Positions 1 to 64,000 of a stretch of 64,000 bases of DNA are shown in pieces. Each line of letters begins with the position of its first letter. Within the stretch, counting starts at the first letter, position 1. The stretch comes from Desulfobacterales bacterium (GTDB lineage: Bacteria > Desulfobacterota > Desulfobulbia > Desulfobulbales > JAGXFP01). The notes beneath the pieces were generated by a model. It worked only from the letters and a program-made list of their open reading frames with translations. It did no database searches and had not been told where the DNA came from. The stretch is taken from the NCBI GenBank assembly GCA_024637225.1, contig JAGXFP010000074.1, positions 1 to 64,000 on the forward strand, given 5' to 3'. A program made the position numbers and the translations under genes.

Positions 1-61
1 GGGCGGCCAAAGCAACCTTGGCCTTAAATTTTGCGCTGTGACGTGTTCGGTTTTGCGACAT
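1..61 (-). CDS. IS3-family transposase OrfA, N-terminal fragment (runs off the left edge)
   Basis: An ATG at 61 on the minus strand opens a frame that is still open at the window edge. Its 19 residues begin MSQNRTRHSAKFKAKVALAA, which resembles the basic helix-turn-helix start of IS3-type OrfA proteins (the usual HSAEFKAKVAL pattern). An AAGGAGAAGG ribosome binding site lies a few bases upstream. In this family OrfA binds the element ends and is fused to the OrfB DDE domain by frameshifting; OrfB would lie outside the window. The assignment rests on a short peptide. Confidence 0.75.
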   Translation of the reverse strand, partial: MSQNRTRHSAKFKAKVALAA

Positions 62-128
62 GAACCTTCTCCTTATTTGAGTTCGGTTCATTGCTTACAC
101 TCCTGTCTCAAAAACCGCTACCACTTCA
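1..128 (-). mobile_element. End of an IS3-type insertion sequence
   Basis: The OrfA start is preceded by about 65 bases of leader, and the PAS reading frame of the neighbouring gene stops abruptly at 126-128. On the minus strand the sequence after the PAS frame starts TGAAGTGG, a TG-type terminus as expected for IS3 elements. I place the element end near 128. The other end is outside the window, so the exact terminal inverted repeat cannot be confirmed. Confidence 0.65.
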
Positions 129-308
129 TCCCAGGAGTTCTTCCTCCTTGCGGCCGAAAAGTAATTTTGCAGCCGGGTTGACGAACAGGATGGTCCCGAG
201 GCTATCCACGATAACGATGCCGTCTGTACTTATGGTGACGATATTATGGAAACGCGCTTCACACGCCCGCAGTTCCCGCGTCCGCTGCTCGGAATCCTTA
301 CTAAACAT
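126..308 (-). pseudogene. PAS-domain sensor protein cut off by the insertion sequence
   Basis: This frame of 60 residues starts 49 bases after the kaiC stop. It holds the first half of a PAS domain: a helical lead-in (EARFHNIVTISTDGIVIVD) and the LGTILFVNPAAKLLFGRKEEELLG segment with the N-P-A-A and E-L-L-G positions typical of PAS folds. The frame ends where the IS terminus supplies a TGA. A full gene would be expected to continue into a longer PAS domain and perhaps a histidine kinase, which often follows kaiBC outside cyanobacteria; that continuation is not visible. The gene is probably inactive unless the truncated peptide is used. Confidence 0.7.
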
Positions 309-357
309 AAACCGAATCCTCGTTTCACCCTTAGTTTTGGCGAGAGCTCATTCTCAC

Positions 358-1857
358 TCAGACTCCGGACCGCTGCTCCCCCGGTCGGTCCATAACCGGC
401 CGACCGAGCAGGATGCCGTTCACCTTGCGAAACGGCTCGCAGATGTGTATCCCACTGGCGTCGATGAAGAATTCCCGAATGTTCTTGTCGTGTTGGGAGC
501 CGCGCATCTTGAGAACCGTGAGGGCGCGTCGCATTTCCCCGTTTATCTCAACGTTACGCAGCAGTATGATCGAATCGGTAGTGGCTGAGATATGGGCTTC
601 GGTTATGGTGGACCCTCCGAGCTGTGTCGGCGTGGTGGAGGTGAAGAGGGCGGATATCTGCTGCTGCTTTATGGAGTAGACCAGGCTGATGACGAATTCA
701 CGGAACCCTTTTTCAGTGGTAACCCGTTCCAGGGCGGATATGCTGTCCACGGCGACTCGGGTTGGCCTGAAATCATGGATCGTCTTGTTCATTTTAATCA
801 GATGATCCTCCAGGCCCATGATTTCGGGATACTCGCAGATTACCTTCAGCATGCCCTCACTTTCCATCTGTTCAAAATGTCCGGCTAGATCGCTCGCGTT
901 GCGGAATAACTGCTCGCGACTCTCCTCGAAGGCGAACAGCAGGGTCCGTTCGCCGGCGTTGAAACCGCCGGCCATAAATTCCGAAGCGACCACGGTCTTA
1001 CCGGTACCAGTATTCCCGGAGACCAGAATGATTGAATCGCGGAAGATGCCGCCGCCGCACATCGCATCCAGTTCGGTGTTCCCCGAGCTGATGCGGGTAT
1101 TGGACGAACTCTGTTTCAGCTCGATGGCGGAGAGGGGGATAACCACCAGACCTTGCCCGCGGACCACGGTAAAGGGGTGGCCCCCTTTTTTATGATCCGC
1201 ACCCCGGAACTTGAGGATCTCCAGGGTGCGGCGCCGCTTTTCCTCTATCAGGACGTTGCGCAGGATAACAACGTTGTCAGAGACAAACTCCTCAACGCTA
1301 ACACGGGAGATCTCGCCATATTCCTGGATCCGTTCCGCGGTCATTACCGCAGTCACCTTCATTTTTTTCAGGGTCACGGCAATCCGGAGCAGCTCCCGCC
1401 GGACAGCGGCCCGATCGGGCAATTGCGTGAAAATGGCATCGAGTGAATCCAGTGAGACCCTATCGGCCTGGATCGTGGTAATCGCGTGTTCGATGCGGGC
1501 CAAAAGCGCCCCCAGATCATAACCGCCGGCTATCACCGGCGCATCCCCGGGTAAAACAGAGGCGTCGACGAACAACCACTTCCCTTCCCTTTCCCAGGTC
1601 TCGATGTCCCAACCCATCGAGGACATATTGTTGCGGATATCGTCGGGGGATTCTTCAAAGGTGACAAACACCCCGTGTTTTCCCGATTTTGTGATCCCTT
1701 CAGCAAGAAACTGCGCGGCAAAAACAGTCTTGGCGCTGCCGGCGGTCCCCGAAACCAGGGTCGTACGGTATTTGGGCAGGCCGCCGAGGGCTATGTGATC
1801 GAAACCGGGGATATGGGTGGCAAGTTTTTCAATGCCCGTTGGCGTTGTCGTATCCAT
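358..1857 (-). CDS. kaiC: KaiC-like dual-domain RecA-type ATPase/kinase
   Basis: A 499-residue protein with two tandem RecA-like domains. Domain 1 has a P-loop at residues 37-44 (GTAGSAKT, with Ala where Gly is usual), the catalytic Glu pair at 68-69 and a Walker B LDSLD near 137. Domain 2 has P-loop GNTGTGKT at 281-288, the Glu pair at 311-312 and Walker B near 368-371. KaiC hydrolyses ATP in the first domain and phosphorylates itself in the second. At the site matching Ser431/Thr432 of cyanobacterial KaiC the sequence is HISAT (422-426), so Ser is kept (S424) and Thr is replaced by Ala (A425); the Thr426 equivalent is T419. It follows kaiB directly with no gap. Likely role: a timing or stress-response module rather than a proven clock. 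Confidence 0.93.
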   Translation of the reverse strand: MDTTTPTGIEKLATHIPGFDHIALGGLPKYRTTLVSGTAGSAKTVFAAQFLAEGITKSGKHGVFVTFEESPDDIRNNMSSMGWDIETWEREGKWLFVDASVLPGDAPVIAGGYDLGALLARIEHAITTIQADRVSLDSLDAIFTQLPDRAAVRRELLRIAVTLKKMKVTAVMTAERIQEYGEISRVSVEEFVSDNVVILRNVLIEEKRRRTLEILKFRGADHKKGGHPFTVVRGQGLVVIPLSAIELKQSSSNTRISSGNTELDAMCGGGIFRDSIILVSGNTGTGKTVVASEFMAGGFNAGERTLLFAFEESREQLFRNASDLAGHFEQMESEGMLKVICEYPEIMGLEDHLIKMNKTIHDFRPTRVAVDSISALERVTTEKGFREFVISLVYSIKQQQISALFTSTTPTQLGGSTITEAHISATTDSIILLRNVEINGEMRRALTVLKMRGSQHDKNIREFFIDASGIHICEPFRKVNGILLGRPVMDRPGEQRSGV

Positions 1858-2151
1858 TTATTTCTCCTCCTCTGATTCTTGGTAAGGCAGCTCAAGTCCC
1901 ATCAAGACCTGTTTCCTGTCGGAGAGATCCCCGATGATTCGTCTGACCGGCGGTGGGGATTCCTTAATCAAGGTCGGCGTAGCAAGAATCTTCTCATCTT
2001 CAGCAATCTGCGGCTGCTCCAGGATGTCGGTGATAACCAGTTCGTATTCCGCCCCCAACTCCTCATCACAAATCCGGCGCAGATTGTTGATGGCGCGCCA
2101 GGAGTATAAAGTATGCCCGGTGATGAAAAGCTTGAGCTGATACTTATCCAT
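1858..2151 (-). CDS. kaiB: KaiB-like thioredoxin-fold protein
   Basis: 97 residues, the size of KaiB. The N-terminus KYQLKLFITGHTLYSWRAI and the conserved core ILATPTLIKESPPPVRRIIGD followed by LSDRKQVL are diagnostic of KaiB. In cyanobacteria KaiB switches fold and binds the first KaiC domain, opposing KaiA; no kaiA is present here, as is usual outside cyanobacteria. The stop is immediately before the kaiC start, so the two genes are translated together. A GAGG element precedes the ATG. The C-terminus is short and acidic (ESEEEK). Confidence 0.95.
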   Translation of the reverse strand: MDKYQLKLFITGHTLYSWRAINNLRRICDEELGAEYELVITDILEQPQIAEDEKILATPTLIKESPPPVRRIIGDLSDRKQVLMGLELPYQESEEEK

Positions 2152-2450
2152 GACGACCTCCTTTGGGTAAGAGAAAAAGGGCTAACTCTCTGTCCCTCTT
2201 TAAAGTGCTGAAAAGATGCAATGAAATAGCTGATAAAAACAACTGCTTCAAGCAAAAAAGCCTCTATATTGGACGGGCACCTTTCAATTATTCTGAATTC
2301 TTGAAAAACTGTATCAGAATATGAATTGAATATGCAAATTCCGGGATTGGATTGTTTCGACCTGCTAAATTAATCCTCACTTTTTTCTCGCTTTTATAAA
2401 CCGGCAGGACCTATGCTTTAAACAAATGGTTTGCAGTTCCAGTAAAAAAC

Positions 2451-2473
2451 AAATTAGGGACGCTCCCCTATTT
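2451..2473. repeat. Small palindromic repeat with GGGACGCTCCCC core
   Basis: An imperfect hairpin: AAATTAGGGA, three-base loop, TCCCCTATTT. A sister copy with core GGGACACTCCCC sits at 59291-59313. Hairpins of this design are scattered in many proteobacterial genomes and some are substrates of Y1-type (REP-associated) transposases; none is seen in this window. Confidence 0.55.
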
Positions 2474-2511
2474 GCGTTGTGTGAAAAAATAACTCTCAGC
2501 TAACTCAATAC

Positions 2512-2540
2512 TTGTTTTTCTAGTTGCCAATTGCTAATAT
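2512..2540 (+). promoter_or_regulatory. Possible sigma-70 promoter of the RelE/XRE pair
   Basis: TTGTTT at 2512-2517 and TAATAT at 2535-2540 are 17 bases apart. The expected start of transcription would fall at about 2547, on the A of the start codon, so the message could be leaderless. This agrees with the lack of any ribosome binding site before that ATG. Confidence 0.4.
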
Positions 2541-2546
2541 TTAATT

Positions 2547-2801
2547 ATGCACAAGATAACTTTTAGCAAAGATGCCGACAAGGCATTAAGGCGCATGCCA
2601 AGAAATCAAGCGGTGATTATCGCTGAAAAAATCAAAGAATTAGCCACCAATCCCCTTGATATGCGTAATGTTAAAAAATTAACCAACCACCCTGGATTTA
2701 GGCTTCGAGTTGGTGATTGGCGTATTGTTTATACTGTGAATGACAACGAATTGTTAATTCACGTTGTAAACGTCAAACCCCGAGGGGAGGTATACAAATG
2801 A
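2547..2801 (+). CDS. RelE/ParE-superfamily toxin
   Basis: 84 residues with the RelE-type pattern: an N-terminal beta strand (HKITFSKDADKALRRMP), two helices, then the strand block RLRVGDWRIVYTVND with the Arg and Tyr positions typical of this ribosome-dependent mRNA interferase fold, ending LLIHVVNVKPRGEVY. It overlaps the next gene by four bases (ATGA), so toxin comes first, the order of HigBA-like pairs. Catalytic competence cannot be judged from the sequence alone; a ParE-type gyrase poison is the main alternative. Confidence 0.85.
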   Translation: MHKITFSKDADKALRRMPRNQAVIIAEKIKELATNPLDMRNVKKLTNHPGFRLRVGDWRIVYTVNDNELLIHVVNVKPRGEVYK

Positions 2802-3169
2802 ACGTTCAAATTATCGAAAAAAATGGAAAACCGGAATGGGCTGTAATCCCGTTCAGCGAGTACAAAAAAATTCAAGAAGCTCTGGAGGACGCTGAAGATA
2901 TAAAAGATATTGAAACAAATCTGAAAGCCCTAAGCGAGGGTACGGAAATCGCAATTCCAGGCGAAATAACCTTTGCCGTTCTTGACGGCACAAATCCTAT
3001 TCGAGCATGGAGAGAGTATAAGCATATCAAAATGAATGAGTTGGCAAAAAAAGTCGGTATCAGTCCGGCTTACCTATCACAAATAGAGAACAACAAACGG
3101 AATCCAACCGTAGACACCCTGAAAAACATTGCTCAAGAACTCGGCATTGACATCGACAATCTTATTTGA
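2798..3169 (+). CDS. Antitoxin with C-terminal XRE helix-turn-helix
   Basis: 123 residues. The N-terminal third (about 1-60) looks like a toxin-wrapping segment (NGKPEWAVIPFSEYKKIQEA, reminiscent of PHD/DUF-type antitoxin starts). Residues about 68-122 form an XRE-type DNA-binding domain (ELAKKVGISPAYLSQIENNK then PTVDTLKNIAQELG). It would neutralise the upstream RelE-like toxin and repress the shared promoter. It is translationally coupled to the toxin gene by a four-base overlap. Confidence 0.87.
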   Translation: MNVQIIEKNGKPEWAVIPFSEYKKIQEALEDAEDIKDIETNLKALSEGTEIAIPGEITFAVLDGTNPIRAWREYKHIKMNELAKKVGISPAYLSQIENNKRNPTVDTLKNIAQELGIDIDNLI

Positions 3170-3356
3170 TTCAACCTATTGATATTTTATTACGGGTGTC
3201 GGACCAAGCCAATCTCCTGCTTTTCCGCATTAATTGCCCAAGAAACACGAGTTTTAGAGTCTTAGAGAGCCCTTTTTACCATCAAAAAGTGCACTGTAAG
3301 GGATATCCGATTCTCTGATGACCGTGATTAGGGTGGAGGCGATGGTTTACGGGGTA

Positions 3357-4781
3357 CTAAAGCAGGTTGAAGTCTTCGACGATGATCTGCTCTGCCGGGA
3401 CCCCGAGTCTTATGAACTGTCCGGTCAGGGAGTCCATCATCGGCGAAGGGCCGCAGAGGAAGATGTATTTGTCCCCGATGGGGCCTGCCTTCTCGGCGAC
3501 ATAGTCCGCGGTCAGCCGCCCCTTTTCAGAACTCAGATACAGCTCGTAGCGGTGTCCCCTTTTATGGAAGGCCGAGAATTTGTGACGCCGGCTCATGGTG
3601 ATCTCGTGGCGGATATCCTTGTCGAAACAGGCCTCTCTCTTTTCGCTGCAGAGATAAAAAAGCGAAACGCAGGGACTCTTCCAGCTTCTGATGATCTCCG
3701 GATGGAGCCTGGTCAGCTTTTCGGGAACCTTATCATCGGGCAACCGCTCCTCGGAGTGCAGGGCCACATGCCACATGCCCATGAAGGGGGTGATGCCAAT
3801 GCCGCCGCCGATGAAAACGCAGTTTCGTTCCGCGGTCAGGAACTTGTCGCTGAAATGGCCATAGGGTCCATATAGCGTTACGCTGTCACCGGTTTCGAGG
3901 CTCTCCAGGCTGCGGGTGTGATCGCCGGCCTTTTTGATCCCCAGCATCAGCCGGGCCGGCCGGTTGTAGCCGTTGGCGATCGAATAGGGATGCGGTTCCG
4001 GACTGATTCCTTCCCTGTTTACCACCAGATATACGAATTGGCTCGGTTTGAAATCCATGCCCCTCTCCCCTGCCGGATCGAGGGAGAGCTTGATTGTATC
4101 GGCGGGACGTTCGATACCGGTCACCCGGTAATCGAAACGCGGTCCCCACTTTTTATAGGCGAAGCGGATATAGATGTATGACGCCATGGCCGCGAGCAAC
4201 CATCCGTACATCCAGGCGCCGAGGAGCGGATATGATGCCAGGTCCTTGTCCACCACGACCACATGGACCACCACCAGAAGCATCACCGCCCCGAACCATT
4301 CGTGGGTTCTTTTCCACTGATCATAGGGCAGACGGATCCACAGGGTCAGACCTGCCAGCACGGCCATCACCACAAAGGTCAGCACCCCGACATTGTGCCC
4401 CCAGATATAGCGTTTGCCCTCCGGCAGCAGCAAGAACAGGCCGCCCAGAAATGCCGATATATCCGGCAACCGGTCGACAGCCAGAAAGAGGGGGTGGAAG
4501 ACGATGATGTAGAATGCCCATTTGCCCAGCCGCTTATGGACCTGGTACATCTTGTCGAGACCGCCGAAATAATTCTCCAGCCGGCGCATCCTGGTCGACA
4601 GCAGGACGCTCCAGCACATCAGGATCGCGGCCGTCAGCGAAGCGGCCTTGGCCGGATATTTGTAAGGGTTTTCGAACCCTTCCTGGAAGTAATATCTGCT
4701 CCCGAGCCAAAGCAGCATGGTGACCGCTAGTGAAACCAGAATCGGCAGGTAGTGTTGGGGCGTCTTGGAGGTTGTCAGCAT
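3357..4781 (-). CDS. Ferric-reductase-like membrane haem protein with FAD/NAD(P)H domain
   Basis: About 474 residues. The N-terminal half has six or seven membrane segments with paired histidines (QVHK and RTHEW; VFHPL and VVVHVV) fitting two b haems. The C-terminal half is a ferredoxin-reductase module: an FAD motif HPYSIANG, a glycine-rich pyridine-nucleotide loop FIGGGIGITPF and the terminal FLCGPSPMMDSL. The protein should pass electrons from cytosolic NAD(P)H across the inner membrane to a metal, oxygen or quinone acceptor; the acceptor is unknown. A TTG at 4817 would add 12 residues; I prefer the ATG at 4781, though neither has a strong ribosome binding site. It is monocistronic. Confidence 0.85.
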   Translation of the reverse strand: MLTTSKTPQHYLPILVSLAVTMLLWLGSRYYFQEGFENPYKYPAKAASLTAAILMCWSVLLSTRMRRLENYFGGLDKMYQVHKRLGKWAFYIIVFHPLFLAVDRLPDISAFLGGLFLLLPEGKRYIWGHNVGVLTFVVMAVLAGLTLWIRLPYDQWKRTHEWFGAVMLLVVVHVVVVDKDLASYPLLGAWMYGWLLAAMASYIYIRFAYKKWGPRFDYRVTGIERPADTIKLSLDPAGERGMDFKPSQFVYLVVNREGISPEPHPYSIANGYNRPARLMLGIKKAGDHTRSLESLETGDSVTLYGPYGHFSDKFLTAERNCVFIGGGIGITPFMGMWHVALHSEERLPDDKVPEKLTRLHPEIIRSWKSPCVSLFYLCSEKREACFDKDIRHEITMSRRHKFSAFHKRGHRYELYLSSEKGRLTADYVAEKAGPIGDKYIFLCGPSPMMDSLTGQFIRLGVPAEQIIVEDFNLL

Positions 4782-5041
4782 AATTAGATGATAGGGAAAA
4801 CGGTTGATTATCGGCAAGCCGGTTTTCTGATCCTACCAACTCTTGCGACAAAACCCCTAATATTTTTGAGTTCCGGTGAGTTCCGACTGAGTTCCGGGCA
4901 CAGTTGATTTATCTTGCATTACGGCCCTTGCCTGATATTTGGTGCGGATAAATTTGTCAAGCGGTTGGAACGCAAGCTTGGCCGGCATCTTCTCCGGGTT
5001 CCGCGCATATGGTCATCGGCTATCCGATTTACTTTCGAGTG

Positions 5042-5070
5042 TTGACATTTCCCCCCGGGCCCCATATAGT
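5042..5070 (+). promoter_or_regulatory. Sigma-70 promoter of vapBC
   Basis: TTGACA at 5042-5047 and TATAGT at 5065-5070 with an exact 17-base spacer. It is followed by a direct repeat (ATTCTTAC twice, about 5071-5089), which could be a VapB operator, and by a strong AAGGAGGT at 5091-5098 before the vapB ATG. Further upstream, 4868-4897 has three near-copies of GAGTTCCG of unknown meaning. Confidence 0.8.
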
Positions 5071-5102
5071 ATTCTTACAAAATTCTTACCAAGGAGGTTC
5101 TC

Positions 5103-5366
5103 ATGCCAACCACAGTGCTCTCAAGTAAAGGACAGGTCATTATCCCGAAACCGATCCGTGACGCCCATCACTGGAAACCGGGACAACGGCTTGAAGTCGT
5201 CGAATCCGGAGAATATATTGTGCTTAAAGCAGCAGAGCCTTTCCCGGAAACCGCCATTGCCGACGCAGCCGGCTGTCTGCCCTATAAAGGCAAACCAAAG
5301 ACCTTGGCCGATATGGATGAGGCTATCGCCAAAGGCGTCAAGGAGAGTTTCCGTGATCGCGATTGA
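5103..5366 (+). CDS. vapB: AbrB/SpoVT-type antitoxin (VapB)
   Basis: 87 residues. The N-terminal swapped-hairpin DNA-binding domain is plain: TTVLSSKGQVIIPKPIRDA, then HHWKPGQRLEVVESGEYIVL. The C-terminal half (TLADMDEAIAKGVKESF) should be the toxin-binding tail. It overlaps the PIN-domain toxin gene by 14 bases and has its own promoter and a near-perfect ribosome binding site. Confidence 0.93.
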   Translation: MPTTVLSSKGQVIIPKPIRDAHHWKPGQRLEVVESGEYIVLKAAEPFPETAIADAAGCLPYKGKPKTLADMDEAIAKGVKESFRDRD

Positions 5367-5742
5367 CACGAATGTTCTTGTCCGTTTCCTGACCCGCGAC
5401 GATGAGGCCCAGTTCCGGAAGGTCGTCGCTTTGTTCGCGAAAAACGATATCTTCATCCCCTCCACCGTGATTCTCGAAACAGAATGGGTTCTGAGATATT
5501 CCTACGGGTTTTCACCGGAAACAATTCTTGATGCCTTCACCAAAACATTCGGTCTACCCAATGTGAAAATCAAAAATCCCGATGCCGTTGCCCAGGCGAT
5601 CGAACTGGCCCGCCGGGGTCTGGATTTCGCCGACGCCCTCCACCTTTCTGCAAGCCATGAGTGCAAACAATTCGCCACCTTCGACGCTGATTGTATCAAA
5701 AAGGCCAAAGGATTGACCACCTGCAAGGTGAAAAAGCCGTGA
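5353..5742 (+). CDS. vapC: PIN-domain ribonuclease toxin (VapC)
   Basis: 129 residues from a GTG start at 5353, chosen because the protein then begins VIAIDTNVLVR, the standard PIN start, and because an AGGAG lies just upstream. The four acidic metal-binding positions are present: D5, E42, D94 (DFADALH) and D111/D113 (TFDADC). VapC toxins cut RNA, often tRNA, with Mg or Mn. The frame is open for 138 codons upstream but that part is not coding. Intact partner of vapB. Confidence 0.93.
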   Translation: MIAIDTNVLVRFLTRDDEAQFRKVVALFAKNDIFIPSTVILETEWVLRYSYGFSPETILDAFTKTFGLPNVKIKNPDAVAQAIELARRGLDFADALHLSASHECKQFATFDADCIKKAKGLTTCKVKKP

Positions 5743-5959
5743 ACATATCAATTCCTCCCGCCCCGCCGAGTTTCGGTTGCTCCTCGTGCCCGGAGTACTG
5801 TCTGTAATTACCCGTTGGTTGACGGCAAAATGGTCCGGTGCGGATTTTCTTTTTTTGGGCAAAGAAAGTGACACCCCGAGTCTGGTTGCGATAGAATTAA
5901 TCTACCGGAGGCAAACCGTTTGCCCGGGCGCAAGTCAACCGCCATTTCAGGGAGGAACC

Positions 5960-6742
5960 ATGGCAGCACGATCGATCTGGAAAGGGGTAATCGGGCTCGG
6001 GGATCTTTCCGTGCCAGTCAAATTTTATGCGGCGGTCGAGGAAAAACGGGTCCATTTCCGGCTGCTGCACGAAAAAGACCATACCCCGGTCAAGCAGGAA
6101 ATGGTCAACCCGGAAAGCGGCGCCGTGGTTCCGTCCGAAGAGATCCGGCACGGCTACGAGACCGATGACGGCCGCATGATTATCCTCACAGATCGGGAAT
6201 TAGAAAGCCTGGAACCGGAGCCGTCCCGCGATATCGAAATCCTCGCTTTCCTGCCCGATTCCGCTGTCGATCACCGTTGGTACGACCGGCCCTATTTCCT
6301 CGGTCCCGATGACGCCCCGGAGTCCTATTCCGCCCTGGCCGCCGCCCTGGACTCCGGCGGGACGGTGGGCCTCGCCCGCTGGACTATGCGGAACAAGGAG
6401 TATTTCGGGGTTTTGCGGCTGCAAGGGGGCTATCCGGTCATGATCACCCTCAGGTATGAGGAAGAAGTCGTGACCCTGTCGGAACTGGAAATCCCGACCG
6501 GCCGGGAGGTCAATCGGAAGGAGTTGGCCATGGCGGAACAGCTCGTCGATGCCATGGCCGACAGCTTCGATTTAAGTGCCTATCGCGATGAATACCGGGA
6601 GCGGGTCATGGAACTGATCGCCGCCAAGGCCGAGGGCAAGGTTGTCGAATTGCGGAAAGCGGTGCCGAAGAAAGCCGGCGGCGACCTGAAAAAGGCCCTG
6701 CAAGCGAGCCTGAAGGCCGCCAGGGAGCGGAAAAGTGCCTGA
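5960..6742 (+). CDS. ku: Ku-type DNA end-binding protein, first copy
   Basis: 260 residues from the ATG at 5960, preceded by GGAGG. The start (ARSIWKGVIGLGDLSVPVKFYAAVEEK) and the block RHGYETDDGRMIILTDRELESLEP are classic bacterial Ku. Ku forms a ring around double-strand break ends and recruits LigD for end joining. The frame extends upstream to 5777 without Ku similarity. It overlaps the second ku gene by eight bases. The C-terminus is Lys-rich (KKAGGDLKKALQASLKAARE), as expected for DNA contact. Confidence 0.95.
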   Translation: MAARSIWKGVIGLGDLSVPVKFYAAVEEKRVHFRLLHEKDHTPVKQEMVNPESGAVVPSEEIRHGYETDDGRMIILTDRELESLEPEPSRDIEILAFLPDSAVDHRWYDRPYFLGPDDAPESYSALAAALDSGGTVGLARWTMRNKEYFGVLRLQGGYPVMITLRYEEEVVTLSELEIPTGREVNRKELAMAEQLVDAMADSFDLSAYRDEYRERVMELIAAKAEGKVVELRKAVPKKAGGDLKKALQASLKAARERKSA

Positions 6743-7568
6743 AAAAAACAAAGGATATCGCGGTTCGCCGGGTGCTTTCTGGTCCGGCGCCATCACCTTC
6801 GGACTGGTAACCATCCCGGTCGATCTCTATTCCGCCCACCGCCCCAAGGCGGTTGCCCTCCGTATGGTCGATCGTGACGGCACTGCCCTGCGCCGGCAGT
6901 ATTTTTGCCCTCGGGACCATAAGGCTATCGCCGGAGATGAAATCGTCCGCGGCTACGAGATCGAAAAGGGCAAGTACATCGTGATCGACGACCGGGAGCT
7001 GGAGGGGCTGGAACCTAAAAAGTCCCGGGAAATCGATCTGCGCTCTTTCGTCGATCTTGCCGAACTGGATCCGGTTTATTTCCAGCGTGCCTATTTCCTC
7101 CTGCCGGCAGGCGCCGTCGACAAGGCCTACCGCCTGCTCGCCGAGATCATGGAGCGGAGCGGCAGGGCCGGGATCGCCACCTTTGTCCTGAGAGCCCGGG
7201 AACATGTGGTGGCGATCATCGCCGAAGGCGGCATCCTGAGGGCGGAAACCCTGCTGTTCGCCGATGAGATCCGGTCGCCTGAAGACCTCGGCCTGCCGCC
7301 TCCGGCAAAAGCGCCGGCGGCAAAGGCCAAGGAATTGCGCCGGGAGATCAAAAAACTCCACCGGCAGCAACTCGATCCGGACCTGCTGCACGACCGCCAT
7401 GCCCAGCGGATTCTCGATCTGGCAGAGCAAAAGCTCAAGGCGGGAGAGGATGTCATGGAGAAGCCGGAGGAGGCCGAAGGGGCCGAAGGGGCCGAAGTGA
7501 CTGAAGGGGCCGAGATCATCGATCTGATAATTATCAAAGAGCGGTTTAAGGGACCCGGCAAATCGTAA
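6735..7568 (+). CDS. ku: Ku-type DNA end-binding protein, second copy
   Basis: 277 residues from a GTG at 6735 that overlaps the first ku gene. It shows the same landmarks: GAFWSGAITFGLVTIPVDLY and RGYEIEKGKYIVIDDREL. It is clearly diverged from its neighbour, so this is an old duplication and the pair may form heterodimers, as reported for some rhizobia. The C-terminal tail (about 238-262) is acidic and built from a 9-base tandem repeat giving repeats of Glu-Gly-Ala, unlike the basic tail of the first copy. Confidence 0.95.
   Translation: MPEKNKGYRGSPGAFWSGAITFGLVTIPVDLYSAHRPKAVALRMVDRDGTALRRQYFCPRDHKAIAGDEIVRGYEIEKGKYIVIDDRELEGLEPKKSREIDLRSFVDLAELDPVYFQRAYFLLPAGAVDKAYRLLAEIMERSGRAGIATFVLRAREHVVAIIAEGGILRAETLLFADEIRSPEDLGLPPPAKAPAAKAKELRREIKKLHRQQLDPDLLHDRHAQRILDLAEQKLKAGEDVMEKPEEAEGAEGAEVTEGAEIIDLIIIKERFKGPGKS
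7469..7513 (+). repeat. In-frame 9-base tandem repeat in the second ku gene
   Basis: Units close to GAAGGGGCC occur about four times and encode alternating Glu, Gly and Ala in the C-terminal tail. Because the unit is a multiple of three, slippage would change tail length without breaking the frame. Confidence 0.75.
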
Positions 7569-7671
7569 TATACCATCATGCATCACGGCCTGCGGTTTTA
7601 CTCAATCGGCGCAACCCAATACCTCGGTATATAGCCCTGCAATTGCAACATCGCCGTCGATATTTTTGAGT

Positions 7672-7753
7672 CGTCATTCCGGCACATTTTTAGCCGGAAT
7701 CCAGTGTTGTGCCCTCACCAGGCTTTCTGGATGCCGGATCAGGTCCGGCATGA
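7672..7753. repeat. Palindromic repeats between convergent ku and ligD
   Basis: Contains GTCATTCCGGCA ... TAGCCGGAATCCAG and a second hairpin TGCCGGATCAGGTCCGGCA. The same CATTCCGG / CCGGAATCCAG design recurs at 16011-16083 and in the 24870 and 42665 elements. It may act as a two-way transcription stop between the converging genes. The rest of the 275-base gap holds nothing else that I can name. Confidence 0.6.
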
Positions 7754-7843
7754 CGAATCGACAATTGCATCGTTTGCGTAATTGATTGAAATATCGAATA
7801 GAAATACAACTAAGAAAGTTGAGTTAGTAATTACCGACTCCCT

Positions 7844-10420
7844 TTAAGGAAGGTTGAGTTCCTTCCGCATCGATTTGGTTATCGATTGGCGGACCTGGAA
7901 AAAATCCTGCCAGGGATCTTTTTTCAGGGCCGCGAGTCTTCTGGGGAGGTTGTCGATCCGGTAGCGGCCCGGCGCCATTGCGGAGTTCAATTCATCCCAG
8001 CGGATCGGGGTGGAAACCGGCGCCCCGCTGCCGGCCCTGGTTGAATAGGCGGCAACCGTGGTCGCCCCCCGGTCGTTGCGAAGATAATCGATCAGGATTT
8101 TGCCCCGCCGTTTCGCCTTCTTCATCTCCAGGGTGAAAAGTTCGGGACGAAGCCGGACCAGATCGGCGGAGACCGCCCTGGCGAAGGATTTGGCCTCGGC
8201 CCACCCGATCCAGGGCCGGATCGGCGCGACCAGATGCACCCCCTTGCCTCCCGAAGTCTTGACAAACGATTCCAGGCCAAGCTCCCGCAACCGGTGCCGC
8301 AGGGCCCTGGCCCCTTCGACCACCTCAGCCCAGCCGAGGTCGGGTCCCGGATCGAGATCGAAGGTGAGGATATCCGGCCTCTCCAGGTCGGTTTCACTGC
8401 TTCCCCAGGGATGAATTTCCAGGACCCCGAGCTGGACCAGCGAGATCAGCCCCTTGATATCGTCAATAACGATGTACGGCGCGGTCGTATCCTTTTCCCT
8501 GATCGGGATGGTGCGAAGGGGATCCGGAATCGATTCGCCGGGATGTTTCTGGAAAAAGCATTCCCCCTGGCGTCCATCCGGGCAGCGGAGCAGGGTCAGG
8601 GGCCGGTGAACGATATGGGGCAGGATGAAGTCGGCAATGGCGGCATAAAAATAGGCCAGCGCCGATTTGGTGATGCCTTGATCGGGGTAGAGGATCTTGT
8701 CAGGATGGGTAATTTTCACCCCGGCAAGCACGGCACTATCTTTTGATCTTTTCACCATGGCCGACGCCCCCCTTCCCGGTTCACCACCTGGCTTTTTGTC
8801 GCCATCCTCACGAACCGGGACTTCCCTGACAATTTCCCCGGGAGACTTATCTTCCCGCAGCCCCTTGAAGGAAGCCTGGCGCAAGATATTGTCCCTGGTC
8901 CATTCCCGGAATTCCACTTCCGCGACCAGTTCCGGCCTGACCCAGTGAATCCCGCGCGCCTCGGAACCGGAGGGAGGGTTGCGAAAAGGGGGATCGGACT
9001 GTTCGATTTTGCCGAGGATTCCGGCCAGGCGGCCGAGGGTGCTCCCGGTAAAACCGCTCCCCACCCTGCCGGCATAAATCAGATCCCCCGCGTCATAATA
9101 GCCCAGCAGCAAGGCGCCGAACCCGGACCTGGAGCCGGCGGGTTCCGTCCATCCTCCGACAACAAATTCCTGTCTTTCCAGGCACTTTGTTTTCAGCCAG
9201 CGGCGCGATCTTTTCCGCTCATAACCGCCGGCGCCGTCCTTGGAGACGATGCCCTCCGCCGCCAGGCGGCAGGCCTGCCGAAAAACCTCTCTGCCGCCGC
9301 TTTTGATATGATCGCTGAACCGGATGATTTCCCGGACCGGCGCCATCCGGCCAATCAGGGCTTGCAGCAGTTGCTTCCTTTCCAGCAAGGGAGTCCCGGT
9401 AAGATCGAAACCGCTGCAATGGGGCAGATCGAACAGGTAATATACCGTTTTTGCCGTCCGCCCGCCCCGGAGCAGGTTTTGCAAGGCCTGAAAATCCGAG
9501 GTCCCGTCCGGCCGCAAAACCACTATTTCACCGTCCAGAATCGCCTCCTCTACCGGCAGGGTCCGCAGGGCCTCGGCAATGGCGGGGAATTTCCCGGTCC
9601 ACTCCTTGCCGTTCCGCGACATCAGCCTGATCCGGCCGGCCTTGATCACCGCCAGGATCCGGTAGCCGTCGAGCTTGACCTCGTGGATCCAGCTCTTCCC
9701 GGCCGGCGGTTCGTCAACCAGGGTTGCCAACTGGGGTTGGATAAATTCGGGCTGCGGCGCCTTACGGGCCTTGGTCAACCGGGAAGGATCTGGGAGTGGC
9801 CCGGAATCGTCGGGCCGAACGGAACCGCCCTTTTCGTTGTCGGCAATTTCCGCCATGGTGCGGTCGGTGAGGGCGCTGCGCGGCAGTTCCTCGACCACGC
9901 TGTATTCCCTTTCCGCTGCCGAGGCCGTATCCTTATGCTTGATCAGCAGCCAGTTTTTTCCTGGTTTGCCGTCGCTCTCCTTCATCAGGACCAGGGCCCA
10001 GGAGCCGCGCAACTTTTCGCCGTGCAGCCGGAAGGCAAGTTTTCCATCGGGAAGGTCTTTATCGGGATCGGCTTCCGGTTCCCAGGTCCCGCGATCCCAG
10101 AGCATGACCGTGCCGCCGCCGTACTCGCCTTGGGGAATAGTGCCCTCGAAAGTACCGTACTCCAGGGGATGGTCCTCCACCTGAACCGCCAGCCGTTTTT
10201 CCGCCGGGTCCAGGCTGGGTCCCTTCGGTACCGCCCAGCTTTTCAGAACCCCATCGACTTCCAGGCGCAGATCGTAATGCAACCTGGTGGCCGCATGCTT
10301 CTGAATTACATAAAGATTGCCGGACTCCCCGGCCCCGGCTTCCTGTCCACGGGGCTCACGGCTTCTGGAAAAATCACGCTTCTTGCGATAGTCTTTTAAT
10401 CCCATGACTTCGCCGCTCAA
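7844..10420 (-). CDS. ligD: Multifunctional DNA ligase D for end joining
   Basis: 858 residues in the Pseudomonas-type order phosphoesterase, ligase, polymerase. Phosphoesterase, about 34-190: YVIQKHAATRLHYDLRLE and IPQGEYGGGTV. ATP-dependent ligase, about 230-530: EVKLDGYR carrying the nucleotidylated Lys, then LMSRNGKEWT and DGEIVV. Primase-like polymerase, about 560-850: ILTFDLDPGP with the metal Asp pair and SGGKGVHLV. LigD trims 3' ends, fills gaps with ribo- or deoxynucleotides and seals breaks held by Ku. It faces the two ku genes. A second ATG six codons in (MGLKDYRKKRDF) is an alternative start. Confidence 0.96.
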   Translation of the reverse strand: MSGEVMGLKDYRKKRDFSRSREPRGQEAGAGESGNLYVIQKHAATRLHYDLRLEVDGVLKSWAVPKGPSLDPAEKRLAVQVEDHPLEYGTFEGTIPQGEYGGGTVMLWDRGTWEPEADPDKDLPDGKLAFRLHGEKLRGSWALVLMKESDGKPGKNWLLIKHKDTASAAEREYSVVEELPRSALTDRTMAEIADNEKGGSVRPDDSGPLPDPSRLTKARKAPQPEFIQPQLATLVDEPPAGKSWIHEVKLDGYRILAVIKAGRIRLMSRNGKEWTGKFPAIAEALRTLPVEEAILDGEIVVLRPDGTSDFQALQNLLRGGRTAKTVYYLFDLPHCSGFDLTGTPLLERKQLLQALIGRMAPVREIIRFSDHIKSGGREVFRQACRLAAEGIVSKDGAGGYERKRSRRWLKTKCLERQEFVVGGWTEPAGSRSGFGALLLGYYDAGDLIYAGRVGSGFTGSTLGRLAGILGKIEQSDPPFRNPPSGSEARGIHWVRPELVAEVEFREWTRDNILRQASFKGLREDKSPGEIVREVPVREDGDKKPGGEPGRGASAMVKRSKDSAVLAGVKITHPDKILYPDQGITKSALAYFYAAIADFILPHIVHRPLTLLRCPDGRQGECFFQKHPGESIPDPLRTIPIREKDTTAPYIVIDDIKGLISLVQLGVLEIHPWGSSETDLERPDILTFDLDPGPDLGWAEVVEGARALRHRLRELGLESFVKTSGGKGVHLVAPIRPWIGWAEAKSFARAVSADLVRLRPELFTLEMKKAKRRGKILIDYLRNDRGATTVAAYSTRAGSGAPVSTPIRWDELNSAMAPGRYRIDNLPRRLAALKKDPWQDFFQVRQSITKSMRKELNLP

Positions 10421-10515
10421 TTTACAACGGTAAACGATTTATGAGGTCGACAGGGTTCCGGGCGCCGTAGCCGGTGTTTTGCAACCGGCCGGAAGTCAAA
10501 AAGGCAATCGGTCCG

Positions 10516-11226
10516 TTACTTTGCCTGCTCGGCGGCGAGCTCGTGAAAACGCGTCGCCATCTCGGCTCCCACACCCCTTTCCTCGTGCTTAAAAAAGACG
10601 AAAACCCTCCGCCATTTCCGGGCAAGGACCCTTTCCAGCCATATCTCAAGATCGGCTTCGGTGTAATCGGAACGCCGGAGGCGCAGGTAGCCCCATGGCG
10701 CCGTGGCGATGATCTCGGCTGGCGGCTCCCCATCCACATCCGGGGTGCACAAGCAGAATTTCCTCTTGCGAAGCAGGTCGAAAATTTCAGGAACGAGCCA
10801 GGAGGGGCTGCGGAACTCGAAGGCGCAGAGGACATCGAGCGGGATCAGTTCGAGGAAACCCTCAAACAGGGGGAGGTCAATCCGAAAACTTTTGGGAAAC
10901 TGGAAAAGGACCGCTCCCATTTTTTTGCCCGGAACCGCCAGGGTGCGGAAGAAGTAGTCGGTCTCGTTGTCCACATCCCGCAAGCGCTTAATATGGGTTA
11001 TGACCCGCGGCGCCTTGAACGCGAAAGAAAAGTCCTCGGGAACCTGGCCAGACCATGAGGCGAGGAGCTTCTCTGCGGGCATGTGATAGAAGGTGTAATT
11101 GATCTCCACCGCACCGAGACGTTCGGAGTAGAAGCGCAGCATTTCATGGTCCGGGATCTTTTCGGGATAGAATAGTCCTTTCCATTCCTTAAAGGCGAAG
11201 CCGCTGGTGCCGACATGGATTTTCAT
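10516..11226 (-). CDS. DUF72 (YecE-like) TIM-barrel protein
   Basis: 236 residues. The start HVGTSGFAFKEWKGLFYP and the motifs VEINYTFYHMP, FSFAFKAPRVITH and FEFRSPSW are standard for DUF72. The family folds as a TIM barrel and its biochemical role is not established. It lies downstream of the ligD start in the opposite sense of neither, that is, on the same strand and just upstream of ligD with a 95-base gap, so it could be co-transcribed with ligD; DUF72 genes are found near DNA-repair genes in other bacteria, but no function follows from that. Confidence 0.88.
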   Translation of the reverse strand: MKIHVGTSGFAFKEWKGLFYPEKIPDHEMLRFYSERLGAVEINYTFYHMPAEKLLASWSGQVPEDFSFAFKAPRVITHIKRLRDVDNETDYFFRTLAVPGKKMGAVLFQFPKSFRIDLPLFEGFLELIPLDVLCAFEFRSPSWLVPEIFDLLRKRKFCLCTPDVDGEPPAEIIATAPWGYLRLRRSDYTEADLEIWLERVLARKWRRVFVFFKHEERGVGAEMATRFHELAAEQAK

Positions 11227-11323
11227 ATTTCATGCCCCTTCCCGTAGTGAAGGTTCGGCGGCCGATTTTGATGACCTCGGAAAAGTCGCAACCACGTCAG
11301 GGAAAAGGAATAGCTCCTCAGCT

Positions 11324-11668
11324 CTATTCATTGCAGCAGTAACGGTCAAAACTGATCGCCATCCCGTCTTTGTAAGATCGCACGATTCTGGCCTTGAGCT
11401 TGACAATCGACATCGACTGCGATGAGATCGCTTCAGTTTCGCAGATCGGAGGGAAAAGCCCATGCCCTTCCGGATTGTTTTCATCCGGCAATTGTTCCTT
11501 ATACAGGGTCATAAGGACTTCGGTACCTTCCGGGCTGGTCCGGTCGGTCCTGAAGAAAGCGCCGCCAGCGGAAATATTGGCGGTTTTGAGGTCCAGAGTA
11601 GGAGCATTACTGAAGGACAACAGTGCCCGCACGGGAATATCGTAGCGCCGATCCACTCTCTTTTCCAT
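11324..11668 (-). CDS. PilZ-domain protein
   Basis: About 114 residues from the ATG at 11668; in-frame ATGs up to 11701 would extend it. Near the start it has MEKRVDRRYDIPVRALL, with basic residues where PilZ domains carry RxxxR, followed by NISAGGAFFRTD, matching the second c-di-GMP motif (D/N-x-S-x-x-G). The C-terminal strands follow with KARIVRSYKDGMAISF. A soluble single-domain c-di-GMP receptor is the likely role. It is a separate unit upstream of the DUF72 gene; the ribosome binding site is weak. Confidence 0.78.
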   Translation of the reverse strand: MEKRVDRRYDIPVRALLSFSNAPTLDLKTANISAGGAFFRTDRTSPEGTEVLMTLYKEQLPDENNPEGHGLFPPICETEAISSQSMSIVKLKARIVRSYKDGMAISFDRYCCNE

Positions 11669-11867
11669 TCTATTCCATCTCATTCCCATGACCATCACCA
11701 ATGGCTTTTTCTCGTTTCACCCCCTTTTAACTTAATTTTCGCCACAAAAAAGCAGGAAATACAAGGACCTTTTTCCGCTAATTTTTGATCCGCCACTTCA
11801 AATATTCCATCTACATGTCAGTTTGATTTTTGCCGTTAAACTTCCCGCTCGATAATAACAAAAAGCG

Positions 11868-12926
11868 CTAATCGGTGAGGCGCGGGCAAGAGGTTTTCAG
11901 CCATTCCGTGGTGCGCCGCATTCCTTCCGGAGTGCTGACCCCAGGCTCATAACCGAGATCGCGGCGGGCAGCGGCAATGGAGAACCAGTGGGAGTGGGCC
12001 AGTTGCTCGGCCAGGAAACGGGTCATCAGGGGCTCTTCTTCAATTTTAAAAAGCCGGTAGAAGCCTTCCATCAGCAGCCCGGCCATTCTCGCTTTTTTGA
12101 AACCCACCTTCTTCCCGACCGAGGGGAGGCCGACCATGGCGAAGAAGCTGTCGATCCATTCCCAGAGCTTGACCGGCTCCCCCTGGGAAATGAAATAGGC
12201 CCGGCCCGCCGCCGCGCCGCCTTTGGCAAGAGTGTCGGCCGCCAATAAATGGGCCGCCACGACATTGTCGATATAGGAGATGTCGACCAGATTTTCGCCG
12301 TCCCCCACCCTCTTCAGCTGCCCCTGCCGGCCCCTTTCGACCAACCGGGGAATAAGGTTGGTATCGCCGGGTCCCCAGATCAAGTGGGGGCGCAGGGCCG
12401 TGGTTTTGAGGTCTTCGGAGTTGGCGGCCAGCACACCCTTTTCGGCCATGGTCTTGGTCTCGGCATAGGCGCAGAGAAAGCGCTCGGCATAGGGGGTCGA
12501 CTCGTCAACCCCGCGGAGGCTGCCGCCCCTGAATACCACGCTGGGCGTGGAGGTGTAGACCAGCCGCGGGATGCGGTTGGTTCGGCAGGCAGCGATGACA
12601 TTCTCGGTGCCGGTCACGTTGATCGAGTAATACTCTTCGTGGCTGCCCCAGATCCCCGCCTTGGCGGCCACATGAAAAACCGTGTCGCAGCCCCGGGAAG
12701 CCGAGACCAGAAAGTCGCGGTCCCGGATATCGCCTTTCTTCTGGGTGAGATTGGCTTTATCTAAATCATGGTAATGGTTGCGGCCGACCACCACCACCTC
12801 CAGGCCGCAATCGAGGAGGAGGTTGGTCAGGGCCCGGCCGACGAAGCCGCCGCCGCCGGTGACCAGCGCCTTTCTGATGCCCCCTTCGGCCAGTCCCGGT
12901 GAATCGATTTCGCCTGCCGGATTCAT
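11868..12926 (-). CDS. oleD: OleD-like 2-alkyl-3-oxoalkanoate reductase
   Basis: 352 residues, an extended SDR of the 3-beta-HSD type. The NAD(P)-binding loop VTGGGGFVG is at 22-30, the catalytic Ser in YTSTPSV near 126 and the Y154-x-x-x-K158 pair in YAETK. In the characterised pathway OleD reduces the beta-keto acid made by OleA to a 2-alkyl-3-hydroxy acid. Its start overlaps the oleC stop by four bases (ATGA), so the two proteins are coupled; OleB, OleC and OleD are known to form large assemblies. Last gene of the ole set. Identification relies on sequence plus context, since this SDR family alone is broad. Confidence 0.9.
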   Translation of the reverse strand: MNPAGEIDSPGLAEGGIRKALVTGGGGFVGRALTNLLLDCGLEVVVVGRNHYHDLDKANLTQKKGDIRDRDFLVSASRGCDTVFHVAAKAGIWGSHEEYYSINVTGTENVIAACRTNRIPRLVYTSTPSVVFRGGSLRGVDESTPYAERFLCAYAETKTMAEKGVLAANSEDLKTTALRPHLIWGPGDTNLIPRLVERGRQGQLKRVGDGENLVDISYIDNVVAAHLLAADTLAKGGAAAGRAYFISQGEPVKLWEWIDSFFAMVGLPSVGKKVGFKKARMAGLLMEGFYRLFKIEEEPLMTRFLAEQLAHSHWFSIAAARRDLGYEPGVSTPEGMRRTTEWLKTSCPRLTD

Positions 12927-14557
12927 GAGCGATTCCAGCCCAGTTCCTTCCCGGCCCAGACCGCGAGCTTTTCCCGGAATATCTTGGCGTTGTGGCGGAT
13001 ATCGACCGGAAAATCATGGTTAATCAGGAAATGCTTGATCTCCCTGGTCTGCTCATTGGCCGCGGCCAATCTTTTCAGGTCCTCGATAAGTTTGCGGCGA
13101 TCGCAGCTTTTCGCCGGTTCGACAATCAGCACCGGAGTCACCCTGCCGCCGGCCCTCTGCACTCCGACCAGGGCCGAGCGATAGACCTCGGGATGTTCGT
13201 TGAAAAGAGCCTCGCAGGGAATGGTCAGCATCACCCGGTCGGCGGTCTCGACCCGATGGGCCTTGCGGCCGCAGAACCAGAGGCGGTTCTTTTCATCGAA
13301 ATAGCCGAGATCGCCGATCCGGTGCCAGAAGGTGCAGCCGTCGGTGATCTTGGCCAATACATTGTCGCTGACATTATTGTAGTAGGAGGCGGTGACTACA
13401 CCCCCCCTGACCACGACCTCACCGACCTCGCCGACCGGCAGCATCTCCACCTCGGACCAGTCGCCAAGAGGCGCGTCGCTCATTTTGATGATCGCGACCT
13501 CGATGCCCGGCAGGGGGCGGCCGACGCAGGTGCCTTTGCCCTGGCGGCTCAGCGGCCAGGTTTCGGCCAGGATTTCGGCACCGCTGATCGAGGTGACCGG
13601 CAGGGATTCAGTGGCTCCGTAGGGGGTCTGGATCTCGCCCTCTTCGGAGATTATCCTGCGGACCCGGTCGATCAGTTCGCCGGATACCGGGGCGCCTGCC
13701 ATCAGGACCAGCCGCAGCGAATCGAGGCGGATGCCCTGGTCGAGGCAGTAGCGGCTGACCACGTTCCAGATCGCCGGCGAGCCGAAGGAATAGGTGACCC
13801 GGCGTTCGATAATCGATTTAACGAACAGTTCCGGATCGACCCGGGCCGGATGGGCGGCATCCATCTCCGGAATCACCGCGCAGGCCCCGAGTGCGGCGGA
13901 GAACAGGGCGAAGAGCGGAAAGGCGGGCTGATCGATATCGTCGGGGGTGATCCGGTAGTAGTACCTGATCAGATCAAGTTGGGCCCTGAAATTGCCGTGG
14001 CTGTACTGGACGCCTTTCGGGGGGCCGGTACTGCCGGTGGTGAAGATTATGGCGGCCGGATCATCCTGCCCGGTTTGCCGGTAGGGGAAAGACCCGGCGG
14101 CAAAATCGGCCAGTCCTTCCAGTTGGGAACCCAGGAGCCCCAAACCTGGCCCGACACAGACATTTCGGTTAACCGGATAAAAGTCGAGATAGTTGAGCAG
14201 TCTGAACAGATGCGCCTTCGGGGTACCGATAAAGGCGGTGGGCTTCACCGAGTGGATGCAGCGCAGGAGGTTGCGATAGCCCATGCCGGGATCGATCAGG
14301 ATAACCGGTGAGCCGAGGCGGAACAGGGCAAAGGTCAGGCAGATGAAGTCCCTGGAAGGTGGAACCATCAGGACAACGCGGTCCCGTTCCGTAAGACCGG
14401 CCGCCTTCAGGCCATGGGCATAGGCCGAGGCATGGTCGTCCAGTTCCTTGAAGGTCCAGCTTCGATAGCCGCCGAACACCTTCTCGATCAAGGCGGTCCG
14501 GCCCGGCTGCCTGGCGGCCACCTGGCTGAGCGTATGGGCGATATTAGAATCTTCCAT
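12923..14557 (-). CDS. oleC: OleC-like beta-lactone synthetase (AMP-ligase family)
   Basis: 544 residues of the ANL adenylate-forming superfamily: P-loop FTTGSTGPPKGVQYSH at about 172-187, the aromatic motif TPYGATES near 350 and the hinge region HRIGDLGYFDEKNRLWFCGR in the C-terminal part. The last domain with its Lys follows (HNAKIFREKLAVW). In hydrocarbon producers OleC uses ATP to turn the beta-hydroxy acid into a cis-beta-lactone rather than an acyl-CoA. The neighbouring oleA, oleB and oleD make this reading much more likely than an ordinary acyl-CoA synthetase. Confidence 0.92.
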   Translation of the reverse strand: MEDSNIAHTLSQVAARQPGRTALIEKVFGGYRSWTFKELDDHASAYAHGLKAAGLTERDRVVLMVPPSRDFICLTFALFRLGSPVILIDPGMGYRNLLRCIHSVKPTAFIGTPKAHLFRLLNYLDFYPVNRNVCVGPGLGLLGSQLEGLADFAAGSFPYRQTGQDDPAAIIFTTGSTGPPKGVQYSHGNFRAQLDLIRYYYRITPDDIDQPAFPLFALFSAALGACAVIPEMDAAHPARVDPELFVKSIIERRVTYSFGSPAIWNVVSRYCLDQGIRLDSLRLVLMAGAPVSGELIDRVRRIISEEGEIQTPYGATESLPVTSISGAEILAETWPLSRQGKGTCVGRPLPGIEVAIIKMSDAPLGDWSEVEMLPVGEVGEVVVRGGVVTASYYNNVSDNVLAKITDGCTFWHRIGDLGYFDEKNRLWFCGRKAHRVETADRVMLTIPCEALFNEHPEVYRSALVGVQRAGGRVTPVLIVEPAKSCDRRKLIEDLKRLAAANEQTREIKHFLINHDFPVDIRHNAKIFREKLAVWAGKELGWNRS

Positions 14558-14661
14558 TTCCTGGCTTTACTCACTATTCATCAAACAGATATTTCTATCC
14601 TGGTGTCACGTCAACTCTGAACCGTCGCATCTTTCACGCCCTTTTTCGTGCCCGCTGCGTT

Positions 14662-14702
14662 ACGGATTGAGTAACATAGCGCTGCTATGCGCCTCAATCC
14701 GT
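14662..14702. repeat. Compound hairpin
   Basis: Outer arms ACGGATTGAG (14662-14671) and CTCAATCCGT (14693-14702) are exact reverse complements, and an inner ATAGC/GCTAT stem sits between them. There is no following T-run on either strand, so it is not an obvious intrinsic terminator. Confidence 0.7.
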
Positions 14703-14750
14703 GCCTTGCCGGCCCAAAAAACGACGAAGAAATATTGCGACATTTCATCC

Positions 14751-14900
14751 TTGACGAATTCGCAAAAAGTCCAAAAAGGGATGGCTAAGCTAAAATCGTC
14801 AGATCCAAGGCGCGCGAATTTCGAGGAATGAAGCGTACTTCAGTACGCTGCAATGACGAGACAATTCGCAGCAACGCAGGAGCTGGCGACTTTTTGCGAC
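14751..14900. repeat. MITE-like element, copy 1
   Basis: About 150 bases bounded by the inverted ends CGCAAAAAGTC (14761-14771) and GACTTTTTGCG (14888-14898). The middle carries the palindrome AGCGTACTTCAGTACGCT (14832-14849) and a conserved GATCCAAGGCGCGC block. Related copies lie at 26071-26221 and 49137-49272. It has no coding capacity, which fits a non-autonomous element moved by a transposase elsewhere. Confidence 0.75.
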
Positions 14901-14904
14901 GCCA

Positions 14905-15780
14905 TCATCCTTGACGCGACTCTAGATACTCGTCGAGAAAACCGGAGATCAGATGATCGACTTCTCCGTTGGCGTCTTCGAGAAGATAGTGGCCGGCGCT
15001 CTCCAGATAGATCGAGCGGGCATTCGGAAAGCGTCTCTTCCACTCGTGGAAAAAGCTGTCATTAAAGCAGAAATCCTTTCTACCCCAAAGAATCAAGGTC
15101 GGATTGTCCACAAAGTAGTCCAGAGCGCCTTCCGCTTTCAGCAATGACTCCCAGGAGGGGTGATGGATATCGAGGGGAATATCCTCGATAAAGCGCATGA
15201 TGGCGATTCTGTTCCGCCAGTTGTCGTAGGGAGCCAGGAAACCTTTGCGGACATGTCTGGGCAAGTGTTTTTTGGCCGCCATCAGCAGAGCCATCCGGGC
15301 GAACAGATTAAGCCCCCGGACCAGAAAAGGACCCAGCAGTTTAAACCGGCACAGGGCGATGCGCCAGGGCAGCCGCTTCGAGCGGAAGGCGGCGGAGTTC
15401 ATGATCACCAGCGCCTCGATGCGCTCATGATGTTCGGCGGCATAACCCATGCCGATGGTGCCGCCCCAGTCGTGCACGACCAGGGAATGCTTGTCGATCT
15501 CGAGATGATCGATCAGCTTTTCCAGATTGGCGACATGATCGGCCAGCCGATAGGGATAATCCTGGGGTTTATCGGAAAGACCGCAGCCCATATGATCTGG
15601 AGCGATAACCCGGTACCGGGTCCTTAGCAGTTTGATCAGGTTGCGATAGAAGAAGGACCAGGTCGGATTGCCGTGGAGCATGACAATCACCCTGCCCTCT
15701 CCCTCATCGACATAGGAAAGTTTGTGGCCGTCGATCGAAAATTTTTTGGTTTTGAAGGGATACTGGCTATGAATTGACAT
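14905..15780 (-). CDS. oleB: OleB-like beta-lactone decarboxylase (alpha/beta hydrolase)
   Basis: 291 residues with the haloalkane-dehalogenase-type fold: oxyanion region HGNPTW at 36-41, nucleophile Asp104 in VVHDWGG, and the catalytic His264 in ESAGHYLLED. The Asp-Trp pair after the nucleophile strand and the Asn in HGNPTW are shared by dehalogenases and OleB. In ole pathways OleB removes CO2 from the beta-lactone to give a cis-olefin. Alone it could be annotated as a haloalkane dehalogenase; placement between oleA and oleC favours OleB. It is separated from both by repeat-rich gaps. Confidence 0.88.
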   Translation of the reverse strand: MSIHSQYPFKTKKFSIDGHKLSYVDEGEGRVIVMLHGNPTWSFFYRNLIKLLRTRYRVIAPDHMGCGLSDKPQDYPYRLADHVANLEKLIDHLEIDKHSLVVHDWGGTIGMGYAAEHHERIEALVIMNSAAFRSKRLPWRIALCRFKLLGPFLVRGLNLFARMALLMAAKKHLPRHVRKGFLAPYDNWRNRIAIMRFIEDIPLDIHHPSWESLLKAEGALDYFVDNPTLILWGRKDFCFNDSFFHEWKRRFPNARSIYLESAGHYLLEDANGEVDHLISGFLDEYLESRQG

Positions 15781-15844
15781 TTGATGACCCGGGTACTTAA
15801 CTTAAGATGAATTACGAATCTATATCGAGGAACTTTTTATATTT

Positions 15845-15880
15845 AGAAGCCAGGAGCCGGGGAGCCGGGAGCCAGGAGAA
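15845..15880. repeat. GGAGCC-type short tandem repeat
   Basis: Degenerate seven- to eight-base units GGAGCCG / GGAGCCA in a row. A copy of the opposite orientation occurs at 42482-42512. It resembles the short tandemly repeated sequences of cyanobacteria in style only. Confidence 0.6.
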
Positions 15881-15910
15881 AAACTCTAAGAAGTCACTTC
15901 TAACCCTCAT

Positions 15911-15973
15911 CGCCCCTTACAGCTGTCCTTAAGTCCCTACCCTTGCAGCTTGCAGCTTGAACCTGTCCTTAAG
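15911..15973 (-). repeat. TTCAAGG/GGACAG array, copy 1
   Basis: Read on the minus strand it contains TTAAGGACAG followed by TTCAAGC and TGCAAGC units, then a second TTAAGGACAG block. It lies in the oleA-oleB gap and, unlike the other copies, is not directly at a stop codon. Confidence 0.65.
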
Positions 15974-16010
15974 AAACATGGAAATTATAAAAATGCCGTT
16001 TTATATTTGT

Positions 16011-16083
16011 CGTCATTCCGGCATGCTTTTAGCCGCATCCGCGTATGAACTGGATTCCGGCTTAAAACCTGCCGGAATGACGG
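16011..16083. repeat. Palindromic CATTCCGG repeat
   Basis: Starts GTCATTCCGGCA and ends TGCCGGAATGAC, exact inverted ends, with an inner CTGGATTCCGG block. It is related to the elements at 7672-7753, 24870-25028 and 42665-42823. Confidence 0.7.
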
Positions 16084-16133
16084 ACTTTTCGATGCGTGGT
16101 AAACCGGCATATCAACCATTTCTGAGTCACAAA

Positions 16134-16192
16134 GTCTTTAACCTTGAACCTTGTAGCTTGCACCTGTCTTAACCTTGTACCTGTCCTTACCC
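16134..16192 (-). repeat. TTCAAGG/GGACAG array behind oleA
   Basis: On the minus strand the array begins three bases after the oleA stop: GTAAGGACAGGTACAAGG, then further AAGGTTAAGACAG, TGCAAGC and AAGGTTCAAGG units. Same family and orientation as the arrays behind six other minus-strand genes in the window. Confidence 0.8.
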
Positions 16193-16194
16193 GT

Positions 16195-17229
16195 TCACCA
16201 TTCTATACCGAGCATCAGACAGTTGATGCCGCTGCCGATGCCGAGCACCGCCGCCTTTTCACCTGCTTTGAGCCGGCCCTCTTCGATGCCCAGGGCCATG
16301 GTAATCGGGGCTGAAACCGAGCCTACATTGCCGAGCCGGGCCAGGGTCTCATAATTGCGGCTCTGATCGAGCCCGAGGCTTTCGAAAAGAAGACGGGCAT
16401 GGGCCGAGCCCACCTGATGACAGAAAAAACTGGTAATGGCCTCGGCACTCCATTCTGATTCGGCCAGGAAATCCCGCCAGGTTTCAGAGGCCGTTTCAAC
16501 CCCTCGTTTAAGGAGCTCCTCGGAATCGGTGGCCATCAGGGTTCCGGAGGCGGAAACCTGGCCGCCTTGACAGAGGTCATTGAACGAGGTTTTGGCGCGA
16601 TAAGTCGCGTTGATCAGGCGATGCCCGTGGTCCGGGTGTCCGGCACCGCCCATCACCAGAGCCACAGCGCCGGAGCCGATCGTCAACGAGGCAAAACTGT
16701 TTTTGATGCTTTTCCGGGTCACGGTCGGATTGTCCAGCAGGTCGGCAATGGTCGATTCGACCAGTTCCTCGGCGGTCTCGCCGGAAACGATCAGACCATT
16801 GGCGACCACCCCAAGTTCGATCATCCCGCCCAGGGTCACCATCCCGTTCAAAAAACCGAGGCAGGCGTTGGAAATATCGTAAACCAGACATTTTTCTGGC
16901 AGCCCCAGCTGGCGGTGGACAAAGGTGGCAGTGGCCGGTTCCATCATATTCCGGCTGACTCCGGTAAAAAAAAGGCACTCAAGCTCGGCCGGATCGATCC
17001 CCGCTGCCGCGATCGCCTTTCTGCCGGCCAGAACCGCCCCGTCGCTGGGCCGCATGCCTTCATCCCAGAAGCGCCGTTCCTTGATTCCGGACATCATTTC
17101 AAGACGGCCGGGGGGCAGCTTCAGACGTTGGTAAAGCGGGGACAGCCGCTCTTCGAGCTGCGCCGAAGTTACCACCCGGGGCGGCAGTTCGTAACCGAAA
17201 CCATGGAGCCGGACCTTGTTGAACTTCAT
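16195..17229 (-). CDS. oleA: OleA-like head-to-head acyl condensing enzyme
   Basis: 344 residues, thiolase superfamily of the KAS III kind. Active-site positions match characterised Xanthomonas OleA in kind and spacing: E97 in MMEPAT, C123 in DISNACLGFLNG, H271 in CHQVGSAH and N301 in LGNVGSVSAP (the reference residues are Glu117, Cys143, His285 and Asn315, with the same 26- and 30-residue gaps). OleA joins two fatty acyl thioesters to a 2-alkyl-3-keto acid, the first committed step to long-chain olefins. Its ATG shares a base with the stop of the upstream FabI-like gene, so it is the end of a tight operon ACP-flavoproteins-reductase-oleA. Confidence 0.94.
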   Translation of the reverse strand: MKFNKVRLHGFGYELPPRVVTSAQLEERLSPLYQRLKLPPGRLEMMSGIKERRFWDEGMRPSDGAVLAGRKAIAAAGIDPAELECLFFTGVSRNMMEPATATFVHRQLGLPEKCLVYDISNACLGFLNGMVTLGGMIELGVVANGLIVSGETAEELVESTIADLLDNPTVTRKSIKNSFASLTIGSGAVALVMGGAGHPDHGHRLINATYRAKTSFNDLCQGGQVSASGTLMATDSEELLKRGVETASETWRDFLAESEWSAEAITSFFCHQVGSAHARLLFESLGLDQSRNYETLARLGNVGSVSAPITMALGIEEGRLKAGEKAAVLGIGSGINCLMLGIEW

Positions 17230-18032
17230 CAGCCGATAGTCCCGCTGACGATCTCGGAATCGAAATAGTTAACCGCCATCCCGGCGTCAATCACAATGGC
17301 CTGGGTGTTGATTCCGGAGGAGCGTTCCGAGAGCAGGAAGGCGGCCGCGTCGGCCACTTCAGTGGTTTCCAGGGCCCGTTTCCGTAAAGTGGCCTTCTCG
17401 GCGTAAAGATAACTGTCGACATAACCGGGGATGCCGGCCGAGGCCGAGGTCTTGAGCAGTCCCGGGCAGACCGCGTTAAATCTCACGTTGGAAAAGGCGG
17501 CGAAGCTTTTCGCCAAGAAACACAGCGAAGATTCGAGAGCCGCCTTGACCGGCGCCATGTAACCGTAGTTTTCGGAAGCCATCCTGGTAGTGGAGATGGA
17601 AATGGTGATTATGGAGGCGTTGCCGGCAAGCAGATTCTTGAAATGGTTAGCAATGGAGATAAAGGAAAAACAGGAGATGTCCATGGCCTGGAGAAAATCT
17701 TTCTTCACCGTTTCGTGAAAGGGTTTGATTCCTTCCGAATAATTGGCGAAGGCGATGGAATGGACGATGCCCGCCAGTTTTCGACCGTCAAGAAAACTCT
17801 TGATCTCTTTACTCAGCTGGACAATGTTTTCTTCCCGCTCGACATCGCAGATAAATACCCTGGAGTCCGGGAAAAGCTTGTCGGCGGCGGCGAGACGCTG
17901 CTCGGAGCGGACCACATGGATAACCTCCGCCCCCTCCTCGACCAGAACCCTGCCGATCGCGCAGGCCACCGACTTGCGATTAGCCAGGCCGAAAACCACG
18001 AATGTTTTACCTGCAAGTCCTAGAAAACCCAA
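17229..18032 (-). CDS. FabI-like enoyl-acyl carrier protein reductase (SDR)
   Basis: 267 residues. It begins [18 protein letters not shown] like FabI, with the variant nucleotide loop [21 protein letters not shown] in the active-site strand and the FabI-type catalytic pair Y156-x6-K163 (numbering identical to E. coli FabI), then [13 protein letters not shown]. FabI reduces trans-2-enoyl-ACP with NAD(P)H. In this setting it may saturate a selected double bond of a dedicated acyl chain rather than serve housekeeping fatty acid synthesis. It follows the flavoprotein gene by 42 bases and touches oleA by one base. Confidence 0.85.
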
Positions 18033-18074
18033 TGCGCTGCTCCTTGGTCTTGTCCGCTCAAATCCATGTCCGTT

Positions 18075-19481
18075 TCAGCTCCGCAGATAGGCGTCGGCGT
18101 CGTTGGCGACGATGACCCCGTAATTGATGGCGCCGAGCCAGCCGGACATGATGATCCCGACCGAACCAACATGAAAAAGGCCCTTGACGTCGTTAAACAG
18201 GGAGCGGGACACCTCGAGCCCTTCGAATTTGGTGCCGAAGGAAGTGCCCTTGGTGTGGAGGGTATAGCGCTGAAAAGTCTTGGGGGTCGCCGCCTCCAGC
18301 CAGTCGCATTTTTGGCGGATATCGGGGATATATCTTTCCAGATCGACGAGACTCCGCTCGATCATCTTCTCCTTTTCTTTCTGATAGCGTTCCTCCGGCA
18401 GACCGGCCCAGTCGTCGTAGCGGGCGTTCATCGAGGCGACCACCGTATAGCGGTCATGGCCCGGCCTGGTCTTCGGATAATAGAGGGAAAAGGTCCGGCT
18501 GCGAGTTTCCATGTCGAGCATCTCGTCGACATCGTAGGCCGGGGCCGTCGAGGTGAAGAGGAGATCGCCGATATCGTTGAGCCTCTCCCCTTCCCTGATC
18601 CCCATGTAGACCTGACAGCTGGAATTATTGACCTGGACCGGCTTGATCTTTTCGAGGAATTCGGCGGAGAACGATGCGCGCCCGGCCAGGTCGTCGATCG
18701 TATTGAGGATGCCGGCGTTCGAGACCACGCAGGCCGTTTCGATAAAGCGGCCGTCGATCTCGACTCCCCGGACCCGCCCCTGGTCGATGACGATCCGTTC
18801 CGCCCGGGAATTCGTGCAGATGGTCACCCCGTTCTTTTCCAGTTCCTCGACCATCATCTCGATAAGCTTGTCGGTGCCGCCGCTGAAGGTGAAGACCCCC
18901 TTGTTCATGAAGTTGGAGAAGACGATGCCGTAGGTGATCGCCGGATCGTTGAAATTTGAGCCGTTGGCATAGCTGATCGGCTCCATCAGCAGCCGATGGA
19001 CATCGCTGCGGCCAGGGAAAAACTGCTCGAAAAGTTCCCGGGTCGTCATGGTCCGGTCGTCATAGAAATTCATCCCGGCCACGGTGTTGAAAAAATCGTC
19101 GACCGAGGCGCGGGCTACCTTGAACCGGTTGGTAAGGATCGAGGTGAAGTCCACCTTGTCGAAGGTGGTCCTGATGGTGAACTGGGGGTTGTCGAAAACG
19201 ATATTGTTCAACTGGACGATCGAATCCATGATCGCCCGGTTCCAGTACTTGCGGCAGGTCTTTATCATCCCGTGGGGAAAGCCGTGCAGGGAGATATCGA
19301 AGATATGACCCCGGCGCTTGAACCAGGTGGCCAGGCCGCCTAGGCGGTGATGATGTTCGGTCAGCAGGACCCGGTGGCCGGCGTTGGCCAGGCGATTGGC
19401 GGTGGTGAGGCCGCCCAGGCCGGAGCCGATTACCACCACATCGTATTTGTCGGCGGCATTTTCGATGGATTTATAAGGCAT
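18075..19481 (-). CDS. Phytoene-desaturase-like FAD flavoprotein, second in order
   Basis: 468 residues. The dinucleotide-binding motif [19 protein letters not shown] occupies about 13-31, with the second FAD contact [19 protein letters not shown] nearby and the C-terminal FAD motif [18 protein letters not shown]. This is the CrtI/CrtISO fold used for desaturation or isomerisation of polyenes. Internal sequence differs strongly from its neighbour, so the two probably do different steps. No carotenoid backbone genes (crtB, crtE) are near, and the ACP and ole genes suggest an acyl-chain substrate; this is inference. Only three bases separate it from the preceding gene. Confidence 0.85.
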
Positions 19482-19484
19482 GTT

Positions 19485-20882
19485 TCAATTTTCTTTGAAG
19501 ATATGTTTGTTTACCATGGTCACTCCGGAAAGCATCGCGCCGACTATGCCCAGATACCCCTGATCGGTCCCGGCCACAAAGAGGTTGGAGAGTGGTGTGG
19601 TCCCTTCCTTGAGCTTAACGGGGCTGCCATAGATCGCCCCGTTGACCTTGCCGGTGAATTTCTCGATAGTGGTCGGCGTGAAGACATCCTGATATACTAC
19701 TTTTTCCCGATAATTCCCAATGATTTCCCCGACCCTTTCGGAAGAGCGATCCGCCCAGAATTGCTTCTTTGCCGCGTATTTTACCGGGTCGAACGATTTC
19801 CAGACCTCGTAGTTGGCCGGATGGGTGACCCGGAGCTGGAACTCGGCCCCCGGTTCGAGGTCCCGGAAGTTTTCCGGAAAGCAGATGACCCCGCAGTCGA
19901 CATTGACCGCCTGCTCGGGGCGCCGGTAATCGAAGGGCTCATCGAGGTTGTAGAAAATGATGGTCTCATCGCCGCGCAGATCCTTCCGGCACTCGGCAGG
20001 CAGGACATTGATGATCTCTACAAAACTCATCCGGCCGCCGTACCGGGCCGCCTCTTCGGCCGGAGCATTATCCCCGGCCATAAACCCGAGAGTGGCGGGA
20101 TAGCCGGCGGTTGAAATAACCTGCCGACAGGCAATCTCCTCACCCGATTCGAGGAGAACCGCGCCGACCAGGCCACCGCTGATCCAGAAGCGCTTGACCG
20201 GGGCGCGGAATCTGATCTCGCCGCCCAAGGCCCGATAATGGTCGAGCAGGGTATCCAGGAAATCCTTGATGGTCCCGGCCGGCCGGAAAAATCCTTCCAG
20301 GTAAACCGCCTGGAACATGATGACGAACTGGTCGAAATCCATGTCATGTTCGTTGCAGCTGCCGTACATCATCAGGGGCCAGAGCAGCATGTTCGTCAGG
20401 CGCTCGTTGTCGAGAATCGCCGCCAGGCGGTCCCTGGCCGAGGCCCAGGGCCGGTCGACGAAGGGATCATGGCTGCTGACCAGTTCGACCAGAGCATTGA
20501 AGCGGTCGAGCGATTCAGGGAACAATCGCTTCACTTCGCGGCGCAGAAGATCAAGGTCGTTGGAAAAGGACAGAGTATGGTGGTCGGGAAAGTAAATGGT
20601 GGAACGCAGCTGCTGGTGGGTGGGAAATTTCTTGCGGGAAAGCTTCAGCTGGCGGAACAGGCGGTTTAAAGGCGCCGATTTACTGCCTGGCGGCGCGTAA
20701 TTTGTCATGGCGTGGAGGCCGGTTTCGAGGAGGCGGCCCTGCCGGAAGTAATAGGAATTAAGGCCGCCGGGGATCGTGTGTTTTTCGAGGATCAGGACCT
20801 TGAAGCCGAAGCGGGCCAAGCGAATACCGGCGGCAAGACCGGAAAGACCACCGCCGATGATTATCTGATCGTAGGAGACCAA
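19485..20882 (-). CDS. Phytoene-desaturase-like FAD flavoprotein, first in order
   Basis: 465 residues with the FAD-binding start DQIIIGGGLSGLAAGIRLA, followed by EKHTIPGGLNSYYFRQGR and a C-terminal VAGTDQGYLGIVGAMLSG block. It belongs to the CrtI-like amine-oxidase superfamily. Genes of this type accompany FabF, ACP and FabI homologues in clusters once proposed for ladderane synthesis in anammox bacteria, with relatives in sulfate reducers. It starts five bases after the ACP stop. Reaction and substrate are unknown; desaturation, isomerisation or a hydride-shuttle on an ACP-bound chain are possibilities. Confidence 0.85.
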   Translation of the reverse strand: MVSYDQIIIGGGLSGLAAGIRLARFGFKVLILEKHTIPGGLNSYYFRQGRLLETGLHAMTNYAPPGSKSAPLNRLFRQLKLSRKKFPTHQQLRSTIYFPDHHTLSFSNDLDLLRREVKRLFPESLDRFNALVELVSSHDPFVDRPWASARDRLAAILDNERLTNMLLWPLMMYGSCNEHDMDFDQFVIMFQAVYLEGFFRPAGTIKDFLDTLLDHYRALGGEIRFRAPVKRFWISGGLVGAVLLESGEEIACRQVISTAGYPATLGFMAGDNAPAEEAARYGGRMSFVEIINVLPAECRKDLRGDETIIFYNLDEPFDYRRPEQAVNVDCGVICFPENFRDLEPGAEFQLRVTHPANYEVWKSFDPVKYAAKKQFWADRSSERVGEIIGNYREKVVYQDVFTPTTIEKFTGKVNGAIYGSPVKLKEGTTPLSNLFVAGTDQGYLGIVGAMLSGVTMVNKHIFKEN

Positions 20883-20887
20883 GTGCT

Positions 20888-21139
20888 TTAAACGTCCTTC
20901 AGGCGGGGCTCCAGATAATTTACGCAGCTGGAAAGGGAAGCAAGTTCGGGATAGTCGCCTTCCGGAATCTGAAGCTGATAACGTTTTCGAAGCTCCATGA
21001 CTATATCAAGAAAATCCATGGAGTCAAGATCGAGCTGGTCTCGCAACGGTGCATCAGCATTGAGGTTTTCGACTTCGCCATCCTCGTCAATATCCTGGAT
21101 AATCTCCAGAACAACGTCCTTGATCTCGTCCCTTGTCAT
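20888..21139 (-). CDS. Acyl carrier protein dedicated to the cluster
   Basis: 83 residues, acidic, with the phosphopantetheine site DLDSMDFLDIVMEL; the attachment Ser is S40 (DSM instead of the common DSL). Length and helices fit a single ACP. It would carry the acyl intermediate as a thioester between the ketosynthase, the FabI-like reductase and the two flavoproteins. It leads the tight run of genes down to oleA. A GGGGAA element precedes the ATG at modest distance. Confidence 0.92.
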   Translation of the reverse strand: MTRDEIKDVVLEIIQDIDEDGEVENLNADAPLRDQLDLDSMDFLDIVMELRKRYQLQIPEGDYPELASLSSCVNYLEPRLKDV

Positions 21140-21439
21140 TAAATATTCCCCAAGAATCGGAAACGGCCGCTTGAGTACGACCGGATCTAAACCGTAAATT
21201 AAACCTGATTACAACTCATCTTAGCTGATCACCGGCATGTTCCCAAACAGCGAACAACTAACCTGAGCAATTACAGGGTGAGGCAGATGCACCCATAAAG
21301 GGCATAAGTTTTAAAGGCTCATCAATTATCGCAACAAAGCGTCCTGAGCCACTTACACCCGGTATCTTTTACAAATCTTTGACTTACAAAAGCGGGATAT
21401 AATAGCACAAATAAATAATTTGTAAATCAGAGTGTTGCT
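21140..21439. other. Gap between ketosynthase and ACP genes
   Basis: 300 bases without a gene. The half next to the ketosynthase is A+T-rich; around 21289-21320 there is a partial copy of the GGGCATAAG repeat family found around ctpA. A promoter for the ACP-to-oleA run could lie here but I cannot point to one with confidence. Confidence 0.5.
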
Positions 21440-22684
21440 CTATTCGTATTTTTTTATAATGACCACGGAGTTGATCCCCACCATGCCGAAGGAATTGTTG
21501 AGAATAGCCTTGACCGCTTTAAGCTCGACCGGCCGGTTGGCGACGATGTTGGGCAGCTCGCACTCGGGATCGGGATCGTCGAGATTGATGGTGGGATGGA
21601 CCAGATTGTCTTCAAAGGCAGGCAGGTTGCCGGCCAGTTCCAAAACCCCGGCCGCCCCCATGGCATGTCCGATGATGGACTTGGTGTTGTTTATATAGGT
21701 AGAGGGTGAATTGCCGAACACCTCGCGGATCGCCCGGCACTCCTCGATGTCGCCCTGCCTGGTACCGGTGGCATGGGTATTGACGATATCGATATCGTCG
21801 GGATTGAGACCACCCTTGGCCAAAGCCTTGCGCATGCACTCCGATTGCCGGGGGCCGTAAGGGAGGACGAAGTCGCGGGCGTCGGAATTCATCGCGTAAC
21901 CTGCAATCTCACCATAAATTCTGGCGCCGCGCCCCTTGGCCCGGTCCAGGCGCTCCAGGGTGTAGATGCAGCCGCCCTCGGAGATGACAATACCGTTTCT
22001 GGCCATATCGAAGGGACGGCTCGCCTTGGTGGGATCAACATGTTGGGCGAGGGCGCCCTGGGCCTTGAAGCTGGCGAAGATCCCGAAAGAGCCGACGCAC
22101 TCGGAAATGCCGCCGCAGAGGGCCAGATCGACCTCGCCAAGCAGCAACATCTGGGCTCCCTGGATAAGGGCGGCGTTGCCGGCCGCGCAGGCTGCGCCCA
22201 CCGAATAATGGGGTCCGGTGATCCCCAGGCTCATGGTCACCTCGCCGGCCGGATTGTTGAGGACGGTCCGGGGATTGTGGTGATGAGTCCAGTAGTCGGT
22301 GTTGTAATCGAACTGACTTATATTGTAGACCTCGTTTTCGGTCTCCACCGTGCCGTGCTCGGTCAGGCCGAGATAAACCCCGGTTTTATCCTTGTCATAC
22401 TCGCTGAAATCGATCCCGGCATCATTAACGGCCTCGTGGGCGCAGTAGACGCTGATGCAACCCGCCCTGGTTCCCCGCTTATTTTCCTTTTTCTTGCGGT
22501 ATCTGGTTTCGGCAAAGGTACAGACCCCGGCCGGCGCCGGATCCATATAACGCAAATCGATGGTGGTAATTTCGCTTTGCCCCTTGAGAAGCTTTTCGCG
22601 ATATTCGGTCAGATTCGAAGCATTCGGTGCGGCAAGGCCGACCCCGGTGATCACGATTCTTTGATTGTCAGGTTTTCCTGTCAT
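21440..22684 (-). CDS. FabF-like beta-ketoacyl-ACP synthase
   Basis: 414 residues, the length of KAS II. The Cys-His-His triad is complete: C166 in GAACAAGNAAL, H304 in NTHATGT and H340 in IIGHAMGAAG. It starts RIVITGVGLAAPNASN, typical of the family. It would extend an ACP-bound chain with malonyl-ACP. It lacks a chain-length-factor partner. It is the first gene of the cluster and is 300 bases from the ACP gene. The atypical stretch near 60-72 (RYRKKKENKRGT) is very basic and may dock the dedicated ACP. Confidence 0.9.
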   Translation of the reverse strand: MTGKPDNQRIVITGVGLAAPNASNLTEYREKLLKGQSEITTIDLRYMDPAPAGVCTFAETRYRKKKENKRGTRAGCISVYCAHEAVNDAGIDFSEYDKDKTGVYLGLTEHGTVETENEVYNISQFDYNTDYWTHHHNPRTVLNNPAGEVTMSLGITGPHYSVGAACAAGNAALIQGAQMLLLGEVDLALCGGISECVGSFGIFASFKAQGALAQHVDPTKASRPFDMARNGIVISEGGCIYTLERLDRAKGRGARIYGEIAGYAMNSDARDFVLPYGPRQSECMRKALAKGGLNPDDIDIVNTHATGTRQGDIEECRAIREVFGNSPSTYINNTKSIIGHAMGAAGVLELAGNLPAFEDNLVHPTINLDDPDPECELPNIVANRPVELKAVKAILNNSFGMVGINSVVIIKKYE

Positions 22685-22984
22685 CTTGAATATCCTGTTC
22701 TAGTTTAAAAATGAGGGAATATAGCGAAGTTAAAAGGTTATGTCGATAACAAGATCAAAACGGCCGCTCAAATGATCCCAGAATCCGTGACGGCTTAGCG
22801 GGAAATTTTGTTTTATTCGTCTGTTGTTACGTAAAATAATCGTTTTTCCCCGGGTTGCCTCAATTCACCCAGCCGCCCTGCGGGGCGCCCTATAACGGCG
22901 CATCTGCCGCGTTGGCAACTCGTTGATATACCATTAGTATTATCAACATCGTTGCCGCCTTGCATCTGCACCGTTCTCGAACGC
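22685..22984. other. Gap between the hydrocarbon cluster and the O-antigen cluster
   Basis: 300 bases without a gene. It holds fragments of the ATCCGTGAGCGTTC palindrome family (a half-copy at about 22972-22988 abuts the stop of the dehydratase gene, and a variant AATCCGTGACGG lies at 22783-22794). I recognise no RNA gene. Confidence 0.45.
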
Positions 22985-24841
22985 TCACGGATTCAGGCGA
23001 TCGCCTTGGTACTCGGGGACGATTTGCCGGAGATGCTCGATCAGGGCGGAAATATCCCTGCTCGAGGCGGAGCGGTGCAGGGCGGCAAGCTCTTCCTGCA
23101 ACCATTGCCAGTCGACCTCCCGGCTGCTGGCCAGGAAGAGTTTCGGGTGGTTGGTTTTTTGCAGATTTTCCCGTTCATGGAAGATCTCCTCGAAGAGCTT
23201 CTCCCCGGGGCGCAGGCCGGTATAAATAATTTCGATATCCTGGCCCGGCACCAGTCCGGAGAGCCTGATCATCTCCTCGGCCAGTTCGCGAATCAGCATG
23301 GGCTCGCCCATATCGAGGACGAAGATCTCGCCACCCCGGCCCATCGCGCCGGCCTGGAGGATCAGACCGACCGATTCCGGAATGGTCATGAAGTAGCGGG
23401 TAATATCCGGATGGGTGACGGTTAGCGGGCCGCCGGCCAGGATCTGCTTTTCGAAGAGCGGCACAACCGAGCCGGCCGAGCCGAGAACATTACCGAAGCG
23501 GGTCGTGATAAACCGGGTTTGCGAGCGCTTGGCCAGATTCTGGCAGTAGATCTCGGCGATCCGCTTGGTGGTCCCCATCACGTTGGCGGGATTGACTGCC
23601 TTGTCGGTGGAAACCAGGACAAAGGTCTCGGCCCGGTAAAGATGGGCGGCATCGGCGACCACCTTGGAACCTGTAACGTTATTGATCACCCCCTCGGCGG
23701 GATTGAGCTCGATCATCGGCACATGTTTATAGGCCGCGGCATGAAAAACCACCTGGGGCGCGAACTCCTTGAAGAGCCAATCCACCCTGTCCGGATTTTT
23801 CACGTCGCCGAGCACCGTGGCAATCTTAAGATCGGGAAAGGAGCTCCGCAACTCGTGGTCGATGGTGTAGATATTAAATTCGCCATGATCCAGAATGATC
23901 AGCCTGGATGGCTGTTGCCCGGCAATCTGCCGGCATAGTTCCGAACCGATCGAGCCGCCGGCCCCGGTCACCAGGACCGCTTTGCCTTCAAGATAATTGG
24001 CGATGGCCCGGTAATCGAGCTCGACCGCGTCCCTGCCCAGCAGGTCCTCCAGGGTCACCGCCCGCAGCTGATCGGCCTGGACCGTATCGCCGGACAGTTC
24101 GGCCAGGGACGGCAGGGTTTTACACCTAACCCCGATCCGGCTGCACTCGCCGACCAGTTTCTTGATCGTAGCGGGATCGGCCGAGGGGATGGCGAGAAGC
24201 ACCAGTCCGATCTCGTAGAGCAGGACAACTTCCTCGATCCGGTCCAGGCCGCCGTAAACCCGCACCCCGTGCAGCTCCCGTTTATGCTTATGCGGATCGT
24301 CATCGACCAGGGCGACCGGTTGAAATTCCGGTTTATGGAGCAGGTCGCGAAGCAGCAGTTCGGCCGCCTGACCGGCGCCAACCACCAGGGTACGCACCCC
24401 TTCCTGTTTGTTGAGCCGAAGCTTGCGGTCTTTCAACAATCGATAGCACAGGCGGGTGCCGGCCAGACCGATGATCAGAAAGAGCGGGCTCAGGAGCAGA
24501 ACCGTCCTGGGAATTCCCTGCAGGCGGAAGAAGATAAAGGCGAAGAGATTGACGATCAGGCCGCCAAGCAGAACCGCCTTGACGATCCTGATCAGATCCG
24601 GCAGAGAGGCGTATCGCCAGATCCCCCTGTACAGGCTGAACAACCGGAAAATAACGGCATGAACCAATAACGACAGCGGCAGCAGACGGTAGAAGCCGTT
24701 CAGGAACTCGGCGGGGATTTCCTGGAGATTGAAGCGGAACCAGAAGGCCAGAAACAAGGTCGCCGGCACCCAGAATAAATCGTGCAGAAACGCGGCCCAA
24801 CGATTGAATATTAATTTTGAAAGGTAACTCTTGATCACCAA
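22985..24841 (-). CDS. WbpM/PglF-like membrane UDP-HexNAc 4,6-dehydratase
   Basis: 618 residues. Four membrane helices fill about 1-125, followed by a first nucleotide-binding domain (VVGAGQAAELLLRDLL) and the catalytic SDR domain with VLVTGAGGSIGSELCRQI near 290. The active-site segment is NPANVMGTTKR, with Met in place of the usual Tyr as in WbpM-type dehydratases. It converts UDP-GlcNAc to the 4-keto-6-deoxy sugar. With the SDR at 26242 and the transferase at 25240 it could supply UDP-D-QuiNAc. It is the last gene of the O-antigen cluster. Confidence 0.92.
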   Translation of the reverse strand: MVIKSYLSKLIFNRWAAFLHDLFWVPATLFLAFWFRFNLQEIPAEFLNGFYRLLPLSLLVHAVIFRLFSLYRGIWRYASLPDLIRIVKAVLLGGLIVNLFAFIFFRLQGIPRTVLLLSPLFLIIGLAGTRLCYRLLKDRKLRLNKQEGVRTLVVGAGQAAELLLRDLLHKPEFQPVALVDDDPHKHKRELHGVRVYGGLDRIEEVVLLYEIGLVLLAIPSADPATIKKLVGECSRIGVRCKTLPSLAELSGDTVQADQLRAVTLEDLLGRDAVELDYRAIANYLEGKAVLVTGAGGSIGSELCRQIAGQQPSRLIILDHGEFNIYTIDHELRSSFPDLKIATVLGDVKNPDRVDWLFKEFAPQVVFHAAAYKHVPMIELNPAEGVINNVTGSKVVADAAHLYRAETFVLVSTDKAVNPANVMGTTKRIAEIYCQNLAKRSQTRFITTRFGNVLGSAGSVVPLFEKQILAGGPLTVTHPDITRYFMTIPESVGLILQAGAMGRGGEIFVLDMGEPMLIRELAEEMIRLSGLVPGQDIEIIYTGLRPGEKLFEEIFHERENLQKTNHPKLFLASSREVDWQWLQEELAALHRSASSRDISALIEHLRQIVPEYQGDRLNP

Positions 24842-24869
24842 CGCTACTCCGTTCCGATATGATTTTTAT

Positions 24870-25028
24870 ATGGCTATGAATCAGACTTAGCTAAAAATTA
24901 GATTTTTCACGGTGCTCCGTTGATGGGCACTGGATTCCGGCTTACAAAATACCGGAATGACATTTAATACGCCGGGGCCGTCATTCCCGCACGTTTTCAG
25001 CGGGAATCCAGAAGTTGAAGCTGAGTTT
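24870..25028. repeat. Dispersed element of about 155 bp, copy 1
   Basis: Runs from TGAATCAGACTTAGC to AGAAGTTGAAGCTGAG and contains two hairpins, CTGGATTCCGG/CCGGAATGAC and TCATTCCCGC/GCGGGAATCC. An inverted copy, nearly identical over its length, is at 42665-42823. Both sit just upstream of the start codon of a gene. Confidence 0.85.
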
Positions 25029-25118
25029 AATATTGAGCCCACTTATTTTTATAGCGTCACCACGAGGAGCGACAAGACGGGAATTCCGGTCTCCCCCCTC
25101 ACTCCTAACCCCTCATCT

Positions 25119-25242
25119 ATCCTTAAACCTTGAACCTTGCAGCTGAAATTAACCTGTCCTCAACCGCGGTTAGAAGTTGTCTTATAACTTGAGGCTTTCA
25201 GCTTGAAGCTTGCGGCTGTCCTCAACCTTGAACCTGTCCTTA
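25119..25242 (-). repeat. TTCAAGG/GGACAG array behind the sugar-phosphate transferase
   Basis: On the minus strand the TAA stop of the gene is itself the start of the array: TAAGGACAGGTTCAAGG, then TTGAGGACAG, GCAAGC, TTCAAGC and more distal units up to about 25119. Same family as at 16134, 38258, 39190, 50100, 60354 and 62880. Confidence 0.8.
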
Positions 25243-25800
25243 ATGCGAAACCCCTTCCCGCGCCACTATCTTCAAAAAGGTGCGCCACAATATCCGCAGA
25301 TCAAAGCACAATGAGCGCCGGTGCAGATACTCCGCATCGAGCTGCACCTTCTCGGGGATCGGCAGTTCGTCCCGCCCGTTAATCTGGGCCCAGCCGGTCA
25401 AGCCCGGCATCAGTTGATCCACGCCGTATCGGGTGCGCAAGGCAATCAGATCTTCCTGATTGAACAGGGCCGGCCGCGGGCCGACAAAGCTCATGTCGCC
25501 CCTGAAGATGCTCCATAACTGGGGCAGTTCGTCCAGGCTGGACCTGCGGAGAAAGGTGCCTATCGGAGTGAGGTGCGCAGCCGGATCGGCAAGCAGATGC
25601 GTCGCCACCGCCGGGGTACCCACCCGCATGCTGCGAAACTTGGGCATCCTGAAAATCCGGTTATGCCGCCCGACCCGGTTGGACCAGTATAAAACCGGCC
25701 CCGCGGAGGTCAGCTTAACCAGCAAGGCCACCAGGACAAGCGGCAGCGCCAGGACCAACGCGGCCGGAACGGCCAGAATAAGATCAAAGACTCTTTTCAT
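25240..25800 (-). CDS. Initiating sugar-1-phosphate transferase (WcaJ/PglC type)
   Basis: 186 residues from the ATG at 25800, the short PglC-like form. An N-terminal re-entrant helix (KRVFDLILAVPAALVLAL) is followed by the catalytic core: FRMPKFRSMRV, RRSSLDELPQLWSIFRGD with the Asp-Glu dyad, SFVGPRPAL and PGLTGWAQINGR. It moves a sugar-1-phosphate from UDP-sugar to undecaprenyl phosphate to start the repeat unit. A GTG at 25836 would add 12 residues; the ATG start matches the family better. Neighbours suggest UDP-D-QuiNAc as donor. Confidence 0.92.
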   Translation of the reverse strand: MKRVFDLILAVPAALVLALPLVLVALLVKLTSAGPVLYWSNRVGRHNRIFRMPKFRSMRVGTPAVATHLLADPAAHLTPIGTFLRRSSLDELPQLWSIFRGDMSFVGPRPALFNQEDLIALRTRYGVDQLMPGLTGWAQINGRDELPIPEKVQLDAEYLHRRSLCFDLRILWRTFLKIVAREGVSH

Positions 25801-25953
25801 GCAAAACCTGTTATCCGCGACGCAATCCTTCGTCACCAGAAGACAACTTCAAACCGAGCTATGTCCGGGGTCCTGAAAATAAGCTCAATAACATCCCGAT
25901 TTTCTATAAAAGTCGCCAAAGACTTGATAAACTCGCAAAAAATGATTTGCTAC

Positions 25954-26040
25954 GTCATTGCGAGGAGCAAAGCGACGAAGCAATCCAGTGTTTTCAGCTT
26001 ATTACATCTTTCTGGATTGCTTCGCTACGCTCGCAATGAC
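25954..26040. repeat. TCATTGCGAGGAG element with inverted ends
   Basis: Left end GTCATTGCGAGGAGCAAAGC and right end GCTACGCTCGCAATGAC, with GAAGCAATCCAG / CTGGATTGCTTC inside, forming an 87-base inverted structure. Further copies or pieces: 40730-40810, 49090-49125, 62649-62710. This type is widespread in delta-proteobacterial intergenic DNA. Confidence 0.8.
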
Positions 26041-26070
26041 TAGATTTTCGACTTTTTGCGAATCATCATT

Positions 26071-26221
26071 TTTGACAAGTTCGCAAAAAGTCAAAATGCC
26101 ATACCTATTGCCGGGTGAAAATCGTCATATCCAAGGCGCGCATTTCGAGAAATGAAGCATACTCAGGTACACGCTGCAATGACACGACAATTTACAGCAA
26201 CACAGGAGCTGGCGATTTATG
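26071..26221. repeat. MITE-like element, copy 2
   Basis: Contains CGCAAAAAGTC at 26082-26092 and the conserved ATCCAAGGCGCGC, GAAATGAAGC and GCTGCAATGACACGACAATT blocks of copy 1, with a degraded right end (GGCGATTTATGCC). The whole 441-base gap between the SDR and transferase genes is made of this and the preceding repeat. Confidence 0.7.
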
Positions 26222-26241
26222 CCCTTCAGGGTGCTTTTTGC

Positions 26242-27222
26242 TTAGCCATCATTTTGAAAGGCGCGAACCATTTCCGGTAGCGCCTTTTTTAAACTTTTTT
26301 CGGGTTCAAACTTCAAGATTTCCTGAATTTTAATGGAGGAATAACAGTCATCTCCCAACAATTTATTATACCGACAGGTATCGAAGGGAACCTTGCCTAA
26401 TCGACCGAGCAAATCACCCATCCCGGCCAGAATCAAAAAAAATGTTTCAGGCACGGACCAATTCGGAATTTTTCTTCCTACAGCTAGGCGTATTTCATTA
26501 AATATCTCGCGGGATGAATAACGATTTCCATCGGTTACGATAAAGATCTCGCCATTCGCCTCCTTTTTTTCGGCGGCTAAAACCAGAGCCTTCACCAGAT
26601 CATAAACATGGACCATGGTCCGAATGTTGCCGGTATCGGGAAGGGGTGGAAACCAGCCCTTATCGATATAGCGGAGCATCATGCCGAGATTACCCTTGAC
26701 CCTCGTTCCATAGACTAGCGCGGGACGGATAATCGAGACATGCATCCCCGTTGCCCGGCCGATCGCCAATATTTTGATCTCGGCCTCCCTCTTGGTCAGC
26801 CCGTAGCTTCCGTCAGGTTCACCCGAATATTCCTCATCAGCGCAGATTCCATCGGGCGGAGAACCGCCGGCCTTGACGCTGCTTGCGAAAACAAACCGCT
26901 TCACCCCTTGTCGGGCGGCAATTTCGGCAAGCTCAACGGTGGCATCGGCATTTACTTTTTTATATAAGGAATCGATTTTCGGCCCGATCCTGAAATCATG
27001 GGCAATGCCGGCCAGATGAAAAATCGTGTCGACTCCGGCCAATTCCGCGGCAGGCAGGACACCGTTCTCAAAATCCCAACGGAAATGACTGTCCCAGCAC
27101 CCTTCGGCCGAATGGCGAGAAACCGCCTTGATTTTGACGTTCTTCCTTTCGCGAAGAAAACGGCACAACTCACGGCCGACAAAGCCGGTAGCGCCTGTGA
27201 CCAAACAATTGTTCATTATCAC
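26242..27222 (-). CDS. NAD-dependent SDR, probable 4-keto-sugar reductase/epimerase
   Basis: 326 residues: NNCLVTGATGFVGRELCRFL nucleotide loop, catalytic Tyr and Lys in YGLTKREAE, and extended-SDR features throughout. Position beside a WbpM-like dehydratase and a PglC-like transferase mirrors WbpV or WreQ genes, which reduce UDP-4-keto-D-QuiNAc to UDP-D-QuiNAc. A plain C4 epimerase is the alternative. Its start overlaps the upstream 2-epimerase stop by four bases. Confidence 0.82.
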   Translation of the reverse strand: MIMNNCLVTGATGFVGRELCRFLRERKNVKIKAVSRHSAEGCWDSHFRWDFENGVLPAAELAGVDTIFHLAGIAHDFRIGPKIDSLYKKVNADATVELAEIAARQGVKRFVFASSVKAGGSPPDGICADEEYSGEPDGSYGLTKREAEIKILAIGRATGMHVSIIRPALVYGTRVKGNLGMMLRYIDKGWFPPLPDTGNIRTMVHVYDLVKALVLAAEKKEANGEIFIVTDGNRYSSREIFNEIRLAVGRKIPNWSVPETFFLILAGMGDLLGRLGKVPFDTCRYNKLLGDDCYSSIKIQEILKFEPEKSLKKALPEMVRAFQNDG

Positions 27223-28340
27223 CTATGCCAGACGGTCCTGTTCACGTAGTCGGTATAGCTGAGCACTATACGGACCACTTTTTTCGAGACATTTGCAACG
27301 TCATAGTCCCCGATTATTCTAAAAGGCATGTCGCCGGCCAATTGGGATACAACCACCTCTATCGCCGCAATTACCTCTTCCGACTTCAAGCCGCACATGA
27401 TCAACGTGCCCTCATCCATCCCCTCGGGGCGTTCATGGGTATTCCGGATAGTAACCGCGGGGAAATTTAGAATCGAGGCCTCCTCGGTAATTGTGCCGCT
27501 GTCCGAGATCACGCAACGAGCCTCCTGCTGCAATTTAATGTAGTCGCTGAAACCAAAGGGTTTGAGGAATTGCACTTTGGAATTTATCGGGTATGACGAC
27601 AAGGTTTCAAGTCGTTTTTTAGTGCGCGGGTGGGTCGAAACGATTACCGGCAGTTGCCACTTTTCCGCCAGGGCATTAAAAGTAGCCACCAGATCCAGAA
27701 GATTATTCGGAGTGTCGACATTTTCTTCCCGATGGGCGCTGACCAGAAAATACCCGCCTTTCTCCAAGTTCAACCGGGTGAGAATGTCGGATTTATTTAT
27801 CTTCGGCAGATAATGATCCAGAACCTCCCGCATATGGGAACCGGTTTTAATAATGGTCTCCGGTTTGATGCCTTCGGCGATCAGATAGCGCCGGGCATGT
27901 TCGGTTAGGACAAGATTGATATCGCTAAGATGATCAAGAACCTTGCGGTTCAGCTCCTCGGGGACACGCTGATCGAAACAGCGATTCCCCGCCTCCATAT
28001 GGAAGACCGGGATTTTCCGGCGCTTGGCGGCGATCACTCCCAGGCACGAATTGGTATCGCCGTAGAGCAGAACCGCATCGGGCTCTTCCTTTGCCAGCAC
28101 CTCGTCAACCTTCATGATCACCTGAGCGATGGTCTGGGCCCCGTTCTCGCCGACCGCGCCCAGAAAATAATCCGGCTTTCTTATCTCCAGGTCCTCGAAG
28201 AAGACCTGGTTGAGCTCGAAATCGAAATTCTGCCCGGTATGGACCAGGAGATGTTCGGTATGACGGTCGAACTCGGCAATCACCCGGCTCATCTTGATCA
28301 GCTCGGGCCGGGTACCGACGATGGTCATCACCTTAAGCAT
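27219..28340 (-). CDS. Non-hydrolysing UDP-HexNAc 2-epimerase (WbjD/FnlC type)
   Basis: 373 residues from the ATG at 28340, chosen for the ribosome binding site GGGAGGA seven bases upstream; a start at 28364 would add eight residues. It has the WecB-like start VMTIVGTRPELIKMSRVI, VHTGQNFDFELNQVFF, ALLYGDTNS-like motif VLLYGDTNSCLG, HMEAGNRCFD and DSGTITEEASIL. In the UDP-L-FucNAc/L-QuiNAc routes this enzyme inverts C2 as the last step. It overlaps the dehydratase gene by eight bases. Confidence 0.92.
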   Translation of the reverse strand: MLKVMTIVGTRPELIKMSRVIAEFDRHTEHLLVHTGQNFDFELNQVFFEDLEIRKPDYFLGAVGENGAQTIAQVIMKVDEVLAKEEPDAVLLYGDTNSCLGVIAAKRRKIPVFHMEAGNRCFDQRVPEELNRKVLDHLSDINLVLTEHARRYLIAEGIKPETIIKTGSHMREVLDHYLPKINKSDILTRLNLEKGGYFLVSAHREENVDTPNNLLDLVATFNALAEKWQLPVIVSTHPRTKKRLETLSSYPINSKVQFLKPFGFSDYIKLQQEARCVISDSGTITEEASILNFPAVTIRNTHERPEGMDEGTLIMCGLKSEEVIAAIEVVVSQLAGDMPFRIIGDYDVANVSKKVVRIVLSYTDYVNRTVWHR

Positions 28341-29343
28341 CGAGTTCCTCCCGGATAAAATCAAGTTTCAGAAGCAGGGTCTTCACCTGTTCGATATCGA
28401 GCCGCTCGGTATTGTGGGAGGTATAGTCATCGAATCGGGAGATTTTCTCCTCGCCGTCGCTGAAAAATTTCGCGTAATTAAGATCCCGGTTGTCGGCCGG
28501 GATCCTGAAGTAATCTCCAAGGTCGTCGGCTCTCGCCATCTCCTCCCGGGAGATCAGGGATTCGAAAAGCTTCTCGCCGTGCCGGGTCCCGATAATCCTG
28601 ACCGGGTTATCCTTGCCGAACAACTCCTTAAGGGCCCGGGCCAGGACTTCGACCGTCGAAGCGGGGGCCTTTTGGACAAAGATATCTCCCTGGGCGCCGT
28701 GTTCGAAGGCATATAGGACCAGATCGACGGAATCCTCCAGGGACATCAGAAAACGGGTCATCTTGGGATCGGTAACCGTCAAGGCTTTGCCCTCCTTCAA
28801 CTGGGAAACGAAGAGAGGAATCACAGAGCCCCGGGAAGCCATGACATTGCCGTATCTGGTCGCACAGATCACCGTTTCGCCCTCCCCCTGCATCCGGGCC
28901 TTGGCGACCATCAGCTTTTCCATCATCGCCTTGGACACCCCCATGGCGTTAATGGGATAAACCGCCTTATCGGTACTCAGCACCACCACCCTTTTAACCC
29001 CCTGGGCGATCGCGGCGGCCATCATGTTCTCGGTGCCGATAATATTGGTCCGCACCGCCTCCATGGGATAAAATTCGCAGGACGGCACCTGCTTCAGGGC
29101 GGCGGCATGGAAGACGTAATCCACCCCCTTCATCGCCTGATAGATGCTGTCGTATTCGCGGACATCGCCGATATAGAACTTCAATTTATCGTTGTTCAGG
29201 GCGATCCGCATCTCTTCCTGTTTTTTCTCGTCACGGCTGAAGATCCGGATTTCGCGAACATCCGTCGACAGGAACCGCTTGAGGACGGTATTGCCGAATG
29301 AACCGGTGCCGCCGGTAATCATCAAGGTTTTATTGTTAAACAT
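28333..29343 (-). CDS. Soluble UDP-GlcNAc 4,6-dehydratase/5-epimerase (CapE/WbjB/FnlA type)
   Basis: 336 residues: MITGGTGSFGNTVLKRFL, the FlaA1/CapE-type block YVFHAAALKQVPSCEFYPME, and the active-site segment INAMGVSKAMMEK with Met instead of Tyr before the Lys. CapE-type enzymes remove water across C4-C6 and invert C5 of UDP-GlcNAc, opening the way to 2,6-dideoxy-2-acetamido-L-sugars. Together with the RmlD-like reductase and the 2-epimerase it forms the three-enzyme set. Confidence 0.93.
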   Translation of the reverse strand: MFNNKTLMITGGTGSFGNTVLKRFLSTDVREIRIFSRDEKKQEEMRIALNNDKLKFYIGDVREYDSIYQAMKGVDYVFHAAALKQVPSCEFYPMEAVRTNIIGTENMMAAAIAQGVKRVVVLSTDKAVYPINAMGVSKAMMEKLMVAKARMQGEGETVICATRYGNVMASRGSVIPLFVSQLKEGKALTVTDPKMTRFLMSLEDSVDLVLYAFEHGAQGDIFVQKAPASTVEVLARALKELFGKDNPVRIIGTRHGEKLFESLISREEMARADDLGDYFRIPADNRDLNYAKFFSDGEEKISRFDDYTSHNTERLDIEQVKTLLLKLDFIREELDA

Positions 29344-29523
29344 GATCTGAAACTCCTAACTGGTCTTATGTTCCCTTACCCTCTTGACAGGATTCGAGGT
29401 CACGCCAAGATAAAGCGTTCCGTTTCTTTTGCCTGCGAGAATATACACAGCTGGTTATTTATTAGCAAATTCCGCCGCTCCGGATTGCCAACAATTACAG
29501 CGGCTTGCATTCACCCTGTCGGA

Positions 29524-30393
29524 TCAGGCCTCTCTTTCCCGGACCTGCCCGGCCAGCTCCGCCAGCATCTCATCCCATGCGGGCGCCTGATAACCTGTTT
29601 TTTTATTGAATCGGGAGCCGTCGAGGCTGCGTTCGCAGAAGAAGCCGGAATCGGGAAGCAGCTTGAGATCTTCCCTGCCCAGATAAGCCGATAACCGTTT
29701 AAGGAGCTCATACTTGTTGATCGGAGCGCTGGCCACGTGCCAGAGCCCCGCGAGATCCGTATCCACGGTCAGCACCCTTTCGATAATCCGGGCCATCTCC
29801 AGGGTGGTAAAACCGCTGTAGATCGCCCGGGTAAAGCCCTTCGCTTCCCCTTTTTGGGCGAGAAACCATTCGACCAGGCTCTTCCTGCGCACAAGCTCCA
29901 GACCGATAATCGAGGTGCGCAGGGTCACCGCCTGGGGATCATGGACCTCGCCCAGGAGTTTGGAGCGGCCATAGAGATCCCTGGCATCCTCAAGATCGTC
30001 CTCGGCATACATCCCCTTCGCGCCGGAGAAAACGCAATCCGTACTGATCTGGATCAACCTGGCGCCGATCTCGCCGCATAACCGGCTTAAACGATGGGGC
30101 AGCAAGGAATTGACCTCCAGGCTGACGATGGCGTCATGGGCCTCGGAACGCTGTTTGACGATGCCCACCGCATTGACGATGGCCTCCGGTTTAAAGTCGG
30201 CGGCAACGGCGGCAATCCGGGCGAAGTCGCGGACATCGACCCCGTAACAGCTGTTGGCCTCATCAAACAGGCCGTATCGGTCGTAGTGGTTTGCCTCGCC
30301 GCGCAGGGTAACACAAACCTCATGGTTTGACTGCCACGACTTAAGCAGCTGGTGGCCCAGCATGCCGTCTCCGCCCAGAATCAGGATTCGCAC
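29524..30393 (-). CDS. RmlD-like 4-keto-sugar reductase (WbvR type)
   Basis: 289 residues: MRILILGGDGMLGHQLLKSW, STDCVFSG and the Tyr-Lys pair in LYGRSKLLGE. It belongs to the RmlD substrate-binding family. In pathways to UDP-L-QuiNAc (WbvB, WbvR, WbvD) an RmlD-like protein reduces the 4-keto group, whereas UDP-L-FucNAc synthesis uses the longer bifunctional WbjC. The short size here favours the L-QuiNAc or L-RhaNAc branch; this is inference. It overlaps the upstream glycosyltransferase gene by 13 bases and lies 180 bases before the dehydratase gene. Confidence 0.87.
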   Translation of the reverse strand: MRILILGGDGMLGHQLLKSWQSNHEVCVTLRGEANHYDRYGLFDEANSCYGVDVRDFARIAAVAADFKPEAIVNAVGIVKQRSEAHDAIVSLEVNSLLPHRLSRLCGEIGARLIQISTDCVFSGAKGMYAEDDLEDARDLYGRSKLLGEVHDPQAVTLRTSIIGLELVRRKSLVEWFLAQKGEAKGFTRAIYSGFTTLEMARIIERVLTVDTDLAGLWHVASAPINKYELLKRLSAYLGREDLKLLPDSGFFCERSLDGSRFNKKTGYQAPAWDEMLAELAGQVREREA

Positions 30394-31619
30394 CGCCCCT
30401 CCTCTACCACATGCCGCATCCAGCCCTCAAGGCGGCCGATCAGCATATCCCTCTCAAATTCGGCTCTATAATAATCGCGGCCACGGCTTCCCATCTTCCC
30501 GCGGTCCGATTCATTCATCCCATAGAGCTTCCGAACCGTGGCAGCCAGTCCCTCATCATCTCCGGCGCCGACGGACATCCCGGCATTCGCCTCGGAAATC
30601 ACCCGGGCGCCCTCGCCATTTAAGGCGGCGACAATCGGTTTTCCGCAGGCCATATAGGTTTGCACCTTACTGGGGATGGTCCGGTCGAAAACCGGATCGT
30701 CTTTCAAGGTTACCAGCAAGACATCGGAAGCAGCAAATAGAGCGGGCATCCGTTCGGCCGGGAAACTGCCCATAAAATGGACCCGCTCTCCGACCCCGAG
30801 ACGTTCGGCTTCCTGTCGCATCCACTCTTTCCTTCGTCCGTCCCCGACAATAAGCCAATGTATCGACGACTCATCACCCAATCGGGCCGCCGCCGAAATA
30901 ATCGTCCCCAGCGACTGGGCTTCTCCCAGGTTACCGGCAAACATGACCCGAAAGCCATCCGGTATTGCCAGACCGGCCGGCAAGGCTTCATTTTTCACCG
31001 GCCGATAAAACGATTCGGCCCAATTAGGGAAGTATTCGATCCGTTCGGCGGGCGCTCCGGCCGCAACCGCCGGCTGGATAAAAGCCCTGGACTGAACGAG
31101 GACCAGATCCATGTGCCGGTAAATCCACTTCACCAGACCGCCGACCGTCTTTAAAACCGCGGGCGACTTGACGGCTCCGGCCGCCTCAAGGCTTTCCGGC
31201 CAGAGATCCTGAACCCAGAAAAGCATCGGCGCCTTTTTCAGCCGGCGCATCAGGATGGCCGGAATGCCGACGGTAAAAGGCGACGGTTCATAGACGAAGA
31301 TCAAGTCGAACTCCTGTTTGCGCAACAACCAGGGTCCGAGCAAACAGCCGGAAAAGACAAAGGACAGATAATTAAGGGCCAGCTGCCATCCCCTGGCCCG
31401 GCGCCTTAGAAACAGGGGCAGCCGGAAAATCGGCACACCCTCCATATTGTCGCGCCGCTTTTTCCACCAGCCGTAACCTTCGAACAACCGGCCGGTCGGA
31501 TAATTGGGTACCCCGGTCAGTACCGTCACCTCATGCCCCCGAACTTTCAGGGTCAGGACAAGATCGTTGATCCGGAACTGTTCCGGCCAGAAATACTGGC
31601 TGACGACCAGGATCTTCAA
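30381..31619 (-). CDS. WbuB-like GT4 glycosyltransferase
   Basis: 412 residues. The start MKILVVSQYFWPEQFRINDL and GVPNYPTGRLFEGY are characteristic of WbuB-type transferases that add L-FucNAc or L-QuiNAc. C-terminal donor domain: VMFAGNLGEAQSLGTII, LIVGDGRRKEW, and the GT4 Glu region PSKVQTYMACGKPIVA. It should act on the cytoplasmic face on the lipid-linked second sugar. Its start overlaps the previous gene by four bases. The link to the neighbouring L-sugar genes is strong context. Confidence 0.9.
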   Translation of the reverse strand: MKILVVSQYFWPEQFRINDLVLTLKVRGHEVTVLTGVPNYPTGRLFEGYGWWKKRRDNMEGVPIFRLPLFLRRRARGWQLALNYLSFVFSGCLLGPWLLRKQEFDLIFVYEPSPFTVGIPAILMRRLKKAPMLFWVQDLWPESLEAAGAVKSPAVLKTVGGLVKWIYRHMDLVLVQSRAFIQPAVAAGAPAERIEYFPNWAESFYRPVKNEALPAGLAIPDGFRVMFAGNLGEAQSLGTIISAAARLGDESSIHWLIVGDGRRKEWMRQEAERLGVGERVHFMGSFPAERMPALFAASDVLLVTLKDDPVFDRTIPSKVQTYMACGKPIVAALNGEGARVISEANAGMSVGAGDDEGLAATVRKLYGMNESDRGKMGSRGRDYYRAEFERDMLIGRLEGWMRHVVEEGRCES

Positions 31620-32752
31620 GTTTTCATACCATAAACACAGCGTTTGAACAATTTCAGATGTCTTTCGGCAGCGATATCCCAGGTGTAGGAAGCGGCCGCT
31701 AGCCGCCGTCCCTTCCCGCCCATTTCATTACGTAAATCCGGATCGGTCATCAGCCCGCCTACCACCTTCGCCAACTCCGAGGAATCGGCCCCGGAAAGCC
31801 TGGCCGCCCCGGCCTCGGCAAGGGCATCGAAGCCGCAGCGATCGGTCAGCACCACCGGAACTCCGCAAACCGCGCCTTCCAGGGCGACGATCGACATCGC
31901 CTCCTGTCTGGAAGGCACCACCAGCAAGGAAGCGCCGTGATAGGCCGAAGACTTCAATTCACCTCCGACATAGCCGGCAAAATGGACGCGGTCGACCAAA
32001 CCCTCCTCCCTGGCCCGCTTTTTCAGTAATTCACCCATTCCGCCATCCGGGCCCGCAAAGACCAGGTGGAGTTCGGGAAAATCCGCCGATAATTTAATAA
32101 ACGCATCGAGGAGAAGATCCGGCCCCTTGATTTCGTTCAGGCGTCCCACGAAAAGCAGGTAATCCGCATCCCCTAGGCCGGCATGCTTACGAAACGGATC
32201 TTCATCTTCGCAGGCAAAGTCTTCGAGCCGGACCCCGTTCGGGATATGTTCAATCCGCTCCGCCGAAACGCCGTGCCGCCTTAACGTCTCAACCTCATCT
32301 TCCGTAATCGCTATGGCCGCGACCGCATTGCCGATCAGGGCGCGGCCGACCAGCCTGTTATAGCAAAGCTTAAACATCTTTGACCGGCCAAAAATCGACA
32401 ACGCTCCGGCTGGACTTACGACATGAGGCTTTTTCGCCAGGCGGGCGATCCAGTAGACGATGGCGTTAATAATGGTCCAGTGGTTCATCAGATGAATGAT
32501 ATCCGCCCGGCAAACCATGCGGTAGATAGCAAGCAATTTCGGAGCGGGCAAATACCAGCGCCGGTTCCAACAGGGCAACAGAACGACATCCGCGGATTCG
32601 GGCAAAGCGGATGAAGCGGCCACGGAGACGGAAAGGATCCGGGAAGCGGTCCCTTCCATCTTACGCATACTCTCGTGCAGTTGCCGAATTCGCTCGACGG
32701 TGCCGCCGCCGGAAACGGGATCGAGGCTCATATTGACATGGAGGATATTCAT
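31616..32752 (-). CDS. GT4-family glycosyltransferase
   Basis: 378 residues with the two-lobed GT-B pattern. N-terminal NILHVNMSLDPVSGGGTVER has the glycine loop; the C-terminal lobe shows LLFVGRLNEIKGPDLLLDAF, LVFAGPDGGMGELLKK and the donor site VPSRQEAMSIVALEGAVCG with the E-x7-E type arrangement. Retaining mechanism expected; donor sugar unknown. It overlaps both neighbours by four bases. Confidence 0.9.
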   Translation of the reverse strand: MNILHVNMSLDPVSGGGTVERIRQLHESMRKMEGTASRILSVSVAASSALPESADVVLLPCWNRRWYLPAPKLLAIYRMVCRADIIHLMNHWTIINAIVYWIARLAKKPHVVSPAGALSIFGRSKMFKLCYNRLVGRALIGNAVAAIAITEDEVETLRRHGVSAERIEHIPNGVRLEDFACEDEDPFRKHAGLGDADYLLFVGRLNEIKGPDLLLDAFIKLSADFPELHLVFAGPDGGMGELLKKRAREEGLVDRVHFAGYVGGELKSSAYHGASLLVVPSRQEAMSIVALEGAVCGVPVVLTDRCGFDALAEAGAARLSGADSSELAKVVGGLMTDPDLRNEMGGKGRRLAAASYTWDIAAERHLKLFKRCVYGMKT

Positions 32753-33660
32753 CGATTCCGGTCTTTTGCAATATCCTCGATTGCGCCGCGAAAACCGAGG
32801 GGCAGTTTAAATCCAAGCCGTTGTATCTTGGCTGACGAAAATCTTGTCCGGCCATGGAGGCTTGGTCCGCGAAACGCCCTCCTGATAAGATGGGGCACAA
32901 ATCGAGGCAGGGAGCAGGGCAGCTTCAGCTCACCTTGTCCGCCGTCCCGGAGAAAAAGGTAATAAGCGGCAATACCGGCGACCGTATTAAGCTCTTCCTC
33001 GTCGCAGGCAACAAAGAAATACTCTGGTTTTGGTAAAGGATGGTCCAAAAAAAACATGGCGGCGGAGGCAATATCCCCGGCATGAACAATGTGGGCGTGT
33101 TCCCTGCCCTTCAAAAGCACCTTCAGCCTGTCCATAAAATTGTTTCTGATCGGATACTCAATGAAGCCCGGCCGACTACTGCTGACTACGAATACCGGGC
33201 GAAGTACACAAGTTTTTGCGTCAAGTCCGGACGACAAAACCAGCTGTTCCGCGGCGTATTTGCTTTTTTCATAAGTATCGCGAGGATGGCAAGGAGTATC
33301 CTCATCGACCCATTCAGAGCTGTTCGCCCCCAGTACGCCTGCGGAACTGATATAGCAAAAGTAATCCAGGGATGATTTTTTTGCGATTTCCAGGATCTTC
33401 TCAGTTGCCTTGACATTGATCTCCCAAATCAGATCCTGTTGAGCAAATTCTGCGGCGCAATGAAAAAAAGCGGAAGAGCCGCTTATCAATTTGTCTAAAA
33501 CCTTCTCGTCGCGGATATCGCCCCTGATCACCTCAAGGGCCGGATCTTCCAGGGCAAGGCCGGACCTGGTCAAGGCCCGGACCTTCCAACCTTTTTCGAT
33601 CAGCATCGACAACAGATATCCGCCGATCGGGCTTGAAGCACCTGTGATTGAGGCAATCAT
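32749..33660 (-). CDS. NAD-dependent epimerase/dehydratase (SDR)
   Basis: 303 residues: SITGASSPIGGYLLSMLIEKG nucleotide loop region and catalytic pair in TYEKSKYAAE, with CYISSAGVLG as the Ser strand. It is an extended SDR acting on a nucleotide sugar or a lipid-linked sugar; the substrate cannot be told. Coupled to the next gene by ATGA. Confidence 0.82.
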   Translation of the reverse strand: MIASITGASSPIGGYLLSMLIEKGWKVRALTRSGLALEDPALEVIRGDIRDEKVLDKLISGSSAFFHCAAEFAQQDLIWEINVKATEKILEIAKKSSLDYFCYISSAGVLGANSSEWVDEDTPCHPRDTYEKSKYAAEQLVLSSGLDAKTCVLRPVFVVSSSRPGFIEYPIRNNFMDRLKVLLKGREHAHIVHAGDIASAAMFFLDHPLPKPEYFFVACDEEELNTVAGIAAYYLFLRDGGQGELKLPCSLPRFVPHLIRRAFRGPSLHGRTRFSSAKIQRLGFKLPLGFRGAIEDIAKDRNR

Positions 33661-33708
33661 CGATAATAACTTTGAAATTCGATATAAATTAATCTTTGAA
33701 TTGTTTTT

Positions 33709-34629
33709 TTACACATCATTTAAAAAATCTCTAATAATGAGCTTTGACATCTTCCATTTATTGATATTTTTAATTAAATTCCGTTTTGATTTTATTGTCA
33801 TTGTCCTTATAAATTTTTCCTTGTTACTTTTATGAGCATCTTCAGTTGATCGGCCATCCTTATGTAAAATCTTGATATTGGGTAAATACAGTCTTTTCAA
33901 CCCATTCAGCTCACAATTCCATGCCATTATATCTTCTTCACCGTACATGAAGAAACTTTCATCCAGCAATCCGACTTTATCGAGATATTGTTTTGTAAGA
34001 TATAAAAAACAGCCATGCAGCATATAGACGGATTGTTGCCCGGAACCAGAGTTGGAACTCGATTCCTCCAATTTAGTTGCTACCGACGATCTTCTACTAT
34101 GTTCTATTGCAGGAAATTTTCTGTATAATTGCGTTCTGATCCCGACCATAAACTCATACAGATATAAATTCAAAAAATATAAAAAATTTAGCCGATATAA
34201 CGGTGGATTTTGATGAACGCCCCCCGGAGTCAGTACATCCGTTCCCACAATACCCACATCACTCAAATCTAATTTATCGAATTCATCCAGTATATTATGA
34301 GAAATAATCTCCGTGTCATTGGTTGCGATGATAACTTGAGAAATGCCATTTTCGCGGAGGATTCGAATGCCGGTATTGTTGCCGGCCGAATAACCGTTGT
34401 TTTGATCGTTGAAAGCCAGGGTGATTTTCGGATGCCCCTCGAATTTGGACTTTAGCTTCTCGAACGAGTCGTTGGGTGAAGAATTGTCAACGATAACGAT
34501 ACAATAATCGTCTCTATCGGTTATCCGCAATATCGATTCAACACATGCGATAGTATCGGTGTAATTATTATAGTTCAGAACCACAAAACCATATCGAGGT
34601 TTAAGCCCGGGGGAAGCTGACATATGCAC
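33709..34629 (-). CDS. GT2-family glycosyltransferase
   Basis: 306 residues, GT-A fold: YGFVVLNYNNYTDTIACVES, IVIVDNSSPNDS and the metal-binding region IIATNDTEII; the later GCFLYLTKQYLDKVGLLDE and FFMYGEEDIMAWNCE blocks are typical of rhamnosyltransferase-like members. The gene is clearly more A+T-rich than its flanks, as is common for the variable part of O-antigen loci, which points to a separate origin. Confidence 0.87.
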   Translation of the reverse strand: MHMSASPGLKPRYGFVVLNYNNYTDTIACVESILRITDRDDYCIVIVDNSSPNDSFEKLKSKFEGHPKITLAFNDQNNGYSAGNNTGIRILRENGISQVIIATNDTEIISHNILDEFDKLDLSDVGIVGTDVLTPGGVHQNPPLYRLNFLYFLNLYLYEFMVGIRTQLYRKFPAIEHSRRSSVATKLEESSSNSGSGQQSVYMLHGCFLYLTKQYLDKVGLLDESFFMYGEEDIMAWNCELNGLKRLYLPNIKILHKDGRSTEDAHKSNKEKFIRTMTIKSKRNLIKNINKWKMSKLIIRDFLNDV

Positions 34630-34680
34630 TCCGCTGCCGACAGAATTCCGGCAAAGTATAAAAAAAATCCGATTTTTTGA

Positions 34681-35718
34681 TTATTTCTTTTCGGCCCTTA
34701 CTGTAACGAATTCCCGTGCTTCCAAGTCATACCTGGCCCGAAACGATGGAATAACGCACTTTAGGCGCTGCAGTAAAGTGGGCCTGCAATTCGTGGGATC
34801 AAGGCCCTGGCGGATCGCTTCGCATGCAGCATTAATATTGCAGTACTGTTCCCTGTAGGGCATGTCGACGAAATTTCGGAAACCCGCGGCTTTAAAACTT
34901 CTCAGCAGAGAAGAACGTGTAAACAACACCAGGTGCCGCGGCGGTTCAAGACCACGCCAGTTTTTTCCGAAACGTCTGCTGCCAAGCGAGTCGATATTCG
35001 GCGTCTCTACCCATAACCACCCTCCCGGTTTCAAAAGTTTATGGCATTCGCGTAACAAGCCTTGAGGATCGTGGATATGTTCAATCACATGGCTCAGGGT
35101 GATTCCATCAAAACTTCCGTATTGACCCTTAAGCGCGTCCGGCAGATCCAAATGCACGACCACCCCCCGTTTGCGTGCAACTTCCACGGCTTTACGGTCG
35201 GTCTCAACCCCCTGCACTTCCCAGCCGGCATTTTTAGCGCGAGCCAAAAAATCACCATTGCCGCAACCGATATCGAGCAACCTGTTTCCCGCTTTCGATA
35301 GAGGGAGATGGCGCATTAAAGCGTCCACCGTTGCCCGTTGACCCGGCAACATGTGAGCCAACCAATACCCCCAGGATAAAGCGGGGAACTCCTTGGTACC
35401 GTATTTCCGATTCCGATAGCCGTTGACCACGGCGCGACGCAATCGCCGGAATGGACTTTTCGCCTTGGAAGATTCTTGGTCATGGGTGTAATAATTGGCA
35501 TAGGCCCTGCCGATCGTCTCCGGAGTCGGGCGGGGATCCAAGTAGGCAGAACCGCATTCACTGCATTTATAAAGTTGCCATTGACCCGGAGCACAAAAAA
35601 AGATCAGATCGGTCAGACCGTCATAGAGCAGATATCTATGATTTGATCCACAAACCGGGCATGCGGAAACCGCTTCCCGATCCTCTACCGGCCATTCGCG
35701 TGAGTTAATTTCAGTCAT
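34681..35718 (-). CDS. Class I SAM methyltransferase with N-terminal zinc ribbon
   Basis: 345 residues. Residues about 18-60 carry two Cys pairs (CPVCGSNH and CSEC), a zinc-ribbon-like start. The SAM site is RLLDIGCGNGDFLARAKNAG near 148, with LSHVIEHIHDP and GGWLWVETPN as later motifs. Such proteins methylate sugars or cap polysaccharide chains. A relative with the same layout is present in the second cluster at 57094, also next to a flippase. Confidence 0.87.
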   Translation of the reverse strand: MTEINSREWPVEDREAVSACPVCGSNHRYLLYDGLTDLIFFCAPGQWQLYKCSECGSAYLDPRPTPETIGRAYANYYTHDQESSKAKSPFRRLRRAVVNGYRNRKYGTKEFPALSWGYWLAHMLPGQRATVDALMRHLPLSKAGNRLLDIGCGNGDFLARAKNAGWEVQGVETDRKAVEVARKRGVVVHLDLPDALKGQYGSFDGITLSHVIEHIHDPQGLLRECHKLLKPGGWLWVETPNIDSLGSRRFGKNWRGLEPPRHLVLFTRSSLLRSFKAAGFRNFVDMPYREQYCNINAACEAIRQGLDPTNCRPTLLQRLKCVIPSFRARYDLEAREFVTVRAEKK

Positions 35719-35754
35719 GGATAATTATATTTTACAGACATCGATTTCCTTAAT

Positions 35755-37242
35755 TTAAGGAGCAGTCACTTGGTTTCGCCGCCGTAAGTGTTTGGTAAGC
35801 GGCCAGAGCAATATCCCTGAAACTACCATTATTACGACCAATAAAATCATTCGCACCAAAAGGGAATCCAACAGCCAGGCGAATAAAAAACCGGCCGATA
35901 TCATCAAAAGCGCGATATGGGTTTGCACTACTACCCGACCAAGGTCGGCTAATTTCAAACGGGCGAATTCATTTAAAACCACGGTGTCCACCACAACCCG
36001 GATAGTCCAGGTTGCCGCGGTCCCGGCAATACCAAATTTGTGGGTTAAAAACCATAATAAAAGCAAATAGGGAACAAGCTCCGCCAAATGGATTTTGGCA
36101 ACAATATCCGGCCTTCCGGCACTTTGCAGAACCGTGAAGGCAGGTAAGGCGAGAACATTTATCATAGTACCCATAGCCAGCCAATGCACCACCGGCGTCG
36201 CGGCAATGCGAAAATCATTTCCCAGCCAGATATCCAAGGCCTCGGGGGCAAATAAAAATATTGCGCCGATGATGGGCAACATCAACAATAGCAGCAATCT
36301 CGCGCTGTGACTGTAAATTGTTGCCAAAACCTCGCGGTCGCCGCTAAAGGCGGTAGACATGGCTGGGAATATCACCCCCATAATGGATTGCGGCAGCAAC
36401 TGAAGACGCGACAGGACCTCATATGGAGTCACATAATAGGTTACAGCCGTCATGCTTAGCACGGCACCTAGAAAAAAACGGTCCAGATAAGTCATCAGGG
36501 GACCGATAATATTGGAAACCGTCAACCATCCGCCAAACCGAAACAACGGGAGCGCATGGATCATTTGCGGCCGAATGGGAGTTCTCAATTCCGGACGAAC
36601 CGATGAGGAAACGCCAAAATAAGCAAACAATGCGACCATCCGGCTGACAAGCAAGGCGGTTGTTGCCCAAACAAGACTTGGAGTAAACTGGAGCGTTAAA
36701 AGCGGTCCGGCGAAAGTCAAAACACCCAAGGGAATACGAATGGAGGTAACAGTTGCAAAGCGTTGATGGGCTTCCAATAAACCCACCAGGGCTGTTGTTG
36801 CAACCACCACCGGTAAGCCTAAAGACAAAATACGGAATGCGGCAATCGCCTCGTTCTGAAATTGGGCTTTTACATTCAGCACATAGTGAACCAAAGGTCC
36901 TGCCAGCACAAAAACCACGACGGCGCCCAATATCCCGAATGCAACCAGAAGGGACAAAGCAGTCCAGATAAGCGGGCCAAGATCGTCGAGACGGCCGCTG
37001 CCAAGGCGCTCGGCTACCAGTTTAGTCAGTGCTCGACCAAGTCCTAGATCAAAGAGACTGAAATAGCCGACGCCCATCCAGATAATAGCAAGAAGACCAA
37101 ATCGTTCCTTGCCCATACCTTCAATAAGCAAGGGGATGGCGATAAGAGCAACCAACATGGGTGCGGCCAGACCGATAAAATTCCACAAGGCGCTGCGCGC
37201 CAGAATCCGCCCCGAGGTAAGACTTTTCGCATCATTAATCAT
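35755..37242 (-). CDS. wzx: Wzx-type polysaccharide flippase
   Basis: 495 residues with 12-14 hydrophobic segments and the MATE/MOP-superfamily start ARSALWNFIGLAAPMLVALI, IPLLIEGMGKERFGLLAI and LGLGRALTKLVAERLG. It moves the undecaprenyl-linked repeat unit to the periplasmic face. It is the first intact gene of the cluster. A matching Wzy polymerase is not seen intact; the decayed DNA upstream may have held one. Confidence 0.9.
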   Translation of the reverse strand: MINDAKSLTSGRILARSALWNFIGLAAPMLVALIAIPLLIEGMGKERFGLLAIIWMGVGYFSLFDLGLGRALTKLVAERLGSGRLDDLGPLIWTALSLLVAFGILGAVVVFVLAGPLVHYVLNVKAQFQNEAIAAFRILSLGLPVVVATTALVGLLEAHQRFATVTSIRIPLGVLTFAGPLLTLQFTPSLVWATTALLVSRMVALFAYFGVSSSVRPELRTPIRPQMIHALPLFRFGGWLTVSNIIGPLMTYLDRFFLGAVLSMTAVTYYVTPYEVLSRLQLLPQSIMGVIFPAMSTAFSGDREVLATIYSHSARLLLLLMLPIIGAIFLFAPEALDIWLGNDFRIAATPVVHWLAMGTMINVLALPAFTVLQSAGRPDIVAKIHLAELVPYLLLLWFLTHKFGIAGTAATWTIRVVVDTVVLNEFARLKLADLGRVVVQTHIALLMISAGFLFAWLLDSLLVRMILLVVIMVVSGILLWPLTKHLRRRNQVTAP

Positions 37243-38320
37243 TGCAGTAAATCTCTTTCGAATCGCGAATCATGTGAACAATTTTTTTTCATCACTATTA
37301 ATTAGGAAATAGTCATATAAATTAGTGCCGGTAGTGGCGAATATAAATCTCCTGGCGCCAAACGGCCAGGACCGGGCGAGACCTGAAACATCCCGGCACA
37401 CGCGTCTTGCTAGTCGCAGTTTGAGTTTCCCGGAGCTGATGAACTTTGAGGTGCAAATGCGCCCGGTACAAACGCGCGCCAACAAAAAACAGGATGACAG
37501 AAGCATAGCTGTAAGCGGCCATTTTGGGGCTAAAACAGGTTGATCAAGCATAGGCCAGCACCGCAACCAAAATCAAGCGGCTCAAGAGGGAAGAGGCTGT
37601 CAGAAAGCCAAATTGGGGTAAAGTTCTTCGAGTTGCAGCTTGGAGCTCACTAACTCAAAGGCGAGCTGGCCCAGCACATGGAAAGACAATATCAATAAAA
37701 ATGCCGCCGATAGTGATCAAGCGGACTAGCAGTAACAGCAATACGGTTGCAGTACTGCAAAACCTATAAAACGGAACGAGCCATTAAGCCAGCGCATGAC
37801 CCGCCAGCCTTTGTCCGAAGCCTTTCAGCCAATATTGCGAAATGCCGAATTCTGCCAAAGGTAGTAAACCGCTCTGACCAGCCTTTTTTAGCTGTCATAA
37901 TTACATAAGGGAAAGAGGCCTGATATCCCCTTGGCAGATTCGGTTCAAATTGGTCCACATATCTAAAAAATACCGCCCCGTCCATGACCCAGCTTTTATC
38001 AAGGTGGCAGGCTGGCCCCTGACATGGCTCTCCCAGTGGAAGAGATCTGTCGGGTTAACTCTTCAGAATTTCACAAGTATTATCGGTCGATCCATCATCC
38101 CGGATGATAAGCTCAACCCGCGGGTAGTCCTGGGCAAGAACGCTGTCGATGGATTCCCGAAAGTAACCAGCGGCATTGAAGACGGGGATTACGATGGAGA
38201 CTAGGGTCTGGTCGTCGGCGGCACTGTTCATATGTTTCTCAAGAGTTATTCTTTAAACTAAAACTTAAAGCTTGAAGCTTCCCCCTTGAAGCTGTCTTTA
38301 CCTTGGCAGTCCTTATACCC
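37243..38320. other. Decayed upstream end of the O-antigen cluster
   Basis: About 1.08 kb without an intact gene. It contains a truncated GT2 start (38055-38231), a 73-codon open stretch at 37764-37985 (minus) without clear similarity, and hydrophobic fragments on the minus strand around 37322-37566 that could be remains of a membrane protein such as a polymerase. The stop-adjacent repeat array of the next gene occupies the last 65 bases. I read it as gene wreckage. Confidence 0.55.
38055..38231 (-). pseudogene. Truncated GT2 glycosyltransferase
   Basis: 58 codons from an ATG at 38231. The peptide has the unmistakable GT2 opening: LVSIVIPVFNAAGYFRESID, then VLAQDYPRVELIIRDDGSTD, and ends at a TAA where about 200 further residues would be expected. 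It lacks the catalytic half. It is probably left over from a glycosyltransferase once belonging to the cluster. Confidence 0.85.
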
Positions 38321-38322
38321 TT
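38258..38322 (-). repeat. TTCAAGG/GGACAG array behind the first beta-barrel gene
   Basis: On the minus strand, from the TAA stop: TAAGGGTATAAGGACTG, AAGGTAAAGACAGC, TTCAAGG, AAGCTTCAAGC and TTTAAG units. The family's order of elements is kept although individual units are degenerate. Confidence 0.7.
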
Positions 38323-38944
38323 AGAAAGAATACCTCATGCCGGCATAGATGTTATGTGATGCATATTCCACTTCCCCGTTTGCAAATTCGGCATTGGTGG
38401 TGGCGAAATAGCGATACTTGCCTTCAAGGGTGATTTCCTCGTTGACGGCGTAGCCAAGTCCGGCGCCGAACTGATAGGCAAAAACAGTGGCGGAATCGTT
38501 ACCCAGGTAAGCGGTATTGTCATCGACATTGATCAATGCTGCGCCCAGACCGGCGCTCAAATACGGGGTCCAAAAGGACCTGTTGGTAAAATCCCAGTAC
38601 CCGTTCACCAGAAAAGCAAGACTGTCGATGTTGTCGTGCAAAGATACATTCCCAACGGTTGTACTGACCTTATCCAATGCATTGTTCTGGTAGGCGATTT
38701 CAGCCTCTATCCTGGGGAAACCATAAAAATCATATCCCAATGCCGCCCCAACCGCAAAACCGGTATCCGCTTCGACTGTAAAATCCGTGGTCGAGGCTTT
38801 CGAGTTAGAGACCTCGGCATCGCTGAAGAGGCCAAGGCCAAAAAAGCTGGCACTTAGATAGGTCTTCTCTTCGGCGCCATAGGCACTGGTTGTGAGAGAA
38901 AGCAGCATGATGCATCCGGAAATAATAAATATATTTCTCTTCAT
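38321..38944 (-). CDS. Outer-membrane beta-barrel protein, copy 1
   Basis: 207 residues from the ATG at 38944, where a signal peptide starts (MKRNIFIISGCIMLLSLTTS, then AYGAEE); an upstream in-frame start at 39004 would bury it. Alternating strands follow and the protein ends in Phe (NIYAGMRYSF), the usual C-terminal signal for barrel assembly. About eight strands, like small OmpW/Opa-type barrels. It is a close paralogue of the next gene. Function unknown; adhesion or small-molecule passage are common for the fold. Confidence 0.85.
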   Translation of the reverse strand: MKRNIFIISGCIMLLSLTTSAYGAEEKTYLSASFFGLGLFSDAEVSNSKASTTDFTVEADTGFAVGAALGYDFYGFPRIEAEIAYQNNALDKVSTTVGNVSLHDNIDSLAFLVNGYWDFTNRSFWTPYLSAGLGAALINVDDNTAYLGNDSATVFAYQFGAGLGYAVNEEITLEGKYRYFATTNAEFANGEVEYASHNIYAGMRYSF

Positions 38945-39189
38945 AATGTCTCCTGTTTTTTTGATCGCCTTGCCAGATATTCTGATGGGATTTTCCTTGA
39001 GCACAGTGCCAAGCTTCCCCTGTAAAAATCAGAGAGTATAGCATGTTACGTCTGGTCAGTCCAGAATAGTGTAGCGGTCTTAGATCAACTCAACTTTCCG
39101 GGTTGTGATATTAGCTTGAAAGCTGCAAGCTGAAAGGTACCAAGTGGCAAACGGGCAAGCCGCAAGTCAAAAGTTAAAATCGCCCCTCG

Positions 39190-39249
39190 TACAGCTATCC
39201 TTCCTTGCCTTAACCTTGAAGCTTGAGGCTTGAAGCTGCTCTTAACCTA
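39190..39249 (-). repeat. TTCAAGG/GGACAG array behind the second beta-barrel gene
   Basis: On the minus strand it begins at the TAG stop: TAGGTTAAGAGCAGC, TTCAAGCC, TCAAGC, TTCAAGG, TTAAGG. Upstream of both barrel genes there is a different shared block (CAAGCTGAAAG ... GTCAAAAGTTAAA at about 39127-39178 and 40016-40050), so the duplication included flanking DNA. Confidence 0.7.
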
Positions 39250-39861
39250 AAAAGAATACCTGACGCCGGCATAGACGTTATGGGTTCGATATTCGGTTTC
39301 TCCGCTATCGAATTCAGGATTGGTGGTGGCAAAATAGCGATACCTGCAGTCAACGGTAATCACTTCGTTGACGGCGTAAGCGATACCGGTGCTGATCTGA
39401 AAGGCAAAAACCGTGGCTGAATCGTCGCCCAGGTAAGCGGTATCGTCATCGACATTGATCATGGCCAGGCCGAGACCGCCACCCAGAAACGGGGTCCACC
39501 GGGAATCGTTTGCAAAATCCCGATAGCCGTTTATCAGGACAGCAAAACTGTCAATATCGTCGGACAAAGCTGCATCGCCACCGGCTGTAGTTGCCTGGTC
39601 CAAGGTATTGTTGTGGTAGACGAATTCACTCTCTATCCTGGTGTTATCAAACTCATAACCCACTGCCGCGCCGAGGCCGTAGCCGGTGTTCGCCTCGATA
39701 TCATAATTAGCGGCGGAGGCGTCCGAGCCGGTGACTTCGGCATCACTGAAGAAGCCAACACCCAGATTAGCGCTTAAATAGAGGGTGTCGGTGGCACTGT
39801 AGGCGCTGGTGGATAGCGAAAGTAGCATGACGCACACGGCAATAGATATCTTTTTCTTCAC
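39247..39861 (-). CDS. Outer-membrane beta-barrel protein, copy 2
   Basis: 204 residues with a signal peptide (MKKKISIAVCVMLLSLSTSA, then YSATD) and C-terminal Phe (HNVYAGVRYSF). It matches copy 1 along its whole length, including VNGYRDFAN, INVDDDTAYLGDDSATVFA and YRYFATTNPEF. Tandem duplication with divergence at surface-loop positions. Role unknown. Confidence 0.85.
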   Translation of the reverse strand: MKKKISIAVCVMLLSLSTSAYSATDTLYLSANLGVGFFSDAEVTGSDASAANYDIEANTGYGLGAAVGYEFDNTRIESEFVYHNNTLDQATTAGGDAALSDDIDSFAVLINGYRDFANDSRWTPFLGGGLGLAMINVDDDTAYLGDDSATVFAFQISTGIAYAVNEVITVDCRYRYFATTNPEFDSGETEYRTHNVYAGVRYSF

Positions 39862-40869
39862 AAAAGTTCTCCCGCTTCTTTCGGCGGCTGGCCGAATATT
39901 TTCAAGGAAATTATCCCTAAACAGAATGGCTTGCCTGCCTTTTCGATTACCGCATCATCACACTTTATTTTTTACAATTTCGCTATAAAATTTTTCTGAT
40001 ACCGCGTGAAGGGGCAAGCTGAAAGCCGCCAGTCAAAAGTCAAAAGTTAAAGTCGTAAACAAAACGGCTCCTCCTATTTCAGGTTGTCCGGCCAGATCGG
40101 ACCGTCTTTCAATTTAACGATATCACCATGAATGCGAACCCTTTTCGCGAGCACGATAATCGGTCTTAGGAGGGATGGGAAAGTCCGAAACCATTCCCGA
40201 AATTTACTTCATCGCTATTCGGAATATAGCTGGAGCCGCTGGCGGGTAGGGGGAACCCTACTTTTAGCTGCCTTGAATGGGGGGTAACCCCTACCGAATA
40301 TCCCGCTTCATGATTTTGTTTTATTTTATGGTTGCGAGGCCGTTTTTTATTGGCTATAAACAATAGTCATTACTGTTTTTCTTACGCAGCCCTGAAGCAT
40401 GCTTTAATGTTCGCTCTCATCCGCTGTTTTCGGGTTTCCTCGCGTTTACTTGCAGTTCAGAATTTTCAATCTCAAGTTTGTTCACACTTTCATATATTCC
40501 ACCGGGTCAAAGTTCCCGTTAGAGGGATCCTGCGCCCGAAAAGAAATTCTAGGCACTTTAACCGGCAGGGAACAGGCAACCGCGTGCCATCCCTTACTCT
40601 TCGCCCCGCCTCGGATGGCCTGGTCTTGCAGGGGTTTTCCCGGCCAAGTTTTATCTTAATGGCGTCGCCATCTCCAGATTTTTGCGAGTTTGTTATATTT
40701 TGCCGAATTGGCAAAAACTGACTTTGTACATCATTGTGAGGAGCGAGGCGACAAGACAATCCAGTAAATAATTCGATGTTTTCGGATTTGTTCGCCAGCC
40801 TCGCAATGAGCTATAGCCGTCACGGATTCAGGAATAATCAAGAGGAGAACCCTTTACCGGGGGGTAATA
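39862..40869. other. Long intergenic region with possible structured RNA and repeats
   Basis: 1.0 kb between divergent genes. Around 40134-40310 there are several nested inverted repeats: GCGAA/TTCGC, GGGAA/TTCCC, GGTAGGGG/CCCCTACC. A short open minus-strand stretch ending at a TAG near 40078 looks protein-like at its end (KLKDGPIWPDNLK) but has no start. A TCATTGTGAGGAG element is at 40730-40810. Open frames on the plus strand at 40332-40721 do not look like protein. The wecA-like gene's ribosome binding site (GGGGGG-rich, 40859-40865) closes the region. Confidence 0.45.
40730..40810. repeat. TCATTGCGAGGAG element, degenerate copy
   Basis: TCATTGTGAGGAGCGAGGCG, ACAATCCAG and a terminal GCCTCGCAATGAG reproduce the inverted layout of 25954-26040 with several changes. 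Confidence 0.65.
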
Positions 40870-42402
40870 ATGGAAAATCTGTCTGTTCAAGCGGTTTTAA
40901 CTTTTCTTCTGGCTCTGCTCCTGACCGGTCTGGCCCTGCCCAAGCTGGTCAGGATTGCCGGGCGCGTCGGCCTGGTTGACCTCCCCTGCCGGAGAAAAAT
41001 CCATACAACCCCCAAACCCCTGATCGGCGGAGTGGCGATTTTGACCGGGGTGCTGTTCAGCAGCTTGGTGTTCATCCCCTTTACCAATCTCAGGGGCTAT
41101 TTCCTCGGCCTTGCCATTTTACTGATAGTCGGCTTCCTCGATGATTTCCGGGAACTCAATCACCGCTTGAAGTTCGTTGCCCAGTTCCTGGCCGTAGGCA
41201 CGATTATTTTCTGGAGTGGAGCCAGGCTCGAGACTTTCGGGGAGATCCTGCCCGGCCTCCAGGTCCATCTCGGCTACCTGGCCATGCCGATAACATTTCT
41301 GGCCGGGATCGGGGTAATCAACGCGTTAAACATGGCTGACGGCCTTGATGGCCTGGCCGGCGGTCTGGCCCTCGCCGCTTTTGCTTCATTTTCGTATCTC
41401 GCCCACCTGAACGGCCAGCCCAACCTGATGCTGCTCAGTCTTGCCTTCTGCGGCGCCCTGATCGTTTTCCTGAGGTACAACTGGCATCCTGCCTCGCTCT
41501 TCATGGGCGACGCCGGCAGCCTCACCCTCGGCTTCTCCCTGGTCTTCCTCGGCATTGTTCTTTCGCAATCGGGCCGGGGTCTGGTGCCTCCCGTCACCGT
41601 TTTGCTGATTATGGCGGTACCGGTGACTGATACCCTGACGGTGATGACCAAGAGGATGACCAGACAGAAAAGTCCCTTCCATGCAGACAAGACCCATTTC
41701 CACCACCTGCTCCTTCGCTTCGGCTTCACCAAAAGGCATTCGGCCTATACGATTATCACCATCTCCCTGTTCCTTTCGATCATCGGGTTGGCCGGGGCGG
41801 TTCTGCGAATCCCCCATTACTACATGATGGTGGTCTTCCTTGCTTACGCGGCGCTCTACACCCTCTTCGTTTTCCGGGCCACGGCGATACTCAGGGTCAA
41901 ACTCAGGATAACCAACGGCAAGAGTCATTTTTCCGGTGGAGTCGCCCTGGGCCTTGCCAAGCTGATGGAAGGCGCCGAAAGGCTGGTGAAAATACGGTGG
42001 GAAGGCTATCATTTCAGTGTCGCCACCCCGATGCCGTGTTTGTTGATCAGGGGAAACGAGCGTTATGCCGGAATCATCCGGAGCATCAGCACCAGGGGCT
42101 TCGCCGCGACCACCACCGAACGGTTGCCCGTCGGGGAAGTGGTGAAAGCAGGATTGTGCCTGCTTGACGAAAAAAAGCACGGCAAGGCAGGAAAGGTTAA
42201 TCTGCGCATCCCGGCCATGGTCTCCGGAATCAGGGAAAAAGTTGACACCATTGAATACGACTTTCGCTTCGTGAAGAAAAAAAGAAGCGATTCCAGGGAG
42301 CTCGCCAATTTTCTGTGCCTGGACCATAACCTGACCGGCAACTTTCGCCGTCCCTTCCCGGTCCGCGCCACTACAAGCGAGAAACATATAATTACCGGGT
42401 AA
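40870..42402 (+). CDS. WecA-like lipid-carrier sugar-1-phosphate transferase with C-terminal PilZ-like domain
   Basis: 510 residues. About 1-340 is a polytopic GT of the WecA/TagO/MraY family with all hallmarks: LPCRRKIHTTPKPLIGG, LIVGFLDDFRELN, VINALNMADGLDGLAGG, FMGDAGSLTLGFSL and FHADKTHFHHLLLRFG. It transfers HexNAc-1-phosphate to undecaprenyl phosphate. Residues about 375-480 form a soluble tail resembling PilZ: RWEGYHFSVATPMPCLL, then GIIRSISTRGFAATT and LPVGEVVKAGLCLL; the RxxxR motif is not clear, so c-di-GMP binding is uncertain. Ordinary WecA ends near 350. It stands alone and precedes a 40-base palindrome. Confidence 0.88.
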   Translation: MENLSVQAVLTFLLALLLTGLALPKLVRIAGRVGLVDLPCRRKIHTTPKPLIGGVAILTGVLFSSLVFIPFTNLRGYFLGLAILLIVGFLDDFRELNHRLKFVAQFLAVGTIIFWSGARLETFGEILPGLQVHLGYLAMPITFLAGIGVINALNMADGLDGLAGGLALAAFASFSYLAHLNGQPNLMLLSLAFCGALIVFLRYNWHPASLFMGDAGSLTLGFSLVFLGIVLSQSGRGLVPPVTVLLIMAVPVTDTLTVMTKRMTRQKSPFHADKTHFHHLLLRFGFTKRHSAYTIITISLFLSIIGLAGAVLRIPHYYMMVVFLAYAALYTLFVFRATAILRVKLRITNGKSHFSGGVALGLAKLMEGAERLVKIRWEGYHFSVATPMPCLLIRGNERYAGIIRSISTRGFAATTTERLPVGEVVKAGLCLLDEKKHGKAGKVNLRIPAMVSGIREKVDTIEYDFRFVKKKRSDSRELANFLCLDHNLTGNFRRPFPVRATTSEKHIITG

Positions 42403-42406
42403 AAAA

Positions 42407-42446
42407 CCTTAATCCGTGAGCGTTCTCGAACGCTCACGGATTAAGG
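42407..42446 (+). terminator. 40-base near-perfect palindrome behind the WecA-like gene
   Basis: Arms CCTTAATCCGTGAGCGTTC (42407-42425) and its exact reverse complement (42428-42446) with a two-base loop. It begins five bases after the stop. No T-run follows, so it may be a repeat or an mRNA 3'-end stabiliser rather than a classical terminator. Half-copies occur at about 22972-22988 (behind the WbpM-like gene) and near 50688-50703. Confidence 0.6.
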
Positions 42447-42481
42447 ATAATCCAAGAGAAAAGCTTTAAAACCGGTCATTC

Positions 42482-42512
42482 CGGCTTTTGGCTTCTGGCT
42501 CCCGGCTTCTCT
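42482..42512. repeat. GGAGCC-type short tandem repeat, inverse orientation
   Basis: CCGGCTTTTGGCTTCTGGCTC and CCGGCTTCTC are the reverse complement of the units at 15845-15880. Confidence 0.55.
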
Positions 42513-42664
42513 AAATCCGGCCCCCTCTTCAAGCCATTCCCATCCCTCACAAGATCCCGCCTGTAATTTCCCCCGATTTTAAAGGGAAAAGCCGATTGAC
42601 AAGCGGTTCGTGCCTGCCTATATTTTTGAACTTGCGCCCAACATTTAATAAAGTGGCTCTGTAT

Positions 42665-42823
42665 GAAACTCAGCTTCAACTTCTGAATTCCCGCTAAAAA
42701 CGTGCGGGAATGACGGCCCCGGCGTATTGAATGTCATTTCTGCAAGTTGTAAGCCGGAATCCAGTACCCATCAACGGAGCACCGGAAAAAACCGGATTTT
42801 TAGCTGAGTCTGATTCATTGCCA
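42665..42823. repeat. Dispersed element of about 155 bp, copy 2 (inverted)
   Basis: Reverse complement of 24870-25028 with few differences: CTCAGCTTCAACTTCTG at one end and AGTCTGATTCATTGCC at the other, with the two internal hairpins kept. It lies directly upstream of cooC. Confidence 0.85.
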
Positions 42824-42859
42824 TTTTAATTATTAATTTTCATACAAGAGGAACCCCGG

Positions 42860-43624
42860 ATGACCAGGATTATCGCCATGGCCGGCAAGGGAGGGACCGG
42901 CAAGACCACCCTCTCCGCCCTGCTGATCAAGTACCTTACCGAAAAGAATCTCACTCCGGTGCTGGCAGTCGACGCCGATTCGAACGCCAACCTCAACGAG
43001 CTCCTAAACCTTGAGGTCGGGCTGACCATCGGCCAGATCAGGAAGGAACTGAAGGGGGAACTGCCGCCGAATATCACCAGGGACCAGTATATGGAGATGA
43101 AGGTCCACCAGGCCCTGGTCGAGGAGAAGGGTTTCGACCTGATGGCCATGGGCCAGCCCGACGGGCCCGGCTGCTACTGCGCCGCCAACCAGCACCTGGC
43201 GATGACCATGGAGCATCTGGCCGGCAACTACAAGTATATCATCGTCGACAACGAGGCCGGCATGGAGCACCTGAGCCGGATGAACATGCGGCAGATCGAT
43301 TACCTGTTCGTCACCTCCGACCCCTCGGCCCGCGGCATCCTTACCGCCCGGCGGATCGCCGAACTGACAGGCCCCCTAGGCATCGAGGTCAGACAGCAAT
43401 GCCTGGTGGTCACCCGGGTCCCGAATCCCGCCTCCGCCGAACTGCTCGCCAAGATCGAGGAGGCGGCAAGGGAAAGCGACCTGCCCCTGGGCGGCCTGAT
43501 TCACTCCAGCGACAAGCTGATCGAGCAGGAGATCACCGGCGGCTCCTATATCGAGATCGACAGCGACGAAGCGGTGATCAGGGAGGCTTATGGGATCTTC
43601 GACGCAGTTCTCGGCCAGAAGTGA
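42860..43624 (+). CDS. cooC: CooC-type nickel-insertion ATPase
   Basis: 254 residues of the MinD/SIMIBI class: deviant P-loop GKGGTGKTT at 9-17, ADSNANLNELL switch, and the CooC-specific PGCYCAANQ with the Cys-x-Cys metal site. CooC binds Ni or Zn between two subunits and loads the C-cluster of carbon monoxide dehydrogenase at the cost of ATP (AcsF is the acetyl-CoA synthase counterpart). No CODH gene is in the window, so it is an orphan here. GAGGAACC precedes the ATG. Confidence 0.9.
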   Translation: MTRIIAMAGKGGTGKTTLSALLIKYLTEKNLTPVLAVDADSNANLNELLNLEVGLTIGQIRKELKGELPPNITRDQYMEMKVHQALVEEKGFDLMAMGQPDGPGCYCAANQHLAMTMEHLAGNYKYIIVDNEAGMEHLSRMNMRQIDYLFVTSDPSARGILTARRIAELTGPLGIEVRQQCLVVTRVPNPASAELLAKIEEAARESDLPLGGLIHSSDKLIEQEITGGSYIEIDSDEAVIREAYGIFDAVLGQK

Positions 43625-43633
43625 TTATCGGGA

Positions 43634-43714
43634 ACTCAACTTTCTGACTTGTCTTATGGTATTGGTTTGCCAAAAACCATTATCGCGAGATTAACCAAAC
43701 TCAGAAAGTTGAGT
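43634..43714. repeat. Inverted repeat behind cooC
   Basis: Exact 14-base arms ACTCAACTTTCTGA (43634-43647) and TCAGAAAGTTGAGT (43701-43714) with a 53-base loop. Parts of the same word, AAAGTTGAGTT, appear at about 7817-7827 behind ligD, and AACTCAACTTTC at about 39078-39089. It could end the cooC transcript. Confidence 0.65.
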
Positions 43715-43888
43715 CTGGAACAACCCTGCCCGGCGCCGACGCCCTTGAATCGGCAATGGACAAATAGAATGTCATTTTCTTCCAATATGTTATACAGTTA
43801 GCCGTTCGGAGTGCCGGGAGTGGTGGATAACGGATCTACCCCGGCCGGATCGATCCCGCGCAATAATCAGAAACCGGTACTTATAAAG

Positions 43889-44608
<720 letters not shown>

Positions 44609-44665
44609 GAGAACCTCAAACTACCTTGGCACCACCAGAACAGTTGAGCGGGAGATAATTTAAAG

Positions 44666-45556
44666 ATGGGTCACAAAACCTACTTCCATATCAAACAAAC
44701 CGGCCGCAACCTCCGCCATAACTGGCCGACCCAGTTGATGACGGTGATGACCATCAGCCTCTCCGTGCTGATCTTCAGTTTTTTCCTGCTGATCTACCTG
44801 AATATCGTCAACGCAGGCAGCAGACTGGGCGACGAACTGCGGCTGATCGTCTATCTGAACGAAGAGGTCCAGCCCGAAGCCCGGCCGATGTACGAAAACA
44901 AGATCAGGGATTTCGGCAAGGTCGAGAGGATAGAATTCATCTCCAGGGCCGAGGCCTTTGAGCGCCTCGGCCGCCAGCTCGATTCCGAAAAGGACGTTCT
45001 GGCCGATCTGGGTCCGGACTTTCTGCCGCCCTCCATCGAGGTTTACCCCCAGCGGAACATGCGGAACCTGACCGGCCTCAAGCAGTTTTCCGACTACCTG
45101 ACCACCCTGCCCTCCGCCGACAAGGTCCAGTATGGCCAGAGCTGGATGGAGAAGTTCGGATATTTTATCGAACTGCTGCGGGTAATCGTCATCCTCAGCG
45201 GGGTTCTGCTGATCATGGCCACCGTCTTCATGGTCTCCTCGACGATCAGGCTGACCGTGGTGGCCAAGGAGGCCGAGCTCGAAGTGCTGCGGCTGGTCGG
45301 CGCCGACAATAAATTCATTCAGACCCCGCTGCTTATCGAAGGGATCATGCAGGGCATCATCGGCTCTGCCTGCGGCCTTCTGCTGCTCTACCTGATCTTT
45401 CAGTGGACCACGGGACACCTGAGCGGCCCCGGCTTTCTCAACATGCTCGACTTCTCCTTTTTTCCGCCGAAAACCACGGCGATCATCGCCGCGAGTTCGG
45501 TCCTGTTGTGCGTCGGCGGCAGCATGATTTCGATTCGAAAACACATGCGGATCTGA
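44666..45556 (+). CDS. ftsX: Cell-division membrane protein FtsX
   Basis: 296 residues: cytoplasmic start HFKIKQTGRNL-like (YFHIKQTGRNLRHNW), one helix near 30-52, a large periplasmic loop (about 55-165) and three further helices in the C-terminal half (VILSGVLLIMATVF, LLIEGIMQGIIGSACG and a last one near 280). The loop would bind the EnvC-like protein encoded next. It follows ftsE by 57 bases. Confidence 0.92.
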   Translation: MGHKTYFHIKQTGRNLRHNWPTQLMTVMTISLSVLIFSFFLLIYLNIVNAGSRLGDELRLIVYLNEEVQPEARPMYENKIRDFGKVERIEFISRAEAFERLGRQLDSEKDVLADLGPDFLPPSIEVYPQRNMRNLTGLKQFSDYLTTLPSADKVQYGQSWMEKFGYFIELLRVIVILSGVLLIMATVFMVSSTIRLTVVAKEAELEVLRLVGADNKFIQTPLLIEGIMQGIIGSACGLLLLYLIFQWTTGHLSGPGFLNMLDFSFFPPKTTAIIAASSVLLCVGGSMISIRKHMRI

Positions 45557-45569
45557 TTCGTAACCTGAT

Positions 45570-46853
45570 ATGTCAAAACATCCGATCTTCAGCATAGCTT
45601 TGTTTCTTTTACTCCTCAGCGTGAGCCCGGGCTACGCCGACCGGGGTCCCGCCGATCTTTCCAAAGAGATTGAAAGTCAGCAAAAGAAAATAAAGCGGGT
45701 GCGGGAAGAGATCGAAGACCACCACGACCGGGTCCTTAAGGCGCGGGCCAAGGAGAGCAACCTCTTCGGTCAGCTCGAAGTAATCGAACAGGCCTTAAGG
45801 GATGCCCGGAAAAAACTGGCCCGGCTGAACGAAGAAACGGCAAGGCACGAGAAGCTGATCGAGGAAAAGGTCACCGAGGTCGGCCGCCGGAGCGCCGAAA
45901 AGGAAGTGGTCAAGAAGCATGTGGAGGAGAGGCTGGCCGCCTATTACCGGATGGGCGATCTCGGCATGATGAATGCGACCTTCTCGGCCGGAAGCCTCCC
46001 CGATCTCTTGAACTTCAATGAATATTTCAAGGCCCTGATCAAATACGACAAGCAGGTGATTGACGATTACCGCTTGAAAATTGAAATGCTCACCGAGACC
46101 AGGAAGAGTCTGGAGGAGGAACGGGCCGAACTCCTGAGGGCTATCGCTACCGCCGAGAATCAGGCGGTGGAGATGGAGAGCGTTCGCCAGGAACGGATGG
46201 CGCTGCTCGCCCGGGTCAATACAGAGAAAAAGCTTTACCGCCGCGCTATTGAAGAGATGGAGCAGGCCTCGACCGGACTCACCGAAACCCTGGCCGAACT
46301 TCGGGGGAAATTCATGGCCAGCCGGGAATCCCAGCAACGATACTACTCATCGCCCAAAAAGAGGCGGCCGGGATCGGAGCGATCATTCTCCACGAAAAAA
46401 GGTGAGCTGCCCCCGCCGGTACGCGGTTCGGTAACGACCTTCTTCGGTAAAAACAAACAGGGCAAATTCGGGATCACTACCCACGCAGACGGTATTGACA
46501 TCAAAACCGTGGCCGGCAGCGAAATCAAGGCGATCCACAGCGGCAAGGTGGTCTACGCCGGTCAATTGAAAGGCTACGGCAACCTGATCATTATCGACCA
46601 CGGCCATCAATATTACAGCCTGATCTCCCGGGCGGCCGAACTATACAAAAAAGAGGGAGAAGTGGTCAGCACCGGCGAAGCGATCGGCATCATGCACGAT
46701 GGCGGCGGCCTGCTCGGCGAAGGGCTCCATTTTGAAATCAGGCACGGCACCGAACCGTTGGACCCGCTCGACTGGCTTAACCGGAAAATGCTCAGCATCA
46801 GTTCCACCCACGCCGCTATCGGTGCGGAGAACGAAATGACGAGGAATAATTGA
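45570..46853 (+). CDS. envC: EnvC-like murein hydrolase activator (degenerate LytM domain)
   Basis: 427 residues. A signal peptide (IFSIALFLLLLSVSPGYAD), a long coiled coil (about 30-250) and a C-terminal M23-type domain from about 290. The domain lacks normal zinc ligands: where HxGxD is expected it has HADGID with the His one place out of register, and the usual YxHL is YSLISR; LHFEIRHG is kept. This is the pattern of EnvC, which activates amidases rather than cutting wall itself. It follows ftsX by 13 bases, so the FtsE-FtsX-EnvC trio is one operon. Confidence 0.9.
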   Translation: MSKHPIFSIALFLLLLSVSPGYADRGPADLSKEIESQQKKIKRVREEIEDHHDRVLKARAKESNLFGQLEVIEQALRDARKKLARLNEETARHEKLIEEKVTEVGRRSAEKEVVKKHVEERLAAYYRMGDLGMMNATFSAGSLPDLLNFNEYFKALIKYDKQVIDDYRLKIEMLTETRKSLEEERAELLRAIATAENQAVEMESVRQERMALLARVNTEKKLYRRAIEEMEQASTGLTETLAELRGKFMASRESQQRYYSSPKKRRPGSERSFSTKKGELPPPVRGSVTTFFGKNKQGKFGITTHADGIDIKTVAGSEIKAIHSGKVVYAGQLKGYGNLIIIDHGHQYYSLISRAAELYKKEGEVVSTGEAIGIMHDGGGLLGEGLHFEIRHGTEPLDPLDWLNRKMLSISSTHAAIGAENEMTRNN

Positions 46854-46965
46854 TTGTTCGGTGGCCCCCGAAATGATAGTGTATTAGAGTATTAAGGTGA
46901 AATTTTCGCTAGCGGCCAACTGTTCGCGAAAATTCGAAAAACACGATATACCGGACAACCGATTT

Positions 46966-47042
46966 TTACACCCACAGGGCATAAGTTTCGTTTGCACCCA
47001 AAAGGGCATATAAAGCAGACAAGCTGCTTAACTCAGCTTTAA
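46966..47042 (-). repeat. GGGCATAAG repeat, left of ctpA
   Basis: About 77 bases, reverse complement of the repeat right of ctpA (48466-48543) with few differences: CACAGGGCATAAGTTTCGTT, AAAAGGGCATATAAAGCAGA and CAAGCTGCTTAACTCAGC. It sits between envC and ctpA, where a ctpA promoter would be expected. Confidence 0.85.
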
Positions 47043-47075
47043 CCAATATTTTTTATATTTAAAGGGATTATCAGA

Positions 47076-48467
47076 ATGCGCTTAAAAAGGATGTCAACCT
47101 TCAAGAAAACTTTATTAACCGTCATCATCGTCACACCGATGCTGGCCGTGACCATGTGGCCCAACGGCAGCGACGCCGACGCCAAACCACACGACACTTA
47201 CAAGAGCCTTGAAATTTTCTCGAACGTCTTGAGCCTCATCCAGAAAAACTATGTCGAAAGCGTCGATGTAACCGAAGTTCTCCAGGGCGCGATCAAGGGG
47301 ATGCTCACCTCCCTCGATCCCCATTCCTCCTATATGAAACCTGACGACTTCAGGGAACTCAAACTGGAAACCAAGGGCAGCTTCACCGGCATCGGTATCG
47401 AGATCACAATCCGGGATTCGGCCCTCACCGTAGTTTCACCGATCGAGGATACTCCCGGCGACCGCGCCGGTCTTAAGGCGGGAGACAAGATCGTCAAGAT
47501 CGAGGGCGAGCTTACCAAGGACATGACCCTGATGGAGGCCGTCAAAAAGATGCGCGGCCCCAAGGGAACCACGGTCAATATCTCGGTTTATCGCGATGGG
47601 TGGACCGATCTGGAGGATTACGCCATCGTCCGGGACGTGATCCCGCTGTTAAGCGTTCGCCACAAGATTCTGGCCCCTGGATACGCCTACATCCGCATAA
47701 CCAACTTCCAGAGCAAGACTTCAAGCGATTTCCAGAAGGCCCTTGAGGAGATCAGCGGACAAGGCAGGATATCCGGTCTGATCCTTGATCTACGCAACAA
47801 TCCGGGCGGGCTCCTCTCCCAGTCCGTAAAGGTTTCGGATGTCTTCATCGATGAAGGGGTTATCGTCTCTACCAAGGGACGCATTGAAGACCAGAACACC
47901 ACCTATGAAGCGCGGTCGAGCTGGACCAAATACGAATTCCCGATAGTGGTACTGGTCAATGAAGGCAGCGCCAGCGCTTCGGAGATCGTCGCCGGCGCCC
48001 TCCAGGATCACAAAAGGGCACTGGTCGTCGGCACCCAGACCTTCGGCAAAGGCTCGGTTCAGACCATTATTCCGATGAGTAACGGCGCCGGTCTGCGTTT
48101 AACAACCGCTCGTTATTATACGCCGAGCGGTCGTTCCATCCAGGCCAAGGGTATCGAACCGGACATTCTGGTCGAGAAAATCACCCCGCCCGAAAAAGAT
48201 GAAGACAAGAAGTCCCCGTCATTTCTGCGGGAAATTGACCTCAGGCATCATATAGAAAACGGTGACGAGAAGAAGAAAGTCGAAGAAGAAAAGAGTGAGG
48301 TCAACGACACGGATATAAACAAAACCACCAAGGAAAAGGCGGACGAGGAAGCCAGGGAAATCGAAGAACAACTCTTCCAGGACAACCAGCTGCGAACCGC
48401 CCTGATGTTGCTGAGAGGGTTGAACGTCTACTCCGATTTCAAACCAGCTGCCGCCGAGGCCGAATAA
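47076..48467 (+). CDS. ctpA: Carboxy-terminal processing protease CtpA (S41)
   Basis: 463 residues. An N-terminal membrane anchor or signal (about 9-28), PDZ domain about 100-180 (TGIGIEITIRDSALTVV, PGDRAGLKAGDKIVKI), then the S41 core with LDLRNNPGGLLSQSV, catalytic Ser300 in EGSASASEIVAG and Lys325 in QTFGKGSVQT; the 25-residue spacing is that of the family. The tail after about 395 is highly charged. CtpA trims periplasmic proteins, in several bacteria wall hydrolases; its place after ftsEX-envC fits control of wall cutting. The stop codon lies at the edge of a repeat. Confidence 0.94.
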   Translation: MRLKRMSTFKKTLLTVIIVTPMLAVTMWPNGSDADAKPHDTYKSLEIFSNVLSLIQKNYVESVDVTEVLQGAIKGMLTSLDPHSSYMKPDDFRELKLETKGSFTGIGIEITIRDSALTVVSPIEDTPGDRAGLKAGDKIVKIEGELTKDMTLMEAVKKMRGPKGTTVNISVYRDGWTDLEDYAIVRDVIPLLSVRHKILAPGYAYIRITNFQSKTSSDFQKALEEISGQGRISGLILDLRNNPGGLLSQSVKVSDVFIDEGVIVSTKGRIEDQNTTYEARSSWTKYEFPIVVLVNEGSASASEIVAGALQDHKRALVVGTQTFGKGSVQTIIPMSNGAGLRLTTARYYTPSGRSIQAKGIEPDILVEKITPPEKDEDKKSPSFLREIDLRHHIENGDEKKKVEEEKSEVNDTDINKTTKEKADEEAREIEEQLFQDNQLRTALMLLRGLNVYSDFKPAAAEAE

Positions 48468-48543
48468 AGCTGAGTTGAGCAGCTTGTCTGCTTTAATATG
48501 CCCTTTTAGGGTGCGAACGAAACTTATGCCCTATGGGTATAAA
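48466..48543 (+). repeat. GGGCATAAG repeat, right of ctpA
   Basis: Starts in the ctpA TAA: AAAGCTGAGTTGAGCAGC, TTGTCTGCTTTAATATGCCC, AACTTATGCCCTATGGG. Same orientation as 50787-50834, 50943-50997 and 50998-51056; inverse of 46966-47042 and 62729-62790. Confidence 0.85.
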
Positions 48544-48577
48544 CACCGGTTCTGTAGATTGGGTCCATAAGCAGCAA

Positions 48578-48608
48578 GGCCGCCTCCGGCAATGGAGGCG
48601 GCCTTTTT
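48578..48608 (+). terminator. Rho-independent terminator after ctpA
   Basis: A perfect ten-base stem GGCCGCCTCC / GGAGGCGGCC with a six-base loop, followed by five T. It closes the ftsE-ftsX-envC-ctpA region. Confidence 0.92.
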
Positions 48609-48734
48609 ATTACTCAACCATTCCGATTCAGCTTAGCTTTTAATAAAGGACATTAATCGGCCACGAAGCAACAGGCTTCAGTTGTTACGACGCATCATTA
48701 TTATTCACAAGACAAAAAAAGGGGGGGGGCTCCA

Positions 48735-48944
48735 ATGTTGTTTCTGGTAACGGGAATTATTCTGATCCTGACCGGCGGTCTGGTCTCGGTGCTGTTCTGG
48801 GTGCCGAGTCTGGTTAACCGGCAGAAGCTCAAGGAGTTGCTCGGCTCACGATATCCCTTGGTGTACCTGGTCTATTCCGCCAACGGTCCGGTCCTTTTCC
48901 TGGCCGGAATCATGCTGGTCATGAAGTATTTCGCTATTTACTGA
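48735..48944 (+). CDS. Small membrane protein of unknown function
   Basis: 69 residues with two hydrophobic segments (about 1-25, LFLVTGIILILTGGLVSVLF, and about 48-66, GPVLFLAGIMLVMKYF) joined by a short basic loop. A run of nine G just before CTCCAATG includes a possible ribosome binding site. No family recognised. It follows the ctpA terminator, so it has its own promoter or is not expressed. Confidence 0.5.
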   Translation: MLFLVTGIILILTGGLVSVLFWVPSLVNRQKLKELLGSRYPLVYLVYSANGPVLFLAGIMLVMKYFAIY

Positions 48945-49528
48945 CAGGCTTCCCTCCTCTCCAGACTATCAGTTGCGCTTAGAAGTGAGCCAGTGGTTGT
49001 GCAGCGGCCTACCACGGTCCGCAAACGGCTGTTCGAGTACTGGTCACCGGCGTCAAAGATGACGGCGTCGCAAAAATTGCTTCGCCACCTCATTGCGAGG
49101 AGCGAAGCGACAAAGCAATCCGATGTTTTCAAGTAGTTAGATCTTCCCGGATCCAAGGCGCGCAAACTTCGAGGAATGCAGCGTACTTCAGTACGCTGCA
49201 ATGACCGAGACAATTTGCAGTTAACGCCGGAACTGGCGATTTCTGCTTAGTCATCTGCGACGCCATCATTGAAGAATAGTATACGGCCCTCCCCTCTGAT
49301 TTAATAATATTCGCCAAAAAGATAATTCGGGCGCAGCATCTTGCGCAGGCAGGACACCGCCCGGAATCCCTGAGGGTTCAAGAACGGTCCGGATTCAGGA
49401 CCGTTAACGACCGAATGGCAGCGGGAGTAGATTAACCCGGCATAATGGCATGATTGTTGTATTACAGTGTGGTATAAAGATTAACTTGATTTGAATAATA
49501 AATTTTACTTGAGCCAAGGAGTTTTGGT
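48945..49528. other. Repeat-rich intergenic region
   Basis: 584 bases. Holds a TCATTGCGAGGAG piece (49090-49125), MITE-like copy 3 (49137-49272) and a short hairpin AACGGTCC/GGACCGTT (49383-49405). The last 120 bases are A+T-rich and should contain the promoter of the DUF2318 gene; AAGGAG at 49518-49523 is its ribosome binding site. Confidence 0.6.
49137..49272. repeat. MITE-like element, copy 3
   Basis: Shows GGATCCAAGGCGCGC, GAGGAATGCAGC, the palindrome AGCGTACTTCAGTACGCT, ACAATTTGCAG and a terminal CGACGCCATCAT, as in copy 1. A TCATTGCGAGGAG element is attached on its left side, the same combination as at 25954-26221. Confidence 0.75.
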
Positions 49529-49996
49529 ATGAAAATTTCAATCAGATTGTTCCTCTTAATCGCTTTTCTGGTCACATTTGCTTATGCTTGTTCTTCAACG
49601 GAAAGCGATGCCGGCGGTGCGGATCTGATCAAGCCGGTCGACAGTCAGCTGCAGATTCCGGTCTCGGCGATAAACGACGGCAAGGCCCACCATTACCAGG
49701 TAAAAGCGGATGACGGCACCATGGTCACTTTCTTCGTCCTGAAGAGCAAGGACGGGGTAATCAGGGCGGCAATCGATGCCTGCGATGTCTGTTACAAGGC
49801 CGGCAAGGGTTATTACCAGGAAGAAGATTTTATGGTCTGTGTGAATTGTGGTCAGCGCTTTGCTTCGAACCGGATCAATATCGTGAAGGGTGGATGCAAC
49901 CCTGCTCCCCTGGACCGGGTGGTCCAAGGCGACAATCTGCTTATTGACATGAAAGATATTAATGCCAACAAATGGTACATGAAGTACCGGCAATAA
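49529..49996 (+). CDS. DUF2318-family lipoprotein with paired-Cys metal site
   Basis: 155 residues. A signal sequence with a lipobox-like end (VTFAYACSS) suggests a lipoprotein. The DUF2318 core is clear: HHYQVKADDGTMVTFFVL, AIDACDVCYKAGKGYYQEED, VCVNCGQRFASNRI and GGCNPAPL. The two Cys-x-x-Cys pairs probably hold a metal. Homologues are often beside iron transport or membrane haem proteins; no partner gene is adjacent here. Function is not established. Confidence 0.85.
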   Translation: MKISIRLFLLIAFLVTFAYACSSTESDAGGADLIKPVDSQLQIPVSAINDGKAHHYQVKADDGTMVTFFVLKSKDGVIRAAIDACDVCYKAGKGYYQEEDFMVCVNCGQRFASNRINIVKGGCNPAPLDRVVQGDNLLIDMKDINANKWYMKYRQ

Positions 49997-50099
49997 CCAG
50001 AAGCCCTTTTAAAAACAAAAACCCTTACAGCCCCGCCGCAAAGGGGCTTCAGCCGCGAAATCCCAAAATGCCTCCATGTCCAGGTCGCAGGCATTCGCA

Positions 50100-50330
50100 A
50101 CTGAAGCCCTGTCCTAACCTTGAAGCTTTTCCCCTCGCAGCTATCTTAACCTGCCCTTAAGTCCTTAAAGTCCTTAAAGTCCTTAAAGTCCTTAACCTTG
50201 CCTCTTGCAGCTGTACTTATGTCCTTAACCTTGCAGGCTTGAACCTTGCCTCTTGCGCTGTACTTATATCCTTAACCTTGAATCTTGCAGCTTGAACCTT
50301 TTACCTGCCCTTAACCCCTTGAACCTGTCC
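50100..50330 (-). repeat. Longest TTCAAGG/GGACAG array, reaching into the VanZ-like gene
   Basis: About 230 bases of TTCAAGG, GCAAGG, TTAAGGAC and AAGTACAG units (minus-strand reading), including a run of four GGACTTTAA 9-mers at 50157-50196. It crosses the TAA stop at 50301-50303 and provides the last nine codons of the gene (50304-50330). Confidence 0.85.
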
Positions 50331-50654
50331 AACCCCCCAGCCCAGCATCAACCCCAGAATGTTGGCGATCAGGTCGGTCCCGTCAGCGGCACGGCTTGGG
50401 ATGAAGATCTGCATGATTTCAACCATGGCGCCATAGGCGAACAAACCGACAAGTACCGCCGCCGCGTGCCGGGGATAAGCCTTGAGACCCAGCCAGGCCA
50501 GGACCCCAAAGGCGAGGAGATGGTTGGTTTTGTTCCAGCCTGTGGTGGCAATCCGGGAAGCAGTCGGGGTTAGGGCCAAAACCAGCACGGCGAGAGCGGC
50601 GATAAAAAAGGCCCAGGTCCATCGAGTAGACGGACTATTGTCGTTCTTGCCCAT
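50301..50654 (-). CDS. VanZ-like membrane protein
   Basis: 117 residues with four hydrophobic segments. VanZ-family marks are KTNHLLAFGVLAWLGL and the polar block MVEIMQIFIPSRAADGTDLIANILGLMLG. VanZ-like proteins give low-level glycopeptide resistance in some bacteria, but most members have no known role. The last nine residues (GQVQGVKGR) come from the repeat array, so the original C-terminus has been replaced or extended. Confidence 0.85.
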   Translation of the reverse strand: MGKNDNSPSTRWTWAFFIAALAVLVLALTPTASRIATTGWNKTNHLLAFGVLAWLGLKAYPRHAAAVLVGLFAYGAMVEIMQIFIPSRAADGTDLIANILGLMLGWGVGQVQGVKGR

Positions 50655-51300
50655 ATTGTTCCTTTAATCCGAAATGACTTTTTATCCTGAATCCGTGAGC
50701 GTCCGTTATATCAAGTATCGCCGACGCAGCAGGTCGCCCGTCGAAAGACAACGGCCTGAAATTCCTCCACCACGATGACGGATATCTAAAGCTGAGTTTC
50801 CTGCTCATACGAAACTTGTGCCCTTTGTGGTATAACCAGATTACAGGCCGCTAAGGGCAATCCTCCCAACCGACGTCCCGGATTTAAGTTTTTTGACAAA
50901 CTCTGTTTTTTGGAGAGGCAATCCGTTCATCATTGGGAATGATAAAGCTGAGGTGAGCAGCTCGAATGCTCATCCGAAACTTATGCCCTGTGGGAATAGC
51001 TGAGTTGAGCAGCTCGTCTGTCATCCGAATCTTAATACCCTTGCGGTATAATACCAGATTAACGGGCCGGGAAAGAAGGTTTAATCCGCCGTCTGCATGA
51101 TCCAACGACAATCAAACAGGGAGTCCAAGACGAAAAGAAGGTTAATCCATCGCCCACATATTGCCCGATAGGCGATTTCACGGTGTGAAACATGGAATGG
51201 TTACCGAGAACATCAAGATATCACGCCTGACTCCGGATCCCTCCGGAGTCTCGGATTGAACAGTTAAATCGGTTTTTTTGCGACGCCGCCAGGAAGGCCG
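50655..51300. other. Intergenic region with tandem GGGCATAAG-type repeats
   Basis: 646 bases with no gene. Copies of the ctpA-flanking repeat occur at 50787-50834, 50943-50997 and 50998-51056, the last two head to tail, each with GCTGAG(G/T)TGAGCAGC and a CTTATGCCC-like end. A TGAATCCGTGAGCGTCCG piece of the palindrome family is at 50690-50707. Near 51230-51256 a CTCCGGATCCCTCCGGAG hairpin can be drawn. Confidence 0.6.
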
Positions 51301-51588
51301 CTAATCTAAATCTAGATCCACGTACATCATGCCCATCCGAAAACGGTTGGTTCCTATCGGGGCAATCCATTTGACTTCCATTCGCCGAAATCCCCCCTCT
51401 CTTTCAACCGTATAGACATGACCTGCCCGCGGTGGGGTCGCGCCGCTGTATATGCAACCGAGACCGGATTCGCTCTCATCGACGGGAACTACGAAATAAA
51501 GATCGTCGTCGCTGCCGTTTAGCTTGATAGGATTGATCTGATTAACCTTGTACCGTTCATGCCTTCTACGCGACTTGCCTTTATACAT
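51301..51588 (-). CDS. Small PilZ-domain protein
   Basis: 95 residues. RRRHERYKVNQI gives the RxxxR motif and VDESESGLGCIYSG the D-x-S-x-x-G motif, the two c-di-GMP contacts of PilZ; the ending NRFRMGMMYVDLD is the usual last strand. A stand-alone c-di-GMP receptor is likely. It lies at the downstream edge of the second polysaccharide cluster and may tune it. Confidence 0.78.
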   Translation of the reverse strand: MYKGKSRRRHERYKVNQINPIKLNGSDDDLYFVVPVDESESGLGCIYSGATPPRAGHVYTVEREGGFRRMEVKWIAPIGTNRFRMGMMYVDLDLD

Positions 51589-51920
51589 ACCTGCTCCCAG
51601 TAAAACCGGTTGATTAATTGCGATATGAGGGCATGCACTGACTCAAGTCCATACCATATATTGGGGTCTTCAGTTTGGTCGTATAATTGCCGCCGGGCCA
51701 GCTTTTTGCCCATGGATTTCTTGATACTATATTTAGAGTACACCTGAGTCAAGCACTACCTACACATAATATGAGATGGGAAGCGCGGGTACTAAAAACT
51801 CATTTGAGTAGCCTTCAGCCTCCTCTCCTGCGAAATTCGCACTGCACTTTGAATTCACCAGATAAGTTGCATTTGTACCAGCGTCCCCTGGACACACACA
51901 TGCCCTATCAACAAATTGCT
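51589..51920. other. Intergenic region
   Basis: 332 bases. A 77-codon frame (51519-51752, minus) crosses it but overlaps the PilZ gene and has no recognisable features. I see nothing else definite. Confidence 0.4.
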
Positions 51921-52910
51921 CTATTCAGTAAAGAATTCTGTTTCGCAACTGTGGTCTTCGAGGAATTCGTGACGAAGGGTTCGCTCCAAACCTTCGGACA
52001 AGGTAACCGGAGGCACAAAGCCCGTCTTGCTTATGGAAGTGGCAAATTGTGTGGTGGCAGTGAATTTTTTTACCCGGATGCTGCTCACCGGCAATGATTT
52101 ACCAGTAAGCAAGGCAATAGCGTCACAAAGGTAGCCTCCCGTAAGACCTAGCAGGTAAGGGAGACGAGGACCAACCCCGGAGCCACGACCGAGCTTTTGT
52201 CGGACGCTAGCAACCATGGTGTTCATGTCTAAATCCGGCTTGTCAATGTAATTATATATATGCAACCCAGGGGCAAATTTCAGAGAGAACTCAAGAAAAG
52301 CTGCGATATTTTCTACATAAGCCATAGATTTACGGTTTTTACCGCTACCGATCATCACAAATCTTCCGCTGGAGATCTGGCGCAGTAAGTTATAGACATT
52401 CCCTCGGTTTTGTTCCCCGAAAGCCACCGTGGGCCGGACAATCACCAAGGTACGATTTTCTGGATCTTCCGATTGCCACCTCTTATAGACTTCTTCCGCC
52501 TGCCATTTGGTTCGTCCATATTCGTTGAAGTAATTAATTTCGCCGGACTCATCTGTGTCGGGGTGTGCAAAGCCGTACACCGCAACAGTGCTGGTAAAGA
52601 TGATATTGTTGATTTTTTTTTGGCGAGCTACCTCACAAAGGTTTCTGGCGCCCTGAACATTGACTTCGCCGTACAGGCTTTTGGGCCGGACGTCATCACG
52701 ATGTTCGGCGGCAAGATTGATTATAACCTCTCCATCTACCGCTTTCCTCAAGCCCTCTATGTCTCTTACATCCGCAAGTACCGTCTTGTCTGGAAATGTC
52801 TTGCTTATGATCTTGTCAATTACTGCAAATTCAGCATTGGCAATTTTGAGCCGCCTGCCGAGTCGCGTGCCAATAAACCCAGACCCACCTACAATAATTG
52901 TTTTTTGCAT
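51921..52910 (-). CDS. NAD-dependent epimerase/dehydratase (SDR)
   Basis: 329 residues: IIVGGSGFIGTRLGRRL, Ser strand IIFTSTVAVYG and the Tyr-Lys pair in YGRTKWQAEE. Extended SDR acting on a nucleotide- or lipid-linked sugar; the family resembles UDP-glucose 4-epimerases with a C-terminal membrane-near region. AAGGTG lies upstream of the ATG. It is the last gene of the second cluster, 138 bases beyond the glycosyltransferase. Confidence 0.85.
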   Translation of the reverse strand: MQKTIIVGGSGFIGTRLGRRLKIANAEFAVIDKIISKTFPDKTVLADVRDIEGLRKAVDGEVIINLAAEHRDDVRPKSLYGEVNVQGARNLCEVARQKKINNIIFTSTVAVYGFAHPDTDESGEINYFNEYGRTKWQAEEVYKRWQSEDPENRTLVIVRPTVAFGEQNRGNVYNLLRQISSGRFVMIGSGKNRKSMAYVENIAAFLEFSLKFAPGLHIYNYIDKPDLDMNTMVASVRQKLGRGSGVGPRLPYLLGLTGGYLCDAIALLTGKSLPVSSIRVKKFTATTQFATSISKTGFVPPVTLSEGLERTLRHEFLEDHSCETEFFTE

Positions 52911-53048
52911 GTTAGCACCTTACGCCGCCCGTGGCGGCGATTGTCAGCAAGAAATCTTTTTTGACCAAAAACACGATATTTCAGGTAGTTGGCAAGAACC
53001 TACTTGGTAGACACCTTATGTTGTCCATACAGGCCACCTCGAGGCTCG

Positions 53049-53909
53049 TCAGGAACTCACAATTCTCTGTCGTAAAAACCATTCATAAAACAAACGGCGT
53101 AAAAAAGGAGGGGCGATAAAAACGCTGGAACGCGCAATGCCGTGCAAAACACCGCGCATTCGCGTCTTCAACCCTAACCGAACCATCATGGTCTGCAATT
53201 CATACTCCCCCTTGGTATATCGCCACCCGCCCCGTCGTTTATACATATCTCGACCTGCAGTAGCATGAACCAGAACTTCAGGCAGATTGGCACAACGCGC
53301 CCCTGCCATGATCATATTGATCCACAATGCGTAATCTTCCCTCAAATAAATATCAGGATAGCCGCCGCAGAGTGTAACCAAGGACCGCCGATAGGCTACC
53401 GTCATGTGGTTGAATGGATTTCGCCGAACAATGAACTCGCGTACCTGCTCGTGACTCGCCGGCATCACACGACGTGCCACAGGGGTGCCGTTACGTTCAC
53501 ATTCCAGTATCGCACTGCCAATCAAATCCAGATCAGGATGTTCTTGAAGCAACTCGGAAATCCGCCTGAACCGGTTGGACAGATTCAAATCATCCGAGTC
53601 GGCCCTTACCACCCACTCGGTGCGAACCTGCGCAAGTCCGGCGTTCAATGCCTTCGCAAGTCCTTGGTTTCTCTCAAGGCGAACAACTTCCAGACCATAC
53701 CGTTGTTCGGCAGCAATAATTTTCTCTTCCAGATGCCACGGAACCATCCCATCAACGACCAAGACCATATAGTCTGCTTTGAGATCGTTCTCGTAAACAC
53801 TCTCGACAGCCTTGGCAAACAACTCCGGTTCATCCTTGCCATACACGGCCATTAAAACGGTAAACCCGCCCGGAAAGCCGGGACCAAAATATTTCACATC
53901 AAACCTCAT
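53049..53909 (-). CDS. GT2-family glycosyltransferase
   Basis: 286 residues from the ATG at 53909, chosen because it forms an ATGA overlap with the preceding gene; an in-frame start at 53966 lies inside that gene. GT-A fold: FTVLMAVYGKDEPELFAKAV, YMVLVVDG, and the catalytic WVVRADSDDLNLSNRF with the DxD-like Asp pair, then YLREDYALWINMI carrying the general-base region. Typical of transferases making O-antigen or capsule repeats. Confidence 0.9.
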   Translation of the reverse strand: MRFDVKYFGPGFPGGFTVLMAVYGKDEPELFAKAVESVYENDLKADYMVLVVDGMVPWHLEEKIIAAEQRYGLEVVRLERNQGLAKALNAGLAQVRTEWVVRADSDDLNLSNRFRRISELLQEHPDLDLIGSAILECERNGTPVARRVMPASHEQVREFIVRRNPFNHMTVAYRRSLVTLCGGYPDIYLREDYALWINMIMAGARCANLPEVLVHATAGRDMYKRRGGWRYTKGEYELQTMMVRLGLKTRMRGVLHGIARSSVFIAPPFLRRLFYEWFLRQRIVSS

Positions 53910-54820
53910 ATCCGAATCCATGTATGGGGAATCAGGTCTGTGGTATCCGTACCAGTGGCAAACCATGTGCGAGGGGCAATAACGATTTTACCAGGATCAG
54001 GATTCAGCCAGGCCCCCCACCAACTGAAGGAACTGTTCGCGATGACATGGTGGCGGCACAACGACATCAGCCGCATATCGTTATAGCTGTCATCGCCCTG
54101 GTTATGATCTACTACTACGATTTCCGGATATCTCGGCTTCAATACCGCAGCCACCCATTCGGGCTCATCTGAAAACGCAAATAGGCGCAACTCGGAGAGA
54201 CGCTGCTGCAGCAAGTCTACAGCGTTGAAATAGTAATCTGGTAAGCATGTTCCGTGCATCACGTGAGTTTTTGCATCGCTTACATAGTCTCCACGCCGCA
54301 CATGAATGCTGACTGAATTGCAACCAAGTATTTCGTTCTGCAGTTCAGCATTCCGGCCGCTTGGCGCGTGTCTGAAGGTGAAGTCTTTCCTCAGTGTTGC
54401 AGCATGGTTCACAAAGTAGCGCTCGCTTTGCCAATAGCCTTGCAGATATCCCCCATTCCGGACCCTTGCTGCAAGACCATCCCAGTAGCGATAATGCGGC
54501 TCAAGGACAAAGTTCCTTCCCCTGAAGATGGCTAGAGCCTTGACGACCAGCAACTTGCGCACAAGCGGTTTGGCATGCAACGCACCAATCATCTCTCGCA
54601 GCTCTGATCGCGAAGCCATATCAATATCCAGCCGGAACACCCGCTCAAGCTCCAGGCCATAGTGAAAAATATTATATACTCCGAACATATCGAGCATAAC
54701 CTTCAGCGGAAGGTGCAGTTCCAGGGCCAACGCTCTTGCGCAAGCATACTGAAACATCTGATTACCAAGTCCTCCGACAATATTGGTGATAATCATTTTT
54801 GGACTAAATTTAGCTTTCAT
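53906..54820 (-). CDS. GT11-family alpha-1,2-fucosyltransferase-like protein
   Basis: 304 residues. GGLGNQMFQYACARALA near the start, GYWQSERYF, the donor motif SIHVRRGDYVS and the late SSFSWWGAWLN are hallmarks of GT11, whose characterised members add L-fucose (or another sugar) in alpha-1,2 linkage. No GDP-fucose genes are in the window. A start eight residues later (MIITNIVGG) is possible. It overlaps the upstream gene by 11 bases. Confidence 0.9.
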   Translation of the reverse strand: MKAKFSPKMIITNIVGGLGNQMFQYACARALALELHLPLKVMLDMFGVYNIFHYGLELERVFRLDIDMASRSELREMIGALHAKPLVRKLLVVKALAIFRGRNFVLEPHYRYWDGLAARVRNGGYLQGYWQSERYFVNHAATLRKDFTFRHAPSGRNAELQNEILGCNSVSIHVRRGDYVSDAKTHVMHGTCLPDYYFNAVDLLQQRLSELRLFAFSDEPEWVAAVLKPRYPEIVVVDHNQGDDSYNDMRLMSLCRHHVIANSSFSWWGAWLNPDPGKIVIAPRTWFATGTDTTDLIPHTWIRI

Positions 54821-55739
54821 GAGTGGAACGCACTGTAATTGCTTGCCGAGCTATCGATCTGGGCACTGGCCCAAAACAGAAAGCCGCCTTAATGCGACCT
54901 ATTCCCCGGAGGCTGTTCCAGCATACCGACTCACAGATGAGTATCATAGAGCGCAATCTTAGTCTGCACTGTAAAGGCTCAAGCCAAAGGGTGGTGGTTT
55001 GATGAACATCTCTCAAGTAGGTTCGCTCCTCGCGTGCAATTTGCGTTATAGAAGACCTGAGACCCGCAGTGATTGAACCGGAGCGGCCCACAACCGAACC
55101 AATCTTGATTTCGGGGCAAAGCCGTAGATTTTTTACAACCTTAAACAAGCGTACATAAAGGTCCACGTCAATAAACCACCGCAGTCGAGTATCGAATCGA
55201 GGAAATAATGTACGCCGGACCACCATTGTGGATGTTGGGCCAATGACATTACGCCGAAACAGGTACTGAGGAAACCGATTTACTACAAGAGCCCGCAGCC
55301 AAGTTGGTAAATGTCGTCGGTTATAGCCATTACTGGGCAAAACAAGGATGCAGTCTAGTATCAAAACATCTATGAATCGATCATAGCGTAAGGCCTCTAT
55401 CACATTGCCGATAAAATCATCCACTAATGGGAACTCATCGTGATGCAACAACAAGCAGTACTCACCTTGTGCAGCATCAAGAAGCGCATTCCAATTAGCC
55501 GCCGCACCAAACGGTGGATGATTGTGCTGGTAGGTAACCTGAGAACCTGTAGCTTCACACCAATTCCTGACAACCTCATCTACAGCATTGTCAACTGAAT
55601 CATCAAAAATAATTATTTCGCAGTCACCTATAGGCAGCTGATGCAGACGTGTGAGGATACGATGCACCCCATCAGCGTAATTGTACGCCGGCACTAAGAT
55701 ACTAAGGAATGGAGTGTTTATGTAAGAGCTTTCGTTCAT
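54810..55739 (-). CDS. GT2-family glycosyltransferase
   Basis: 309 residues: LSILVPAYNYADGVHRILTR, IIIFDDSVDN and EYCLLLHHDEFPLVDD, with His-Asp in place of the DxD usually found there. It is probably inverting and cytosolic. Eight bases separate it from the membrane polymerase gene upstream. Confidence 0.85.
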   Translation of the reverse strand: MNESSYINTPFLSILVPAYNYADGVHRILTRLHQLPIGDCEIIIFDDSVDNAVDEVVRNWCEATGSQVTYQHNHPPFGAAANWNALLDAAQGEYCLLLHHDEFPLVDDFIGNVIEALRYDRFIDVLILDCILVLPSNGYNRRHLPTWLRALVVNRFPQYLFRRNVIGPTSTMVVRRTLFPRFDTRLRWFIDVDLYVRLFKVVKNLRLCPEIKIGSVVGRSGSITAGLRSSITQIAREERTYLRDVHQTTTLWLEPLQCRLRLRSMILICESVCWNSLRGIGRIKAAFCFGPVPRSIARQAITVRSTHES

Positions 55740-55747
55740 AGCAGTTT

Positions 55748-56971
55748 TTATGCCGAATGAAAGTCAGATCTGTATGAGACAAAGCCACGTTCCGCCATTG
55801 CATTAACGTGGTTCTGGACTCTGGTAGGTTCTAGTACACCAAGAAGCGCACCGATGATAAGCGCGCCAAAAAGAGAAGGGAGAATTCCACCAAACAGAAG
55901 CTCTAGGACCAAAGCGCAATACAACGCAAAATGGGCAGACCAGAGCTGCAAACTAAAAGCCTTGGGTCGAATAATACGTACGAGCGGTGACTTAATCACA
56001 GGCCAAATCATCGCAATAATGAAAAATAGCATTGCAGGTACACCAGCCCACACTCCGACACTAAGAAAGAATGACTCTGTCAAAAACTTGTCTTCGAAAT
56101 CGAAGGTATCCACCATTGTCCCAGGCATATTGAAACCAATTCCGAACCAAGGGTGATCAAAAATTGAAAGGAATGAACGTGTCCATATCATCGCCCGTAG
56201 TTGGTTACCTTCATCTGTTCCGATAAATATGATTTCGTAGCCGAAAACTGCGAGGACTAAAGCAAGCCCCGCCGCGAAACCAAGCCGAGGCCAACCCATC
56301 CGAGCATTTATAAATATTCCAGCAGTAATTGCTATAAGAAGTATATGGCGACGAGAGCCAGCAAGGTCTGCATTCAGTATAGCTAGTGCAGCACCTACAA
56401 TCATCACTGCACCAGCTAAGACACCACGGCGTGGCAGCTTTGAAAGTAAAAATGTAAAAGCAAAGAGTGATATAATCCCAGAAACAAATGAATGCCGAAA
56501 TAAACCACCAAAACGTTCGACTAACTCACCGGATCGCATAGTTATTTCAACATCACGCGCTATCCAATTCAATTTCAACGACAAGTTGAATAGTAAATCA
56601 GGAATAAACAATAAGGCACAACCACCTGTCGCCACCGCAAGAATTGTAACTGCATTTCGATGAGCTAAAATAGCTAATGGTATTAGAGCAGTCACACCAA
56701 ACACAAGAAGATGTTGTTGCTCAAACCTACCGTCACCAATACTGACTATAAGCGACAGAAAACAGGCGATCATAACCAATATATAAGGACTGTGCATGAC
56801 TCGTGACAATCTGTACGCAGGCCAAGTAAGAAATAGCCCAACAATCACAGCGGCCGCAGTTTTGAAGGCAGATTCTAAAGGAGCCATAAGCAAAAAGGAA
56901 AAAACGACCAATACTATCGATAGGACATAACCCCTTATAGTTCTTCTAGTTACAGTTAGTCGTGATCTCAT
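55748..56971 (-). CDS. wzy: O-antigen polymerase/ligase-like membrane protein
   Basis: 407 residues with about ten to twelve membrane segments. The periplasmic loop has RSFLSIFDHPWFGIGFNMPG, the H-P-x-x-G-x-G pattern of the Wzy_C/WaaL superfamily, and an Arg-rich GSRRHILLIAITAG block precedes it. In a cluster with Wzx, Wzc and Wza the polymerase role (Wzy) is more likely than a lipid-A ligase. More A+T-rich than the neighbouring housekeeping genes. Confidence 0.83.
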   Translation of the reverse strand: MRSRLTVTRRTIRGYVLSIVLVVFSFLLMAPLESAFKTAAAVIVGLFLTWPAYRLSRVMHSPYILVMIACFLSLIVSIGDGRFEQQHLLVFGVTALIPLAILAHRNAVTILAVATGGCALLFIPDLLFNLSLKLNWIARDVEITMRSGELVERFGGLFRHSFVSGIISLFAFTFLLSKLPRRGVLAGAVMIVGAALAILNADLAGSRRHILLIAITAGIFINARMGWPRLGFAAGLALVLAVFGYEIIFIGTDEGNQLRAMIWTRSFLSIFDHPWFGIGFNMPGTMVDTFDFEDKFLTESFFLSVGVWAGVPAMLFFIIAMIWPVIKSPLVRIIRPKAFSLQLWSAHFALYCALVLELLFGGILPSLFGALIIGALLGVLEPTRVQNHVNAMAERGFVSYRSDFHSA

Positions 56972-57093
56972 TCAAATACTCTTCGTGGTTATCTTTCATT
57001 CAAAGTCATGTTGTTCACAAAATAAAAATAGGTTTAAAGCTTATAATCGATAAAATTCCTTAAAATGATTGACTATCCAAAATATCCAAACAC

Positions 57094-58002
57094 TTATGTC
57101 GACTTCCTGCATATAACAACAAGCTCAGTCGCTTCTAAATCCGATAAATGCCTAGGAAGAAACATGTGTTTAATTAATCGCCACAGTGCTTTCGATAAAA
57201 TCCTCAATCGCAACCATGAAGAAACGCTGGTATCCCCTAATAGGTTTTTTGCACAAGAGCCAAAGTTAATTACTGAGTTGATTCTGTCCTCACGCTGAAT
57301 TTCAATCTCTAGACCACAGCTACTAAGGAGTTCATGCAAACCACTGCCGGAAAATACCTGACGATGGCGCGGGAAATCGACATCTCTAGCCCAGCCTTTA
57401 AAACAATCGATCAAAAATGAGTTCGCATTAGGTGTTGCAATCCAGATTGCACCACCTTCCATGAGGCAAGAAGTTAAGCGAGTAACGATTTGTTTTGGAT
57501 TTGATACATGCTCTAGAACATGACACATTGTTAGCCAGTCGAACTGATTGCCCTTACCGTCAAACACCTTCACAGGTAACCATTGGAATGGAAAACCATC
57601 TTCCGACTCAGGCCTGACAGGATCGTATCCGAATAGCTTCCCATTGTGATCTGAATTGTTAAGAGTTTGTAAATACTCTCCGGATCCACAGCCATAATCA
57701 CAAATTGCACAAGCGTCTAGCGGTGTATTACGGAATGTTGTTGTTTTTTGTGATTTTCTCAACAACCAACGAAATACTTTACGAAGTTTGGATCTTTTTT
57801 TCCCTGATGTATAATAGTTAACATAAACTTGCTCCAAGCACTTATCTGTTGGAAATTTATCAGGATATAAAGAGCCACACTCTTTGCATGAAAAGATAAG
57901 GCCCGAGGCATTGGTCGTATTAAAATTATAATCCTTAGTTTCAAACAACACCTCCCGATAGGCTTCAGGATGACAAGCACAATTATTGTCTTGAAGGTTC
58001 AT
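57094..58002 (-). CDS. SAM methyltransferase with N-terminal Cys motif
   Basis: 302 residues. The N-terminus has CACH and CKECGSLYPDKFP, a zinc-ribbon-like arrangement, and the SAM site is CDYGCGSGEYLQTL near 101, with MCHVLEHVSNP and GGAIWIATPN as later motifs. Same domain layout as the methyltransferase at 34681. The stop of the preceding flippase overlaps its start by four bases. It may methylate a sugar or cap the chain. Confidence 0.85.
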   Translation of the reverse strand: MNLQDNNCACHPEAYREVLFETKDYNFNTTNASGLIFSCKECGSLYPDKFPTDKCLEQVYVNYYTSGKKRSKLRKVFRWLLRKSQKTTTFRNTPLDACAICDYGCGSGEYLQTLNNSDHNGKLFGYDPVRPESEDGFPFQWLPVKVFDGKGNQFDWLTMCHVLEHVSNPKQIVTRLTSCLMEGGAIWIATPNANSFLIDCFKGWARDVDFPRHRQVFSGSGLHELLSSCGLEIEIQREDRINSVINFGSCAKNLLGDTSVSSWLRLRILSKALWRLIKHMFLPRHLSDLEATELVVICRKST

Positions 58003-59249
58003 AGTGCACGACTCTCGTTACAAATATAAAATAAAAAAGCACATTCAATCGTTGTTTTTATAACCCAAGCTGAATATAGACCTTGAAGAGAAAAAATCTG
58101 GATACAGAAGTAAAAAAGTGGCACCGATAAGATTGTTATAAGTAGAAACACATTTACAACCTGTTTAGCAAGTCCCCTACCCTGCAGTTCAGCTGCCAAA
58201 ATCTGCGATGAACTTACTATAACTATAGCCATTGAAAATAGGACTATTCCATAAACATCGAAGGCTTCACCCAAAATATTACGTATATAATGGGGATATA
58301 TATAAACGGCAAAAGCAACGATAGTCACAAAAGTAACACCCACAGCAACAATTATATTATGCGCACCTCGTGTAAAGGATTTCCCGTCTGCACCAGTTGC
58401 CCATTTAGCAAATACTATTGGGCCAAGGACGTAAGGTAGCAGCCAGAATTTTGTTAAAAGTTCAGAAATGACAAAAAAAGAACTTGCTTCTGCTGCAGGC
58501 AAATAACGAAAGGCTAGTATCCTATCAATAGAGCCACTTAAAGCTGCCAATACTGACGTTAAAGCCAAATCTAACCAGCGCCGTTGTTCAACCCTTATCA
58601 ACGGCTCGATGACTGAAGTCCCAGTAGGCCCGAAATGGTGGCGTTCCAATAGAAGAAAAACCACGAGCCAAAGTAAACGTGTGAACAATGCAACACCAAT
58701 CGCGGCATCAAGGGACATGCCTGCTATGTAAGCGGAAGCTAGAACGAGCATACCTAACGAGAGACTCCCTTGCTTCAACCAGACAGCATGGGTGTATCGT
58801 TCACCAACATCAACTAGGACACGTAGATCAGTAGTAATGAAACCGATGATTACTAATATAGGTGTCCAGGCAATATATAGAAGAACATTTGTATCACCCG
58901 AATTGGTGGCAAACCAAACTAGGGCAAAAAATGGGGAAGCCAGAAGAGCCTTGATTGTGTTAACAATCAGCATACTCATTAGCCCAATATTTACTTTATC
59001 AACACGTGCGTTTTGGGCAAGCAAATGTGCTTTTGTTGTTCCTGGTTCGATACCGCTAGCAACTGCTGAAATAAAAAAGAAACTGAGAACATCTTGTAGT
59101 ACTGTTGCTGATATTTGATATCGTAGCCACTGGAATGCCACAAACAGGACTAAAGCCGTTAGTAAATATGCCAGCGTCGCGTTTACAAATCGAACTGCAT
59201 TGGTAGACTGAAAGTAAAGTAATTTTATTTTTACCAAATCATTATACAT
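57999..59249 (-). CDS. wzx: Wzx-type polysaccharide flippase
   Basis: About 416 residues from the ATG at 59249, with around 11-12 hydrophobic segments (for example FVNATLAYLLTALVLFVAF and VTFVTIVAFAVYIYPHYI). A GTG at 59303 would lie inside a hairpin repeat and is unlikely. It is a divergent member of the MOP superfamily; length and context support a repeat-unit flippase. Low GC compared with its surroundings. Confidence 0.8.
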   Translation of the reverse strand: MYNDLVKIKLLYFQSTNAVRFVNATLAYLLTALVLFVAFQWLRYQISATVLQDVLSFFFISAVASGIEPGTTKAHLLAQNARVDKVNIGLMSMLIVNTIKALLASPFFALVWFATNSGDTNVLLYIAWTPILVIIGFITTDLRVLVDVGERYTHAVWLKQGSLSLGMLVLASAYIAGMSLDAAIGVALFTRLLWLVVFLLLERHHFGPTGTSVIEPLIRVEQRRWLDLALTSVLAALSGSIDRILAFRYLPAAEASSFFVISELLTKFWLLPYVLGPIVFAKWATGADGKSFTRGAHNIIVAVGVTFVTIVAFAVYIYPHYIRNILGEAFDVYGIVLFSMAIVIVSSSQILAAELQGRGLAKQVVNVFLLITILSVPLFYFCIQIFSLQGLYSAWVIKTTIECAFLFYICNESRAL

Positions 59250-59290
59250 GTATATATAATTGTATATTAGTTGCAGTGTGGATAAAAGAA

Positions 59291-59313
59291 AAACTAGGGA
59301 CACTCCCCAGTTT
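59291..59313. repeat. Small palindromic repeat with GGGACACTCCCC core
   Basis: AAACTAGGGA, three-base loop, TCCCCAGTTT, one mismatch in ten. Sister of 2451-2473. It lies just upstream of the flippase gene. Confidence 0.65.
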
Positions 59314-59503
59314 CATTTAATTATAATGAAAAAAGAGTTCATGAGGACCGGGGGGCAGGGTCGGGGGTCTCAGGACCGGGGGTGCGAATGCCCCGTGGGG
59401 AACACCGGCCGTCAATTGCTCGATACCACTTATTACCCTGGAACGCTTTTCCTTGCCTCTTGGATCTCGGATCTATCTTTTCCTTTGTTGCCGAAGGGAA
59501 GTT

Positions 59504-59821
59504 TTATTCCGATCTACTGAAAAATACCTGGCCGACCCGTTGAATATGGTCCACGAGCTCCTTATTATCAATCCGGCTAAAGAGTGAAAGATCGAAGGTC
59601 CATGGGAGGAGTAAATCGTCGAGTTCGTTTTCGATCCGGATGAGGATCGTTTTGTTTAAGTCCGGTCCGAGCAAGGTCAAGTCAATATCCGAGCCTGCGG
59701 AATAATTCCCTTTGGCCCGTGAGCCATAGAGGATCACCTTCTCTACTTGGGGGTATCCGGTGAAAACTGCGCGGATTCGGGCCAGTGCCTCGGTCGGAAG
59801 GCCGAACTGGCTGTCAATCAC
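59504..59821 (-). CDS. mntA: Nucleotidyltransferase antitoxin (MntA type)
   Basis: 105 residues from a GTG at 59821 (VIDSQFGLPTEALARI), because the longer open frame upstream lies within the next gene. It has the exact minimal-nucleotidyltransferase pattern GS-x10-DxD: GSRAKGNYSAGSDIDL. MntA proteins add AMP groups to a Tyr of the HepT toxin and so silence it. It overlaps hepT by eight bases. Confidence 0.88.
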   Translation of the reverse strand: MIDSQFGLPTEALARIRAVFTGYPQVEKVILYGSRAKGNYSAGSDIDLTLLGPDLNKTILIRIENELDDLLLPWTFDLSLFSRIDNKELVDHIQRVGQVFFSRSE

Positions 59822-60236
59822 CTTCGGCCTCTTTCTCGCGGTTGAGGTGTTCTTCCAACAAGACGAATTCATGAAAGTATCTTTCTCGAATATCATTGAC
59901 AATATCATCGGCGGTTTTTTCATCATAGGTATGGGATGAAAGATTTCTGCTTCTGATCATGTCCATCCAGGCTTCTCCGGAGGTGATCAATCCCCGCCGG
60001 AAGGCGAGACGCGCCGCATCCCGGCTCCCCTGGATGCCCGACTCTCCCTGGAATTCGTAAAAATCCTTCATGGTGTTCCAGGCCAGTTCATGAGTGAATT
60101 CGAATGCCTGGATCATGCCTTGTTTTTCGAGATCGGTCAAAGGACGTACGGCGGCAAGTGCCATGGCTTCCTTCAACCTTTGCAAGGCCTTGGAGTAGTT
60201 TGCCAGCCTTTGGAGCCACCGGATGTCTGCCGTCAT
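59814..60236 (-). CDS. hepT: HEPN-domain ribonuclease toxin (HepT type)
   Basis: 140 residues from the ATG at 60236 (MTADIRWLQRLANYSKAL); a start at 60308 would add 24 residues of low similarity. The helical HEPN fold ends with the catalytic RX4HXY motif, here RNLSSHTY, containing the Arg and His of the ribonuclease site and the Tyr modified by MntA. Also annotated as HI0074-type nucleotidyltransferase-substrate-binding protein. The pair sits between wzc and the flippase gene. Confidence 0.9.
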   Translation of the reverse strand: MTADIRWLQRLANYSKALQRLKEAMALAAVRPLTDLEKQGMIQAFEFTHELAWNTMKDFYEFQGESGIQGSRDAARLAFRRGLITSGEAWMDMIRSRNLSSHTYDEKTADDIVNDIRERYFHEFVLLEEHLNREKEAEGD

Positions 60237-60353
60237 AACCTTAATCCTTTGCCAGCCTGCGACCGGAACAGCAAGGTCGGACTGTGACTGAGATTTAAGA
60301 TGCAACAAAGCCGGGGATTATCAGGTCTTGAAACATCAGTTTTATACTTTATT

Positions 60354-60379
60354 CCGCTTGTAGCTTACAGCTGTCTTTA
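60354..60379 (-). repeat. Short TTCAAGG/GGACAG-type array behind wzc
   Basis: From the TAA stop of wzc on the minus strand: TAAAGACAGCTGTAAGC then TACAAGCGG. It is the shortest member but starts exactly at the stop. Confidence 0.65.
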
Positions 60380-62587
60380 TTTATACGAATATTGATAATT
60401 ATATCGATAGCCGTTGCCCGATTGCTGAATTGGAATATCGTTGAAGATGAAGCCGTTGGGGTGGATGTTGTTCTGGGTGTAGCGCTTCAGGGCCTGCTGG
60501 ATCTCCGCCATCGGATGCTGACCGGATTTCAGGATGATGAAATTGAGGCCGCAGAGGCGGGCGATGATGGTGGCGTCGGTGACGGCCAGGATCGGCGGAG
60601 TATCGATGATCACCAGGTCGTAACCTTCGGCCAGGTCATGGAGGATTTTCTGGAACCGCTCGTTCATCAGGAGTTCGGAGGGATTGGGGGGGATGATCCC
60701 GCAGGGGATGAGATCCAGGTGCTCATGGCTGGTCCGATGGATTGCGTTATCCTGCAAGACCTCGCCGCTGATCAGGCCGGAGAGGCCGCCGGTGCGGGTC
60801 ATCCCGAAATATTCGTGGAGATGGCCCTTGCGCATGTCGCCGTCGATCAGGAGGATGCGCTTGCCGCTGTCGGCCAGGATGGCGGCGAGATTGGCGGCAA
60901 CGAAGCTCTTGCCGATATTCGGAGCGGGGCCGCCGAAACTGACGATATTGTTGGGGGCGTCGAGCATGGCGAACTGGAGACTGGTCCGCAGACTGCGCAG
61001 GCTTTCCACGGCGATATCATTGTTGTCGACCCTGGCCAGGAGGAAGTCATCGCCGGTCCCGCCCTTTTTCTTCCGGGCCAGGGCTTCCAGCTCTTCCTGT
61101 TTTTTACTGTGTGAAATCGTGGCATAGACCGGCAGGCCGAGGGCCGTTTCAACAAGATTGGGGTCTTCGACCCCGCGCCGGAAAGATTGCCGGATAAAAA
61201 CGGCCGCGATCCCGCCCATCAGGCCGAGGAGAAAACCCAGGACCAGGATCATCTTTTTATTGGGTTTGGCGGCCCGGCCCGGCAGAACCGGCGGATCGAT
61301 GATCCGGACATTGCCGGTGGTGCCCGCCTTGACCACCTTCATCTCCTGGGCCTTGTTGAGCAGGAGGATATAGAGCTCGTTGGCCACCTTGACGTCCCGC
61401 TGCAGGCGGACCGCCTCCAGGATCTCGACCGGCATCTCCCGGATCTGCTCGTTCAGCTCGGCAAGCTTGGCCTCCAGCTGCTGCTGCTGCTGGCGCAGGG
61501 TGACCATGGCCGGGTGACTGGCGGTAAATTTCTCGGCCAGGGTGGCCTGTTGAAGTCTGAGCTCGGAGAGCTGCTTTTCAACCTCGGCGTTCGCTTCAAG
61601 AATACTCTGGGTTTCCAAAGAAAGGTCGATGCTGCCCTTCTCGGATTTATAGGCCTTGAGCCGGGTTTCTGCTGCGTCCAGGTCGGCTTTCAGGCTGGGC
61701 AGCTGGCGATTGAGGAATTCCAGGGTCTTTTCCGCCTCGGCAGAGCGTTTCTCGATATCCTGGCGCAGATAGCTGGTGGCGATGGACTGGAGAATGCGGG
61801 TCAACTTTTCCGGTTCCGGACTTTCCAGACTGATTTCGATAATGCCGGTCTGCTTGCCCTGCTCGGCCACATGGAGATTCTCCTGCAATGCGCCGATTAC
61901 GCTCCCCCGCGGCAGAAGCGAAACCAAAAAACCGGTTTCCGGCCGGGCCGTCAGCGCCGCGACGAAGATCTCCACCCCATGCTCACCACTGGCGGCGGTA
62001 ACCCCGACTTGACCGGTCAGCACGACGGTATTCTCGGGAGAATAAAGGGTGAAACTTCCCTCCTCGCCGGCGACCAGAGCAAGCGGCTCTCCCTCCCAGC
62101 TCCCGGGAACGACCAACCGTTGAACCAGGATCTCCTCACCGCCCCAGGCGAAACTATCGAGCCCGAACAGGGCCGGGTGCGGTCCTTCTTCGGGGTCATT
62201 GGTCAGGCGGCGGGCCAGGGGCCTGCCCAGCAGCGGGAAATAAGCCGGTTCTGCCACAAGATTCAACTGCAATTCATCCACCGCCGCCCCGATCACCGAA
62301 CGGGACTTGATGATCTCAATCTCGGTCGCCGCTTCGCTTGCCGTATTCATCAGGCCGGAGAGCGCATCCAAGCCGGTGATGCCGCCGCCCTTGGTCTCAA
62401 CCTGAATCAGGGTATCGCCCCGGTAGATCGGGGGAGCGAGAAAGATATAGATCAGGGCTCCGATCACGGCCAACAGAGTAATGGCGGCGACCAACCATTT
62501 AGAGTTTAAAAGGATGGCCACCATCTGATCGAGGTCGATTTCATCGTCGGCTGGAGCCGGGGTTGTATTGATATTATGTTCTGGCAT
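60377..62587 (-). CDS. wzc: Polysaccharide co-polymerase and BY-kinase (Wzc type)
   Basis: 736 residues. Wzz domain with the first membrane helix at about 32-52 and the second near 440-460 after the Pro-rich PPVLPGRAAKPNKK; coiled coil about 270-400. The kinase domain has Walker A GGPAPNIGKSF, Walker A' LLIDGDMR and Walker B VIIDTPP, and the C-terminal Tyr cluster (GYRYNYQYSYK) for autophosphorylation. It controls chain length and couples Wzy to Wza. It follows wza by 335 bases of repeats. Confidence 0.94.
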   Translation of the reverse strand: MPEHNINTTPAPADDEIDLDQMVAILLNSKWLVAAITLLAVIGALIYIFLAPPIYRGDTLIQVETKGGGITGLDALSGLMNTASEAATEIEIIKSRSVIGAAVDELQLNLVAEPAYFPLLGRPLARRLTNDPEEGPHPALFGLDSFAWGGEEILVQRLVVPGSWEGEPLALVAGEEGSFTLYSPENTVVLTGQVGVTAASGEHGVEIFVAALTARPETGFLVSLLPRGSVIGALQENLHVAEQGKQTGIIEISLESPEPEKLTRILQSIATSYLRQDIEKRSAEAEKTLEFLNRQLPSLKADLDAAETRLKAYKSEKGSIDLSLETQSILEANAEVEKQLSELRLQQATLAEKFTASHPAMVTLRQQQQQLEAKLAELNEQIREMPVEILEAVRLQRDVKVANELYILLLNKAQEMKVVKAGTTGNVRIIDPPVLPGRAAKPNKKMILVLGFLLGLMGGIAAVFIRQSFRRGVEDPNLVETALGLPVYATISHSKKQEELEALARKKKGGTGDDFLLARVDNNDIAVESLRSLRTSLQFAMLDAPNNIVSFGGPAPNIGKSFVAANLAAILADSGKRILLIDGDMRKGHLHEYFGMTRTGGLSGLISGEVLQDNAIHRTSHEHLDLIPCGIIPPNPSELLMNERFQKILHDLAEGYDLVIIDTPPILAVTDATIIARLCGLNFIILKSGQHPMAEIQQALKRYTQNNIHPNGFIFNDIPIQQSGNGYRYNYQYSYK

Positions 62588-62609
62588 GTTTTTTTAAGGA
62601 TAGATTAAA

Positions 62610-62922
62610 AATTCAAGGTTCAAGGTTAAGGACAGGTACAAGGGACATAGCAATTCAGTGCTTTTAACCAGTTACAGACTTCTGGATTGCTTTGCTTCAC
62701 TCGCAATGACAACTCCTGGTTTATTTTACTTATACCCACAGGTCATGAGTTTCGTACGAGTAGACAAACTGCTCAACCCGGCTTTATTTAAGCTTGCACA
62801 TATTTAGCTTAGGACACAAAGCTTGCAATGTCATTTATATTTAAACTCAATTTTCAGAGTTGCGTTTAATTCGAATCTCATCCTTCAACTTGAATCTTGC
62901 CCCTTGAACCTTGAATCTGCCC
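62610..62922. repeat. Composite repeat region between wza and wzc
   Basis: Contains an inverse TTCAAGG array (62610-62644: TTCAAGGTTCAAGG, TTAAGGACAG), a TCATTGCGAGGAG piece (62649-62710), an inverse GGGCATAAG repeat (62729-62790) and a forward TTCAAGG array directly at the wza stop (62880-62925; minus strand TAAGGGCAGATTCAAGG). Three of the window's repeat families meet here. Confidence 0.75.
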
Positions 62923-64000
62923 TTAATCCGTCCAGTCGTCGATCAGGGAATTGGTCTGCCAGATGGTCTGAACCGTGGGCAGGATCTTGCCGACAATCCG
63001 GTTCCAGACGGTCAGGCCGGTCGGGGCGACGTAGACGACATCGTGTTTTTCCAGGTTGAAAGTCGTGGCCAGGAGCAGGGCGTCTGCCGAGTTGGCGTCG
63101 AGCCGGTAGGCCATGGCCTGGCCGTCCTCGTTTCGGAAGACGAAGATCTGGCCGGCGTCGGCGTTGTCGCTGCTGATCCCGCCACTTCGGCTGAGGGCGT
63201 CGGCCAGGCTGAGGCGTTGATGGACCATCGGCACCGCCATCGACTCGCTGACCTCGCCCATGACATAGACGTTATTATCGGTATTGTCCGGGACGTAGAG
63301 CTGATCGCCGGCCTGAAGGACCATCGGGGCCGGATTACCCTGCCGGTAAAAGGAGAGGAGATCGATCCGGAAGACCTCCCCTCCCCGGCTTAGCCTGAGC
63401 TCGCGCAGATCGGCAAGCTCAGTGGGACCGCCGGCCAGGTTGATCGCCTCCAGGAGGGTCAGGGGCCGATCGGTCAGGGCGATGATATTGGGGCTTTTGA
63501 CCTCGCCGGCAACCACTATTTTTTTGCTGCGGAAATCGGCGACCCGCAGGTCGATCTGGGGATTCTTGATGTACTGGCTCAGCTTTTCGGCCAACAGGGC
63601 GCGGAGCTCGGCCACGGTCAGGCCGGCCACCTCGATCTCGCCGACATATGGATAGAAAATTTTGCCCCGGGCATCAACCAGATTTCCGGCCAACTCAGGA
63701 GAACGGAACTCACCGGCCGGGATGGTCAGTTCGGGATGGTCCCAGACGGTGACGGTCAGGATGTCGCCTGGGCCGATGATGTATTCCCCGGCAATCGCCG
63801 GTTCAGACGAGAAGGCCGAAGCGGGGGCAGTGCGAGTCAAGCGTTCGGCCTGCTGCCGGGCGACCAGCTCGGCAGTGATCGGAATCAAAGGGGTGATTTC
63901 GCTTTTCTTTTCCGCCGCCTCCACCGGGGCTTTACCCAGGTCGCCTTCGTTAAGCCGGTGGCCGGGGGCCCAGGCGCAGCCGGACAGGGAAGAGAGCGTG
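62923..64000 (-). CDS. wza: Outer-membrane polysaccharide export lipoprotein (Wza type), 5' end beyond the window
   Basis: At least 359 residues; the frame is open to the right edge and includes a lipobox-like SLSGCAW about eight residues in, so only the signal start is missing. The Poly_export domain begins at YIIGPGDILTVTVWDHPELT, followed by two SLBB-type domains (IVVAGEVKSPNIIAL and VYVMGEVSESMAVPM). It forms the outer-membrane exit channel that works with Wzc. The GTG at 63924 is an internal codon, not the start. Confidence 0.93.
   Translation of the reverse strand, partial: TLSSLSGCAWAPGHRLNEGDLGKAPVEAAEKKSEITPLIPITAELVARQQAERLTRTAPASAFSSEPAIAGEYIIGPGDILTVTVWDHPELTIPAGEFRSPELAGNLVDARGKIFYPYVGEIEVAGLTVAELRALLAEKLSQYIKNPQIDLRVADFRSKKIVVAGEVKSPNIIALTDRPLTLLEAINLAGGPTELADLRELRLSRGGEVFRIDLLSFYRQGNPAPMVLQAGDQLYVPDNTDNNVYVMGEVSESMAVPMVHQRLSLADALSRSGGISSDNADAGQIFVFRNEDGQAMAYRLDANSADALLLATTFNLEKHDVVYVAPTGLTVWNRIVGKILPTVQTIWQTNSLIDDWTD

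Follow-up and report, generated by a model that had tools for sequence, protein, structure and literature searches.

A WecA/MraY-type phosphoglycosyl transferase with a PilZ domain fused to its C terminus in a Desulfobulbales bacterium and its relatives

Results

The window, by which we mean the whole 64,000-nucleotide stretch of DNA that was analysed, contains on its forward strand a gene (positions 40870 to 42402) encoding a 510-residue protein in which, according to the open reading frame, Pfam and structural models, a WecA/MraY-type phosphoglycosyl transferase is followed by a C-terminal PilZ domain. The gene starts with ATG and forms a single unbroken frame of 510 codons without a stop. 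The GC content at third codon positions in the tail region is 0.67, which is coding-like, while flanking non-coding DNA gives 0.43–0.47. A frameshift or read-through artefact as the source of the fusion is ruled out by the codon-position GC, by the profile match of the tail and by the conservation of the architecture in other species, and it is confirmed that the two domains are joined in one chain.

The transferase part (residues 1–348; 40870 to 41913, forward strand) has 11 predicted transmembrane helices and was defined from its Pfam match, invariant alignment columns and the model. The Glycos_transf_4 family (PF00953) matches residues 76–231 with an E value of 2.4e-39 (135.3 bits versus a Pfam cut-off of 27), and residues 1–345 group with WecA and MraY in NCBIfam and PDB sequence searches. 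The catalytic motifs DD, NxxNxxDGxDGL, GDAGS and HxHH are all present, and a 12-row alignment shows no variation at D91-D92, N151, N154, D157, D160, D214, H276, H278 and H279. In the full-length AlphaFold2 model (mean pLDDT 79), 11 long helices extend as far as residue 348, in good agreement with a first-pass annotation of the sequence that placed the end of the transferase at about residue 345. The fold is MraY-like, with the 38 best PDB matches being MraY or DPAGT1. By family, motifs and fold, the protein is therefore a polytopic phosphoglycosyl transferase of the WecA/MraY type, with the activity predicted from these properties. However, it scores only 221.4 bits against the enterobacterial WecA model (TIGR02380, NCBIfam), for which the cut-off is 326.05 bits, and since this cut-off is missed its sugar substrate is putative. 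The genome encodes one other polytopic transferase, a 359-residue MraY-like protein, and no further one was found; it also encodes two monotopic transferases (Bac_transf), one of which lies within the window (25240–25836).

WecA-type enzymes start lipid-linked polysaccharide synthesis by loading undecaprenyl phosphate with the HexNAc-1-phosphate of a UDP-sugar, and both WecA and MraY have a periplasmic N terminus. The number of helices in the window protein is odd and its two ends therefore lie on opposite sides of the membrane. If the N terminus is periplasmic, the tail would be cytosolic, in agreement with an Arg/Lys-rich stretch that follows the last helix in the sequence.

The last membrane helix is connected to the tail domain by a helical linker (residues 357–377; 41938 to 42000, forward strand) that is modelled with low confidence. 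Six strands (residues 382–467) and a C-terminal helix (residues 472–489) follow, forming the PilZ domain (42013 to 42336, forward strand) that was identified by Pfam, the models and Foldseek. In the full-length protein the PilZ family (PF07238) matches residues 384–481 with 21.5 bits, just under the curated cut-off of 22.5. When the 170-residue tail was scanned alone it exceeded this cut-off (24.7 bits, E=3e-5), as it did when the 3.3-Mb genome was searched with the PilZ family, where the tail scored 24.9 bits and was one of nine PilZ loci. An AlphaFold2 model of the tail, built together with the tails of seven relatives, places strands at model residues 47–57, 63–71, 75–80, 89–98, 106–121 and 126–132 and a helix at 137–154, with a pLDDT of mostly 83–93 in the barrel core. 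The 48 best PDB matches of this model (Foldseek) are all PilZ structures and include YcgR, CeSA/BcsA and Alg44. The strands are fairly confident, but the arrangement of the PilZ domain relative to the membrane is not, with a linker pLDDT of about 45–55. The PilZ-like pattern that the first-pass annotation had reported in the tail is thus borne out, and the profile search and structure prediction that it proposed as checks gave a PilZ match and a six-stranded barrel rather than an outcome that speaks against them. It is confirmed that the C-terminal tail, from about residue 382 to 489, is a genuine PilZ domain.

The same annotation counted this domain as the third of the PilZ type in 64 kb. One of the other two, a stand-alone open reading frame at 11324–11701 (29.3 bits), is clear and by eye retains both c-di-GMP motifs. 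The other, a short PilZ-like open reading frame at 51301–51588 (reverse strand), scores 19.1 bits, below the Pfam cut-off, and is absent from the genome-wide PilZ search, although it carries RRHER and DESESG, which by eye correspond to both motifs.

At least 28 relatives share the transferase–PilZ design. A match spanning the transferase into the tail was found in 26 of 258 genomes of the order to which the window belongs, the named carriers being Desulfocapsaceae, Desulfocapsa and Desulfobulbaceae MAGs, and the same architecture is present in four Nitrospirota MAGs, one of them labelled Thermodesulfovibrio. The assignment of the order to Desulfobulbales follows the names of these carriers. 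The PilZ scores of the relatives' tails that were tested range from 22.2 to 60.9 bits. In a sample of 395 genomes from across the phylum, a fused protein above the threshold was present only in that of the window, and the architecture thus seems confined to the order and a small number of Nitrospirota. Long tblastn matches in Shewanella proved to be neighbouring WecA paralogues of about 355 residues and not fusions. No description of the fusion was found in the open-access literature searched, which is weak evidence of absence. The initial observation of a two-domain protein was right but understated, as this is a real and conserved two-domain protein family.

Other additions to WecA-like proteins were also noted. 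Two proteins of about 540 residues (L011 and L012, from genomes G023 and G010) end in a soluble region of another kind, about 200 residues long, with no Pfam family match in the one tail scanned, which is possibly another sensor on such an enzyme. Many others of 550–625 residues, including L009, L033, L042 and L044, have a hydrophobic C-terminal extension rich in membrane helices, with no convincing family match in the one scanned. In L016 (G014) a WecA-like domain appears from the sequence to be in frame with a PglF/CapD-like nucleotide-sugar dehydratase (at least 958 residues), a possible fusion.

PilZ domains are the usual bacterial receptors for c-di-GMP, and both of their ligand motifs are close to intact in the 28 relatives that were aligned. 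The first Arg of RxxxR is kept in 23 of these and replaced by Lys in 3, and the second is kept in all 28. In [DN]xSxxG, the first position is Asn or Asp in 27 of 28, the Ser is present in 26 of 28 and the Gly (Gly410 in the window protein) in 28 of 28, while the Gly of an HGF/YGF motif is kept in 27 of 27. The window protein departs from these family-constant positions by R381H (or Y), N405S and G464D. Its first motif (R376-W-E-G-Y380-H381; 41995 to 42012, forward strand) reads RWEGYH where RxxxR is expected, with the second Arg missing. The second (S405-I-S-T-R-G410; 42082 to 42099, forward strand) reads SISTRG where [DN]xSxxG is expected, with Ser407 and Gly410 kept, and EYDF replaces HGF/YGF. 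At least 11 GGDEF loci are present in the window's genome, and c-di-GMP signalling is therefore present in this organism.

In about a dozen Desulfocapsaceae the fusion gene is the first in a same-strand exopolysaccharide run, in which it is followed by genes for a small secreted protein, a BBP2_2 beta-barrel, a Poly_export/SLBB protein (Wza), a Wzz/GNVR/AAA protein (Wzc) and a Wzy_C protein, and in several of these neighbourhoods GT2 enzymes are encoded upstream. The fusion gene in the window stands alone, without the operon of its relatives. A perfect 18-bp hairpin directly 3' of it (42407 to 42446) separates it from its downstream neighbour at 42860, and the genes that follow encode a MinD/CooC-like ATPase and, as named by reading the sequence, FtsE/FtsX-like and EnvC-like proteins and a CtpA-like protease.

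Polysaccharide genes lie on both sides of the fusion gene within the window, at 22985–37242 and 51921–63924 (reverse strand), several of the gene names in both clusters coming from reading the sequence. The former has its own monotopic starter transferase (25240–25836) and a CapE/F/G-like amino-sugar set; the latter includes Wza-, Wzc-, Wzx- and Wzy-like genes. Two tandem, similar outer-membrane beta-barrel genes (38321–39004 and 39247–39861, reverse strand), the second of which is assigned to OMP_b-brl by Pfam, lie a short distance upstream of the fusion gene. A near-identical 24-base word (CACGGATT.AGGA..ATC.AAGAG) is found on both sides of the fusion gene (40821–40844 and 42435–42458), the downstream copy overlapping one arm of the hairpin. 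Related words number 12 in the genome versus 0 for a reversed control.

Discussion

The protein described here resembles BcsA in having a polysaccharide-making membrane enzyme and a C-terminal PilZ domain, predicted here to be cytosolic, in one chain, and BcsA structures are among the structural matches of the tail. In BcsA, binding of c-di-GMP by the PilZ domain opens a gating loop (PMC8461298). However, as a processive GT2 synthase BcsA both makes and exports its chain, whereas the fusion enzyme would only prime the lipid carrier; Pfam found only Glycos_transf_4 and PilZ in the window protein and no GT2 catalytic domain. With WecA, MraY and DPAGT1 the protein shares a common fold (TM-scores of 0.56–0.81 on target length), catalytic residues and length up to about residue 345, but the solved members of this group have no PilZ tail. 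Alg44, the PilZ subunit of alginate synthesis, is also close in structure to the PilZ domain described here (4rt0, TMt 0.78) and is a further case of PilZ-mediated c-di-GMP control of a polysaccharide, although its PilZ domain is not on the enzyme but on another subunit, together with a membrane-fusion domain. The nearest known case of control at the priming step is the action of EpsW on EpsZ in Myxococcus xanthus, a post-translational activation of an exopolysaccharide-starting phosphoglycosyl transferase (PMC12802240). There, in contrast to the fusion, a separate response regulator binds the transferase and no PilZ domain is part of the described mechanism.

The near-intact motifs of the 28 relatives, together with the position of the gene at the head of an exopolysaccharide operon in about a dozen Desulfocapsaceae, support direct c-di-GMP control of the lipid-priming step as a reading that would fit the family. 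We propose that RxxxR and [DN]xSxxG most likely enable the PilZ domain of the family to bind c-di-GMP and that the bound domain would, via the helical linker, alter access to or the ordering of the cytosolic active-site loops. Exopolysaccharide would then be started only at high c-di-GMP, much as cellulose synthase is gated by the C-terminal PilZ domain of BcsA. The window copy has retained the enzyme and the PilZ fold but lost key ligand residues, and a degenerate or adaptor PilZ domain would fit this protein better than direct control by c-di-GMP. Its tail probably either offers a surface on which a partner docks or is drifting, and it would not sense c-di-GMP in the standard way. Overall, we consider it probable that the family joins a priming transferase to a c-di-GMP-responsive PilZ domain and that the window copy has a docking or drifting tail.

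Canonical c-di-GMP binding by the window tail appears unlikely because family-constant positions are changed and the operon is absent. Loss of ligand residues is no proof of blindness to c-di-GMP, since some PilZ proteins with partial motifs still work through partners and binding is possible without the motifs. Binding could in principle be retained through R376, which precedes the aligned first Arg by one residue, together with other residues including the conserved Ser407 and Gly410, so that the enzyme would be controlled as in its relatives in an organism that does make c-di-GMP. We regard this as quite improbable, given that the Arg found in every aligned relative is His (or Tyr if the alignment is shifted), that the Asn or Asp of the second motif is Ser and that G464 is Asp. 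Furthermore, XCC6012, a PilZ protein that keeps only SxxG, showed no measurable c-di-GMP binding by ITC (PMC3131395). Since the ligand residues are gone and a PilZ protein with SxxG alone gave this result, a docking or vestigial role for the window tail is more likely than c-di-GMP binding. That the tail is purely a structural leftover, with no regulatory role and the gene acting as a plain WecA, is in keeping with the lost motifs, with the missing operon and with a homologue from the same genus (L006) that has no tail at all. However, the barrel core is still predicted with high pLDDT and the frame remains open with coding-like third-position GC throughout the tail, and we view such a leftover as rather unlikely.

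Trees were built on the transferase part alone, and in the first of these fused and unfused proteins form one clade (support 98) with six unfused members. The PilZ domain is thus dispensable in that clade because these six close homologues, L006 included, lack the tail, and no PilZ remnants were found in the DNA beside them. A more careful tree requires four changes of tail state (3–4 in bootstraps), and because the changes cannot be polarised, a single gain with subsequent losses would fit, and so would two or three separate gains. The window protein forms a long, deep branch. A separate, later event that joined another PilZ gene to a WecA-like one, independently of the fusion in Desulfocapsaceae, would account for the number of changes, for the unfused homologues close to the window protein and for the marginal rejection of a single clade of all fused proteins (p-AU 0.0475). 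However, loss of the tail is as easy as its gain, the residues at the junction and in the linker are similar to their counterparts in the Nitrospirota fusions (AILRVKLRI / LLILRLRF), and a profile built from the other tails detects the window tail (24.6 bits) but neither of the stand-alone PilZ proteins in the window. An independent fusion therefore seems somewhat unlikely.

For polysaccharides of the synthase type, such as cellulose and alginate, direct control by c-di-GMP through PilZ domains is well established. Post-translational control of Wzx/Wzy pathways has been called incompletely understood (PMC12802240). A PilZ domain in the priming enzyme would place c-di-GMP control at the point where scarce undecaprenyl phosphate is committed to one polymer. 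We tentatively suggest that in the Desulfobulbales and Nitrospirota family c-di-GMP may directly switch undecaprenyl-phosphate priming for Wzx/Wzy pathways, and that the window member may have exchanged the ligand for a protein partner. The relatives with intact motifs make c-di-GMP control directly testable with one purified protein, and the motif-poor copy in the window provides a natural contrast to them. The fusion family would extend the set of PilZ-controlled polysaccharide enzymes, with a member in the window that, judging from its motifs, is probably not a standard c-di-GMP receptor.

Follow-up and report, generated by a model that had tools for sequence, protein, structure and literature searches.

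How a protein-coding gene can come to end inside a tandem repeat is the question raised by a VanZ-like gene in the window (the whole stretch of DNA analysed, 64,000 nt from an uncultured Desulfobulbales bacterium), whose last codons and stop codon are written by the first units of a repeat array. The features concerned are the following:

50301-50654, minus strand: VanZ-like gene, 117 amino acids (Pfam PF04892, NCBIfam NF037970)
50301-50330, minus strand: C-terminus GQVQGVKGR and TAA stop, array-encoded (from the sequence and the array detector segment starting at 50330)
50108-50330, minus strand: whole VanZ array, 223 nt, of leader-type units, CAAGNNN heptamers and a 9-mer block
50155-50195, minus strand: near-perfect 9-mer sub-array of 4.7 copies with 96% matches, AAGGACTTT on the minus strand (Tandem Repeats Finder)
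50022-50109, minus strand: strong hairpin (arms 50044-50059 and 50094-50109), then an intrinsic-terminator-like stem and T run (50022-50044)

Array-encoded end of the VanZ-like gene

The product of ORF 50301-50654 matched Pfam PF04892 (VanZ) over residues 37-108 with 43.9 bits (gathering score 30.1) and NCBIfam NF037970 (vanZ_1) over residues 39-101 with 31.3 bits; since these matches end at residues 108 and 101, respectively, neither reaches into the nine-residue tail. On the minus strand, positions 50301-50330 read GGA CAG GTT CAA GGG GTT AAG GGC AGG TAA, that is, GQVQGVKGR followed by the stop. A sequence-only reading of this DNA had held that the last nine codons and the TAA are made of repeat units, and this was borne out: the 30 nt open the continuous array 50108-50330, which our detector scored at 178.9 against 22.1 for the best control, the unit matches used for its training including this array itself. 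The repeat identity of the gene end was likewise confirmed by positions 50297-50314 (minus strand), which are one of the matches to TTAAGGRCAGGTTCAAGS with two mismatches. The array thus encodes the end of the VanZ-like protein. Its stop is the TAA of GGTAAAAGG, directly after a TTAAGG word; the word itself was rejected as the source of the stop, being out of frame (GTT AAG GGC).

No VanZ match at E<=1e-3 was obtained in two same-genus and two same-family genomes (86-96% complete), and the 257 genomes of the order yielded nine other matches at E<=1e-6, with 28-36% identity. Among 17 loci with VanZ homologues, 12 gave usable alignments (26-40% identity) and the other five were unusable. Past the aligned core, these 12 homologues carry mutually unrelated tails of 9-36 residues, so neither the length nor the presence of the VanZ tail is abnormal, and GQVQGVKGR is absent from all 12. 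The comparison with close orthologues proposed in the earlier reading therefore had only distant, variable-tailed relatives to draw on. That the ending is native and resembles the array by chance is highly improbable: short basic tails of varied sequence do occur in VanZ homologues, but the 30 nt run unbroken into the array, match units found genome-wide and specify a tail that no usable homologue shares. Chance likeness to the repeat was also rejected by a reversed-pattern control, TTAAGGRCAGGTTCAAGS with up to three mismatches having 41 matches in the 3.28-Mb genome and its reversed pattern five. The proposal that a non-coding repeat has become coding stands as far as the array encodes the tail and stop, whereas the step from non-coding to coding finds no support within VanZ, which has no close orthologue. 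By analogy with the MqnA and Maf genes described below, capture of the array by the VanZ reading frame is plausible, and we infer that the change ran from non-coding to coding.

Downstream, the region 50020-50160 folds better than its shuffles (z -3.55). The hairpin and terminator-like stem are possibly the end of the VanZ transcript, and the array beyond its first 30 nt may lie in the 3' untranslated part, although shuffles contain almost as many terminator-like sites (2.4 expected, against three in 49400-51200), which makes this a weak reading. RNA structure of the VanZ array itself was rejected (z +0.80 against shuffles).

Two further interspersed repeats were noted in the window. The first, AAAGCTGAGTTGAGCAGCT, has five copies with up to three mismatches (0.03 expected), located near copies of GAAACTTATGCCCTGTGGG, and in the same-genus sister genome one copy begins a few nt past the stop of a cytochrome orthologue. 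The second, CATTGCGAGGAGCGAAGCGAC, has three copies with up to three mismatches and none in shuffles.

47022-47040, minus strand: AAAGCTGAGTTGAGCAGCT copy
48466-48484, plus strand: AAAGCTGAGTTGAGCAGCT copy
50944-50962, plus strand: AAAGCTGAGTTGAGCAGCT copy
50996-51014, plus strand: AAAGCTGAGTTGAGCAGCT copy
62767-62785, minus strand: AAAGCTGAGTTGAGCAGCT copy
25956-25976, plus strand: CATTGCGAGGAGCGAAGCGAC copy
40732-40752, plus strand: CATTGCGAGGAGCGAAGCGAC copy
49091-49111, plus strand: CATTGCGAGGAGCGAAGCGAC copy

Repeat family and its distribution

The genome from which the window comes (G000; 74 contigs totalling 3.28 Mb, completeness 87.9%) carries related arrays genome-wide, as does its same-genus sister (G001, Desulfobulbales bacterium C14-07). 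They consist of imperfect CAAGNNN heptamers, in which the last three bases vary and which TTAAGGACAGG often precedes as a leader; blocks of 8- and 9-mers occur too. Within the fetched regions of these two genomes, 41 heptamer arrays with a seven-base tandem unit were recognized, many of them also containing 8- or 9-mers, and none lies wholly within a called ORF, while the VanZ, MqnA and GalE arrays of G000 overlap the gene end. As to G-tracts of three or more, which in heptamer repeats of the Xanthomonas and Nostoc kind can form G-quadruplexes, the common unit CAAGGTT contains only GG, and some arrays have GGG or GGGG units (by reading). Blocks of identical units exist as well, for example (TTCAAGG)n followed by (GACAAGG)n at C9:20485-20593. 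MIRUs are elements with defined ends; the arrays described here, in contrast, are of varied length, and by eye no 3' boundary is shared among them. A known Rfam family was rejected as their identity, with no window matches at gathering thresholds.

Outside the window's genome, the TTAAGGRCAGGTTCAAGS 18-mer with three mismatches gave 18 matches against six for the control in G001, 16 against six in G002, 18 against nine in G003 and 11 against nine in G004; given these low ratios, matches outside G000 and G001 may mostly be due to chance. The 19-mer TAAGGACAGGTTCAAGGTT, with up to one mismatch, was found in three of the 257 genomes of the order (six matches in G000, three in G001 and one lone match in G151). 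Four tandem CAAGNNN units occur in 32 of 252 genomes of the order, with 13 forward and 42 reverse matches in G000, the reversed-pattern control for this word not being independent because (GTTCAAG)n matches it too. The same word has 247 matches in another genome of the order (G029, L234), compared with 55 in the window's genome. A 17-mer scan of public contigs returned 52 stretches, which by our own estimate is about the number expected in random DNA of that size; five of the stretches are contigs of C14-07. The three loci with at least five array words near a 17-mer match all come from C14-07, and L141 and L147 have four.

Several contigs terminate inside a heptamer array or no more than 5 nt from one (G000:C57:2-103, G000:C9:23073-23136 and the ends of G205:C15, G038:C337 and G202:C83). 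Assemblies therefore probably break at arrays, and arrays are probably undercounted. Pairs of facing arrays, one per strand, were observed between genes at L179 (G000:C5) 6745-6839, C34:185137-185394, C9:20327-20593, C57:4711-4867 and C30:64848-65086.

Position of arrays relative to stop codons

For locating arrays, a detector was trained on matches to the repeat unit; its threshold was 25, the best control scoring 22.1. It found 58 arrays in the regions fetched: 56 from G000 and G001, on which the counts are based, and two from G002, which the counts exclude. The regions had been fetched around word matches, some of the words containing TAA, so that the counts are neither exhaustive nor fully unbiased, and genes were called with our own codon-score script. 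In G000 and G001, 27 of the 56 arrays start within -35 to +12 nt of a same-strand stop codon, compared with a mean of 1.26 and a maximum of six in 5000 trials of random intergenic placement. When arrays were placed at random within their own gaps, the null mean was 1.5 and the maximum seven, against 25 observed among 51 usable arrays. With the strand flipped, none of the 56 falls within -35 to +12 and two fall within the wider interval of -60 to +30, where 28 were observed in sense. Many arrays of both species are thus anchored at stop codons in the direction of the gene, a wider pattern that the sequence-only reading, focused on one gene end, had missed: about half of the detected arrays start at stops in sense orientation. 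The stops at the 27 anchored arrays are TAA (11), TGA (10) and TAG (6), and the 27 include two orthologous pairs (Maf and sugar transferase, in both species), whereas the MqnA array of G000 falls outside them, the gene end lying 70 nt inside the array.

When arrays of four CAAGNNN units were located by this TAA-free word and bounded by CAAG only, 11 of 25 lay within -35 to +30 (null mean 1.6, maximum six); a smaller set located by AAGGTTCAAGGTT gave a weaker result (4/13; null mean 0.55, maximum four). Anchoring as an artefact of TAA-bearing words is hence rejected as a full account by the TAA-free result, in which some selection persists, many regions having first been fetched by TAA-bearing words. 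By the -35 to +12 measure, the remaining 29 of the 56 arrays lack anchoring, as do the two arrays of G002, a third species. Both situations are represented in the window:

16124-16192, minus strand: array starting about 3 nt past the stop (TGA) of 16195-17229 (minus strand), a ketoacyl-ACP synthase III-like gene
15912-15973, minus strand: another, unanchored array of this gap, 222 nt away from the sense stop
25109-25246, minus strand: two array segments (25185-25246 and 25109-25167) at the sugar transferase gene end
38264-38324, minus strand: array containing the TAA of ORF 38321-39004 (minus strand)
39190-39252, minus strand: array at the TAG of ORF 39247-39861 (minus strand)
62791-62928, minus strand: array in which the polysaccharide export gene has its TAA
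62592-62676, plus strand: counter-example to anchoring, an opposite-orientation array 5' of and antisense to ORF 60377-62587 (minus strand)

The sugar transferase gene (25240-25836, minus strand) has its TAA in the leader TTAAGGACAGG of segment 25185-25246, and the same junction is present in G001:C219. The polysaccharide export gene occupies 62923-64059 (minus strand) on the contig, with its start beyond the window.

In other Desulfobulbales, 51 heptamer arrays showed six sense stops within -60 to +20, compared with two, eight and four at the other gene boundaries; with no group bias in these 51 arrays, anchoring as a trait of all CAAGNNN arrays in the order is unsupported. Three of the six stops come from G029, in which three of six arrays read lie near a sense stop (-60 to +20); one of these three is wholly within a called ORF, and coding capture may also occur in G029. 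The PurH and ABC permease gene ends prompted the suggestion that arrays grow from a Shine-Dalgarno-like GGAG at stops. GG follows the stop at 10 of the 27 anchored arrays against 11 of 143, a count confounded by the arrays themselves.

Orthologue pairs with displaced stop codons

Three gene ends other than that of VanZ were informative, two of them belonging to families identified by profile search:

C28:16986-17882: MqnA (Pfam VitK2_biosynth)
C30:65061-66044: GalE (TIGR01179)

MqnA is what we take to be the name for the family VitK2_biosynth, and an NCBIfam search of this protein returned no family; Maf, PurH, PurN, endonuclease III, NorD, the ABC permease and the cytochrome were named by sequence reading alone, without a family search. 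The MqnA orthologue of G001 (88% identity) ends in ...ALPLKIATSPFGVV, TGA, followed after 15 nt by TTAAGGGCAGG and the array. In G000, a 21-nt alignment gap removes the G001-type stop and the gene ends in ...IATSTGSRLRTGSRSKIQGSS, TAA, the array supplying about 17 residues and the stop. By hand count, 19 of 23 other members of the MqnA family end no more than five residues past an LPLK-like motif and four end at 7-11 residues, compared with nine in G001 and 21 in G000 (25 of the 37 genomes with an MqnA match were looked at). The Maf gene of G001 ends ...RPVEE, TGA, with the array next; in G000 a 10-nt gap leads to the end ...RPVS, TAG, with the TAG inside TTAGGACAG. In G002 and G003, no array was found within 87 nt past the Maf stop. 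The aligned orthologue pairs show shifted stops in MqnA and Maf, with indels at the array that may have run in either direction.

The GalE gene of G000 ends in GCT AAA GAC AGG TTC AAG CTA TAG, which consists of array words, while the three nearest GalE sequences (64-67% identity, among 10 of 22 looked at) have WHQ... tails of similar length. The earlier proposition that the array is able to set or shift a stop codon is accordingly supported by MqnA and Maf in comparison with G001, and GalE is consistent with it. Such changes are not the rule: in the comparison of gene ends with relatives (13 of 16 ends, two of the 13 without an orthologue shown), the protein of nine other G000 ends with an array-free orthologue stops no more than about two residues from the end of one or more such orthologues, so the array usually abuts the native end and does not alter it. 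In G001, the orthologue of G000:C39:6642 (L314) is longer by some ten residues, the last of them LGVRG; words like GTGAGGGGT make up this extension up to a TAG, after which comes GGGTAAGGACAG.

Origin and turnover of stop-proximal arrays

Taken together, these gene ends probably reflect a slippage-prone array that abuts stop codons, with small indels at the junction exchanging the old stop and the last residues for those of the array. According to this model, heptamer arrays (CAAGNNN, often TTAAGGACAGG-led), frequently found right at the 3' end of a gene and oriented with it, would grow and shrink, most simply by replication slippage. Where an array abuts a stop codon, a small indel across the junction would delete the old stop and fuse the reading frame to the array, and the frame would continue to the next in-frame stop there, so that the repeat writes a short C-terminal tail and a stop. 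The outcome in VanZ would be GQVQGVKGR and its TAA, and MqnA, Maf and GalE would have other array-made ends. Shared sites whose units differ between the two species, and blocks of identical units, are as slippage would give, and we infer slippage as the process of array growth; the array-made tails are presumably tolerated rather than useful. Slippage alone leaves unexplained both the occurrence of one leader at the stops of many unrelated genes and the 29 of 56 unanchored arrays. A bolder reading, which we regard as tentative and rather unlikely, is that of a repeat system that targets, or is selected at, sense-orientation stops and provides a standing supply of new C-termini and stops. If it were true, gene ends would be repeatedly rewritten genome-wide by the same array, and the VanZ, MqnA and GalE tails would be snapshots of this process.

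Two other accounts concern why arrays lie at gene ends at all. That the array is a selected 3'-end element, acting in transcription termination, mRNA stability or protection from convergent transcription, with coding capture as a side effect, seems unlikely to us. It would fit anchoring in sense orientation only, the existence of facing pairs and the presence of arrays at the same five gene ends in both species (Maf, MqnA, sugar transferase, PurH and C9:15547). It would also fit the PurH-PurN insert of G000, which folds better than shuffles (z -3.23), as a stable hairpin. The VanZ array, however, shows no such folding, and two other window arrays fold weakly (z -1.73 and -0.67). The genes bearing arrays look functionally unrelated, and presence is unstable: C34:185145 and the endonuclease III gene have an array in G000 and none within 87 nt past the same stop in G001. 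In G001, the stop of the cytochrome gene is followed directly by another repeat, an array coming only 107 nt downstream.

Insertion of a mobile or copied element at stops, comparable to that of MIRUs at starts, with later decay into heptamer arrays, is an account to which we give little credence. A similar leader (GGACAGGTTCAAGG right past the stop) is found at unrelated genes, and the end of C34:185145 reads TAA CAGG|TTCAAGG in G000 against TAA CAGGATGG in G001. Facing arrays fill the PurH-PurN spacer of G000 and G001, which is 95 nt long compared with 9-10 nt in G002 and G004; yet in G003 it measures 74 nt without an array, so that spacer length alone is no proof of insertion. Furthermore, the arrays have no defined 3' end and no constant length, their units differ block by block, and past the stop of the C34:185399 orthologue (L322) G001 has a different heptamer, GTGAGGG. 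The junction-indel model based on slippage is our preferred explanation of the array-made ends.

Comparison with known repeat systems

The open-licence literature yielded no earlier report of CAAGNNN arrays in Desulfobulbales, none of repeat-driven stop codon loss and no relevant one of short tandemly repeated repetitive sequences. Closest are the intergenic heptamer repeats GGGAATC of Xanthomonas and GGGGA(C/T)T of Nostoc, which are stop-proximal and on the coding strand, form paired inverted repeats in Xanthomonas, and are given there as of unknown function (PMC4692102). The arrays described here resemble them in the seven-base tandem unit, the intergenic location and the stop-proximal position in sense orientation, and differ in the CAAGNNN unit with its TTAAGGACAGG leader, in commonest units with only GG, in imperfect repetition and in the 8- and 9-mer blocks (PMC4692102). 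They also differ in orthologue pairs whose stop appears to be replaced by the array, of which we noted no report in the sections of PMC4692102 consulted. The TAACTGA heptamers of Beggiatoaceae are similarly genome-wide direct repeats, but lie mostly just upstream of start codons, with 13 cases overlapping the upstream stop, and, unlike CAAGNNN arrays, carry stops in all frames of the forward repeat (PMC4679880).

MIRUs, which insert at start codons and carry an internal ORF coupled at -4 nt, are alike in being interspersed, in lying at the borders of genes and in interacting with reading frames (PMC12548453). Placement at start codons of the MIRU kind was not found, sense gene starts lying near the 3' ends of 0 of 41 arrays within -60 to +20 and of two of 41 within -60 to +60. 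MITEs and Rickettsia palindromic elements offer intergenic repeats that turned protein-coding, including one C-terminal example, but are stem-loops of about 100-200 bp, mostly with terminal inverted repeats, and not tandem arrays (PMC2229807). The tandem repeats of Borgs are also fused to ORFs, and differ from CAAGNNN arrays in being perfect and A-rich, with unit lengths divisible by three inside ORFs (PMC9879509).

Stop-proximal heptamer repeats are thus already known, and the part added here is the orthologue evidence which, at the level of sequence comparison, points to stop-codon replacement. As indicated by MqnA and Maf, a simple tandem repeat at the 3' end can apparently replace the stop and the last residues of conserved proteins. 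These gene ends form a natural series for studying the movement of stop codons, and they are a warning for annotation, as C-termini in such genomes may be repeat-derived. The two related species, which differ in array presence at given genes, are a place to test why heptamers gather at stops.
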